From positions 35,880,501-35,944,500 of the forward strand of contig CM074865.1 in the NCBI GenBank assembly GCA_037501455.1: 64,000 bases of DNA, given 5' to 3'. Origin of the DNA: Lantana camara (lineage: Eukaryota; Streptophyta; Magnoliopsida; Lamiales; Verbenaceae). Shown here one piece after another: positions 1-64,000 of the stretch. Below the pieces are notes generated by a model. That model did no database searches. It had not been told where the DNA came from and saw nothing but the letters and a program-made list of their open reading frames with translations. The first letter of the stretch is position 1; every line of letters begins with the position of its first letter. A program made the position numbers and the translations under genes.

Positions 1-3000
1 AATTTTCTAGTCTTTGTGAAATTTATTGCGTGAATTGTATATTTATTTCCCCGAGCATGATTAAGTGTTTAAATTAATTTTGATTGTGAGAATTCTATGC
101 CTATTCGTCCTTAATTGAAAATTTATAAAATTGTTGAACTTAATTGATATTTTGAGAATGACTTCATTTTCACATTCATATCTTTGATACTTGATTTGAT
201 TCATTCAAATTTATTAAGGACCAAGTTGCAATTTCCCCTTTTCTTCCTCTCCTCATTCACGATATATCACATATACATACATATATACACACTTCTTCTT
301 CTTCTTCTTTCATACACAAGACAAAACAAGAACCCTTCCATTCTCTTCTCTCCCAATTTTGATCCACCAAGGAAGCAAGGAGGCCAATACTTTCTTCTCT
401 TTTCAACAAATTCAAGCTTCTTACCATCATCTCCTCATCTTCTCCATCTCTTCACTCATTCAAGGTAAGATCATACATTTGTATTTGATGGATTCTTGAG
501 CTATGTTAGGGCTTTAGGATTCTTTGCATCCCATGTCATTATATGAAGCTTATATGATGATCTTGAGTTGATTCATATATGTCTAGCATGATTTATGTGA
601 AGCTTAAGCCATGTGTGATCATTTCTCTTTAAGGGTTTCATATGGAGATCTTGATGAATTAATCTATGATATCTTGGTTCTTTTGATGTCTAATTGAGAT
701 ATATGGTAGGATATGTGTTTATGAACTTATGCCTTAAATTTGGTTGCATTTGGTTGAGCTTTGGAGTGGTTTTTACGCCTTTTCTTCCCTCCACGTACAA
801 ACCCCCTGTTTTGCTTCTTTTTCTCGCCCAGAAAGACTACCCGGGCGGGAACTTTTTTGTACTGAAAAGTACCCAGGCGGGTAGTTTAATCCAGAGAGTT
901 TCTGCACTCTTTTTCCCTGTCCGGGTAGATTTTTCCTTGTATTTTCCCCGGCCGGTACTCCCTTATCCAAACTCCGATTGACCTGAATTTTGAACCGTTG
1001 GAAACCTCTTGAAGTCTAGAAAAACCTCCAATTGGAATAAACTCAATATCGTTTTTCATTTGTGAGATATAATCAATTCTTTGTGGTGTCGCCACTTCGC
1101 CCTAAATCTGCTTTCATCAAAGTTTAAACTTACGCCATTTTCTCCTCGCTTTGAACCAAATTTGATGCCATATATCATTTTAAAGGTATATGTGTTTAGT
1201 TTCATTCCCAAGAAACAAAAACCAATTCCAATTTATAGAACTCAAGATATTTCCATTTTCCTATAGCTTGTGCATCCCCGAAAACTGTCAGCTTTTCCTA
1301 AACTTCTCCAAAACCGTTCTTCTTGCATTCCTTTCACCCCTTTGGCTCCCGTATGTGACTTATATGAATTATATGCTTACTTACTTGGTATTTATGCTCT
1401 TATGTGACACTCATTGGTCTTTACTTTCCTAAACTTGATTGTGTGAACTCGTGTTTTACATATGAATTGAATTCGTCTGAATAATTGAGCATATGAACAC
1501 GATCACACCATTCCATGAAATTCTTATACTTTATTCATATTGAAACACGTCATGACAAGTTTTATCACTTTATAAACATCCTTTTCGTGCGTCCTAGTTG
1601 GTTCCATTTTGAGTCGTGTCTCACAAGTACACTGTATCCTCTTTCTTATTCAGTGATCTCCTCGGTGGAGATGTTGGGATTCGTGGTCTCTCTCTCTGGG
1701 TCTTTCTTGCACATGGAGGTGAGGGTTTTCTTTATAAACGACCTATAACCTTGCATGAATTAAAAGTATGCCAAATGGTTTTCATATTAAAGTTAACCAT
1801 ATCTTTTATATCGGTTATGTACCGGAAATCATTTATAAACTGCATAGCGTTAATCCTAGCCTGTTTTGCGAGATATTCCTGATTGCCCCCGGCTTTCCTA
1901 GCGCTGGGCTGGCCGGTGTGGATCTTGTACCTGTTCCTGGGGCCCGGGGGCTTGTGTATTGAGGGAACCGGGGAGGCATCGGGCTGGCGGTGAACTCTTG
2001 CACAGGTCCCATCCTGTTGGACTACCCGGATACCCACCAGGAGGTTTGGTGGGAGATGGGGCTCCGATCTGAGGGAGTCATGAACCCGAAGATCACCCTG
2101 ATGCGCCGATGTGGAGGTTAGCTACCGGCCACATTGCACCCGGAGAAAGGAGATTAATTTGTACTTATTTTTCCCGCCTGATAATTAATTATAACTCTTG
2201 TTTCCTGCTTGTTTCCTTATTACCTGCTGATACTTGTCATTTAATAAGTGAAAAGTGGAGTCTAGGATGGATTAAATACCCGTTCTCGCCGGGTCCCCCT
2301 AAAATGTTAAGCATAGATATCCGTAACCTCTGGTATGTCTCAGTCCCTGTTCAGCATCAGAGCTCGTGGATCGTAAAGGTAAAGTGGGCATCAACAGAGG
2401 CGTACGAATATCGACACATGCATATTATATCTTCTTTACGTGACTTACATGCCCTGACATAATTCCACCCATACGTATTGATTTACTCCTGATTCCTGTC
2501 TCCTGTTTATTCAATACTAAATGTATAGTGGAATTATGCTTGCCTGATTACCTGATTATATATATATGCGCGTGTGTACCCCCTTCACTCAACAGTTGGC
2601 TGACCCCTCCCTCTCGTTGTTTTTAGTCATGTCTTGTAGGTTCTGTGGTCGTTAGGCGGGAGTCTTTTGAGGTTCTTGTTCGAGTCTTGGTCTAGCTCGC
2701 ACTACATTGTCCTACATTCACATTTCCTACTTTATTTTAGGCCTTTTCGGCCAATGTATTCTACTTTTGCTTTATTGAATTCGGGACAGGTTAGGACAGG
2801 TTGTATTTTCTTTAGTTGACCCCGTTTTACTTTCCTGCTTGTATTGTTTTATGTATTGGTTGTGAATACATGACTGCCTTATTCCTGCTGCTCTGCTCCT
2901 GTTGATTTGTTGGTAGGGTCTAGTCCCGCCTAGCACAGGGTTGTTTTTTTTTTTTATTTCTGTCTCCGTTCGCTATGAGCTTAGTTCATGTATGGACTTT

Positions 3001-3065
3001 CCATTTCATGGGTAGACGGGGCTCATAGTGCGGGGGATGTGGTGCCCTCCGTCTAGGGTGTCACA
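1..3065 (+). mobile_element. Gypsy (Tekay-type) LTR A, left end outside window
   Basis: This is a long terminal repeat running off the left edge. It ends in ..GTGTCACA at 3065, eight bases before a primer-binding site. Its module order matches the other gypsy LTRs here: a CT-rich segment ending in a donor-like CAAG|GTAAG (GT at 465-466), a GC-rich hairpin cluster (835-965), a GGGCCC box near 1939, a TATA box at 2557 followed by a TTCACTCAAC start region, a pyrimidine tract with AG at 2638-2639, the TTAGGCGGGA / TCCCGCCTA pair (2652-2661 and 2924-2932), and a terminal GTGCGGGGGATGTGG box. Short ORFs in it look like chance. The internal region after its primer site is lost after about 60 bp. 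Confidence 0.85.
2557..2600 (+). promoter_or_regulatory. TATA box and start region of LTR A
   Basis: A run of TATATATATA (2557-2566) is followed about 25-30 nt later by CCCTTCACTCAAC, the position and sequence at which the related LTRs carry CCCCTCACTCAG. The spacing fits a plant core promoter with the R region starting near 2588. The start site is inferred. Confidence 0.55.
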
Positions 3066-3073
3066 TCCTAAGG

Positions 3074-3085
3074 TGGTATCAGAGC
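3074..3085 (+). other. Primer-binding site of element A (initiator Met tRNA)
   Basis: TGGTATCAGAGC is complementary to the 3' end of plant initiator methionine tRNA and is the usual minus-strand primer site. About 40 bp of leader after it (GGTTGCAAAA.., TCTAGTGTCGTGT) matches the leader of element H at 38550-38580, so A and H are related. The leader then stops abruptly at inverted LTR C near 3126. Confidence 0.85.
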
Positions 3086-3125
3086 TCCAGGTTGCAAAAC
3101 TAGAGTTCTAGTGTCGTGTCCTGTC

Positions 3126-5215
3126 GAGACCCTAGATTAGGAAAACCTAGGTGCAAATGTCTATTACGAAAGCACAAGTTTTATTTCACTTTTACTATTC
3201 AAAAGTACTATTCAGGATTACTATTCACAGTTACTATTCACAGGTCGGGTCAAAGGGTCGGGTCAAACCCTTATTATACACACACACACATACACACGGC
3301 ACAATCACACACCATGCACGTACACACACACACACAGCATGCACACACACACCCCCTAATTAAATTATGATCTTGATTATAACCTATAGTTTCAAGTTCA
3401 TGTTATTATAATCAAGTGTGATCTAGGTTAAAGGTATAACCTATAGTTAAGAGGTCTAATTAAAGCATAACATCAAGTTATGAAACACTATTCTATCTTA
3501 GATTATAACATGTGACACTATTAAAGTGTATAACATATGATCAAGGTACTATTCCATTAATCCATATCATATCATAAGCTCAATTCATAATTCATGAATC
3601 ATATAACCATGTAACAACATGTCTCAACATATATCATATCATATCATGCACCTTGGGCATGTAACATGTAACAATTAAATTCAATCCCAACATGTAACAA
3701 GTTGTGACATAATTAATTGTAAATCACTAATCCATTGGCTAGCATGTATGAACATAATTCAAATTCCATAATCATGCGTCAAATGTCATAATATAACAAC
3801 CATATCACATGATCATAGCATATACTAGAGCATTTCATAACATATTCAAGCATATACTAAACAATTAAAATATATAAACGCATATTCAAACATATCATGA
3901 AAACCATATAATAAATGCATAAAATAAAATCCTATATGGCTTAGGGAAGACCCTAAGACCCAACCTAAACATAATATAAACATACCTAACATAAACTAAA
4001 CTAAAACATAACATAAAATAAAACAAACTAACCTAGCAAATGTGGGGGGTGACCGACGGCCAAGAGGGGGACATAGGGAGAAGAAAGGGTGTTGCTAACA
4101 CAACTTTGAGCAAGGAATGAAATGCCTCTTGCCCTCTATTTATAGTTGGAGATAAGCCCCTCACCTTGGAAATAAAGTGTAAGGAAGGGTATGAGAGCAA
4201 AAGTGGGATAGCTTCTCTTGGAAGCTTTAGGCATCTTGAAGCTAAAATGGGACTGGTGGGGGTATTTCGGTAATTTCACTGACAAAACGTGAAGGTCAGT
4301 GGCTGGAAGTATAACCATGCCATCCGGGAAAAAATTAGCTTTGAAACGCATATTTATAAGTCGAAATCGGATTTACCGTTTAAAAGATACATTAGTTTTA
4401 GTGAATAAAAGTTTTGAGCTCAAAACTCAACACGAGTGAAAAAAGACTTTCGAGAATGATTTTGAAGTCCGGATTGTTTCCAAAATTCAAGAAATAAATC
4501 GAGGAGCGTTTTGAGTCCAAAATCAACTATAAAACATTTTACCGTTAAAAAGTTGAAAACGTAGAATGAATAGTGAATTCTCACGTACGAACGTACGCTT
4601 CAAAATTTCAAGCTAGGGTTTGAATCAAGAGTTGTAAAACATCTCAAAAAATCTTGAAATAGCTCAAGTAGTGCAAATCCAGAGGGAAAACATTTTCCGA
4701 ATGAAAACCGTTCGTAGAAGGAATAGTGAACTAGGGTTTTCGTAAACATTTTCAATGAAACAAAGTTCAGAATAGATTTCCAAGTCAAGAATGATTTCAA
4801 AAGACTCGTCTCGACTCAAGGGTCGATTTGAATGTAACTTGGGTAGGAAAAGATATCAGAATCAAAAGCTCATTTTTAGATGAATAGTAACTTTGGTCGG
4901 TAAGTTCCAAAAATACCCTTATGGTTCAAGAAAGACTCTCTGAGCTCGGGAAACAAGTTCAAACGATAGGGAAACATGTGCGGTGAACCTCTAGGGTTCG
5001 AGTAACAATATGAACAAGGTAGGCTCGGGTTATGAATAGTAAACTGTATCAAAGGTCAAGAATTCCCCCTTAAAACATGTCAGATCATATACGAGCGCAA
5101 AGTTCATGTAAGAATGCAATGCATGAAGGTTCAAAAGTTGGATCACGGTCTATAAACGCTTTACCAATGCCCTTAACTTACTGTTTTCGTCCAGGCCCTG
5201 TTTTGGGCTATTACA
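3126..5215 (-). mobile_element. Half LTR C, B-family, inverted and truncated
   Basis: Read on the minus strand, the sequence starts TGTAATAGCCC at 5215 and follows the B-family LTR (element B, 5737 onward) for about 2.1 kb, then breaks at about 3126 against the leader of element A. It is therefore the first half of an LTR inserted in copia D (5216 onward) and later cut by deletion or recombination. It is clearly more diverged from B than the two B LTRs are from each other. No element-C coding sequence is left. Confidence 0.8.
3277..3355. repeat. (CA)n microsatellite in LTR C
   Basis: Interrupted CA/CACG repeats. The B LTRs carry the same tract as (GT)n at 7606-7687 and 17978-18062, so it is an inherited part of this LTR family. 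The His/Thr-rich ORFs over it are artefacts of the repeat. Confidence 0.85.
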
Positions 5216-5736
5216 TTGCTGGCCTCCGTAAACTAGGAATAAATCCTTAGTTCTTCGTAAGTACTTAAGGATATTCTTTACAGCAGTCCAGTGACCTTCA
5301 CTAGGGTCAGATTGGAATCGGCCAGTCACACTAAGTGCATAAGCCACATCCGGTCGAGTACATAGCATCGCATACATTCTGCTTCCTATAGCTGATGCAT
5401 AAGGAATTTTGGACATCCTGGACTTCTCAAGTTCAGTCTTGGGACATAGCTTCTTCGAAAGAACTGTTCCCGAGCGCATTGGAAGTTTTCCACGTTTGGA
5501 TTCTTCCATACTAAATCTCTTTAGTACTTTGTCTATGTAAACCGACTGTGATAATCCTAATAATCCCTTAGATCTATCCCGATAGATCTTTATACCGAGA
5601 ATGTAGGATGCATCACCAAGATCCTTCATCTCAAATTGGTTCGATAACCAAGACTTTGTTACTTTTATGTCATCCTTCGCATTCCCAATGAGGAGGATGT
5701 CATCTACATAAAGTACTAGAAATTGAACCGAGGTTT
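5216..5736 (-). pseudogene. Copia D reverse transcriptase, C-terminal part
   Basis: The minus-strand frame reads through the Ty1/copia RT core: LYVDDILLIGN with the catalytic YVDD, then KSWLSNQFEMKDLG, YILGIKI, and RPDVAYALSV and RF in the RT to RNase H linker. It ends at YGG, where LTR C begins. RNase H, the polypurine tract and the 3' LTR of this element are absent to the left. On the other side the frame is cut by element B, whose GGTTT target duplication (5732-5736 and 20239-20243) marks the break; the N-terminal RT continues at 20239-20633. The copy cannot be active. Confidence 0.92.
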
Positions 5737-6807
5737 TGTAACAGCCCAAAACAGGGCCTGGATGAAAACAGTAAGTTAAGGCAGTGGTAAAGCGTTTATA
5801 GACCGTGATCCAACTTTTTGAATCATCATGCATTGCATTCTTACATGAACTTGGTGCTCGTATATGTTCTGACATGTTTTAAGGGGGAATTCTTGACCTT
5901 TGATTCAGTTTACTATTCATAACCCGAGCCTACCTTGTTCATATTGATACTCGAACCCTAGAGGTTCATCACACATGTTTCCCAATCGTTTGAACTTGTT
6001 TCCCGAACTCAGAAAGTCTTTATTGAGCCATAAGGGTATTTTTGGAACTTGCCGACCAAAGTTACTATTCATCAAAAAATGATCTTTTGATTCTGACACC
6101 TTTTTCTACCCAAGTTACAGTCGAATCGATCCTTGAATCGAGACGAGTCTTTTGAAATCATTCTTGGCTTGGAAATCCATTCCGGAACTTTGTTTTATTG
6201 AAAACGTTTTTGAAAACCCTAGTTTACTATTCCTTTTACGAACGGTTTCATTCGGAAAATGTTTTCTCTTCGGATTTGCACTACTTGAGCTATTTCAAGA
6301 TTTTTGAGATGTTTTACAACTCTTGATTGAAGTCCTAGCTTGAAAATTTGAAGCGTACGTTCGTACGTGAGAATTCACTATTCATCCTACGTTTTCAACT
6401 TTTTAACGGTAAAACGTTTTATAGTCGATTTTGGACTCAAAACGCTTCTCGATTTATTTCTTGAATTTTAGAAGCAATCCGGACTTGAAAATCATTCTAG
6501 AAAGTCGTTTTTCACTCATGTCGAGTTTCGAGCTCAAAACTTTTATTCACTAAAACGAATGTATCTTTCAAACGGTAAATCCGATTTCGACGAATGAATA
6601 TGCGTTTCGAAGATAATTTTCTTGCCGTCAGAATGGTTAAACTTCCAGCCACTTATCCTTGAGTCTTGGGGGACGAAATTACAGAAATACCCCCAGCAGT
6701 CCCATTTTAGCTTCAACATGCCTAAAGCTTCCAAGAGAATCTATCCAATTTTTGCTCTCCTACCCTTCTCCACATTTTATTTCCAAGGTGAGGGGCTTCT
6801 ATTCAGC

Positions 6808-6816
6808 TATAAATAG
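6808..6816 (+). promoter_or_regulatory. TATA box of element B LTR
   Basis: TATAAATAG in an AGCTATAAATAGAGGCC context is a strong plant TATA box, followed by a CT-rich stretch (CTTCTCTCCCTCTCCCCC) typical of plant 5' leaders. Transcription would start near 6840. The same site recurs in the 3' LTR at about 17180. Confidence 0.7.
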
Positions 6817-7605
6817 AGGCCAAGAGGCATTTGAATCCTTGCTCAAAGTTGTGTTAACAACACCCTTTCTTCTCTCCCTCTCCCCCTCTTGCCGTCGGCA
6901 CCCCCCTTTGGTAGCTAGGTTAGTTTGTTTTGTTTTTATGTTATGTTAGTTTAGTTTATGTTTTTATGTTATGGTATGTTTATATTATGTTTAGGTTGGG
7001 TCTTAGGGTCTTCCCTAAGCCATATAGGATTTTATTTTATGCATTTATTATATAGTTTTTATGATATGTTTGTATAGTTGTTTATATGTTTTAATTGTTT
7101 AGTATATGCATGAATATGTTATCAATTGCTCTAGTATATGCTATGATCATGTGATATGGTTGTTATATTATGAGAATTGATGCATGATTATGGAATTTGA
7201 GTTATGTTCATGCATGTTTGCTAATGGAATAGTGATTTACAATTTATTATGTCACAACTTGTTACATGTTGATATTGGAATTAAATTGTTACATGTTACA
7301 TGCCTAAAGGTTCATGATATATGATATGATATGATATGATATATGTTGTGACATGTTGTCACATTGTTATATGACTCTTGAATTATGAATTGTGATTTGG
7401 ATTAATGGATTAGTGCCTTGAGCATGTTGTACACTTTAATAGTGTCACACGTTATAACCTAAGATAGATTAGTGTTTCATAACTTGATCTTATGCCTTAA
7501 TTGGATCTCTTAGCTATAGGTTATACCCTTAACCTAGATCACACTTGATTATATTAACATGAACTTGAAACTATAGGTTATAATCAAGATCACAATTTGA
7601 TTAGG

Positions 7606-7687
7606 GTGTGTGTGTGTGTGCATGCCGTGTGTGTGTGTGTGTTCGTGCATGGTGTGTGTGTGTACCGTGTGTGTGTGGGTGTGTGTA
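7606..7687. repeat. (GT)n microsatellite in B 5' LTR
   Basis: Interrupted GT repeats. The equivalent tract in the 3' LTR (17978-18062) differs slightly in length, as expected of slippage after insertion. Confidence 0.9.
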
Positions 7688-8847
7688 TAGTAAGGGTTTG
7701 ACCCGACCCTTTGACCCGACATGTGAATAGTAATCGTGAATAGTAATCTGGAATAGTACTTTTGAATAGTGCTTTTGAATAGTAAAAATGAATTAAAACT
7801 TGTGCTTTCTCTATAGACATTTGCACCTAGGGTTTCCATATCCAGGGTCTAAAATGTGTTTTCAAAATGTGTTTTCTTTCGTGGACTTGTTTCATATCTT
7901 AAGGTTTGCGATAGGATTCATAATTTGACTAAAGCTTACTCGGTTATAGTAAGATCATAGTCTAACGTTAAGAGTAACTCACTTTGATGTATTCCTTTGT
8001 GTGTTACCTCTCTTGAATACCTTAAATGGTATTACTCTCTTGTGTTACATGTTCTTTACATGTTCCTTGTTCATTGTTTCTTGCATTTCATATGCATCTT
8101 GGTTAGTAGTGGGTCTTAGTTGTTAAGCTCACTCTAGTACACCACCTACAGGAGTTAAAGTTGAGCACTGGGATCCCCAGGGCACCGCATAATCTGTCTA
8201 CCTACCTTTGTTACTGATAGGTGAGGTGAAGTTATAAATGTTTTCCAACTGGAACCACGATTATACTATCGTATCATATGTTTTGAAATTCAAAGCTAAA
8301 CCTTGTTTTGAACTATCCCTTTTATCGGGACATTCTCTTGAAAGGATCATTCATACTTTAATAGTATACCTTGATCTACAGTACATGTTTTCCAAAGTTC
8401 TGCATTCTTGTTCAAAGACAGTTACATGTTTTGCATATGTTTTCAAAGTACAGTTTACAGACAGTTTCACATGTTTTCAGACAGAATCATATGTTTTCAG
8501 ACAGCATCATATGTTACAGTTTCAGTTTCACATGTTATAGTTAGCATACTGGAGTGTTACTCTGGTCACTGCTAATCTTAAATGCAAGCATACAGTTTAC
8601 AGTTTGGGCCCGGCGGTTATGTGTGGAGGTGATGCTCGGGAGGTGAGCGCCAACGACATCACCAATACCGGCCGCCACACTTAGACAATTGACACCGACT
8701 TTTAACAGGAGGTTTGTTAAGTCAGGACAATCTGTCTGGGAACGGACAGCAAATCTGTTCCCATTACATGTTTACAGGTCGCCTAGGGCTAGCTACCCGA
8801 AGTGACAACCGGTGGAGGATGGTGCATGTTTGTATGTGTTGGTAAGA

Positions 8848-8998
8848 GTTGTTGTTGACCTTGGTCCAATAGTCTACTGTGTACGGAGTTATTGTTGACC
8901 TTGGTCCAATGCTCTACTTTATGTGGGGTTATTGTTGATCCTGGTCCGATACTCTACTATACGTGGAATTATTGTTGATCCTGGTCCGATGCTCAACC
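8848..8998 (+). repeat. 40-bp tandem repeat, about 3.8 units, B 5' LTR
   Basis: Four consecutive units begin at 8848, 8888, 8928 and 8968, each built on GTTNTTGTTGAYCYTGGTCC followed by a CTCTACT-like segment. Units 1-2 share GACCTTGGTCCAAT and units 3-4 share GATCCTGGTCCGAT, suggesting duplication of a two-unit block. Confidence 0.9.
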
Positions 8999-9875
8999 AA
9001 ATCATGTTTTCTGGAGTAAGGATGGAGGAGCCTAGCTTGCGGGCAAAATTCTGTTTCATAAAGGATGGTTCATATCTGGAAAAGTTCACTTTACCCTTAT
9101 CCCGTTTTATGAAAGAACTATGAACCATCAACAGTATATGTGTGCGCGTGTGATAGCATTCATGAAAATGTTTTATAACGTGCATTCTTTTACAGCATCG
9201 CATTCAAAGAGTTTTATCAACCGAACTTGTTTCAAGTTCTTCTTCAAAGCATTACATTTAACAGTTTCGAACTTTACTTCAAGTTCTTTATCATTCAGTA
9301 CTTTCTTTAAAGTATTCCCTCACTTAGTCCTTTTGACTAATACCTCTCCCGTTTTCTTGCCTCGTGGTTTCAGGTCTTGCAGCCGCAGTCTAGAGGTATC
9401 TTGAAGCTCTAGATTGTCATTTTTGTTTCTGTCAGGACTTAGTATTACTTCCTCTTTTGCGTCCTGCATATGTTTTATGGCTGTATCACTTTATGTTTCT
9501 GTATATGTTTCTGAATACTTGAGTATCTTTGTTATACTCTTTCTGCTACTCTGTTACCGATATTTTGAACTCTGTTGTATCGGTACTTATATGTGAATCT
9601 GTTATATGTTCTGATATGCCGAGTCTCTCTTACACGATCAATATGTTCTTGCTTGTTACATGCCATCACGCACATGTTTTGAAAAGTTTTAAAATACTCT
9701 GATTTTCCGCTGCATAGCCACATCGTTGTACATGTATAGTTCTGATAGACAGCCGTTCGCTGGAGTATTTCTTGAGTGATGGCTCACACCATTACTTGAG
9801 AGGTGCTTCAGTGCGGGGGTTGAGACGCCGCTCTCCTCTTGTTCTGGTACGGGTGGGGGCGTTACAGCCCTGAGG

Positions 9876-9887
9876 TGGTATCAGAGC
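9876..9887 (+). other. Primer-binding site of element B
   Basis: TGGTATCAGAGC begins nine bases after the LTR end at 9866, complementary to plant initiator Met tRNA. Confidence 0.95.
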
Positions 9888-10054
9888 ATCGGGTTAAGTA
9901 AGAAGAGACTTAACGTAGATTGCTCTCATGTTGCATCATGGATTGTTCACGCATTGCATCCAGGATCATTCTCATATTGTATCAAGACAGGATATTTGGG
10001 GATTGCATGGTTCTGTTATCTGGATTTCATATCTGTGGTATCTTCTGTATAGCT

Positions 10055-10735
10055 ATGGCAGTTCAGCCACACCAGGATCCTAATCAGCAGATGGATGAGG
10101 CTTTCTTTGAGCAGTTTTAGGCCCCGCGTACTGTGGCAGTTTCTCGCCGTGGAGGCACTCGTTTCTACACCTGGCGCAGGTCTAGGAACAGTAGCAGACC
10201 TGGGTATTCCTATCCTAACAGAGTTGTGCACTATCTCGAGTCTGAGAGAGATGGTTACTTTCAGGAGTATCAGAGGACCCGTGAGGTCAGGTTGGAGTCT
10301 CTGCGCTATCAGGATCAGTCACTGCAGTACCAGATTGACAGGGACATCGCTCGTGAGCATGCTGCAGAGATGACTCATATTGCTGATCAGAGGGCTGCTC
10401 GTATTGCTGAGCTGGAGGCAGATCTTATGCAGATGACTATTGATCGCGACACCTCTATGGAGCGTCACCAGCACTACCGTGCCCGTGTGAGAGCTCGCCT
10501 GTATGATACCTATCACTTATCCGATGAGCAGGCAGTTGAGGAGGTCGAGGGTCAGGATGTCAGTCAGGCTTCTCTGGAGCCCGAGCCTATGCAGGAGCAG
10601 TCTGATGGAGGCGATGGAGGATCTGATGATGATGATGATGGCGGAGATGAGCCAGCAGGACACGGACAGGGTGAGGTCGTTGCCGTTTCTGATGACACCA
10701 CCAGGGGTTCTTTGGACCACAGTTATCAGGGTTGA
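10055..10735 (+). CDS. Extra ORF upstream of gag in element B, unknown function
   Basis: An ATG at 10055 opens a frame that meets a TAG at 10118-10120 and then continues open for 204 codons to a TGA at 10733-10735. I do not recognise the product. The N-terminal part is Arg/Tyr-rich (RRGGTRFYTWRRSR). The middle is charged and heptad-like (EYQRTREVRLESLRYQDQ, HIADQRAARIAELEADLM), as expected of a coiled coil. The C-terminal third is very acidic, with an Asp run near residue 180. It lies between the primer site and gag, where some large plant gypsy elements carry an additional ORF. The TAG could be a recent mutation, a readthrough stop, or mean that translation starts downstream. Base composition is richer in GC than the leader after it, which supports coding. 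Confidence 0.55.
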
Positions 10736-11551
10736 TTGCTGATGGGAGATTTCTGTATATAGTACTGATGCATATATATCTATCTATGGATGGCGGACGT
10801 ATAGCCGGGACAGTTCAGGACTGACTTTTGGATGAGGGGATGTATAGCTCTGGTAGATGGTCCCGGACTTTTGGCACCACGGATGACGGTTCAGATGACT
10901 TGGTACCTACTAGGTTATTTTCAGCAGGGTTGGACGGATTGGTAAGGCCTGTAAGGGAGTCAACTCGATAGTATCGGGTCCTCCCCATTTTGAATTAATA
11001 CTGTTAACATGTGGCCTGTAGTAAATTTTACCAAACCTTGCACAGTTATAACACTTTCGGCTTTATGTTGAATATCTGTTTACTGCTTTCCATAACTGTC
11101 ATTGCATGAGTCTTAGAGTTGCTTCAAGATACCATTAGGACCGTTGATAGGATCATGCCATTTCATTTATTGTTAGCATGTTATTATTCTTGATATGTTG
11201 ATACGCTTCTGGATATGTTGATCATGTTACAGTTCTTGTTGATATGACAGTACACGTTCTGTTCCCGTTTTACATGTCGATCATGTTTTGGGATAAGTAT
11301 ACATGTTTCTGATATGTTGATATGTTGCCCGAGCTTCTGTTCTCGTTTACATGTTATCTGACAATTGTTTCTGATTATATGATATGTTTGGAGATCTTGA
11401 ATCTTTGCTGACATATTGTTATGGGAATGTGATGTTCTCATACTTATGTGTGACTACGTGAGAATGTGAATACGTGGTTACGGATTCTGTGAATCATTAT
11501 ATGTCATGCATCGAATATATGTATCTGAATGCTTATGAATTCAGTAACAAT
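10736..11551 (+). other. Non-coding leader of element B before gag
   Basis: An AT-rich stretch between the extra ORF and gag. I see no coding potential. It contains several GATATGTTGAT-like repeats (11191-11310). Confidence 0.6.
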
Positions 11552-14389
11552 ATGCCACCGAGAAGAGCACCCCGGAATCGTGTACCACCACTGCCACCCC
11601 AAAGAGATGTCACGCCACCCCCTGAAAGAGAAAGAACTCCGGAATTAAGGGATGTGCTACGACAATTTATGAGGGCTTGTGCACCGAGAGATAATCCTCC
11701 TAATGAAAGGTCATTGGAGAAATTTCTGAGGATGAATCCGCCTAAGTTCTATGGAGAACCGAACGACATAAAGGCTGAGAATTGGATTACCATTCTTGAG
11801 AAAATTTTCGAGGCTATGGAGATCTACCCAGAGGATCGTGAACGAGTTCGGTATGCTACTTTTCTTATGGAAAGAGCTGCATACAATTGGTGGAAGCACG
11901 TTCAGCATATGTGGATTGAGAATAACGTTGAAGGAAGTTGGGATGAGTTTATCAGAGAGTTTCAGCAGAAGTATACGCCTCAAGTGACTCGTGATGCACG
12001 GGAGGCTGAGTTTATGAGTCTGGTTCAGGGAACTATGAATGTGATGGAGTATGAAGCTAGGTTTGTGAGGCTGATCAAGTATGCGCCTCATGTTCTGAAT
12101 GATGAGCGTCGCAAGACGAAGAGGTTTATCGATGGACTGAAGCCCGAACTTCGGTTGGCACTTGCTTCTTTGGTTATTGAGACCTACAACCAGGCTGTTG
12201 ATAGAGCGCTAAGGGTTGAGGCTGCACACAAGGAGATCAAGACAACTACTGCACGTCAAGGACCTTCTAACCCTAAGCCTTATCAAGGTAATAAGCGACC
12301 TTCCGGATCTTTTTCCCAAGGAACTGGAAAGAGGCCAATGGTAACACCACAGCGTCAGCAGCATAATGCTCCACCGAAACAGCAAGCACAGAAGCAGAAA
12401 GCGCCACAGCAGTACCAGAGGGCGCCACAACAGCAGAGAGCACCTCAGCCAGGTCCAGAGGAAATTGTTTGCCGATACTGTCGCCGAACGGGACACACTG
12501 AGGAGAACTGTCGCAAGAAAGCTGGACAGTGTTTCGCGTGTGGTTCCCCTGAGCACCAGATGGATAGTTGCCCGCACAAGATCAGGAGATTTGGGGTCCA
12601 GGATAAAGGAAAAGCAGTGGTGGGTACGACGAACAAACCGGTGGTCAAAGGCAAAGCTTATGCTTTGGATGGTAAGGAGGAGGTTGATCCTTCGTCTGTT
12701 GTGGAAGGTATTGTGCACATTCTTAACACGCCAGTTAAGGTCTTGTATGACCCTGGTGCCACGCATTCATTTGTTGCTTCTGAATTATGTGTGCATTTAC
12801 AGTTTCCGCTTGAATACTTGTCATATAAATTTGAAGTGAGTTCTCCTTTGGGAACTTGCCTTGTTACGGATCAAGTATATAAACGCTGCCCTATATGTAT
12901 TGGTACCCGTTGTTACCCGACGGATCTGATTGAGTTACCGATGACGAGATACGAGGTTATACTTGGTATGGATTGGTTGTCTAAGTACCGAGCTAAGTTG
13001 GATTGTTACAAGAAAGAGATCATCTTGGAAGAAGATGAAAGTGGGACATCAGAAGGTAAAGTTGAGAAGTTATCAGTGATTTCTTTGATGGAAGCTAAGA
13101 AGTTGATTCAGAAAGGAGCTAGTGGATTTGTGGCTTATCTTCTGAATAGACCGAAAGATCAACTTAAGATCGAAGAAGTGGAAGTGGTGAACGAATTCCT
13201 AGAAGTGTTTCCTGAGCATTTGGATTCGTTACCTCCTGACCGAGAGTTGGAGTTTACGATCGAGACGATATCAGGAGCTGAGCCATATTCCAAGACACCT
13301 TATAGAATGGCTCCAGCAGAATTGGATGAACTGAGAAAGCAATTGGACGAGTTGATTGAGTCAGGATATGTTCGACCGAGCACCTCGCCGTGGGGAGCGC
13401 CTGTACTTTTCGTTAAGAAAAAGGATGGATCATTGCGTTTATGCATTGACTATCTGGAGCTGAACAGGATGACAATCAAGAATAAGTATCCTCTCCCTCA
13501 TATTGAAGAGCTGTTCGACATACTACAAGGATCAAAGGTCTACTCCAAGTTAGATCTAAGACAAGGGTATTATCAGTTGAAGATCAGGGAAGCAGATATT
13601 CCGAAGACTGCTTTCAACAGCCGATACGGACATTATGAGTTTGTAGTAATGCCGTTTGGTTTGACGAACGCACCAGCTGCATTCATGGATATGATGCACC
13701 GTATATTCAAGCCGTTTCTCGACAAGTTTGTAGTGATCTTCATCGACGATATCTTGGTATTTTCGAAGACACCGGAGGAACATGCTGAGCATCTTCGAAT
13801 TGTGTTACGCACTTTGCTGGATCACAAGCTATATGCAAAGTTCAGTAAATGTGAGTTCTGGCTTGAGAGAGTTACATTTCTCGGACACATCATATCAGGA
13901 TCTGGAATCGAAGTAGATCCCTCGAAGATCGAGACGATCATGGATTGGAAGTCACCGAAGAATCCTTCAGAAGTGAGGAGTTTTCTGGGATTAGCTGGTT
14001 ACTACCGGAGGTTTGTCCAAGATTTCTCGAAAATAGCTACACCTCTCACTAAGTTGACAAAGAAAGAAGGGAAATTTGAATGGACTGAGAAGTGTGAGCA
14101 AAGTTTTCAAAGATTGAAGGAGATGCTAACAACTGCACCCGTGTTAGCGTTACCAGAAGGAAAAGAAGGATATACTGTTTACACCGATGCTTCGAAAGAA
14201 GGACTAGGAGGAGTTTTGATGCAGAATGGAAAGGTGATTGCGTATGCATCAAGGAAACTCAAAACGCATGAAGTCAACTACCCGACACATGATTTGGTGT
14301 TAGCAGCGATAATTTTTGCTCTGGGAAAATGGAGACATTACCTGTATGGAGTTACGTTTGAGATCTTTACTGATCATAAGAGCCTGTGA
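11552..14389 (+). CDS. Element B gag-protease-RT-RNase H, up to an internal stop
   Basis: The ATG at 11552 is chosen because MPPRR also begins gag in element H; the frame is open further upstream. In order: Gag capsid region, two CCHC zinc knuckles around residues 306-340 ([14 protein letters not shown] and [14 protein letters not shown]), an aspartic protease with DPGATHSF near 400 (Pro where Ser/Thr is usual), RT with [24 protein letters not shown] and catalytic FIDD near 730, and RNase H beginning [11 protein letters not shown] near 877. A TGA at codon 946 (14387-14389) interrupts RNase H after DHKSL. The same frame then continues, so this is one nonsense change in an otherwise open polyprotein; a CGA to TGA transition at a methylated CpG would explain it. 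The product forms the virus-like particle and copies the RNA. Confidence 0.93.
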
Positions 14390-16162
14390 TATCTATTCAC
14401 TCAGAAGGAGTTGAATATGCGACAGAGGAGATGGATGGAATTTCTGGAGGACTACGATTGCATTATTCAGTACCATCCAGGAAAGGCGAATGTTGTAGCA
14501 GATGCTCTAAGCAGGAAAGTTCGTTTGGCACAGATTTCTGCCAACCCCGAGGTTGAACGAAGAGAGAGAATGGAGGTGATAACTAAAGCTCGAATCGCGA
14601 ACGTTGTGATGATATCACCTTTGAAAGAACAAGTGCTGGAGGCACAGAAGAACGACGAGTGGATTAAGAAATGTCTCGAATCTAAGGAGAAGGATGATGA
14701 GACTAAGTTCAGGGTTGATGAGCATGGAATATTGAGGTACAAAGGTCGAGTATGCGTACCAACTGTTTTGAGGAAAGAGATTCTCGACGAAGCGCATAAG
14801 ACTAAGTACACGATACATCCCGGAGGCACTAAGATGTATCAAGATGTTAAGACGCATTTCTGGTGGAATGGAATGAAGAGAGACATAGCCAACTATGTCA
14901 AGAAGTGCTTAACTTGTCAGAAAGTTAAGGCTGAGCACCAGAAACCGAGTGGGAAGTTGCAACCATTACCGATTCCGACTTGGAAGTGGGAGCAAATCAC
15001 GATGGATTTTGTCACTGGATTACCCAAAGTCAGAGGAGGACAAGATAGTATCTGGGTGATCATTCATCGATTGACCAAGTCAGCGCACTTTTTACCAGTA
15101 AAGACGACGGATAAGGTTAGCACGTTGGCAAAGCTGTATCAACAAGAGATTGTTAGACTACATGGAGTTCCGAACAGTATAGTCTCGGACAGAGATCCGA
15201 AATTCACGTCGCACTTGTGGAAAGAAATTCAGACTTTGATGGGAACGAAGTTAAACTTCAGTACTGCAGCGCATCCTCAGACAGATGGACAATCTGAAAG
15301 GATGATCAAATACTTGGAAGATATGCTAAGAGCTTGCGCTTTGGACTTCCAGGAAAGTTGGAAAGATTGTTTACCTCTTGTGGAGTTTGCATACAATAAT
15401 AGTTATCAAGCTTCTATTAAAGCTGCTCCGTATGAAGCTCTGTATGGAAGGAAATGTAGATCCCCGTTATACTGGGATTTGGATGAAGCGAGATGTACTG
15501 AGGAAGGACCGATCAGAGTGAATTCAGCAAAATGGATAAGAGAAGCGACAGAAAAGATTCAGATCATTTGCCAAAGAATGAAAGCTGCCCAGGACAGGCA
15601 GAAGAGTTATGCGGATCGACGAAGAAGGGATTTGGAATTCGCAGTGGGCGAAAAGGTATTCCTGAAGGCATCGCCAAGGAAAGGGTTTTCCCGAATTGGG
15701 AAAGGTGGAAAGTTAAACCCGAGATATGTTGGACCGTATGAGATACTAGAGAGAGTCGGACCGACTGCTTATAGATTGGATTTGCCAGTAGGTCTTACAG
15801 GAATTCACAACGTATCTCATGTATCTCAGCTTCGCAAGTGTTTCTCGGATGAGACAGAGGTTGTGCAGGTAGAGGAGATACCGTTGGAACCGGATCTGAC
15901 TTATGTTTTGAAGCCCGCTAAGATTCTAGACAGGAAGTTTCAAGAGCTGAGGAATAGGAAGATTCCTTTGGTTAAAGTCCTTTGGAAGGGACATGGGACA
16001 GAAGAGGCAACCTGGGAGACAGAAGAGAAAATGCAGAAACATCACCCTGAGTTGTTTGCAGTTACAGCGGAAGAATCTGAGGACAAATTCTCTTTAAGGA
16101 GGGGTGATTGTAACAGCCCAAAACAGGGCCTGGATGAAAACAGTAAGCTAAGGCAGTGGTAA
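14390..16162 (+). CDS. Element B RNase H end, integrase and chromodomain-like tail
   Basis: This continues the upstream frame after the single stop. It begins with the rest of RNase H ([14 protein letters not shown], ending [13 protein letters not shown]). Integrase follows: an HHCC zinc region ([13 protein letters not shown] to [11 protein letters not shown]), and a catalytic triad with D in TMDFV, D in VSDRDPKF and E in [12 protein letters not shown] motif ([14 protein letters not shown]) follows, then a C-terminal region ending [13 protein letters not shown] and HPELF, the chromodomain-type tail of Tekay/Del elements, thought to guide insertion into heterochromatin. The frame crosses the polypurine tract and stops 54 bp inside the 3' LTR. 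Confidence 0.93.
16093..16108 (+). other. Polypurine tract of element B
   Basis: TTTAAGGAGGGGTGAT lies directly before the 3' LTR TG at 16109, the priming site for plus-strand DNA. Elements H, J and N carry equivalent TTTAAGGGGGAG-like tracts. Confidence 0.85.
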
Positions 16163-19100
16163 AGCGTTTATAGACCGTGATCCAACTTTTTGAATCATCA
16201 TGCATTGCATTCTTACATGAACTTGGTGCTCGTATATGTTCTGACATGTTTTAAGGGGGAATTCTTGACCTTTGATTCAGTTTACTATTCATAACTCGAG
16301 CCTACCTTGTTCATATTGATACTCGAACCCTAGAGGTTCATCACACATGTTTCCCAATCGTTTGAACTTGTTTCCCGAACTCAGAAAGTCTTTATTGAGC
16401 CATAAGGGTATTTTTGGAACTTGCCGACCAAAGTTACTATTCATCAGAAAATGATCTTTTGATTCTGACACCTTTTTCTACCCAAGTTACAGTCGAATCG
16501 ATGCTTGAATCGAGACGAGTCTTTTGAAATCATTCTTGGCTTGGAAATCCATTCCGGAACTTTGTTTTATTGAAAACGTTTTTGAAAACCCTAGTTTACT
16601 ATTCCTTTTACGAACGGTTTCATTCGGAAAATGTTTTCTCTTCGGATTTGCACTACTTGAGCTATTTCAAGATTTTTGAGATGTTTTACAACTCTTGATT
16701 CAAGTCCTAGCTTGAAAATTTGAAGCGTACGTTCGTACGTGAGAATTCACTATTCATCCTACGTTTTCAACTTTTTTACGGTAAAACGTTTTATAGTCGA
16801 TTTTGGACTCAAAACGCTTCTCGATTTATTTCTTGAATTTTAGAAGCAATCCGGACTTGAAAATCATTCTAGAAAGTCGTTTTTCACTCATGTCGAGTTT
16901 CGAGCTCAAAACTTTTATTCACTAAAACGAATGTATCTTTCAAACGGTAAATCCGATTTCGACGAATGAATATGCGTTTCGAAGCTAATTTTCTTGCTGT
17001 TGGAATGGTTAAACTTCCAGCCACTTATCCTTGAGTCTTGGGGGACAAAATTACAGAAATACCCCCAGCAGTCCCATTTTAGCTTCAACATGCCTAAAGC
17101 TTCCAAGAGAATCTATCCAATTTTTGCTCTCCTACCCTTCTCCACATTTTATTTTCAAGGTGAGGGGATTCTCTTCAGCTATAAATAGAGGCCAAGAGGC
17201 ATTTGAATCCTTGCTCAAAGTTGTGTTAACAACACCCTTTCTTCTCTCCCTCTCCCCCTCTTGCCGTCGGCACCCCCCTTTGGTAGCTAGGTTAGTTTGT
17301 TTTGTTTTTATGTTATGTTAGTTTAGTTTATGTTTTTGTGTTATGGTATGTTTATATTATGTTTAGGTTGGGTCTTAGGGTCTTCCCTAAGCCATATAGG
17401 ATTTTATTTTATGCATTTATTATATAGTTTTTATGATATGTTTGTATAGTTGTTTATATGTTTTAATTGTTTAGTATATGCATGAATATGTTATCAATTG
17501 CTCTAGTATATGCTATGATCATGTGATATGGCTGTTATATTATGAGAATTGATGCATGATTATGGAATTTGAGTTATGTTCATGCATGTTTGCTAATGGA
17601 ATAGTGATTTACAATTTATTATGTCACAACTTGTTACATGTTGATATTGGAATTAAATTGTTACATGTTACATGCCTAAAGGTTCATGATATATGATATG
17701 ATATGATATGATATATGTTGTGACATGTTGTCACATTGTTATATGACTCTTGAATTATGAATTGTGATTTGGATTAATGGATTAGTGCCTTGAGCATGTT
17801 GTACACTTTAATAGTGTCACACGTTATAACCTAAGATAGATTAGTGTTTCATAACTTGATCTTATGCCTTAATTGGATCTCTTAGCTATAGGTTATACCC
17901 TTAACCTAGATCACACTTGATTATATTAACATGAACTTGAAACTATAGGTTATAATCAAGATCACAATTTGATTAGGGTGTGTGTGTGTGTGCATGCCGT
18001 GTGTGTGTGTGTGTGTTCGTGCATGGTGTGTGTGTGTACCGTGTGTGTGTGGGTGTGTGTATAGTAAGGGTTTGACCCGACCCTTTGACCCGACATGTGA
18101 ATAGTAATCGTGAATAGTAATCTGGAATAGTACTTTTGAATAGTGCTTTTGAATAGTAAAAATGAATTAAAACTTGTGCTTTCTCTATAGACATTTGCAC
18201 CTAGGGTTTCCATATCCAGGGTCTAAAATGTGTTTTCAAAATGTGTTTTCTTTCGTGGACTTGTTTCATAACTTAAGGTTTGCGATAGGATTCATAATTT
18301 GACTAAAGCTTACTCGGTTATAGTAAGATCATAGTCTAACGTTAAGAGTAACTCACTTTGATGTATTCCTTTGTGTGTTACCTCTCTTGAATACCTTAAA
18401 TGGTATTACTCTCTTGTGTTACATGTTCTTTACATGTTCCTTGTTCATTGTTTCTTGCATTTCATATGCATCTTGGTTAGTAGTGGGTCTTAGTTGTTAA
18501 GCTCACTCTAGTACACCACCTACAGGAGTTAAAGTTGAGCACTGGGATCCCCAGGGCACCGCATAATCTGTCTACCTACCTTTGTTACTGATAGGTGAGG
18601 TGAAGTTATAAATGTTTTCCAACTGGAACCACGATTATACTATCGTATCATATGTTTTGAAATTCAAACTAAACCTTGTTTTGAACTATCCCTTTTATCG
18701 GGACATTCTCTTGAAAGGATCATTCATACTTTAATAGTATACCTTGATCTACAGTACATGTTTTCCAAAGTTCTGCATTCTTGTTCAAAGACAGTTACAT
18801 GTTTTGCATATGTTTTCAAAGTACAGTTTACAGACAGTTTCACATGTTTTCAGACAGAATCATATGTTTTCAGACAGCATCATATGTTACAGTTTCAGTT
18901 TCACATGTTATAGTTAGCATACTGGAGTGTTACTCTGGTCACTGCTAATCTTAAATGCAAGCATACAGTTTACAGTTTGGGCCCGGCGGTTATGTGTGGA
19001 GGTGATGCTCGGGAGGTGAGCGCCAACGACATCACCAATACCGGCCGCCACACTTAGACAATTGACACCGACTTTTAACAGGAGGTTTGTTAAGTCAGGA

Positions 19101-20238
19101 CAATCTGTCTGGGAACGGACAGCAAATCTGTTCCCATTACATGTTTACAGGTCGCCTAGGGCTAGCTACCCGAAGTGACAACCGGTGGAGGATGGTGCAT
19201 GTTTGTATGTGTTGGTAAGAGTTGTTGTTGACCTTGGTCCAATAGTCTACTGTGTACGGAGTTGTTGTTGACCTTGGTCCAATGCTCTACTTTATGTGGG
19301 GTTATTGTTGATCCTGGTCCGATACTCTACTATACGTGGAATTATTGTTGATCCTGGTCCGATGCTCAACTAAATCATGTTTTCTGGAGTAAGGATGGAG
19401 GAGCCTAGCTTGCGGGCAAAATTCTGTTTCATAAAGGATGGTTCATATCTGGAAAAGTTCACTTTACCCTTATCCCGTTTTATGAAAGAACTATGAACCA
19501 TCAACAGCATATGTGTGCGCGTGTGATAGCATTCATGAAAATGTTTTATAACGTGCATTCTTTTACAGCATCGCATTCAAAGAGTTTTATCAACCGAACT
19601 TGTTTCAAGTTCTTCTTCAAAGCATTGCATTTAACAGTTTCGAACTTTACTTCAAGTTCTTTATCATTCAGTACTTTCTTTAAAGTATTCCCTCACTTAG
19701 TCCTTTTGACTAATACCTCTCCCGTTTTCTTGCCTCGTGGTTTCAGGTCTTGCAGCCGCAGTCTAGAGGTATCTTGAAGCTCTAGATTGTCATTTTTGTT
19801 TCTGTCAGGACTTAGTATTACTTCCTCTTTTGCGTCCTGCATATGTTTTATTGCTGCATCACTTTATGTTTCTGTATATGTTTCTGAATACTTGAGTATC
19901 TTTGTATACTCTTTCTGCTACTCTGTTACCGATATTTTGAACTCTGTTGTATCGGTACTTATATGTGAATCTGTTATATGTTCTGATATGCCGAGTCTCT
20001 CTTACACGATCAATATGTTCTTGCTTGTTACATGCCATCACGCACATGTTTTGAAAAGTTTTAAAATACTCTGATTTTCCGCTGCATAGCCACATCGTTG
20101 TACATGTATAGTTCTGATAGACAGCCGTTCGCTGGAGTATTTCTTGAGTGATGGCTCACACCATTACTTGAGAGGTGCTTCAGTGCGGGGGTTGAGACGC
20201 CGCTCTCCTCTTGTTCTGGTACGGGTGGGGGCGTTACA
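16109..20238 (+). repeat. 3' LTR of element B
   Basis: The same length (4,130 bp) as the 5' LTR and nearly identical. Differences seen by eye are about 25 single-base changes or one-base indels, several clustered near 16984-17005 against 6612-6633. It ends GGGGGCGTTACA at 20238, followed by target duplication GGTTT. Confidence 0.96.
19221..19371 (+). repeat. 40-bp tandem repeat in B 3' LTR
   Basis: The same repeat as at 8848-8998, with the same unit number and a few substitutions. Confidence 0.9.
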
Positions 20239-20633
20239 GGTTTCCAATTCTTTCTTGTACACGCCGGACTCAAATCGAATCGAATGTTCCAATTTCTAGA
20301 AGCTTGTTTCAATCCATTGAACGTTGAAGCTTGCAAACATTTTGCTCGCTCCCACTGAATGTAAAACCCATGGGTTGCTCCATGTAAATGTCTTTGTCAA
20401 TGTCTCCATTGAGAAAGGCAGTTTGCACATCCATTTGTCATATCTCATAGTCATAATATGTCGCAATGGCAAGTAGGATCGTAATGGATTTTCGCATTGC
20501 AACTGGGGAGAAGGTTTCATCAAAGTCTACACCTGGTCTTTGAGTAAACCCCTTAGCAACTAATCTTGCTTTAAAGGCTGCCACGCTTCCATCTACTCCA
20601 AGCTTACACTTATATATCCATTTACACCCTATG
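20239..20633 (-). pseudogene. Copia D reverse transcriptase, N-terminal part
   Basis: The minus strand encodes the start of the copia RT: CKWIYKCKLGVDGSVAAFKA, LVAKGFTQRPGVDFDETFSP and a QTAFLNG-type region further on, with frame damage. It is bounded by element B on the left and solo LTR E on the right, and continues across E into the integrase-RT linker at 23888. The target duplications of both insertions fit this reading exactly. Confidence 0.9.
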
Positions 20634-23600
20634 TGTGACACCCCGCCTTTTCGGCATTCCAGGTACGGCGTCACGAGTGAGTTTAATTCTGTAATTTATG
20701 TGAATTATGTGATTAGCATGCTTAAGTGTCAACGTGAGATTTATTTTAATACGTGTGCATTAGAATTTAATTAATGTCTTGGACTCAAGTGTCCCATAAT
20801 TGTAAATTAGGATACCTAATTTTAATTAGGACGTTTGAGCCTTCGTGGCTATTTGAGCTCGGGAATTCGAATTCGAATTCGAATTCTGACCCCGCCATTT
20901 GATTCGTTTTGATGATTCGGATTTAATGGATTTAACCTTTTAATTTTCTAAAGCCATTTGATAGCCCTACTGTTTTCAAACCTGATCCGTTTGGATCGGA
21001 TACCGCTTAGCCGACCCGTTTGCCCGACCCGTTTTAGCCTTAAAGGCTGAAAACATCCCCTTCTCCCTCACTTTTCACGTTCAAGCAAGGGAAGAGAGAA
21101 GAGAAGAAGAAATTTCCCCTTTTGGCACCCATGGCTTTGAGCTCAAGCTTCCGACGATCCAACCGTCCGATCAATGACCCAAGGTAAGATTTGTGACTCT
21201 TTCATTACATGTTTCGATTTAATATCCCTTTCGTGCCTTGGATTCGTGTTATGTGGCTAGTTGGAGAAGATGATGAATAGTGTTGGGTTCGGGTTTTATG
21301 CGTTCGAGTTTGTTTCGAGAGCTTTTATATGCAAATATGTGACCTACGTGTTGAATAGACTTCGTGGTATGAATTTCGTGTGATTCGGTGTTGCATGGGT
21401 TCGGATGAGCATGGGGTTTGTTCCCATTTCCGCCATTGTTACTGTTCACGCATTTTTCTGGCAGACGGTACCCAAACGCCCGTTTCATGCCTCAGTTCAT
21501 TTTTTAAACGCCCGTTTAGCATGAAAAAATCATTACAGAAGGGCACGGCACGGGAGTTTGACCGTACCTTAAGGTCACGACACGGGCATTTCGGAAGCTA
21601 CTGTGTAAAACGTGATTTTTCAACTTTTGTGGTTCGATTCCTTTGTTTCCGAAATACCTTTGTATTTCCTTTTGAGTGTTAATTTGCTACTTTCATGTTT
21701 CGTTCTTTCCGTGTGCCTTGTCTATGCATGAGCTTGAATTTCTATGCCTTTGTTTGAACTAACATGATTAATTTGAATTATTTGTGGCTTGGTTTGATAT
21801 GAGGTCCAAAGATATGAATCAATATGGCTTGAGTGATGTGTTTACGCATCTCATTTACGTCCATTGCATTCATGAACATTGCCGAGCTTGTTCCTAACTT
21901 GTTATAACATGTCTATGTATTTTTATTTGTTCTAATTATGCAACTTGCATGAATTTATTTTGTTGGTTTTATACCTTAATTATGCGAGTGTAGTTGACAA
22001 TGTGAAACCTTAACTGAATTCCTTGTACTTGAAATGTATTTATATGCTTTTATATGACTTAATTGAGTTTCAATTAGTTGCTAACATGTCTATTTGGTCA
22101 TATATGTAATATATCATGTAATTTATTGTCGAATCACTCTTATATGGCCCATGTGCTTGATTTTGTGTTCTCGCATACAACTTGAAGTAATTATACAAGG
22201 TGCCTAACTACTTGGACATGACATGAACAAGCATTATGTTGTATGCATGCCATGAATTATGTTTAAAACCTACTTACATGTATCCGTAGCTTTCATAAGC
22301 ATAAGTTGTGCGTCAATGTGGTTCATTTGGAGTCTAAGCTTTGTGTTTTGTCTTCAGTTGGTTCAGGTGCACTCGGGGTGGTGTTTCGTGGTCCGTTCTG
22401 ATTCCGGGGTGAATCATTTGTCCTGTTTTGGTTCTTCGGTGTAAGGTGAGGTTTAGGTTTGTTTCTTTGTAGTTAATACCACCTACGACCCTACGTGCTT
22501 GTTTTCAAAGCCCGCATGTGACTATACTATTATACTTATATAATAGATATGTGCTTATAAGATACGTTTATGATCTTGTTACAAGGTTTAATGATTTTGA
22601 ACTATATGTATAAGCATATATAAGCTTGAAAATGTTTTACAATGAGGCTATGCTCCAAACCGTGTGTTGTTAAGCAAGCTAGGATCTACCTCAACATCTC
22701 CATATTAAGGAAGACACGGAGAGGTATGCGTATAGCATATGCCGAGTTGCAAGGTAAGGTATGCTCGATAAGGTACGTAAGTTACGTTTATTTATGTAGC
22801 GAGTTAAGTGAATTAATTAAGGAGATAATTGGTTGTTATTGGGCCCCGGAGACATGGGTAAGGACACCCGGGACGGCAAAGGTCGTCGGGTTAAGCCTGT
22901 ACACGGTCTCCATTTGAAGTATTTACGCGCGACTTTGGGAGGTTGAGGAGGCGTGGCACTTTGAGCCCTCGGTGGATAGCCGGGGAAGGCACAATGTGGG
23001 TTAGCTACCCCTTGTGTATATGTAATTAGGTGGAGAGGATTTGACTCCCAAAACACCGTGGTTGTTGGGGTTGGATTGGTTTACGGTTAAGTTTTCTGTT
23101 TTCATACGTATGTTGATAACTGAGGAGTTAGAGTAAGACCCGTACTCGCCGGGTATAAGATTTCATTAAGATATGTTGATTATGAAACGGGATAGGAGAT
23201 TTCCTTTATTTTACTATACGAATATGTTAAGTTTGAGATGTTTTGATAAGTATATGTATAAGTTTTATTCAAAAATGGGTTTGGTATGCAAAACCCTATC
23301 CTGGTTCGTAGTCTTTTGTTTAATACGTGCTTTGCTCTATATGTATATAAGTGTTGGTGTGCGTTAGCCCCCTCACTCAGTCGAGTTGTAGATTGACCCT
23401 CTCCCTTTCCAATCTTTTAGTGTGCAGGTCTGCTTTGGAGTTTGGAGCTAGGCGGAGTTGAGTCAAATCTTTGAGTCGATCGGTCTGAGTCAGATTAGTT
23501 GGCATTTGCATTTGTATTATTTGAATTCGGATCAATATGTAAGATACGTATATGTATGTTTATGCATTTGTTATTTTGAGTTGGCCTTGTCGGGTTTTGT

Positions 23601-23882
23601 AATTTGTTGAAAAGAGGCCTGAGGAGCCCAAGGCTGTTTATGAACCGTGTGTTTAATTTCTGCAGGCCCGTAGCCAATGCATGTGTTTGATCTTTTGTCT
23701 TCCGCTGCTATCCGCTTTGTTGGTTGGTTTTGCTTGACAGGGTCTACGTTCCGCCTAGCTTAGGTGTTTGTTTTGTTTGTCTCCCGTTCGCTACGGTTTG
23801 ATCCGGGTGCGGACTCTCCATTTTGTTGCTCGAGTTGGACCGTAGTGCGGGGGATGTGGTGCCTCACGTGCGGGGTGCTACA
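20634..23882 (+). mobile_element. Solo gypsy LTR E
   Basis: A 3,249-bp LTR with TGTGACACCCCG..GGGGTGCTACA ends, flanked by CTATG on both sides (20629-20633 and 23883-23887). With no internal region, it is the product of LTR-LTR recombination. Modules: palindromic GAATTC repeats at 20862-20886, donor-like AAG|GTAAG at 21184, AAACGCCCGTTT hairpins (21474-21518), a GGGCCC box with GGAGAC/GTCTCC arms (22848-22911), a TATA box at 23344, acceptor-like AG at 23427 and an 11-bp AGCTAGGCGGA/TCCGCCTAGCT pair (23446-23456 and 23750-23760). ORFs in it are not convincing. Confidence 0.95.
23344..23395 (+). promoter_or_regulatory. TATA box and R-start hairpin of LTR E
   Basis: TATATAAG (23344-23351) precedes CCCCCTCACTCAGTC by about 30 nt, placing a likely start near 23375. 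CAGTC (23378-23382) can pair with GATTG (23391-23395) to form a hairpin at the very start of the transcript. Confidence 0.55.
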
Positions 23883-25113
23883 CTATGGGCCTGATCCCAT
23901 CAGGTGGATCAACCAAGGTCCAAACTTGGTTAGAGTACATGGAATCTATTTCAGATTTCATTGCTTCTTTCCACTGTTCAGAGTCCGAATCTAATAGTGC
24001 CTCCTCATAAGTTAATGAATCATTATCCATTTGAGATGTTTGGTGGAGAAAACCATACCATCTCTCTGGTTGTCTAGGAATGCATTCAGAACGTCTTATT
24101 TGAGGAGGATTTTCGCGTGTATCACTCTCTTGGGTAGGGATAGGGACGTCATTCTCCAAGCTAGGCGTGGGTCCTTGGTCTCGAACCTCTTCGAGTTCTG
24201 CGATCTTGCCTTTCTTTTCTTTAAGGAACGAGTCCTCAAGAAAAGTGGCATTTCTTGACACAAAGACCTTTTGTTCAAGTGGATCGTAGAAATGATATCC
24301 TATCGACTCTTTAGGATATCCTACGAAGTTACATAAGCTTGATCTAGCTTCAAGCATATCTCCCACTGTCCTCTTCACATAAGCAGGACAACCCCAAATT
24401 CTTAAGTAAGAATAGTTAGGGATTTTGCTAAACCACATCCCATATGGGGTTTTGGGTACAGATTTGGAGGGAACAAGATTTAGAATCTTAACTGCTGATT
24501 CTAGGGCATAGCCCCAGAACGATGGTGGCAATTCAGTGAAACTCATCATGGAACAAACCATATCAAGTAGGGTTCTGTTCCTTCTTTCGAAAACTCCATT
24601 TAATTTAGGAGTTCTCGGAGGGGTCCACTGAGAGATAATTCCATTATCTCTGAGATGATTAAGGAATTCATCACTTAGATATTCGCCACCTCGATCAGAT
24701 CGAAGTGTCTTAATCTTGTGACCGGTTTGGTTCCCAACCTCCTTCTGAAATTCCAAGAACTTTTCAAAGGCTTCGGATTTATACTTCATTAAGTACACAT
24801 AACCAAAACGACTAAAGTCATCTATGAAGGTTATGAAATACTGATGATTGTTTCTAGTACATACACTAAGTGGTCCACAAACATCAGTATGGATTAAATC
24901 CAACACTTTAGTGGCACATTCCACTTTACCATTAAAGGGAGTCTTGGCCATTTTTCCTTTAAGACATGATTCACAATGAGTCAACTCTTTAAGTTCATTA
25001 TCATAGAATGATCCTAAATTAGTTAACTTAGCAATCCTATCTTTAGAAATATGGCCTAAATGTGCGTGCCATAAAGAAGCCGAGATCTTGTCATCTCTTT
25101 TGCGTTTGTTTGA
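23883..25113 (-). pseudogene. Copia D integrase and start of RT
   Basis: A long minus-strand frame (to 24984) carries the Ty1/copia integrase core: zinc-region remnant HCESCLKGKMAK, first catalytic Asp in HTDVCGPL, second in LRSDRGGEYL, and Glu in NGVFERRNRTLLDM. It then has WGYALESAVKILNLVPSKSV and a linker to RT (WKEAMKSEIDSMYSNQVWTL). The frame ends where solo LTR E is inserted. To the right (24985-25113) it is broken before the pre-integrase segment. The catalytic residues are preserved, so decay is modest. Confidence 0.92.
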
Positions 25114-26340
25114 TTATTGTATATTCAAAATATTGGTATCTTTAGTTGTATAAAGTCCATTAGATAATGTACCAAGTAAAACGGAAGCTTTATTCTTCTT
25201 AAGATAAAATTTTCCATCTCGGGAGAAAGTCTCATATCCTTCACAATCTAATATTGGAATGGAAATTATATTACGAATAATAAAAGGTACATAAAGGACT
25301 TTATTCAAAACTAAAGTAAAGACACCTAAATCTCATCTACACGTCTCAATGGCTTGAGCTTGAACGCTTGATCCATTCCCAACCTTCAAGACGCATTCTC
25401 CTTCTTTAAGCTGCCGAACCTCATTTAGCATCTGTACATCATTACAGATATGAGCTCCACAGTCGGTATCAAGTACCCAAGAATTAGAATCAATAGATAG
25501 ATTTACTTCAACAATAAACACACCTTTCTTTAGAGTATCCCTGTACTCTTGGCAGTTCCTCTTCCAATGCCCTTTCTTACCACAGTGGTGGCAAACGTCC
25601 TCTCTCTGATCCCTTTTCTTCTTGGCCTTTCTCTTTTTAACCCCTCCATCGGGTTTAAGAGATCCCTTGTTCTTGGGAACTTTCTTCCCTTTGCCTTTAG
25701 AAGGCTTAGAAGAGGATGTGACCATCATTACTTTGTTATCCTTCTTTATCGTGACTTCAGCAGTCACAAGCTGACTAATCAGCTCAGCGACAGTCGCATG
25801 AGTATGATTCATGTTGAAGTTCAGCACGAAAGGATTGAATGATGGTGGAAGCGATACGAGCAACAAGTCCAAGGCGAGGTCCTCACTTAGAGGCATCTCC
25901 ATGGAAGTAAGCTTCTCGTTCAAAGTGAGGAACTTAAGCCCATGTTCGTGGACACTTGCACCTTCCTTCATTCTGAGATGAAAGAGCTGCTTAGAGGTGT
26001 TGTACCTTAGAACACGCTCTTTGGGGCAGTACAATTGCTCAAGATGGTCATAAATCTCCCAAGCGTATTCCATTGACTCATGTTGCCTTTGTATGTCTGG
26101 AGACATGTTAGCCAACATGAGGCAACGGGCTTGAAGATTGTCTTCAGACCATTTGGCAATCGCGTCTCTTTCGGCCCGAGCCGGAGCCTCACCCTCAGGG
26201 GTAGGCTCTCCCTCGAATAGAACATATCTTCTCTTTTCAGAATCTAAAACTATCTTTAGATTCCGAAGCCAATCAGAGTAATTGGGCCCCGCCAACTTGT
26301 TTGATTCAAGGATGGATTCCAAAGGGTTTTTGGTTGCCAT
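25114..26340 (-). pseudogene. Copia D gag, protease and pre-integrase region
   Basis: The start is the ATG at 26338-26340 (MATKNPLESILESNKLAGP). Gag has the copia capsid-type region (residues 1-190), a Lys-rich stretch, and one CCHC knuckle (CHHCGKKGHWKRNC) near 250. The protease follows with VLDTDCGAHIC, where the family normally has Asp-Thr-Gly; the Gly is Asp here, so cleavage activity is doubtful. The frame closes at about 25333. A second piece, 25114-25308 (VLYVPFIIRNIISI..), is the end of the protease and pre-integrase segment. Gag itself is intact. Confidence 0.9.
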
Positions 26341-26548
26341 TTCAGTTTGTAGAGAATCACAAAACTACAACCTAAATGGAAAAACAGAGAATCATGAGCA
26401 TGCCGAATAATAACGATTATACATATTATCAACGTCTTTAGAAATATGTTCTCCCACTGTTTTTAGAAAGTCTAGAAATCCCAACAACTTTAGAAGAAAC
26501 TTATTTTCTCAGTGGTACCCAGGATCCCAAGCAATCTTAGTTTTGGAC

Positions 26549-26877
26549 CCACGACTCGTGAGACATCCAAAGGTCTAAGATTCTTAGGTAGGTACTATTT
26601 ACCAATTCAATCTCTCATTGAATTCCTAGTAATGTTTTGCATCACTGATCTTTCGACTATGGACCCACGACTCGTGAGACATCCATATCTACTTCAGTGT
26701 TGAGCTAGATCCATCAATCATAAGATCTCAACCAAAAACTTAGTCCGGAACGACCTACGACTCGTGAGACATCGCCCATTCTAAAATGGTTAAGAAATAT
26801 TAATTACTTAAAATAATTAATCAGAAAACTAGGAGTTAATAAGATCCACTAATTACGCCACGACTCGTGAGACAACA
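26549..26877 (-). repeat. Four spaced copies of a palindromic leader motif
   Basis: The 16-mer CACGACTCGTGAGACA, or a one-base variant, lies at about 26550, 26666, 26756 and 26860, some 90-116 bp apart in otherwise unrelated sequence. The core CACGACTCGTG is an 11-bp palindrome. Confidence 0.85.
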
Positions 26878-28151
26878 ACCTGGTTCACATATTAAGTCCT
26901 AAATCCTATTGACGGAATGATAGGAATTTTATCACCGTGATAAAATGCCTATTTATTCGAATTTAGCTCAATATTTAAAAGGGATTTTCGAATGACCTCA
27001 CCAACATATAATGTTATCCAAATTTTAATTATCATGTTTAATGCAATTTCACGTAAAGTGCATCACATAAGCAATTAGCAGATAACATGTCCTAGCATGA
27101 TACTAATTATGAGATGATCATGGGTATCCTATCTTATATGTGATTTCGGGAGACTCTCCAAAATCACTAGTTCTAACATTCATGCCACATAAGACAGTTC
27201 ATATCACATAGGGGTACAGAATTTAATAGAAAAATAGCCCTATCTATTACATTAATAGAAACCCTCTTAAACATTTTGAGGGGTCTTCTTATAGCCACTG
27301 TTCTTCAAGTGCTCCTTGTGGATCCTTCGTATTCCATGGGTGCTTGTCTCCAAAATGAAAATAAAAACCTCACTTCCTAAGTTCTACTCTCTTTACGTAA
27401 AGTAATATGGCTCAATCTTCATATTGGCCATAGACAAGTACACGGGGCATACCCCGGCCCAAAAACAATAATAAGGAAAGCCACATAATAAACACATAAC
27501 ATTACGCACATAAGTAGGGCTCCAACCCCAATTAAAAACGCGCAACTATGGGGCTCCGACACCAATTGAAATCGTCCATGTGCAGAATTTAAAACATTCA
27601 AAAGACTAACCTATGATCTCCTAAACTAGCATGATTCCGCTTTTATTTAAATTTACCAACTAAATTTAAAATTTCTTTGACTTCATGTTACAATTAACTT
27701 AAGAAATTTGAATATAGTTCATTATTCGCGAATTTATTCAAAATCGAATTCACCGGATTATAACAAAACAACAATTAATTCAAAATTAAATTTTTGTCTA
27801 ATAAATCATTCAAAGTGATTTTCGTAATTTTCTCGAAAAATAAGAACTTTACTTTAATTCATAAAATCCCAAATTTTATAATTATTTCAAATAAATAATT
27901 TTATAATTTTAAAATCAAATTTTAAAATAAAATCAAGTTTTCGTAATTCGGGTTTTTTGAAACTTGGAAAAAACACGAAATGAAAACCTGGTCCGGAACG
28001 ACCCGCGCAAGGTGCGCGGGACAGACAGCAAGAGCCGCGAAACAGCGCGCTAGCCCGCGCGCGACGCGCAGCAATTGCTACGCGTTCGCGCTCAGGGCCA
28101 CGCGCCACTCGCGCGCGCTGCCAGGCAGATGGGGACAGAACGGCGCGCAGG

Positions 28152-28277
28152 TCCTAGGCATGCCTAGGAGTGCCCGGGTCGCTGAGCGCGACGAGCGACA
28201 GTGGTGCGGGACGGCGACTTGCCACCCCATACGCGTACGTGTGCGCGCAATCCCGCGAGCTTTCACCCGCGGGTGAA
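28152..28277 (-). other. Perfect palindromes in GC-rich copia leader
   Basis: TCCTAGGCATGCCTAGGA (28152-28169) and TTCACCCGCGGGTGAA (28262-28277) are perfect palindromes about 370 and 265 nt from the primer site. Self-complementary loops in this position act as RNA dimerisation signals in retroviruses; that role here is inferred. Confidence 0.5.
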
Positions 28278-28540
28278 CCCGTTCCGAATCTCGTTTCGTA
28301 ATTTCAATAAATTCAAGCGATCCAATTCTGAATTAAAACAGTTCAAATCAATCTAAGCCAAAATAGTTTAAAACCAGATTTAAACAGAAAACGATTTTCA
28401 CAAATTTTTCAACAAACAGTTTTGATCCGGCAATTTCGTATTTCAAACTAAAATCATAAATACATAACACATACTCAAATTCAAGAATTTTCAATCAAAA
28501 TTCGTAAAGCTATAACGATACAATACGAATGTTGCAAGGT

Positions 28541-28553
28541 GGCTCTGATACCA
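28541..28553 (-). other. Primer-binding site of copia D
   Basis: The minus strand reads TGGTATCAGAGCC, two bases from the LTR boundary at 28556. It matches the initiator Met tRNA primer used by plant copia elements. Confidence 0.95.
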
Positions 28554-28934
28554 CTTGTTGGAAAACTAGAGTAGAAACGCAGCGGAAATTTAAAATTTTT
28601 CCAAAAGATTGATCATGGACTTGCAATACTCGTATCGTATCTTAGGGTGTTTAGAAACTTACGTTGATTGAAGCTTTCTAGTGATGTCAGTACCGCCTAC
28701 TGAACACCCTTCAAGCGGAATGTCCCTTGAACGGTTCTCGATAGATCCCAAAGCAGCTATCCTCTAAAGCGTATCCACATCAATCCTAGAACACGATCAA
28801 GCAAGTGAGAAAGCTAGTTCTATAACTCCTGTTAATGGCTAGGGTTTTGCTTTTGGAAACTTTTCTTTTATTTTTCTCAAAAACTTAACACTTCGTGAGT
28901 GTTGGTCTAAAGAATAAGGGAAGCCCCACCCTTG

Positions 28935-28942
28935 TATTTATA
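28935..28942 (-). promoter_or_regulatory. TATA box of copia D
   Basis: The minus strand reads CTTGTATAAATACAAGGG, a canonical TATAAATA inside a short palindrome, placing the transcript start near 28905 and R-U5 at about 350 bp. Confidence 0.7.
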
Positions 28943-29307
28943 CAAGGGGGGTTCGAACTCCCTAGGGTTTTCCCAAACCTAGTGGACTTCTTTTCTTGCT
29001 CACTAATTAACTAATTTAATTATTTATTTAATTCGGAGAAAATAAGTTCCTAACTTATTCTCCAAGTCTAGCAAGAATAATCTTCTCTCTCATACAATAG
29101 GAAGTTAGACTTTTCAACTTTCCTAAAGCTAAAAGTCAAGATTCAATAAATTAATTAATTCTCAATTAATTATTTATTGGGTTAAGCTTGAGAAATAAAA
29201 TCTTAATAATTAATTAAAAGACTTAAATTAATTAATTACAATTTAATTAATTAATTCTTGAAAAGAATTCGCGTGTAATAAAATTACACGTCGAAACCAC
29301 ATTACTA

Positions 29308-29374
29308 CACGTGTACAATACACGTGCAGACCACGTGTGCATGACACGTGACAGCCACGTGTTCATGACACGTG
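29308..29374 (-). promoter_or_regulatory. Array of six CACGTG G-boxes in copia D U3
   Basis: CACGTG occurs at 29308, 29321, 29332, 29345, 29356 and 29369, spaced 13, 11, 13, 11, 13 bp, followed by ACGTGGC near 29398. G-box/ABRE sites bind bZIP and bHLH factors in light and abscisic-acid responses. The array lies about 370-430 bp upstream of the TATA box, consistent with an enhancer. Confidence 0.7.
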
Positions 29375-30590
29375 GCAGTCACGTTCCAAGCGTGATACGT
29401 GGCGGGGCGTGACTCGTCTCGCCCTCTTCGATCAACATTTTGATCCTTCGTTAATCATATTAACATCCTACCATAACCCTCGTGTCCTGGAATTTGTGTG
29501 TGACTCTATAGGTTCATTATTCGATTAGCAATGACAGTAATTAATTAATTCACTAATTAATTAATCACTTCACAGATCACACTATCCTAAACTAGCAATG
29601 GATGTGTGACCCCTAGCCGAATAACGAAATTAATCGAAGAACCTTTCAGTCAATAACATACAGTGAAATACGATCCTCCTACAACTCCATCTCTCAATCA
29701 AGAACTAAGGCATGGGAATATTCTTAGAGCCTAAATATTCTTGATCTTTAAAGTTAAGTTTGTTTCATATCCATTTAGACCTCAATCCAAAAAAACCTCA
29801 TTTTCTTGATGTTTGGATCTTTTATCCACCTTGGCCAAGGGTTTAAGTTTAATGGACTACGAACAACTCAATCAGTTAGAGATCATTCTTGTTCTTGCAA
29901 CAAGTGTAGGTCCTTTGTAGATTCTACTAATTCTACATATGCCACTTGTGTAATCCCAACATAGGCCGTGGTTCAGGTGTCTATATGGCGACACCCTTTC
30001 GAGCCTATATCAAAGATTACAGAGTTAGCTCATATGAGACATTACAGAATCTCAAGTCTAAGGATTAATGAATCACGTTATTGACCTGTGAGATATTTCC
30101 TAATCTGGAAGTTTCTAGGAGACTTCCTTTCCCATTTAGGAATGTTCTCACGCGGGACATCTCAGTGATGAAGTTTTAGTAACAATCACCCTCATGTATT
30201 ATGAACGCATCATCGTATGCACTTATCACCCCATGAAACTGAGTGATCCTTCAAAAGGACATAATCACATAAGCAAGTCTCAACAGAGTCAAGGTCGACA
30301 CTCCCACTGTCTGTCGGACTCTCGACTTGGAGAAGTTTCTAACCCTCGCCTATGGAGTTAAGAACTTGTTTCATGTGTCGTTCCCATAACAACAAAGTAC
30401 TTAAATGCCTCATCGGATTAGAGGATTTCAATACATGCAAAAACACAGTCAACCCAAACAGACATAAATAAGCACATAAAGAAGTGAATGCCTATGAACA
30501 AAATCAACTCGTTTATTATTCAAAGACTGTTTGTGATATTACAAGGAAATAGTAAAGCCAAAAGCTGCTTTGAGGGCACTATTCCTAACA

Positions 30591-30956
30591 GTTCACGCCG
30601 AGTTTGGTTTTAGCAAGGGTATAACTGACTACGCAATCGGGCAGAAGAACAGAGGATTACCTCAGAGTAAGAAGTCTGTCATGTTGACGGGGTATATTAG
30701 GCGATTATTTTCCTTAAGATTGCCAAACTATTGATTCGCTTGGCAAGGAAGAGGCATGGTTTTAGATTGGGAAGAGGCGGTCGAAGTGAGTTGCCTTCGG
30801 CACCGACTTTAACCTACCCGAGGGTACTCAAGACTACTTCGTTAACAATCGAGACACTAAGGAAGGCTTTGGTTGTGTGTTACTTGCAGGAGAGTGTAGC
30901 CTATGTCTCAAGAAGTGCAAGGTCATGAGACTTACACCCACTCTTGGGTTCAAGTT
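30591..30956 (+). pseudogene. Decayed gypsy J pol: RT end to RNase H
   Basis: Across several frameshifts the plus strand matches the gypsy RT-RNase H junction: a TGYIRRLF segment corresponding to AGYYRRFV, an LIRLARKRHGF-like counterpart of LTRLTKKE, and an RNase H stretch beginning LPEGTQDYFV. The most open frame is 30731-30928, but it is not the original one throughout. Copia D abuts it on the left and solo LTR F on the right, so this is an older host element. Its integrase reappears at 48819. Confidence 0.7.
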
Positions 30957-32471
30957 TGTGACACCCCGCTAGTTCGCACGTACAGGTTTGTACCACGTGT
31001 GAGTTTATTTTTCGTAATTATATTTATTTTTATTTTTATTTAATGTATTTATATTTTATTTCTATTGTTTTCTATATGAATTATTTGAAATTATATGAAA
31101 TATGTGATTTAATGTGAAGAAGATTCCCTAAGTGAAATTATGATGTGAATTCTTGAGAATTATGAATTTATAATATATGAATTTAATTCCCGAGCATGCT
31201 AATTTCGTGAATTATGTGATATACGTGATTTAAGGATGTAATTATATGATTTTAAATTATGTTGGACTTAATTGAAAACTTGACTTTGGACTTAATTGCA
31301 ACTTTTTGAAAGTTTTGGACTCATTTGGAAAATGAGTCATTTTAGTACACTTGTGTATGTTTTAATTTATATCTTGAGCTTCGGCACTCGGATTTGAGTT
31401 CTGTCTTTGATGTTCAACTCCTTTCGACGATTCGGACGCAATGAAATAAGTTTCATAATTTTTCGATGCCGTTTTGACCCCCCGACGAAGCAAATTTCAG
31501 CTACGCGCGCCTAAAACTCACCTATGACCTATCTTGGAGCTACGAGACCTAATCCTCATCATTTCTTTGACTTAAAAACAACCAAAACCATCCCTATCTC
31601 TCTCTCCTCAGCTGCTACACAAGATTGGGCAAGGAAAGGGGAAGTAAAGAAGTAAGAAAGAAGGCAAGAAGGAAGAACCACCATTGTTGTCCCTTTTGAG
31701 CTCTTAAGTTCATTTCTTTTGCTCCATATTCTAGATCAAGGTAAGATTCTTATTCTCCATATTCTTAGGATCATTTTCATCCATTTAATTCATGTTTAAG
31801 TTGAGGATTTATGCTACTAGAAATATTTGATGAATAGTTAGGGTTTTATGAAATTTTTGAAGAATATGATCATTCTTTGATCTCTTTGAGTTTGATGACT
31901 TATATGATGATCTAAATGCTTCATTTATTGCATCTCTTTGGTCCCTTTTCATGGTAGTTAGATGGTAGATAAGATACCATTAAAATACTTAAGCTTTGAT
32001 GTAAGAAAACGTTGGTTATACATGCCTTTCTTGATCTCTTTCTTGCCAGTTTGAAGTGTATGCATATGAGGCTGAGTTTGCTTGAGTTTCTTGCATGAAA
32101 TACTTGGTTAGCTGCTTCTTTTGTTGCCTTTCCAACTGTTGTTGCTGCAGAGAGTTAAAACAGGGGATTTGCAAGCTAGAAAGCATGAAATGTGTTGAGT
32201 TTTTCCTTCCCTGGCTGTTGTCACATTTTGCTGCTGCTATGTGCTAAGTTAGGGGCTGTTATTGCTGTCAATTTGCTACCTTAATTGCTGCTTGGCTGCT
32301 GTACATGCTTCCCCTGTTGCTGCTTTAATTGAGCTGCTACTGTTGATTCTTTTGTGCTGCGATGTCTCTCCCCGGGCGGGGAGAATTTGCAAAGAAAGTG
32401 TCCCCGGGCGGGGACGTTTATGCAGAAAACATTCTGCATGTCCGTCCCCACGAGGGGACCTTTTATATTCG

Positions 32472-32612
32472 ATGTATCTTATAACAAACTCCTTCATAAA
32501 TACATGCATGATAAATTACATAATACATAACTTATTATGTTATATATATTATGTTATGTATTATGTAATTTATCATGCATGTATTTATGAAGGAGTTTGT
32601 TATAAGATACAT
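32472..32612. repeat. Perfect inverted repeat, 60-bp arms, 21-bp loop
   Basis: 32472-32531 and 32553-32612 are exact reverse complements over 60 bp, separated by 21 bp. A transcript would fold into a long uninterrupted duplex. It sits right after the short hairpin cluster of LTR F. It may be a small foldback insertion or a replication-generated palindrome. Confidence 0.95.
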
Positions 32613-33995
32613 ATATATATATATATATAAGATTTGCATGCATGTATATTACGTTGTGTATATATATTATATATATACACCTAAGGTTTGAAATGGAATA
32701 ACATACATGTACAGTGTACGTGAATGAGTATATTATATATATATATATATAAATAATATACTTTATGTTATATATGTAATATGTTATATGTATGAATTTT
32801 AAATATTGAATTGTTTGTTAAGTTTCATATATTATGATCTTAATTAATTCGGTCTCGCGTGCATGTTTTTCGTGCCTCTTCAATTTCTTTCCTATGCCTC
32901 TTATTTGTTTAATTTTGATTTATAAGCAATGTAAACGTGTTATATTATATGTTAAATGTCTTGAATTAATTTTATGAATTTATTTGATACGAGTTTTACG
33001 TGATATGAATTTGAACGCTTTAAGTGGTACCTTCTTGCATTTCATTTGCATACATCGCACTCATTTGCATCGTCGTGCGTCTAAATGGTACATATCTGAG
33101 TCTAAGTCTTTAGTGTTATGTTTATTTGTCACAGGGGTGCTTCCGGGAGGAGCCGCACCCAAAGTTTAAGGGTGTTCGGGGTTGTTTTCTCGCACCACTA
33201 CACATTTTGTTCAAAGGTGAGGTTTAGGTTCTTTTTTTTTTAGTTAAGCGACCTAAGACCCTTAAATTCTCATTTTCTAGCCCGCATGCGACTATGTACT
33301 ATATATATAGTTAAATATACATAATTTACGATATATTTATGATCTTTTTATCAAGTTTTGGCTTTCTAAAGGGCCATATCTACAAGCATATATGAGCTCA
33401 CGTTTTAATGAAGGTTTAATGTTTATGAAAGTTTAATGTTAATGTATGTAATGTTAATGGTTTGTAATGAGCGAGAATGGAACGAAGGTAATGTAATGGT
33501 AATGTTGGCCCCAGAGATGTGGGTAAGGGAGACCCGGGACGGCCATGGGGTCACCGGTTATTACCCCTGTGCATGATCTCCATCCGAGGTATTATGTATG
33601 ACCCCGGGAGGTTGGGAAGGCGTAATGCACTTGATGCCTTCGGTATGCTGTCGGGAAGAACAAGTGTGGGTTAGCTACCCCTCAAGGAATTTATAATGGA
33701 ACTCCTGTGGGTTAACAGCCCCTCGAGGAATTTACTAATTGATAGTTAGGGGTTAGCCCCTTCCATCACTGAAGTAGGGGATTGAATGTGATTTGTTTTA
33801 TGTAATGTAGTGTAATGAGAAGTAATGGTGGATGCTCGTACTCGTAGAGCTTAATGAAATGGTTGGATTATGGAACGGGAATAGAGTCTTTACTAATGTA
33901 ATGTATACGTATATGATATATAATGTTTTACAAAATGTTTTGGTATGCAAAACCTATTCCCGGTTCATAACCTTTATCTTTTACGCGCTTTGCTC

Positions 33996-34053
33996 TATAT
34001 ATGTATTATGTGTGGGTGTGCGTTAGCCCCCTCACTCAGTCGAGATATGACTG
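33996..34053 (+). promoter_or_regulatory. TATA box and R-start hairpin of LTR F
   Basis: TATATATG at 33996 is followed about 30 nt later by CCCCCTCACTCAGTC. CAGTC (34037-34041) pairs with GACTG (34049-34053). Confidence 0.55.
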
Positions 34054-34069
34054 ACACCTCTACTTTACC

Positions 34070-34653
34070 TGTAACATCCCGCTCGTCCGATTTATAAGGT
34101 ACGTCATGTTTCAACCTTTTAATGTGTTTAATTATGTGATTTTGTACTTTGCTCGGCTCTATTTTGAACTCTTTAAGAGTTTAGGGGCTTGTTTGTAATT
34201 TTCTCTTTTTAGGGGTTTACATAATTTTCTCTGTTTGTAATTTGCTCGGCTCTACGGATTTTGTACTTTGCTCGGCTCTATATGTAATTTTGAACTCTTC
34301 AACGCGTTCGGGGAATCGAAACGAGTCCGTAGACTCTAAGTTTGCCCAATTCTGACGTCGTTAGCTCCTCCTACCGATCGTTTTACACGTGAGGACCCAA
34401 GATAAAAACCCTGGATCCTCGTTTTGCGTGCCATAACTCCAGCTCCAGACTCAGCTCTCCCTCTCTCCCTCGATTTTCACTGTTCACATACACTCACGGT
34501 GTATTTTCACGAACAACCCGGAACTCGTTCTTTTCTCGACGGAATTCGACGAACCAATAGTGCTTTTCGATGAGCTCGACGACGCGGTCACAACCGTACC
34601 AAGAACTCGACCAACCGGCTGACTACGACGGAGATATCGCTGGATTTCAGTAG
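34070..34653 (+). mobile_element. Solo gypsy LTR G, first part
   Basis: Starts TGTAACATCCCGC and is preceded by TTACC (34065-34069); the other end is 48407, followed by TTACC (48408-48412). It is interrupted by element H, whose AGTAG duplication marks the break. The segment includes a GAGTC/GACTC dyad near 34326 and a CT-rich stretch at 34440-34490. Confidence 0.92.
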
Positions 34654-34963
34654 TGTAACGCCCCGACTTTTCGGACGTAAAGGTAGGACGTATGTGTTTA
34701 CCTATTTGCGCGAATTAATTGTTTTACGTGGTATATATTTAATTTTTTTTTATAATTGTTATTATTATATTACATTATATTATATTAATTTATTTTAATA
34801 TTATTAATTTTATATATATATGTTTCGTATTATATATATATGCTAATTACTTTATTATTAATTTAATGATTATACTAATTATATGTTATATTAATTAACC
34901 ATGTATTAATTAATTAATTGATTATTTATGTATATATATATATTTTATACGTACAATATATTT

Positions 34964-35069
34964 TGCATGGAGAATTTAATTATGCATGCAACCTAATATA
35001 TTTATGCATGAATTTCAATTTTTGCATGGGTTTAATATAATTATGCATGGGAGTTATAATATATGCATG
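34964..35069. promoter_or_regulatory. Phased array of six TGCATG (RY) motifs in H LTR
   Basis: TGCATG occurs at 34964, 34983, 35005, 35023, 35044 and 35064, spaced 18-22 bp, about two helical turns. The complement CATGCA is the RY core bound by B3 factors of the ABI3/FUS3 type in seeds. The array is repeated in the 3' LTR at 41483-41588. The regulatory role is inferred. Confidence 0.6.
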
Positions 35070-38027
35070 GAATTATGTTGAATTGCATATATGAGGTTGC
35101 TCGTTTATTTTGTGCTCCGTTCTCTTATGAAATGATATCGAATTGCCACGAATTTGTAATATGTTGTACATATATGTGTTATGGACATGATTTTATGCTC
35201 AAATTATGTTTTTGAATTCATTTGTTGTGTTAACGAATTTAATTTCATTTGAGGAACCAAAGCGGGAGCTAACGAGCACTTAGCGTACCCTTGGTTCCGA
35301 ATTTAAAATCTTGAGCTCGGGAACTCGGATTCGAGTTCCGTCAACTCCGCTGAACTCGTAATGAAAATTCGAGTTTAGTGAACTTAGCCTTATAATTTTC
35401 CCAATTCATTTGAAACTCCGAAATCCAACCGAAAAACGAAACGGAGACCAACTTGACCTTGTTACACTAATTCATCCATAACTTGGCCAAACCACAACCA
35501 AATTAACCATGGTTTGATTCCTTTAAACCCTAACTCAACCATCTATCTAGATATTTCAAGCCTTGACCGAGATTATCATCACTCCATCCCCAAACATCAG
35601 CCAAAGCTACTGTTTTCTCTCCAGATCCGTAACCCTTCATCCCTTGGAGATTTTGGAGCTCAAATCTCCTCCAAACTTCAACCAATCATCAAGGTAAGCT
35701 TAGGGTTGTAATATATGATTAATTCTGAGCATTTTCATCTTTTCATTCAAGATTTTGAGCCTGGTTTCATTCATTTCTGACCATTTTCCCGAAAATGGAA
35801 GTTTTGAGCAAATTCATGATCTACTTCGATTCTTAACGGTTTTGATCGATTCCAAGCATGAGAATGATTGTTTTGACATCCTCATTTCATTTATGATCAT
35901 TGATTACATGGTTGTTGAAGTATTTATGATATATCATTTATGACAATTTTCAGAAAAATCCCACGTATAGGTCACGTACACCTTCATGTCTTGATTGATC
36001 ACTTTTGGAACTGATTTCCTTGTTGAATATATGATATTTTGCTACACAATTGATGGACTTTTGTACCTGATTGAAATCGGATTGAATGAGCTCAAGCTTG
36101 CCCTGTTTTTCTTCTCGTTTGGCCCTGTTTTCACGCAGAGAAAATTGCTGTCAATTTGCTGTTTTTCCTTTTCCTTGTTGCTGTCATTTTTAGTGGCTTT
36201 TTAGCATGTATTATGGTTGAGTTGTTGCAGCAATTTGTGCCTTGTAATGTTGCCTATCTTGCTCGTACATGCCTGTCTTTTTCATGCTCTGTTTCTGCGT
36301 CTTTTTCTGTCAAACTGGGCTGTTGCTGTTGCACGACACGGGGGTGTCGATTGCTGCCTTTCCGGCGAGGCACGGGGGTGCTGCAAGGCCTGGAACTTCT
36401 GTACCGAGACACGGGGGTGTCTCGGTCCAGGCTTTGTGGGTGACACGGGGGTGTCACCCCATTCTACTTGAATTCTTTTGCTGCGTTTTCATGGGACTGC
36501 TGCTGTTCCTGCGTCTTCTTCCCTGCATGTTGAACTGTTGCTGCTGAGTATATTTGTGCATGGCTGCTGTGGAATTGTGTGTGTGTAATTGCATGAAAGT
36601 ATGATATGTATTATATATATATTGTGTAATTAAATGCATGCTTGGTTTATGTATAATGTATAGTATATATTAGGTGTGTATTTGTGCATGCATGTGTGAG
36701 TGTTGTATGTGTATAACAAATATATATGCATGCATGGCTGTGAATATATATATATATATATATTTTGCATGTAAAATATATAATGCATGCATGTTGTGTG
36801 TGAGTGTGTACGTGAGTTATATATATATATATGTAATGTGTATATATGTGTTATATTATATTATATATTATGTATGTTTATTATATATTATGTATATTTG
36901 TTATATATTCTAAATATTATTTGATTTAATTTAATTATTGAAATTAATTGATTTCTATTTCGCGTATTTATTCTACTGACTATTAATTGAACGTTCTATT
37001 TATTTTATTCCTAAATGTGAAATTGAATAATATGTGTTATGCTTCGTAAATGAATTTTAGATTAACTGATATGCATTATAAATGTTTTGAATGTTACGAA
37101 TATATGAATTTATGAATTTATGAAATTATGGAATTGAATGAGATATATGAACGAATGAATGATTATATGTTTTAAATTTATTAATCGTGCACATGAACAT
37201 TTTTATGATATAACATGATCATTTATGCATCCATGTCATATTCACTTCATTGCCGAGCGTCATATGTGGTCATTGAGTCTCATACCTTTTCTTTTACACA
37301 GATTCGGGTTTGGTCAGAAACGCGGGCGAGCCCTGAGACGCTTGTGCTTTATTTTGCTTTGGTAAAGGTGGGTTTTTCTTCTACTAGTTAAAACAACCCT
37401 ATAAATCCCTTATGTGCAAAGTTTTAAGCCGAAATAGTATATTTATATAAATCGAGTCATTTTGGGTAAATGATTTCAAACGTATGACTCCTTTTATTTA
37501 TGAAACCCTACCTTATGTTTTGGCGAGATTGTATGTATGTTATGTTCACGGGCCCCGGGACTTAGTATATGTGGCTAACCCAGGAAGCAAGGGCTGACGG
37601 GGATCCCATATACTAGTTCCAACCAATTTACGACGATACGGACCTCGTTAGGAGTTTTGACGAGGAAACGCAAGTCGGGCTTTTGAGGATTCATGTACCT
37701 TACTAGCCATTATGTATGATTCGGTGGTCAGGTCTAGCTAACTTGTCCACCACCCGGAGGAAGAAGGTGTATATGTATGATTATGATCATTTATGTATGT
37801 GCACAAAATATATGTATGATAACCAATAATTATGATATGACTACACGAGGAGAAGGTTGGAGTTTGTGCACGCTCACTCGCCGAGCTTAAACCCTTATGA
37901 ACAATTATGAATGAATATGAACGTCGTAATCCCGTTGATGTTTTTCGTTGTTTTAACCACTTGGTAAATTCTTATCAAACTTCACACGGGATTAGGGCTT
38001 GCATGTATGTGTTTCATTTATGCGATA

Positions 38028-38076
38028 TTATATATCTTATGCCCCGTTTTTATACCCACCAGTCTCTTTTAGACTG
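38028..38076 (+). promoter_or_regulatory. TATA region and R-start hairpin of element H
   Basis: ATTATATATC lies about 30 nt before CCCACCAGTCT. CAGTCT (38060-38065) and AGACTG (38071-38076) form a perfect 6-bp stem. The 3' LTR copy of the hairpin is at 44577-44593. Confidence 0.55.
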
Positions 38077-38535
38077 AACCCGGTTGTTTTCAGCTGTTTT
38101 GTGCAGGTATAGGAGTGCTAGGCGGGAATACAAGTCGTCTAGGTCTTGCATTTATGTTTAGCACTTCTTTTCAGTATCATATTCATACTCTTGTTGATAC
38201 TTTTGTATATGATTATAGTTTTAGTTTTGGAGCGTTATGATTTTTGTAAGCCGTGAGTGCCGTTGAATATTTGGATGATCTTGTATATCTATTTTTGGAG
38301 CTTGTTAGCTCATTGTGTATATGCTATGTATTTCTTGCTTCCGCGAATTTTATGTAACTCTGATTTTATGATTCCTGTGTTGATTGGTTCAAGGGTTAGT
38401 CCCGCCTAGCATAGCGTGTGTGTTGTGTCCCCGTTCGCCGTGGATTTGACACGTGTATGGACTTCCATTCCATATACGGGTCGGGTCTCGGTGCGGGGGA
38501 TGTGGTACCTTACGCTCGGGTACTACATCCTTAAG

Positions 38536-38547
38536 TGGTATCAGAGC
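38536..38547 (+). other. Primer-binding site of element H
   Basis: TGGTATCAGAGC lies eight bases after the 5' LTR end, complementary to initiator Met tRNA. Confidence 0.95.
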
Positions 38548-38741
38548 TTAGGGTTGCAAAACCTGGGCTCTAGTGTCGTGTTGAGTCAGTTAGGTCGTTC
38601 GGCTTTAGGAACAACTTGTCAATGTGTTGCATATACATTGTTTACGTGCTTGTGTGCTTTAAATCTCGAATTTTGATTGAATTAATTGCACTTGCATGCA
38701 TGGACTAAAGATAGCATGCATTTTAGTGTTCCTTGAACAGG

Positions 38742-40031
38742 ATGCCTCCACGTAGACATCGTGAGAGATCTCCCGGACATCGTCGTCATCATGATCGATC
38801 TCCTACGCCTCCACCCCAACCACAAGCACCACCTATGGACATGGGAAATTTCATGGAAGCGGTCTTCAACTATGTAGAGCATCGGAGAGCTCAAGCTCCC
38901 CCACCACAACAAGCAGAACAACCGGCGCCTCCACCAAATCATAATAATAATAGAGACCCGCATGGGGTGTTTCTGAGTTACAACCCCCCTCGATTTTCTG
39001 GTTCTATCGACGATTCGGTCTCGGAGGGTTGGTTGATTCGACTAGAGAGGATATTTGGGGTCCGACAGTTTACTACACAAGAGAAGGCTCAATTTGCTAT
39101 ATTCCAACTTGATGGAGATGCATATGAATGGTGGGAACGAACAAGGGAGAAACTTGAGGTCGATGAAGAGGAAGTAACTTGGGAGGTCTTTAAAAGAGAA
39201 TTCAGAGAATGCTTTGTGCCGGAGGTAGTGAGAGAGAGAAAGGAGCAAGAGTTCATGGATCTAAAGCAAGGGGCTCGTACGGTGACTCAATACCTCGCCG
39301 TATCCAATAGACTCGGGAAATATGCTCCTCATGTCACCCGGGATGAGAAAAGGAAAGCAAGGAAATTCATTGCGGGGTTAAGACAGGATTTGAGACACGG
39401 CCAAGCGGGTCACAACTTCGAGTCATTTGCCGACACGGTGCAAAGAGCTTTGGTTCAAGAGGAGGAATTCAAGAAGAAGGATCCGGTTTTTAGAGCTCCT
39501 ATGGAAAGAGGTTCCGGATCGAATTCGGGAAAGAGGCCGATGGTTCAAGCTACTTCCCCTCCTAAGGTTCCGTTTAAGAAGCCAAGAATGGGAGGACCAA
39601 CTCCCCCGATTCCAATAGCTTTGCCTGCACCAACAAGGGATCGACAAGGTCCGAGTGAAGCACGATTATCCAAGCCACCATGTACATATTGTGGAGGGCC
39701 AACTCACAATTATCACAAATGCTGGAAGAGGTTGGGTTTATGCCTAATATGTGGAAAAGCTGATCATATGGCGGATACATGCCCCGACAAGACTCCGGGA
39801 TTTAAAAAGGGAGTTCAAAGGCCAATGATCCAGGCTCGTGCTTACGCCCTTGAAGGTGAAGAGCAAGATGCAGAGATCGATCCCACAGCAGTGGTAGAAG
39901 GTACCCTATGCATACATAACATGAGCATTCATGCACTCTTTGATTCGGGTGTTATGCATTCTTTTATTTCTTGTGACTTAGTTGCTATTCTGTGCTTGCC
40001 TGTTATTTGCTTTTCTTCTTGTTGTTGGTGA
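38742..40031 (+). CDS. Intact Gag of element H with protease stub
   Basis: The ATG at 38742 gives MPPRRHRERSPGHRR, matching the Gag start of element B, and yields 429 residues. A basic/proline-rich N-terminus is followed by a retrotransposon Gag capsid region (about 80-220, with YEWWERTREKL, FRECFVPEVVRERK and YAPHVTRDEKRKARKFI). A Ser/Lys-rich linker follows, then two CCHC knuckles near 313-345 (CTYCGGPTHNYHKC, CLICGKADHMADTC), and the start of the protease with DSGVMHSFIS near 400. The frame ends soon after, where a deletion joins it to RT remnants. Gag alone could form particles or package the RNA; the intact frame in a pol-deleted element fits a gag-only parasite type known in plants (TR-GAG). 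Confidence 0.9.
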   Translation: MPPRRHRERSPGHRRHHDRSPTPPPQPQAPPMDMGNFMEAVFNYVEHRRAQAPPPQQAEQPAPPPNHNNNRDPHGVFLSYNPPRFSGSIDDSVSEGWLIRLERIFGVRQFTTQEKAQFAIFQLDGDAYEWWERTREKLEVDEEEVTWEVFKREFRECFVPEVVRERKEQEFMDLKQGARTVTQYLAVSNRLGKYAPHVTRDEKRKARKFIAGLRQDLRHGQAGHNFESFADTVQRALVQEEEFKKKDPVFRAPMERGSGSNSGKRPMVQATSPPKVPFKKPRMGGPTPPIPIALPAPTRDRQGPSEARLSKPPCTYCGGPTHNYHKCWKRLGLCLICGKADHMADTCPDKTPGFKKGVQRPMIQARAYALEGEEQDAEIDPTAVVEGTLCIHNMSIHALFDSGVMHSFISCDLVAILCLPVICFSSCCW

Positions 40032-41158
40032 GTTCGCCACTGGGTGGTAATCTTCTTCGATGACATCTGGGTTTATTCGAGAACTCCGGAGGATCATGCC
40101 AGGCACCTCAAGATTGTGTTGGATACCATCCCGGCAAAGCCCGAAAACTGTTTCAGAAGTAAAGCGTTTCTGGGGTTTGGCAGATTACTATCGAAGCTTT
40201 GTACAGGATTTTCGAAGATTACAGCTCCTTTAACCCGATTGACTAAGAAGGTGGTCAAGTTTGAGTGGGACGAGGCATGAGGATAGCTTTCAACTTTTAA
40301 AGGAAAAGTTGACCACCGCTCCTGTATTAGCACTTCCTGAAGGTACAGAAAGATATACAGTTTATACGGACGCCTCAAAAGGAAGTTTGGGATGTGTGTC
40401 GATGCAAAATGGAAGAGTGATCGCCTATGCCTCAAGGAAACTGAAAGGGCATGAACAGAACTACCCCACTCACGATTCGGAATTAGTGACAGTGATCTTT
40501 GCTTTGAGTAATGAAGGGGACTTGGAAGTATTAAATACAGTGGATTTGCTGCTCAAGGCATTTAGAAACAAGGAAGTGGTTAAAATTAATGGCAGAGAAC
40601 AGGCAGTAATAAATGAAGACGATGAAAGGTGAGAGACCTGAAGGAGAATTACGGTAAGGAAATTTTCAAAGCTGTGACATCAGCTCTGTTTGAGGTAAAC
40701 GAATACAACCCGAGTGGACGTAACATTATTTCAGAAATGTGGAACTACAAGGAAGGTGGACAAAATCCGCTCATCTTCTTACAATCAGAATGTCCGATAA
40801 CTGAATAAGTTGACCAAGAGATACAATGATGAGATTGTCAGGCTTCATGGGGTACTTGTTAGTATTGTCTCGGATAGGGATCCCAGATTTACTTCACGGT
40901 TATGGCAAGAATTGCAGAAGTGTTTGGAAGCAAGGCTTCAATTCAGCACAGCTTTCCATCCTCAGACCGACGGACAATCAGAAAGGATTTTCAAGGATTG
41001 GACGGGGAGGAAAATTTAACCCTCGGGTTATGGGACCATATGAGATTTTGGAGAAGTGATAAAACCGAAGAGACTACGTGGGAGACAGAGGATAAGATGA
41101 AAAGGATTTCCCCCTGAGTTGTTTCCGAGCGAGCAGTGAATCCGAGGACGGATTCTTT
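40032..41158 (+). pseudogene. Deleted pol of element H (RT, RNase H, integrase, tail scraps)
   Basis: Pieces in order: RT catalytic region VVIFFDDIWVYSRTPEDHA (about 40044), a jump to [14 protein letters not shown], RNase [18 protein letters not shown] to [17 protein letters not shown] (ending about 40508), then foreign sequence (see 40555-40762). Integrase resumes at about 40800 ([35 protein letters not shown]), then GRGGKFNPRVMGPYEILE and a TEETTWETEDKM tail near 41070. Large internal deletions and frame changes remove most of RT and integrase. Deletions this extensive between nearly identical LTRs suggest they existed before insertion. Confidence 0.9.
40555..40762 (+). pseudogene. Captured fragment resembling the XH domain of IDN2/FDM proteins
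   Basis: Between RNase H and integrase scraps, sense with the element, lies non-retroelement coding sequence. One frame reads [18 protein letters not shown]; after a one-base shift near 40629 it continues RDLKENYGKEIFKAVTSAL, VNEYNPSGR and SEMWNYKEG. The spacing of EDDERL, AVTSAL, NEYNPSGR and E(L/M)WNxKEG is what I know from the C-terminal XH domain of plant XS/XH proteins (IDN2 and FDM family), which act with double-stranded RNA in RNA-directed DNA methylation. No intron is seen in the fragment. It is too short and broken to encode a working domain. The assignment rests on motif recognition only. Confidence 0.72.
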
Positions 41159-41172
41159 TAAGGGGGAGAGAT
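41159..41172 (+). other. Polypurine tract of element H
   Basis: AAGGGGGAGAGAT precedes the 3' LTR TG at 41173, in the GAGGACGGATTCTTTTAAGGGGG context shared with element N. Confidence 0.85.
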
Positions 41173-44100
41173 TGTAACGCCCCGACTTTTCGGACGTAAA
41201 GGTAGGACGTATGTGTTTACCTATTTGCGCGAATTAATTGTTTTACGTGGTATATATTTAATTTTTTTTTATAATTGTTATTATTATATTACATTATATT
41301 ATATTAATTTATTTTAATATTATTAATTTTATATATATATGTTTCGTATTATATATATATGCTAATTACTTTATTATTAATTTAATGATTATACTAATTA
41401 TATGTTATATTAATTAACCATGTATTAATTAATTAATTGATTATTTATGTATATATATATATTTTATACGTACAATATATTTTGCATGGAGAATTTAATT
41501 ATGCATGCAACCTAATATATTTATGCATGAATTTCAATTTTTGCATGGGTTTAATATAATTATGCATGGGAGTTATAATATATGCATGGAATTATGTTGA
41601 ATTGCATATATGAGGTTGCTCGTTTATTTTGTGCTCCGTTCTCTTATGAAATGATATCGAATTGCCACGAATTTGTAATATGTTGTACATATATGTGTTA
41701 TGGACATGATTTTATGCTCAAATTATGTTTTTGAATTCATTTGTTGTGTTAACGAATTTAATTTCATTTGAGGAACCAAAGCGGGAGCTAACGAGCACTT
41801 AGCGTACCCTTGGTTCCGAATTTAAAATCTTGAGCTCGGGAACTCGGATTCGAGTTCCGTCAACTCCGCTGAACTCGTAACGAAAATTTGAGTTTAGTGA
41901 ACTTAGCCTTATAATTTTCCCAATTCATTTGAAACTCCGAAATCCAACCGAAAAACGAAACGGAGACCAACTTGACCTTGTTACACTAATTCATCCATAA
42001 CTTGGCCAAACCACAACCAAATTAACCATGGTTTGATTCCTTTAAACCCTAACTCAACCATCTATCTAGATATTTCAAGCCTTGACCGAGATTATCATCA
42101 CTCCATCCCCAAACATCAGCCAAAGCTACTGTTTTCTCTCCAGATCCGTAACCCTTCATCCCTTGGAGATTTTGGAGCTCAAATCTCCTCCAAACTTCAA
42201 CCAATCATCAAGGTAAGCTTAGGGTTGTAATATATGATTAATTCTGAGCATTTTCATCTTTTCATTCAAGATTTTGAGCCTGGTTTCATTCATTTCTGAC
42301 CATTTTCCCGAAAATGGAAGTTTTGAGCAAATTCATGATCTACTTCGATTCTTAACGGTTTTGATCGATTCCAAGCATGAGAATGATTGTTTTGACATCC
42401 TCATTTCATTTATGATCATTGATTACATGGTTGTTGAAGTATTTATGATATATCATTTATGACAATTTTCAGAAAAATCCCACGTATAGGTCACGTACAC
42501 CTTCATGTCTTGATTGATCACTTTTGGAACTGATTTCCTTGTTGAATATATGATATTTTGCTACACAATTGATGGACTTTTGTACCTGATTGAAATCGGA
42601 TTGAATGAGCTCAAGCTTGCCCTGTTTTTCTTCTCGTTTGGCCCTGTTTTCACGCAGAGAAAATTGCTGTCAATTTGCTGTTTTTCCTTTTCCTTGTTGC
42701 TGTCATTTTTAGTGGCTTTTTAGCATGTATTATGGTTGAGTTGTTGCAGCAATTTGTGCCTTGTAATGTTGCCTATCTTGCTCGTACATGCCTGTCTTTT
42801 TCATGCTCTGTTTCTGCGTCTTTTTCTGTCAAACTGGGCTGTTGCTGTTGCACGACACGGGGGTGTCGATTGCTGCCTTTCCGGCGAGGCACGGGGGTGC
42901 TGCAAGGCCTGGAACTTCTGTACCGAGACACGGGGGTGTCTCGGTCCAGGCTTTGTGGGTGACACGGGGGTGTCACCCCATTCTACTTGAATTCTTTTGC
43001 TGCGTTTTCATGGGACTACTGCTGTTCCTGCGTCTTCTTCCCTGCATGTTGAACTGTTGCTGCTGAGTATATTTGTGCATGGCTGCTGTGGAATTGTGTG
43101 TGTGTAATTGCATGAAAGTATGATATGTATTATATATATATTGTGTAATTAAATGCATGCTTGGTTTATGTATAATGTATAGTATATATTAGGTGTGTAT
43201 TTGTGCATGCATGTGTGAGTGTTGTATGTGTATAACAAATATATATGCATGCATGGCTGTGAATATATATATATATATATTTTGCATGTAAAATATATAA
43301 TGCATGCATGTTGTGTGTGAGTGTGTACGTGAGTTATATATATATATATGTAATGTGTATATATGTGTTATATTATATTATATATTATGTATGTTTATTA
43401 TATATTATGTATATTTGTTATATATTCTAAATATTATTTGATTTAATTTAATTATTGAAATTAATTGATTTCTATTTCGCGTATTTATTCTACTGACTAT
43501 TAATTGAACGTTCTATTTATTTTATTCCTAAATGTGAAATTGAATAATATGTGTTATGCTTCTTAAATGAATTTTAGATTAACTGATATGCATTATAAAT
43601 GTTTTGAATGTTACGAATATATGAATTTATGAATTTATGAAATTATGGAATTGAATGAGATATATGAACGAATGAATGATTATATGTTTTAAATTTATTA
43701 ATCGTGCACATGAACATTTTTATGATATAACATGATCATTTATGCATCCATGTCATATTCACTTCATTGCCGAGCGTCATATGTGGTCATTGAGTCTCAT
43801 ACCTTTTCTTTTACACAGATTCGGGTTTGGTCAGAAACGCGGGCGAGCCCTGAGACGCTTGTGCTTTATTTTGCTTTGGTAAAGGTGGGTTTTTCTTCTA
43901 CTAGTTAAAACAACCCTATAAATCCCTTATGTGCAAAGTTTTAAGCCGAAATAGTATATTTATATAAATCGAGTCATTTTGGGTAAATGATTTCAAACGT
44001 ATGACTCCTTTTATTTATGAAACCCTACCTTATGTTTTGGCGAGATTGTATGTATGTTATGTTCACGGGCCCCGGGACTTAGTATATGTGGCTAACCGAG

Positions 44101-45044
44101 GAAGCAAGGGCTGACTGGGATCCCATATACTAGTTCCAACCAATTTACGACGATACGGACCTCGTTAGGAGTTTTGACGAGGAAACGCAAGTCGGGCTTT
44201 TGAGGATTCATGTACCTCACTAGCCATTATGTATGATTCGGTGGTCAGGTCTAGCTAACTTGTCCACCACCCGGAGGAAGAAGGTGTATATGTATGATTA
44301 TGATCATTTATGTATGTGCACAAAATATATGTATGATAACCAATAATTATGATATGACTACACGAGGAGAAGGTTGGAGTTTGTGCACGCTCACTCGCCG
44401 AGCTTAAACCCTTATGAACAATTATGAATGAATATGAACGTCGTAATCCCGTTGATGTTTTTCGTTGTTTTAACCACTTGGTAAATTCTTATCAAACTTC
44501 ACACGGGATTAGGGCTTGCATGTATGTGTTTCATTTATGCGATATTATATATCTTATGCCCCGTTTTTATACCCACCAGTCTCTTTTAGACTGAACCCGG
44601 TTGTTTTCAGCTGTTTTGTGCAGGTATAGGAGTGCTAGGCGGGAATACAAGTCGTCTAGGTCTTGCATTTATGTTTAGCACTTCTTTTCAGTATCATATT
44701 CATACTCTTGTTGATACTTTTGTATATGATTATAGTTTTAGTTTTGGAGCGTTATGATTTTTGTAAGCCGTGAGTGCCGTTGAATATTTGGATGATCTTG
44801 TATATCTATTTTTGGAGCTTGTTAGCTCATTGTGTATATGCTATGTATTTCTTGCTTCCGCGAATTTTATGTAACTCTGATTTTATGATTCCTGTGTTGA
44901 TTGGTTCAAGGGTTAGTCCCGCCTAGCATAGCGTGTGTGTTGTGTCCCCGTTCGCCGTGGATTTGACACGTGTATGGACTTCCATTCCATATACGGGTCG
45001 GGTCTCGGTGCGGGGGATGTGGTACCTTACGCTCGGGTACTACA
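41173..45044 (+). repeat. 3' LTR of element H
   Basis: Nearly identical to 34654-38527. Differences seen include AATGAAAATTCGA/AACGAAAATTTGA near 41880, one base at 43018, one near 43563, two around 44097-44117, one near 44218, and small TA-run length changes. Ends ..CTACA, followed by AGTAG. Confidence 0.96.
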
Positions 45045-48000
45045 AGTAGCGTAGGAGAAGGGTGGCGGAGCCGCCACTTTGGCGGCCATTCGCGGCGTTT
45101 TCCGGCGGGCATCGATCGACACGCGTCACCTACACAGTTGGAAGAGGTCCCTACGCATCGGATGACGTTGGCGGCGCGGCCATTCGGGCCGCGGTTGAGC
45201 CACACTCGCCGCCTGAAGCTCGAGGCGGCGGCGCACGGTACTGTAGCGGCGGCGTTTTCCGCCGCTCCGGCGGCTTTTTCCGACCAAGGTAAGTGTTTTC
45301 CTAGGTTTTTCGACCCCCTAAGTCCATTTCCGGCGTCAGTTTGATAAGATTTTGGCCGTAGGTGGTGGTTCCAGCAAGGGAAGCGGCGGCAGAAACTTCG
45401 AAGGGCAATGGGGGCCTTTTCCGGCGATCTTTTGGCCTCGGGCCCTTCACGAAAGTTGTTCGGAACGACGAGAACTATTAAAACCCATTTGCTCGACTCC
45501 AGATTTTGCCGTTTGGAGCCGGTTCGCGGCGGCACAGTGGCGGCGCCACCTCCGGGGATTTTTCCGGCGAGAAAGCTTAGGGCTTTCGTAAAACTCGTCA
45601 CGGGTAAGCCGATGCCTCTTTCGGATCTCATTTTGGTTCACCGGTTTGAAAGTAATTGAAGTTTGAAGATTCTAGGGTTTTCGTATTCTTGGATTTTAAA
45701 TTGGAGACAATGGGCTTGGAATTTGCAGAAATTGATCGAGGAATTGGATTGAGCACGATGAATCCTTGCACGGGTGATTTTTCGGGATTTTTTCGGCAGG
45801 TTCCGGCGGCGGCCGAACGGCGGCCGGCCACTATTCCGGCAGCTCTGGCGACGGCGCTCCGGTGACCTTCGGACAGCTTGTCCGCTTCGTCGTGGAGAGT
45901 CCAACACCACTTTCCGTTCGTTAATCGGACACTCGGTTTATTTTCTGTAAATTTATTTGTATAGTTGTGTATATTTAATTATTTGTTCTAATTGTACTTT
46001 AATTGCGATTTGCTTGACTTATCGATTTATATGAACCCCGATGTATACGAAATCTTACATTTAATGAAATATGATATGCATTGACGCTTTGAATTGTAAA
46101 TTGAACCCGTTATGCCAAAATTGTATTAGTTGCTAATTGTTTAAAATGTGATTCGTACTTGTATGTTCGATAAATTGATGAATATATATGTAATGAATTA
46201 TGAATGTATAATTCTTGTCCAAGGGGTGTTTATGTAATTTTAGAAAATACAAATTTGTATAACTTGAATTAATTGAACCTTATCATTTGAAAACGATGAA
46301 GCTAATTTTGATTTAAGTAAAAGTTGAATTAGCATGCCTTGGATGATTAATTTGAGACTTTTGCAATTAAAGTTTAATTACCTAAATTGAATTTGGATTT
46401 CATATGTAGTGCATGAATTGAATATGTAAAATATGAATTGTATGAATTGAGTAGGGTTAGAATTTGATTTGTAACCTCGTGAAATTTGTATGAATTAGGA
46501 AGCATGCTATTATGATTTATTTGATTTATTAATATGTGTCAATTGATATGAAAGGTGCTATGTGAATTTGCATGAAATGAATAATATGATTTGTCTTGCC
46601 TTTCAGTTTCCCTAATCTGTATTAATTGTACGTATGAACATGCCTTAATGTTTTGTTTTGCATAGAATTAATATGAATTTGAAACCTGCTTATGTGATTG
46701 CATTTCGTAAGTGCTTGAGCATTGCCGTGCGTCTCTGTGTAGTTGTCTGAGTTTGAGTCTGAGCCCTGTGTTGTGTTTGTGTGTTCAGTTGGTTCAGGTG
46801 CACCCGGGGTGGTGACAAGTGAGTCGTGCAGGTTCCGGGGTGGACCTTCTGCTTTGTGTTCGGCTGTGTTTGGTACCAGGTGAGGTTAGGATATTGTTAT
46901 ACCCTATTGCAACGTGGGCGTTTTCGAATGCATGTGGTTTATAAGCCTTATGTATAGGTAGATATGTGCGAAGTACGTATTTTGATGGTTTTGTCATATG
47001 ATTTGATTTGAAAAGTACGAATCGCTATGTATAAGCCTATGTATGGTTTGTCTCAGTTCTGTTATGATTTCGAGGTCAGTCTGCGTGATATGTACGTACG
47101 ATATGATAAGTACGATATGCATGAGATATGTTCATCTGTCTGTGTGTGTGAGTATAAGTTTCGTCTGGTAAGTGCGATAAGTTTAGGCTTTGTTTCGTTT
47201 GTATCGGATTCAAGCAAGTCTCCGATTTTCTGTTGGTTTTTATCTGTTTGGGCCCCGGAGCTGTGGGTAAGGGAGACCCGGGACGACCATCGGGGTCGCC
47301 GGTTACGACCCCTGTGCACTTCTCCACCAACGGGAGACTTAGTTCTCCTATGCCGACGGAGCGCATTTTGGCTGGCCGTCGAAGGAACCGCGCGGGATCC
47401 TCCGGTTCACATGTTTCGGTCTGTGGTGGGTTGAGAGGGGCACCTCTCTTCCCCAAACGGTGTGGAGGTGGGATTGATTTATGATTCGTTTTGTGTTTCG
47501 CTTCGTCTTTGTTTCTTGGTAAGTGTGTTCTGTCTGTCGGTCTGTCATAAGTTCGTGAAACGGGGGTAGATTGTTAAATTAAGATAAAAATTTGATATAC
47601 TTTTAAGTTAATAAGATATGCTCCGATGAGTGCGTTAAGTCTGCATGAATCCGAGTTGTGCCTTAAGAAACTTTTGATTTAAGATTTGTTTGGTCTGTCT
47701 GATAAGTCTCCCTATATGTATATTATCACGGGAAAATATTTTGGCGTGCAAAAACTAACCCCGGGTTCACGAACGTCGCTTCTTCTTTGTGTTGTGCTCT
47801 ATATATATGTATAGTGTGCGTGTGTCAGCCCCTCGCTCAGTCTTTGGACTGACCCCTCCCCTTTTATGTTTTAGATCGCAGGCTTTGCTTTGGAGGTCGT
47901 TGGAGTTCGTGCTAGGCGGCTGTGTGTCGAGTCTGTCGAGTCTGTGTCCGTCTGTTTAAGTTTATTAAGTTCTGGCTCTGGTTTATGATTTGTAAATGTT

Positions 48001-48407
48001 ATATAAGATATGTTTGTGCAGGTTTGCAATTATGATTTGAATTTATGGAATTCGGGACAGGTTAGGACAGGTGCTCGGATTAGTTGAACCCGTTGTGAAT
48101 ATATGATTTCTCGGGACAGGTTAGGATAGGTTTGCTGGATTAGTCGAACCCGTTTAGTTGATTTTGATGTTTGTATGGTACGGTGTGTTTCAGGTATGAA
48201 ATTTTTTGTAAGTTGGCATTTCGTGCTACTTCCGCTATCATGTTTTGCATATTTTCTTTTGTACAGGGTTAGATACCGCCTAGCTAGTGAGTGTGTTTTT
48301 GTTTGTCACCTGTTTGCTGTGACTTGGAGCGTGTGCGGACCTTCCATTTCGTACACGTGTCGGGTCATAGTGCGGGGGATGTGGCACCTCACGTGCGGGG
48401 TGTTACA
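45045..48407 (+). mobile_element. Solo gypsy LTR G, second part
   Basis: Continues from 34653 after element H. It opens with a GC-rich block (45060-45870) containing many TTCCGGCG-like motifs, with a donor-like AAG|GTAAG at 45289. After AT-rich sequence come a GGGCCC box (47250), TATATATATA at 47800, CTCGCTCAGTC and an R-start hairpin, acceptor-like AG at 47881, and a GCTAGGCGG/CCGCCTAGC pair (47911-47919 and 48276-48284). It ends GGGGTGTTACA at 48407. ORFs in the GC-rich block are open in several frames on both strands, a composition effect. Confidence 0.92.
47800..47851 (+). promoter_or_regulatory. TATA box and R-start hairpin of LTR G
   Basis: TATATATA at 47800 precedes GCCCCTCGCTCAGTC by about 30 nt. 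CAGTC (47838-47842) and GACTG (47847-47851) flank a TTTG loop. Confidence 0.55.
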
Positions 48408-48818
48408 TTACCACTTTTAGTTTGTAGGTTTTTTGAGCACGAGCTAGGCGGAGAAGTGGGTCGTTCGAGTCTCACTTTTGGGTATAGGTCATGCTAGGTG
48501 CATTGCATTTCATTTTGGACTTGTATTTAATGAATTGATCATGTTATGAATTTTGTTTTGGAGATATGAATTCTTATGGCTATGTATATTTTGATCACTT
48601 GATGTATATGTCGATTTTGGAGTTTTATATTGTTAGAACTCCTTGCTTCCGCTATTTAATTATTTGTTGCGCTCTGGTTTAGTTTTAGCTCCGCCTAGCC
48701 CAGTGAGTGTGTGGTCTCCCGTTCGCTTAGACTTGGGCTCGTGTATGGATTTTTCATTTCATATGCAGGTTCGGGTTTAGGTGCGGGGGATGTGGTAGCC
48801 CGCGCTCTGGGTGTTACA
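48408..48818 (+). mobile_element. Solo gypsy LTR F, second part
   Basis: The final 0.4 kb of LTR F after the TTACC duplication of LTR G. It contains acceptor-like TTTGTAG at 48427, a GCTAGGCGGAG/CTCCGCCTAGC pair (48443-48453 and 48689-48699) and the terminal GTGCGGGGGATGTGG box, and ends GGGTGTTACA. Confidence 0.9.
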
Positions 48819-48999
48819 GAGTTTGTTCGAGGACTTGAAGAACAGGTAAAGGTGTATTGGCATAAGAAGAGACGTTGTAGACTTTGTGCAGCAATGTCTA
48901 ATGTGCCATCGGATGAAGGCCGAGCACCAAGAACCGGAAGGATTCTCCAACTACTTCCATACTCTAATTGGAAGTGGGAGCAAATAACTAAGGACTATG
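48819..48999 (+). pseudogene. Decayed gypsy J integrase, zinc region
   Basis: Reading across a frameshift gives KRDVVDFVQQCLMC, HRMKAEHQEPEG and NWKWEQITKDY, matching the zinc-finger end and start of the catalytic core of gypsy integrase. It lies between solo LTRs F and I. Sequence between RNase H (30956) and this point is missing, so J also carries a deletion. Confidence 0.75.
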
Positions 49000-51900
49000 C
49001 GTAGCACCCCGCACATGAGGCACCACATCCCCCGCACTATGGCTCAACACGAGTAACGAAATGGTAAATCCGCACCCGTATCAGACCACAGCGAATGGGA
49101 GACAAACAGGAAACCCTCCTAAGCTAGGCGGAACTTAGACCCTGCAATAATAACCAATCAACAAAATATAATGCATCGAAAAACTAAAATTCAAACACAC
49201 AAACCATAAGCAGACTTGGGCTCTTCAGGCCTCTTTTAAACTCATAATCAAAGCCCCACAAAAGCAATTCAATAGCAATTATACAAAATTCAACTCCATG
49301 AACTTACAAGGTCGAATCATTCACAAATTAAATACATAAGGTGAATGCAGAGATACTTCTAACTTAACTTGACAGACTCAAACTCAACAACTTCCGCCTA
49401 GCTCGAAACTCCCAAAGCCAAACCTGCATACTAAAGTGTTAGGGAGGGAGAGGGTCAGTCTCTAGGAGACTGAGTGAGCAGGAGCGATACATATATATAT
49501 AGGAAACATGCACATGCAAGTCATAAATCCCGAGCAAAGGTTTTATTGGAAGTTAGTTCCCACGAAGGGCAAGAAAATAAATAAACAATGCTCGAACTTT
49601 ACAACTAATTCAGATTATATTCATTAGGTTCATAATTTAGACATAAACATAAAGGCTCGGCGAGTGAGCGCGCATCATCTCCAACCAAACTCCGACTGTG
49701 TACGACACATATCAATAATACTTTAAATAGGTGATCATGCAATATATCATAATACATGCAGATCATACATCATAAAACATATTCCTTTGGCCAATCCGTG
49801 TCCCGGCCTTTCCGCACGGTGCATAACAATCATAACATAACATAATCATATTTATAAAGGAAGTTCCAACCTTCTTCCTCCGGCGGTGGATGGGTTTGCA
49901 AGGCCCGACCACCTAAACATATCATTGTGGCTATGAGGTTCATGAGGCCTCAAAGCCCGGTTAGCGTTTCCTCGTCAAAAACTCCTTGACGAGGTCCGTT
50001 TCGCCATAACATAGTGGAACTAGCACATGGGATCACCGTCGGCCCATGCCTCCCCGGATAGCCACATGTAGTAAGTCCCTGGGCCCGTGCAATCATAATC
50101 ATGTTTCCCCAAAACATATCAATTCATAAGAAACATAACATAATTCATAAATCATTGAAAAGGGTTTACTCGATCAATATTTACTCGGTACATTTCATTT
50201 GAAAACCATATATAACTATATTAGGTTTTTGGCCAAAGCTTGTCACATACGGTTGTAGGGTTTTATACATAACTAGAACGAAAACACCCTCACCTGAAGC
50301 AAGACGATACAAGGATACGAGTTATCGAGTGTCTGAAAGATCAAGATCTCTCCACCCTGGAGATAAACTGTACAAAAGACAACGTAACGTGTTCGTGAGA
50401 CCCAAGACTCGAAATGAACCAAATATGACGCACGACATGCAATGAACATGATATAAGTGCATAAGAAATAATATTATGTAATGAACATGTTCATGTGCAC
50501 TAGTAACGTCTTTAAATCAAATAGATGAGCCATTCACTTGATATTATAAACGTTCATATTCATTCAAGTTCAATCTTTTCATATCTTTCGAAATTCATAG
50601 CAATATCTAACAAAATCTTGAAACCATAGTCACATTATACCTTTCAACATGTTTACATTGAATATAATAAATAAAAAGGCAAAGAGTATCACTTAAGACA
50701 TCAAAAGCATACAAGAAGGTACTTAACATTTCATATAGAAGCATTCAAGCCACGTCAGAGCAATTCACCGAAAGCATGCCTAAATTTCATCCACATGTTA
50801 TGAAATTACACCACAATACTCCTATCACATAGCAAAACAAGTTCATAGTTCAACACAATTGAAGATAAAGGCATTAAAGAGGTGAAACAATCAAAAACGG
50901 AAAGGAAAAGACAAGAAGTGCGCAGGGGAAGGGACACGCCCGTGTCCCTCAATTGAATAGACTGAGACACGAGGGTGTCTCAGTACAGAACTGCACAAAG
51001 GGTGTGACACGGGGGTGTCACTCAATAAAAGGCAAATGAGACATGGGGGTGTCACGATACAGACCCAAAAACACATACAAAGTTTGCCGGCAAAATAAAC
51101 CTTACACAAAATCAGTCCCAAAAACATACCAAATCAACTCCAAATCTTATGAAACTTGATATACCACACATTCAGCATGTTAGGAGAATTTTTCATTTAG
51201 AGTACAAAGTACAAAACACACGTTAAGAGCACCAAAATCATACAGCAAAACTGGGGCGCCAAAACCGCACATATGAGCTCAATTGTTCAATCATGCCATG
51301 ATCAAGTACTTAGGGGTTGAATATAAATCTAAAACCTTGGGGAATGCATGATAACATGCTAAAAAACTAATATACATCATATATATGCAAAATGACATGA
51401 ATTGAAACACCTTAGAATGACCAACAAGTCACAGCACGCAGCAGCAGCAGGTCTGTCATAGATCATGCATAAGAACAGGTCATGTATTTCAGTTTTGGGG
51501 TTTAAAATAGATCCAAAAGCTTGCAACATGAATGCTAACATATAAATCAATGAGTGTACATCATATCCATGAAAATTCACACGAAAAGAAGGTCATTTGG
51601 TCGAGCAACAAACCATAATTTCACACAGCAGTCCCGAAACAGAAGAGGCAGTTTTGCAATCAAGTTTCAAGCTTAAGATCTCATAATTTCTCCAAAGAAT
51701 CTAAAGATTAAATCATTTATACATCACCTACTATCATTTAGGCATCGAATAGACAAAGAAGCAAGCTCATAATATCAGTTTTCAAGCACGAAATCAAGCA
51801 ACAAAGGCAAAATGTGTAGCAGCAGTTCGAAAAACAGGGGAGGGGATCCAACCTCGAATTTCATGCTCAAAAACTCTCATTTCATCCAAGGGTTCTAAAA

Positions 51901-53024
51901 AGAAATCATCAATAAATCATCTAGCATGGCTTGGGTATCAAAAAGGAAGAGAAACAAATTCATATAACCAAGTTTCATGCAAGAAATCAGCCCCAAACCT
52001 AAGCTACTCCAAGAAGGCAAGAATCCCTCAAAAATCCCAAACATGTTCTAAATGAAACCCTTATCAAATCTGAAGAAAAACATGAAATAAATGGATGAAA
52101 TCAAGCATAAGAGAGTAGAGGATACATAAATATTCATACCTTGAAGATTTGGTGAAGATAGATGGTGATTTGAGCTCAAAATCACAAAAGGGGCAAAGTT
52201 TCTTCTTCTCTTCTCTTCTCTCCTTATCTCGATCAGTAGCAACAGAAAATGGGGGGTGTTTGGCTCTTTTTTTCTGATGAAAGAGGAGGAGAAAGGGGCT
52301 AACTCAATTACACAACCATGGTTTAAAGTATGGTTAGGTTTAGGTTGGCTTAAAGGGTCCCACCAAGAAGACTAGTCAACAAAAGGGTTCTTCTTGCACG
52401 AGTTGCTCGTTACGGTTGGATTTCGGAGGTCTTAATGATCTACAAAAGGTATGAGGCTTGTTCCATTGTCTCCGAATCGTCGATACAAAGGCAACGGAGG
52501 TGTCAGAATTCGAATCCGAATTCCCGAGCTCAAGATATCACGTACGGAACCAAGGGTGCGCTAATTGCTCGTTAGCCCCCGATTTGGTTCCACAATTCAA
52601 AATAAATTCGTTAACACTTCAAATGAATTCGAAAACATAAACCGAGCATATAGACATGTTCATAACACACATATTTACGACATACTAAATTTCCACGACA
52701 TTCCGATATCATTTCATATAAGAACGAAGCATGAACAAACAATCATGCGCATAACTTTAATAAATTCATGCATTATAATTTAAAACTAAACTTTAAATTC
52801 CATTTTAAATATAATCCAAGGTCAACGGATTTGAATAAATCAATGCAAATGATTAATGCATAATTAATTAACATAATACTTAATTAACAATTCATAATAA
52901 AATCAAATAATAAAATTAAATACGAAACACTTATAAACAATTAATCACATAGTTAGCTAATTTAATTGCGCAATTTATAAACAAATACGACACATTAGTT
53001 TAAACGAAAAGCCGGGGCGTTACA
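49000..53024 (-). mobile_element. Solo gypsy LTR I, inverted
   Basis: A 4,025-bp LTR in minus orientation, flanked by CTATG (48995-48999 and 53025-53029). The minus strand starts TGTAACGCCCCGGC; the other end reads CG rather than TG on the plus strand at 49000-49001, a terminal mutation. Modules read on the minus strand: a GAATTCG/CGAATTC dyad with GATT loop (52506-52523), donor-like AAG|GTATG (52138-52139), a hairpin cluster (50930-51053), a GGGCCC box (about 50090), a TATA box, R-start hairpin, and a 12-bp AGCTAGGCGGAA/TTCCGCCTAGCT pair (49122-49133 and 49392-49403). No coding sequence. Confidence 0.94.
49456..49501 (-). promoter_or_regulatory. TATA box and R-start hairpin of LTR I
   Basis: On the minus strand TATATATATATG is followed after about 20 nt by CTCACTCAGTCTC. 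CAGTCTC and GAGACTG (49456-49472) form a perfect 7-bp stem with a 3-nt loop. Confidence 0.55.
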
Positions 53025-53422
53025 CTATGTGTCTAGTTTGCTAAAGTTAAGGAGATTTCAATGAGATTTGGAGCGGTCGCTCATTTCAACGAGTTGGCCA
53101 TTCTCTCATGGTTTCGTGATCCAACAAGGTCTTAAGGGCTTCGTGGTTCGAGGATGAAGACCCCTAGGGCTTAAGTGGGAGATTGAGAATCTTGGAAGCA
53201 TCTCCTACAAGGGGTTCGTCGTTCGTGAGCAATCGGATAGAGTTTTGGGTTTGGCAGAGGTTCGAGTCGAAGAATAGAAGTTTTCCTTCGGTGAGAGTTC
53301 TTGTGGCGGGATTTGAAAATCTGAGAATCCACTTGAAAACCGAATCAGAGTGGCAGAGCGGAAGCGTGGAGTTGAGCTTCTTTCTTGGAGTTGATCACGC
53401 TTTGGACCTGAGGACAGGTCCT
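53025..53422 (+). pseudogene. Gypsy J pol 3' end, strongly decayed
   Basis: The first bases continue the integrase seen before LTR I (DYVSSLLKLR for DFVTGLP-type sequence). The rest has several open stretches (53183-53428 is the longest) but no motif I can name. Position requires it to be the integrase C-terminus and tail, since a polypurine tract and LTR follow directly. A captured or unrelated segment cannot be excluded. Confidence 0.5.
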
Positions 53423-53439
53423 TTTTAAGGGGGAGTGGT
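53423..53439 (+). other. Polypurine tract of element J
   Basis: TTTTTAAGGGGGAGTGGT ends immediately before an LTR start TGTGACACC at 53440, in a GAGGAC..GGTCCTTTTT context like elements H and N. Confidence 0.85.
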
Positions 53440-54493
53440 TGTGACACCCCGAGTTCTCAGTCGTCCAAGTATGTTCTCACGAGTGAGCTAAGTGAACTTT
53501 TAAATTATTTAATTATGCAATTATGTATTTGTTATAATGTTTATATGCTATATTTGATTTATATGAATTATTTGTTAAGTGTTTTGTTTGAATTTTTGAA
53601 CTTTTTTAATTCGTTTGACCCCGTACTTGGTTTTAATTTTTGAAATAACTTGATATGCATGATATTTATGTGTTATGAATTCGTTTATGTGCTTGTTTTA
53701 TGTTTTAGAACTCGTTTGTTGTGGTCTTTAACCATTTAATTGTTTTGGGGACTCGAGGGCCTAACGGAGTTTTAGCGCGCTTTGGGTTCCGGAGGCCGTA
53801 ACTTGAGCTCGGGAATTCACACTGGAATTTTGGAAGTGGCGCTAGACTCCTAACAAAAATTGGGAACTTATGAACCTAGCATTGTAATTTTTCTAAGCCC
53901 TTTGAAACTCCAAAACTTGCCCTAAACGTGAGCCTCGTGCAGCTTTGCCACTTTCTACGGTTTTAGCCATAACTATCTTGTTTCTTAAACAAATGACTCG
54001 ATTCTTGAGCCTACATAACGCTAACTCAACCCCCTACCCAAACCTTACCTTTTCATTTTAGTTAGAAGCTAGGAAAGAAGGGAAAAAGTTGGAAAATAGA
54101 AGGGGAAGTGAAACCCACCTTCCACTATTCATTTTTTGAAGAATTTGAGCTCGATCTTCTTCATCCTTCAACCATTTCAAGAGGTAAGCATATGTTCTTG
54201 TTCCCCTCCTCGTTTTAGTTCTTTTAAGCTATAGTTTGTGCTTTTTCATTAAGGTTTGAGCTTGGTATAAACAAGAGCATGAATAGTTAGGTTTTTCCTC
54301 CATTCTTGAATTCATGTCTTATGTCCGTTTTTTGTGAGATTTGAAGCATGGAATGTGATAACTTAAGCTGCTTTTATGTGTTTATAGACTTGAATTCAAT
54401 GTGGATGAAGTGTATGAAGTTCCACCATGGTTGTATGTTGAGTTTTCTTGAAGCTTTATTGAAGGTTTGTGTGATTTCTTGCCTTGCCGATGT
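53440..54493 (+). mobile_element. 3' LTR of element J, first part
   Basis: Starts TGTGACACCCCGAG and shows the expected first modules: TTGAGCTCGGGAATTC near 53803, a CT/AG-rich exon-like segment and donor-like GAG|GTAAG at 54184. It is cut at 54493 by inverted LTR K. The remainder lies beyond the window. Confidence 0.85.
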
Positions 54494-57400
54494 TGTAACA
54501 CCCCAAGCGGTGGGGCACCACACCCCCGCACTATGACCCGACACGTGTACAAAATGGAGAGTCCGCACAGGCACCAAGTCACAGCGAACGGGTGACAAAT
54601 GAAAACACACACACTATCTAGGCGGTACCTAAACCTGTACAAAAGGGAATATGTGAAACATGACAGCGGAAGCCAGGCAAAATACCAACTTTCAAAAATT
54701 TTCATACGTTAAACATATTGAGCAATACAGAAATCAAAATCATCTACGCGGATTCAACTAATCGATCGAACCTGTCCTATCCTGTCCCGAACAATTACAC
54801 AACAAGACAGGTTCAACTAGCCCTAGAAACCTATCCCGAATAATCATATAATGAAACGGGTTCATCTAATCTAAGCATCTGTCCTAACCTGTCCCGAATT
54901 TCATACATTCAAATCATACAAGCAAACCTGTACAGAAGAAATCTTATACAAAATTTACGAATCATAAATCAAAGCAAAATACTTAACAAACTTAAACGAA
55001 CAGACACAGACTCAATGGACACGACACACCGCCGCCTAGAACGAACTCCAACGACTTGAGCCTGCAACTAAAAACATAAAAGGGGGAGGGGTCAGTCCAA
55101 AGACTAAGCGAGGGGTTAACACATGCACGCTATACATATATACAGAGCACAACACATAGTAGAAGCAATGTTCGTGAACCCGGGGTTAGTTTTGCACGCC
55201 AAAACATTTTCCCGTGAAAGTATACATATAGGGAGGCTTAAAACCAAACCAACAAATCTTAACTCAAACGTTTCTTAACGTATAAACTCGGATTCATTCA
55301 GATTTAGCACACATATCGGAACATAACTTATTAGGCCAATGGCAAAAACAAATTTTATCTTAACTTAAGAGTCTAACCCCGTTTCACGAACTTATAACCG
55401 CCAAACATAACGAAACTCGGCGGGTACGAGTACACAACCAACCAACTCCTTCATAAAACACAAAGACTTAAGCACACGAAATCAAAATACACATACCTCC
55501 ACTTACACCGGTTGATGGGTAGGTTGTACATACCCAAACCATCTGCGCTGATATGTCAGGGTCGTGAGTTTCATGACACTCACACCCAAGGACTCCATCC
55601 CCCACTAACCTCCTAGTGGGTTCCGGGTTGATCTTATAAAATGGAGAAGTGTACAGGGGTTGCAACCGGTGACCCCATGGTCGTCCCAAGTCTCCCATTA
55701 CACGTAACTCCAGGGCCCAAACTTACACTTACACTTACACATATCATACAAAGCATAATCCCGCTAGACTCACACTTATACATAGCACATGCATATCGTA
55801 CTTATCATATCGTACGTATATATCACGCCGACCATAAAATCATAACGAAATCAAAGCTAAGCGTACACAGGCTTATACATAGCTTCATACTTTCAAACTT
55901 ATGCCAAAGCCAACAAATACGTATCTCACACATAACTACATATACATAGAGGCTTATAAGTCACATGCATTCGAAAACCGGCACATTTCGATAGGGTATA
56001 ACTATATCCTAACCTCACCTGGTACCAGACAAAGTTGAAGACACAGCGAATGGTCCACCTCGGAACCTGTGCGACCCCAAGTCACCACCCCGGGTGCACC
56101 TGTACCAACTGAACACACAAAACAGACGACAAAGCTCAGACCCAGGCAGACAATCACACAGAGACGCACGACAAATGCTCTAACACTTAAGGGATGCAAT
56201 CACATAAGTGAGATTCAAATGCACATCACTTATATGCAAAAGAAAACATTAGAGCACGTTCAGGCGAACAATTAATGTAAATAGAAGGAAATGAAAGGCA
56301 ATGCAAATCATATCATTTCATATAAATTCATTTATCAATAACCAGTTCATATTCGTACGAATAAATTATTTCTTACGTGCAAAAGTTTCTAATTAAATCC
56401 TAGAAGTTCCATTCAACTCATATTTCACATTTTATACAAAATCCACATATTACAAGGCCAACTAAATCATATAATAGCATGTGATGAATTCATTTAGACC
56501 TACGGGGTTATATACCAAGTTCCGACTAAGCCATTTAACCATTCAAAGTTCATACAATTCATACATTGCATAATAGATTCAAATTCAATTTAGGTAATTA
56601 AACTTTAATTGCAAAAGTCTCAAATTTAATCATCCAAGGCATAATAATTCAACTTTTACTTAATCAAAATTTAGCATAATCGTTTTCAAATGATAATGTT
56701 CAATTAAATCAAGTTATACAAATTGTATTTTCTAAAATTACGTAAACACCCCCTTGTTTTTATACATAACAATTGGCATGAAATGGCACTAATATCAACA
56801 ACAAATCATGAATTCATACATTAATAATTCATTATACATTTTCAAATACCAAGCAATGCATATTCATCAATTTATCAAAGATATAAGAACAAATTCCATT
56901 TTAAATAATTAACAACTAATACAATTCCGGCATAATGGGGTTCAATTTACAATTCAAAGCATCAATACATATCACATTTCTTTAAATGTATGATTTCGTA
57001 TACATTGGAGTTCATATAAATCGATAAATCAAGCTAATAGCAATTAAACTACATTTAGAACAATTAATCAAATAAATCCCAAATGCATAAATAAATTCGC
57101 AGAAATTAAACCGAGTGTCCGATTGACGAACGGAAAGTGGCGTTGGACTCATCACGATGAGGCGGACAAACTGTCCGAAGGTCGTCGGAGCGCCGCAGCC
57201 GGAGCTGCCGGAACAGTGGCCGGCCGCCGCCGGAACTTGCCTGAAAAATCCCAAAAAATCACCCGCGCAAGTACTCCTCGTGCTCGTTCCAATTCCTCAA
57301 CCAATTTCTGGAAATTCCAAGCCAATCGTCTCCAACTTCAAATCCAAGAATACGAAAACCCTAAAATCTTCAAATCGAAATTATTTCCAAACTGGTGAAC

Positions 57401-57667
57401 GAAAATGAGATCCGAAAGAGGCATTGTCTTACCCGTGACAAGCTCTTCGAAAGCCCTAAGCTATTCGCCGGGAAAAATCCCCGGAGCAGACCTCCGCGGT
57501 GATCTGATGCTGCGCCTCCGTGATCCGCCACCAAACGGCCAAATTTGGAGTCGCGTGAATGGGGATCGATAGTTCTCGTCATTCCGAACAACTTCCTTGA
57601 AGGGTCTGTTGCCAAAAGATCACTGGAAAAGGCCCCCGATGTCCTTCGAAAAATCTGGTGCCACTCT
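54494..57667 (-). mobile_element. Gypsy LTR K (G-family), inverted, interrupted
   Basis: The plus strand begins TGTAACACCCC, the reverse complement of the G-type LTR end. The sequence then follows LTR G in reverse: a TCTAGGCGG/CCGCCTAGA pair (54617-54625 and 55032-55040), R-start hairpin near 55093, TATA near 55132, GGGCCC near 55717, AT-rich DNA, and the GC-rich TTCCGGCG block (57170-57660). It stops at 57667 where element M begins, inside the G-type 5' segment, so M is probably inserted in K and the rest of K lies to the right. Left flank is GATGT. No coding sequence. Confidence 0.85.
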
Positions 57668-58395
57668 TGTAACATCCTGCTCATCCGCCCATACAGGTAC
57701 GCCTTTACGAGAGAGCTATATGCGCTTTTAAATTATTTAATTATGAAATTATTTTTTATTTGAATGACAATGTGATTATTTGAAATAAATTGTAATTAAT
57801 TTGTTTAACTTATACTTGAGTTTTAACGTTTACGTACACGTACTTTGTAATTTCTCCTTTTGTGCTCGAATTTAATTTAGTTTCTTGTGAATTTTTGACA
57901 TATGTGAACTACATGAGTTATGAATGTGATTATGTGCTCGTTACATGTTTTAGAGTTTGTTTTATGTGGTTTTTGGCCAGTTTTGTAAAAACGGGATTTG
58001 TGAGGGATTCGAGGGCCTAACTTGTTTAGCGCCCCTCGTGTTCCGGAAGGCGTAACTGGAGCTCGGGAATTCGAATTTGAATTCCGGAAGATGCATCGGA
58101 CTTGTAACGAAGAAATGAAGACAAAGAACTTAGCCTCACATTTTTCTAAGCCCCTTTGATCCTCCGAATTTCGTCCGGATTGAGCCCATTGGGATAGCTT
58201 TGCCACCTTTCACTAATTAAGCCATATCTTGACCAATCCTTTACCAAATTAGGTGTTTCTTGGGCCCAAATTCCACTTACTCACTCCTCTATCCATTCCG
58301 TAGCCTCTCATTTCGTTTTCAGCAGCCAAGGGAGAGGAAAAACAGTAGCAACACGAGATAGAGAGAGAGGGAAGGAGAAGTACTATTCAACTTCA
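57668..58395 (+). mobile_element. 5' LTR fragment of element M
   Basis: Starts TGTAACATCCTGC and follows the J-type LTR start (AGAGCTATATGCGCTTTTAAATTATTTAATTATG, GGAATTC/GAATTCC dyad at 58066-58085, CT/AG-rich segment). It ends abruptly at about 58395, where sequence becomes pol. Roughly three quarters of the LTR, the primer site, gag and most of the protease are missing. Confidence 0.75.
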
Positions 58396-58399
58396 AAAG

Positions 58400-60853
58400 A
58401 TGCAGAGGTATGGGATAATCCTTGCAATGGATTGGTTGTTCGAGCACCGAGCTTTGATGGATTATCATGAAAAAAAGGTTTCTTTGGGTTTTGTGGTTTT
58501 CACGGGCGAGAGGTTAAAGTCCAGCCCGTTTGTTTCGTTTGTTGAGGCGAGTAAACTGGTTCGGGATGGTCCGAGAGGTTTTGTGGCCCATCTTTTGAAC
58601 AAATCTAAAGATCAGGCTAAACTTGAAAAGACGGAGGTTGTACAAGAGTATTCCGATCTTTTCCCTGAGACTTTGGGTTCTTTAGCACCCGCTAGGGACA
58701 TCGAGTTTGTAGTAGACCTCCATCCCGGAGCAGAGCCTTTCTCAAAGACTCCTTATAGGATGGCTCCTGCTGAACTTAAGGAGTTGAAGTCGCATCTTGA
58801 TGAACTTCTAGCTTGCGGGTACATCCGTCCGAGCACTTCTCCGTGGGGTGCTCCCCGTTTTCTTTGTAAAGAAGAAAGATGGAACATTACGGATGTGCAT
58901 TGATTACAACGAGTTAAATCGAATCACCGTGAAGAATAAATACCCTTTGCCTCACATCGAGGAGTTGCTCGATATTCTGCAGGGTTCTAAGATTTACTCC
59001 AAGTTAGATTTGAGGCAGGGTTATTATCAGTTGCGTATCAGGGCGGAGGATATACTGAAGACCAGGTTTAATACTCGGTTGGGTATTCTAAGTTTGTTGT
59101 GATACTGTTTGGATTAACAAATGCCCCAGCTGTGTTCATGGACATGATGCACCGAATGTTCAGACTGTTCCTTGATAAGTTTGTAGTGATCTTTATAGAC
59201 GATATTCTGGTGTATTCGAGGTCCACTAAAGAGCATGCATAGCACCTTCGGATCGTCTGATGTATTCGAGGTCCACTAAGTGTGAGTTTTAGATCGACAG
59301 AGTCATATTCCTAGGCCATATCATTTCAGGCAATGGAGTTGAAGTTGATCCTTCCAAGATTGAGTCAGTGCTTCATTGGGAAAGACCGAGAAATGCCTCA
59401 GAGAATGGAAGTTTTCATGGGTTAGCAGGGTATTATCGCAGGTTCGTTAAGGACTTCTCTAAGATTGTCTCCCCGTTGATTCGGTTAACTAAGAAAGAGG
59501 TGCGGTTTGAATGAGATGACAAGTGTGAAGCTAGTTTCCAGACTTTAAAGGTTAGTTTGACTTCAGCACCGGTTGTTACCCTGCCCAAGGGTATAAAGGG
59601 TTATGCAGTATATACAGATGCTTCCAAAGAGTGTCTCGGATATGTTTTGATGCAGAATGGTAGAGTGGTAGCTTATGCTTCAAGGAAGTTGAAGGTGCAT
59701 GAGAAGAATTACCCTACTCATGACCTTGAATTAGCCGCCGTTGTGTTTGCCTTGTTGAATTGGCGACTCAACCTTTATAGTGCAACGTTTGAAGTGTTTA
59801 CCGATCATCGAAGCCTCAAGTATCTCTTTTCTCAAAAAGATTTGAATGTGAGACAGAGGCGTTGGGTGGCGTTTCTAGAGGATTATGATTGCGAAATCCA
59901 GTACCACCCTGGTAAGGCCAATGTGGTAGCCGATGCCTTGAGCAGGAAGGCGAGTGTAGCTAATTTGGAAGTTGGTTCTTTGAGTTTGGGTTTAGAGGTT
60001 ATGGTTTCAGGGACTTGGTTGGCTAATCTCACCGTTAAGGTAGATTTGAAACAACAATTGTTAGAAGCTTAAGCTTCGGATGTAGATGTTCAGAAGTTGG
60101 TTGCCCATTCAAGAGTTGATCCGAATTCCAAGTCCAGACTAGATGATCCGGGTTTGTTGAGGTTTGAAGCGAGAGTATGTGTCCTAGAAGAGCTCAAGAG
60201 ACTTATACTTGAGGAGGCACATTGTTAAGGGTACTCTATCCATCCGGGAGGTACCAAGATGTATCCGGATTTGAAAGAGAGATTCTGGTAGAGTGGCATG
60301 AAAAGGGATGTCGCAAACTTCGTGAAGCGATGTCTAACATGTCAAAGAGTGAAAGGTGAGCACCAAAAACCAGGAGGAACTCTCCAACCGCTTCCTATTC
60401 CCAAATGGAAATGGGAGCAAGTGACTACGGACTTCGTGTCCGGCTTGCCCAGAGTTAAAGGAGGGTTTGATGGAATATGGGTGATTGTTGATCGATTTAC
60501 CAAGTCTGCCCATTTTCTCAAGGTCGGATGTCCGACAAGGTACCAAAGCTAACCGAGTTGTATTGCAGAGAGATCGTCAGATTGCATGGGGTTCCAACTA
60601 GTATTGGTTCGGACAAAGATCTGAGATTCACTTCGATCTTTTAGCAGAATCTTCAGTAGTGTTTGGGCACCCGCCCAAAGTTTAGCACCGCCTCGCATCC
60701 TCAAACAGATGGACTATCTAAAAGGTTAATTCAGTACCTCGAGGATATCCTTAGTGCGTGTGCGTTGGATTTTCAAGATAAGCGGGACAAACACCTACCT
60801 TTGGTTGAGTTTGCCTACAATAATAGTTTTCATGCTTCGTTGAAGATGGCTCC
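58400..60853 (+). pseudogene. Gypsy M pol: RT, RNase H, integrase with several breaks
   Basis: Begins in the last part of the protease (YGIILAMDWL), then RT ([25 protein letters not shown], a frameshift near 58855, [11 protein letters not shown], and FIDDILVYS near 59195). RNase H follows ([20 protein letters not shown] to [14 protein letters not shown]), then integrase ([71 protein letters not shown]). In-frame stops occur near 59102, 59240, 59290, 59512, 60072, 60228 and 60655. A 19-bp direct repeat (59211-59229, 59261-59279) flanks an RT deletion. Element N interrupts the integrase at 60853. Confidence 0.92.
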
Positions 60854-63820
60854 TGTAACGCCTGCGCACGAGACGTCACATGCCCAACACCATGACCTGA
60901 CCTACATATGAAATGGAAAATCCATGCACGAGCCAAATCAAGGCGAACAGGGACACAACATACTCATGACACTCGGTGGGACTAACCCTTAAACCAGTTA
61001 AACAACCATCAGGATAGCAGAGTAGCACAAGAGCGGAAGCATATAACGTAATATTTACATCGAGCCATCAAAGCTCCAAATCATCACAACAAGGACAAGT
61101 ATCATAAGTAACGGCCCACATGACCTAATACAATTCATGCACACTCCATATATATACAAGATCATAATGAGAAAAAGTATGAGTGCATACATCAAAGAAA
61201 TGCTAGACACTAATGCAGGACTCCAAAAGACCCGTTTTCCCGCCTAGCACCTCCCACCTGCAAAAGAAAGCTGAAAACAATACTGAGTTCAGTCTTATAG
61301 AGACTGGAGGGTATAAAACAGGCATAATATATTAATAATACCACTGAATTTAAACATATAAATGCAAGTTATAATCCCAACCGAGGTTTTTAAATGTGTT
61401 TTCCAAATGGGCAAATCAAGAAAGACAACATGCGAGATTATAACAATCATTTTCAATCGTTAGGTCATTCGTGAGCCAACGAGTGGATAAATCTCCAACC
61501 TTCACCTTGTGTATGATACATATAATCTTTTGTGATCATTCATTCTGTCGTTCATTCAATCATTCATTTACTCATTTTTTCTTCAGTCAGTGGATGGGTT
61601 TGCAAGGCCCGAACACCCATTCATTATGGCTGGTGGGGTACAAGAATCCCCAAAAGCCCGATTCCTATTCCTCATTAATCTCCTAACGAGGGCCGGTATC
61701 ATCATGATTTGGTGGAACTAGTGTATGGGATCCCGGTCAACCCTTGCATCCCCAGTTAGCCACATACACTAAGTCCCAGGGCCCCCATTTATTGTGAACA
61801 ATCAATTCTCACCAAAAGGTTTGGTAGGGATTCATAAAGTAAAGGTTTTACGTTGAAAACATTGACTCGTTGAAAGACTTGATATATACATGTATACTTT
61901 TAGCAGAAAGCTTGCACATTAGGGTATATGGGGTCATAGCTTTAACTAATAGAAGAAAAACCCACCTGGTAAGCAAAAAAGAAGACACAAAGACCTTACT
62001 GCCCAGCCTCATCTCCTACTGGACCAAGATCTGTGTAAGAAAAGTAGTGTAAGACTAAATATGACAATAGCGACGCACGACAATGCAATAAACGTGATAT
62101 GAAGTGCATGAATAAGATAATCATGTTATGGAGATGTTCATATGCAAAATTAGGGTCACGTAAATAGGTAAACATATCATTCATTCAATACATAATGAAT
62201 TGATATTCATCCATGCTCATTCGTTCATTCAATTTCCGATTCAATCATACGTTGATTTATAATTGAGCTTCAAGTATTCATATCATATAATCCAAGAATC
62301 AATTTCATGTAATAACATAAAGATTCTCATAACATTCAATATTCATAATTGAAGCTCATAAAATTCGGACAACAGGCATGCAATTCAATACATGAAACAA
62401 GTCTCAAACATTCAAGAGCCCGTGTCTCCCTCTTAGTACAAATGGGGACACGGGCGTGACTTAGGTCAGGAGCCGAATCCCCTGTTCTGACACGGGGGTG
62501 TCTCATCCGTAGTTATAAGTGAGATACGCTTGTGTCTTAGTACAGAGGGTTTGCTTCACGAATTGGCTGGTGATACGGGCTTGTCATATTTCATGCGTTA
62601 AGTCCGGCACCCCCGCGTCGCCCACCAGTCACCATCATCTTCTTCAAAATTTCAGCTGATCACACACACACACACCTTTTGCTTCCTCTGTTTTCGAACC
62701 ACCAACAACAACAACAAACTAGACACCATTTTGGGCAAAGAATTCACCATAAAACTTAGAGAAAAACATGTATTTCAACCTCCCAAACAAGAATTCATTC
62801 TAACATGCTAAAAATCCACATTATAACTTCATTTTCATGCACGAAGCTTAAATATCCTTTAATTGCAACTTACATATCATGCAACCAACACTTAATCCAT
62901 GCTTGTAGAAATGATAAGGAAGTTAGATAGAACATATTTCATGCATAAAAACTCAACTTAAGCCATGGATGAATATGAAACAAGAATCAAGCTTTCACCT
63001 TCACTATTCAAGTTCTTTTCTAACCTTATGAATTCTTAACTTATATCATGCTTCTCATGGATGAAAATATGCATGAAAGTGAGGTGATTTCATTTCAATC
63101 TTTACCTTGGAAGAAGAATGGATGATAGTTGATCTTGAGCTTAAACATGGATGATTTAGGTGACGGTTTCTTAGAGTTTCTTCTCCTTTCTCTTGGCTGA
63201 AATTGATCGATCAATATGGAAGGGAAAAGAAGAATCAAATCATATCTTAAGGTGGAGATATGGCTCAAATATGGGCCGAACCGGTCCGATATTCATAAAA
63301 CGGATTCAAGTTGAGCTATAAGGGTTGTGTTGGCTGAAATTTACTTCGTCGAATGTTCAAACAACATCAAAAAGGTATAAGGTCAAGTTCATTGGGTGAA
63401 AGTCGTCGAAACAAACCCAAAGCCGAAGACGGATCTCGAATCCGAGGTCCCGAGCTCAAGATATTCACAAAACCGTTCAATGTGCCCTATTATTCAAATA
63501 GGTCCCTAAACTTTCAAAAAGTGACAATTAAGCCCAAAGCTTACTTTCAATCAAGTCCATAACTTTCAAATAAGTTGCGATTACACCCTCGGTATGCATA
63601 AATCTTACAATTTCATAAAATTGGCATAGGATTCACGAAATTCAAAATTTTACAAGCACGATCATATGTTCATATTTCAAATTGAGATACAAACAAAATT
63701 TAGACAAATATTTGAAAAACCAAATGAAATTAAAAGATATAAATGAAAATAAAATCACATAAAACATAAAATAAACACACGTATCACTTACCTGCATGTG
63801 TGAAAACGCGGGGCGTTACA
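60854..63820 (-). mobile_element. 3' LTR of element N, inverted
   Basis: A 2,967-bp LTR on the minus strand; the right end (63820) starts TGTAACGCCCCGCG and the left end is TGTAACGCCTG.. at 60854. The adjacent right side is a polypurine tract, so the element body runs out of the window. Left flank GCTCC should be duplicated at its far end. Modules (minus strand): GGACCTCG/CGAGATCC dyad with GATT loop (63431-63450), donor-like AAG|GTAAA (63104-63105), hairpins (62419-62502), GGGCCC box with TAGTGTATG/CATACACTA arms (61719-61771), R-start hairpin (61290-61306), acceptor-like AG (61258). Confidence 0.92.
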
Positions 63821-63836
63821 ACCTCTCCCCTTTAAA
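63821..63836 (-). other. Polypurine tract of element N
   Basis: The minus strand reads TTTAAAGGGGAGAGGT directly before the LTR start at 63820. Confidence 0.85.
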
Positions 63837-64000
63837 AAAGAATCCGTCCTCGAATTCACTGCTCGCCCGGAAAAAACTCAGGGGAGAATTTTCTCATTTT
63901 ATCCTCCATCTCCCACATAGATTCTCCTGTTTTATCACTTCTCCATAAAATTTTTAGTAGTGGGTTATGCCAATTTCAGAGTTCTTGAAATTTTCGATCC
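63837..64000 (-). pseudogene. Element N pol C-terminus, partial at window edge
   Basis: Minus-strand translation resembles the end of Tekay-type pol: FQEL-type segment, LLKILW-like, WEMEDKMRKFSPEFFPGEQ, then a stop and the GAGGACGGATTCTTT context seen in element H. It corresponds to the chromodomain-like tail in element B ([13 protein letters not shown]). A frameshift seems present near 63975. Only about 55 codons are visible. Confidence 0.7.

Follow-up and report, generated by a model that had tools for sequence, protein, structure and literature searches.

Non-autonomous LTR elements of the TR-GAG type have LTRs and an open gag with little or no pol, and TART-A of Drosophila is a non-LTR element. 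Host sequence carried by plant LTR elements is known (PMC7264820, PMC4838847, PMC3726574), plant retrogenes flanked by LTR elements have been described (PMC4838847), and LTR-captured genes, annotated as such within full-length elements, were counted at 672 in rice, 1343 in sorghum and 424 in maize (PMC3726574). The maize LTR element Bs1 contains pieces of three host genes (ATPase, xylan endohydrolase and beta-1,3-glucanase) in a chimeric gene described as transcribed and translated (PMC13317346). The telomeric element TART-A carries in its UTR part of nxf2, a gene from the very pathway by which TART-A is silenced (93-96% nucleotide identity), and antisense piRNAs and degradome data are reported for it (PMC7785250). 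VANDAL and Kaonashi are DNA transposons in conflict with silencing, with a captured host domain (Ulp1) in a conserved gene; their hypomethylating activity is ascribed to VANC-type genes (PMC13317346).

The element described here (element H) lies in the window, that is, the whole 64,000-nucleotide stretch of plant DNA analysed, which is rich in retroelements. It is like TR-GAG elements in its LTRs and open gag, and unlike them in retaining pol scraps and a host fragment, a sense-oriented tract of about 253 bases (roughly 40507-40759) that matches IDN2 (INVOLVED IN DE NOVO 2). Like Bs1, it is an LTR element with host-gene pieces, but these are two IDN2 pieces in a broken frame; as in the rice, sorghum and maize captures, the gene sequence lies within a full-length LTR element, but those captures are annotated genes and the H tract is a 253-nt scrap found by sequence reading. 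With TART-A it shares a captured part of a gene from its own silencing pathway, and with VANDAL and Kaonashi a captured host domain; unlike TART-A, H is known from sequence alone. The capture of a gene fragment by H is real and of a familiar kind; what stands out is the donor. The sequence-only reading, made before this analysis, had called the event rare. That may be true of the donor gene, but the process is not rare, given the rice, sorghum and maize counts; among the results listed by our open-access literature search there was no report of an IDN2 or XH fragment in a transposon. A donor from the transposon-silencing pathway makes the capture worth testing, and the composite, apparently spliced structure of the tract records a possible capture route. 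H also offers a testable plant parallel to TART-A and nxf2: does silencing of an element spill onto its donor silencing gene? In our preferred reading, to which we give a probability of about 0.73, H is a non-autonomous Ty3/gypsy element that would have taken up the tract by a template switch to spliced IDN2 mRNA, been mobilised in trans, inserted recently, and now carries a decaying passenger.

H is an LTR retrotransposon by its near-identical direct LTRs with TG...CA ends, target-site duplication, primer-binding site and polypurine tract (the purine-rich AAGGGGGAGA immediately 5' of the 3' LTR). Its boundaries and 5' parts are:

34654-45044, element H, a complete LTR insertion (LTR pair and target-site duplication)
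34649..34653, no strand, target-site duplication AGTAG, left copy
34654..38527, + strand, 5' LTR, 3874 bp
38528-41172, interior: primer-binding site, gag/protease frame, then pol scraps
38536..38547, + strand, primer-binding site region, TGGTATCAGAGC
38742..40031, + strand, open gag and protease start (Pfam), first ATG at 38742
41173..45044, + strand, 3' LTR
45045..45049, no strand, target-site duplication AGTAG, right copy

The primer-binding site is presumably of the initiator-Met tRNA type, and the gag frame is recognised by Pfam as Retrotrans_gag (2.7e-18) and RVP_2 (1.2e-7). The LTR pair differs by seven substitutions and one 2-base gap (K2P 0.0018), which bears out the earlier description of H as young; three assumed rates turn this distance into an insertion age of about 60-130 thousand years.

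The rest of the interior consists of pol scraps interrupted by the foreign tract:

40041..40130, + strand, RT C-terminal scrap, VVIFFDDIWVYSRTPEDHARHL (tblastn to element A, 3.7e-15)
40140..40506, + strand, RT/RNase H scrap (Pfam RT_RNaseH_2, 2.3e-22; tblastn to A, 6.3e-41)
40507..40575, + strand, IDN2 block 1, coiled-coil segment, in the RNase H frame (alignment to IDN2)
40576..40759, + strand, IDN2 block 2, central XH domain (Pfam XH in its second half, 6.6e-16; IDN2 identity)
40602..40603, + strand, position matching a putative parental exon junction, GAACAG/GCAGTAATA, continuous, no intron
40760..40995, + strand, integrase core scrap starting TKSAH, frames broken
40979..41117, + strand, integrase C-terminal and chromodomain-region scraps, QKGFSRIGRGGKFNPR and ETTWETEDKMK

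Element A (5736-20239) is a near-intact chromodomain-bearing gypsy element in the same window, in which Pfam finds RVP_2, RVT_1, RNaseH, H2C2 and Chromo, with rve under its cut-off. The H scraps align to it in the order PR-RT-RH-INT, which places H in the Ty3/gypsy (chromovirus) lineage. The Tekay label given by the sequence-only reading stays provisional, as H retains too little RT. Relative to the A polyprotein, H breaks off in protease at residue 450, picks up in RT at residue 756 and has another gap within RT; its RNase H continues to residue 954, its integrase resumes by tblastn from residue 1219 (TKSAH, placed by eye, falls slightly before this), and two further deletions lie ahead of the chromodomain region. 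In all, five internal segments are deleted or replaced and the frame is broken several times, so H is not autonomous. The RT scrap reaches just 0.0022 with Pfam RVT_1, under the cut-off of that profile; the RT/RNase H scrap, which follows an internal deletion, has an internal frame break and a strong RNase H match. The integrase start at TKSAH (40760-40800) was read by eye from the translation, and the tblastn match to A begins at 40801 (9.5e-23 over 40801-40995; Pfam rve 0.05, under its cut-off). The scraps at 40979..41117 match A at 1.2e-9 and 9.4e-5, and Pfam gives no match for the last 22 aa.

The IDN2 tract stands in place of the end of RNase H and the start of integrase: RNase H homology stops at about 40506 and integrase homology begins at about 40760, so the tract lies between scraps of these two domains, where the sequence-only reading had put it. 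That reading had also named a sense-oriented XH segment, and both orientation and domain are confirmed. Pfam XH (PF03469) matches at 40626-40805 (E 6.6e-16; score 58.9 bits, curated threshold 22.2 bits; profile positions 66-110 of 131), and of the motifs listed earlier AVTSAL, VNEYNPSGR and SEMWNYKEG are present, with INEDDER in the neighbouring frame, upstream of a single-base break in the frame near 40630. On its own, the upstream half (40531-40629, 33 aa) gives no Pfam match; it was recognised through alignment to IDN2 proteins. The original span, 40555..40762, was right in location and too narrow on the left, where 40510-40575 also matches the IDN2 coiled coil. Aligned to the Rehmannia protein P0003, the blocks reach scores of 86 and 246, whereas 1000 shuffles of each give 46 and 54 at most; together with the Pfam value, this rules out chance similarity. 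XH as a conserved accessory domain of the lineage was rejected as well: it is absent from A, which goes from RNase H to integrase, A being the one full relative in this comparison (a second fragment, 58349-60072, is traceable just to the end of RNase H). A search of annotated proteins for other XH-carrying retroelements (162-aa query) gave six candidates of about 89-283 aa, none at 0.01, which says little since such scraps are seldom annotated. A PDB search with the XH piece gave 0 matches at E 1.

The donor is supported by these protein comparisons as an IDN2-type gene with its best matches in Lamiales, and the IDN2 alignment, with the absence of XH from A, upholds the proposed host-gene capture. 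From the fragment, the host too would belong to Lamiales. Among 1158 candidates, six proteins matched the tract at E up to 0.001; they come from Rehmannia, Handroanthus and three species of Orobanche, and taxonomy look-up places R. glutinosa, H. impetiginosus and O. gracilis in Lamiales. A search with the Rehmannia protein returned 1262 proteins, many of the best 120 being named INVOLVED IN DE NOVO 2. H shares most residues with P0003 (65 of 84), followed by P0009, P0010 and P0004 with 63 each. The two relatives scanned with Pfam, P0009 and P0013, have zf-XS, XS and XH, whereas H does not have the complete set of zf-XS, XS, coiled coil and entire XH in a single open frame. An FDM1-like donor is disfavoured: P0044, P0073 and P0077, named factor of DNA methylation 1-like or 1-5, share 39, 35 and 37 of the 84 residues against 65 for P0003, which speaks for IDN2 without judging every paralogue fairly, since these three rows are partly misaligned in block 1. 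In a poorly resolved tree of the 84 columns (84 protein rows plus H, with gapped and duplicate rows dropped), H falls beside three long branches and not inside Lamiales (support 65/90), with a terminal branch of 0.15 against a median of 0.066; we relied on identity ranks instead. Among the relatives, P0004 (Handroanthus, 859 aa) has its zf-XS/XS half duplicated in sequence, and P0016, P0028, P0032, P0033 and P0036, of similar length (about 860 aa), may share the duplication.

The captured piece is composite. Block 1 matches over 40510-40575, 40507-40509 being uncertain, and 18 of its 22 residues are identical to P0003, P0004, P0009, P0010 and P0013. Block 2 is identical to Paulownia P0009 at 45 of 61 residues and covers about 61 of the 131 XH positions (the XH of P0013 spans 507-637). 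Between the blocks, H lacks 94 parental residues when set against 31 of the 35 top-scoring parents (79, 80, 149 and 149 against the other four). This skip matches neither of the two putative exon junctions discussed below, which makes a jump or a deletion a better explanation than the splicing considered here.

The evidence for a spliced donor comes from 119 predicted proteins (from the best 120 of 1262) aligned to P0013 as reference. Inserts of at least 2 residues lie exactly at GKHQ/AVI in five of these (P0003, P0006, P0007, P0008 and P0010, from five species) and at one residue or less from it in two more (P0031 and P0045); a second insert site, VN/GLKEM in P0006 and P0007, falls within the 94-residue gap. 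We infer that the GKHQ/AVI inserts are an intron partly kept or mis-spliced in the gene predictions. H reads unbroken through this position, which indirectly suggests that the donor was spliced IDN2 mRNA, the junction itself being placed from predicted proteins and not from donor genomic DNA. The loop at GKHQ/AVI also varies in length by nature, since 17 of the 119 relatives carry a 2-residue insert three residues upstream. Other inserts are found chiefly after residues 560 (17 relatives), 601 (14) and 612 (13); the 12 examples listed for each of the latter two are all from Citrus, and H reads through site 601 too.

Block 1 and the beginning of block 2 share the RNase H frame, up to the one-base break. 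Between H and its closest relative, 19 of the 84 columns differ, one being the frame break, whereas by arithmetic from K2P 0.0018 some 0.2 changes would have accrued in 253 nt after insertion; most of the divergence is therefore older than the insertion of H or lay in the donor. Since this divergence exceeds the insertion age, the chimera probably predates this copy and the chimera itself, not just its pieces, probably moved, in line with the earlier claim of movement after capture. Departures were counted over 29 relatives, which we take to be Lamiales (P0048 is nameless; five of the species compared were confirmed by taxonomy look-up), one row being dropped (P0007, 3 gaps) and P0006 kept with 9 misaligned columns. 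H deviates at 3 of the 26 invariant columns and at 7 of the 50 conserved ones, against 0-3 and 0-8 for the 28 remaining relatives, each left out in turn, so that H sits at the divergent end but inside the range. The captured fragment looks like a decaying passenger, presumably without function.

The capture was most likely accidental and from messenger RNA. With LTRs, primer-binding site and open gag kept and pol collapsed, H is a non-autonomous Ty3/gypsy-type element. In an ancestor, reverse transcription within a virus-like particle probably switched from element RNA onto a spliced IDN2 mRNA packaged alongside it and then back, exchanging the end of RNase H and the start of integrase for some 250 bases of IDN2; the 94-codon skip would be a second jump or a later deletion, and the chimera would have been mobilised in trans by an autonomous relative before its recent insertion at the present site. 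Chimeric LTR elements have been described to arise by template switching between packaged RNAs (PMC13317346; PMC1950507). Several points count against this reading: the intron position is derived from predicted proteins in a loop of naturally variable length, the decay is modest (the departures of H stay within the leave-one-out ranges of its relatives), and the weakly supported tree leaves H outside Lamiales. Because the loop at the putative junction varies, we slightly lowered our confidence in the template switch and slightly raised that in a patch at the DNA level, by which a break in an integrated H would have been filled with part of the genomic IDN2 gene or of an already present IDN2 retropseudogene and the product later transposed. 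Such a patch would yield the same final structure, the pol deletions could arise on DNA too, and repair by capture of reverse-transcribed spliced mRNA has been reported in mouse zygotes (PMC4516963); the unbroken putative junction opposes direct copying of genomic IDN2, yet permits a pre-existing retrocopy. We consider this route possible but rather unlikely.

Action of the fragment in trans, with small RNAs from silenced H reducing host IDN2 or IDN2-like siRNAs helping to silence H, appears improbable. The segment is IDN2-derived and sense-oriented, and there are precedents in the nxf2 sequence of TART-A with its matching piRNAs (PMC7785250) and in captured fragments of maize described as siRNA reservoirs (PMC13317346), but an identity of 65/84 to the nearest protein found suggests that there may be few perfect 21-24 nt matches. 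That a plant LTR retrotransposon family might keep an IDN2 piece because its siRNAs dampen IDN2 and RNA-directed DNA methylation, as a counterpart to TART-A/nxf2, is even less to be expected. A decoy role had been proposed too, and a truncated XH protein from H that binds IDN2 partners is hardly credible: the tract encodes about half a domain in a broken frame, and the sole ATG of the XH frame, at 40737, comes after NEYNPSGR, with none ahead of the XH motifs. In ALFEVN...EMW of H, the E and W have the same 16-residue spacing as E600 and W616, to which we assume they correspond by our own mapping on an Arabidopsis sequence. E600 and W616 are named in a study of the IDN2 XH domain, which by itself binds IDP1/2 in yeast two-hybrid assays (PMC3342958).

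Two further features of the window were recorded. The LTRs of element A (5736-9867 and 16108-20239) are about 4.13 kb long and 99.3% identical; its RNase H has one in-frame stop (TGA, 14387-14389), which splits two same-register open frames, and upstream of its gag, at 10121-10735, lies a 204-aa open frame with an acidic end and no Pfam match at E 0.01. An inverted pair of related repeats, about 80-90% identical in pieces, lies at 45397-48407 and 54494-57650, close to H on its right side.
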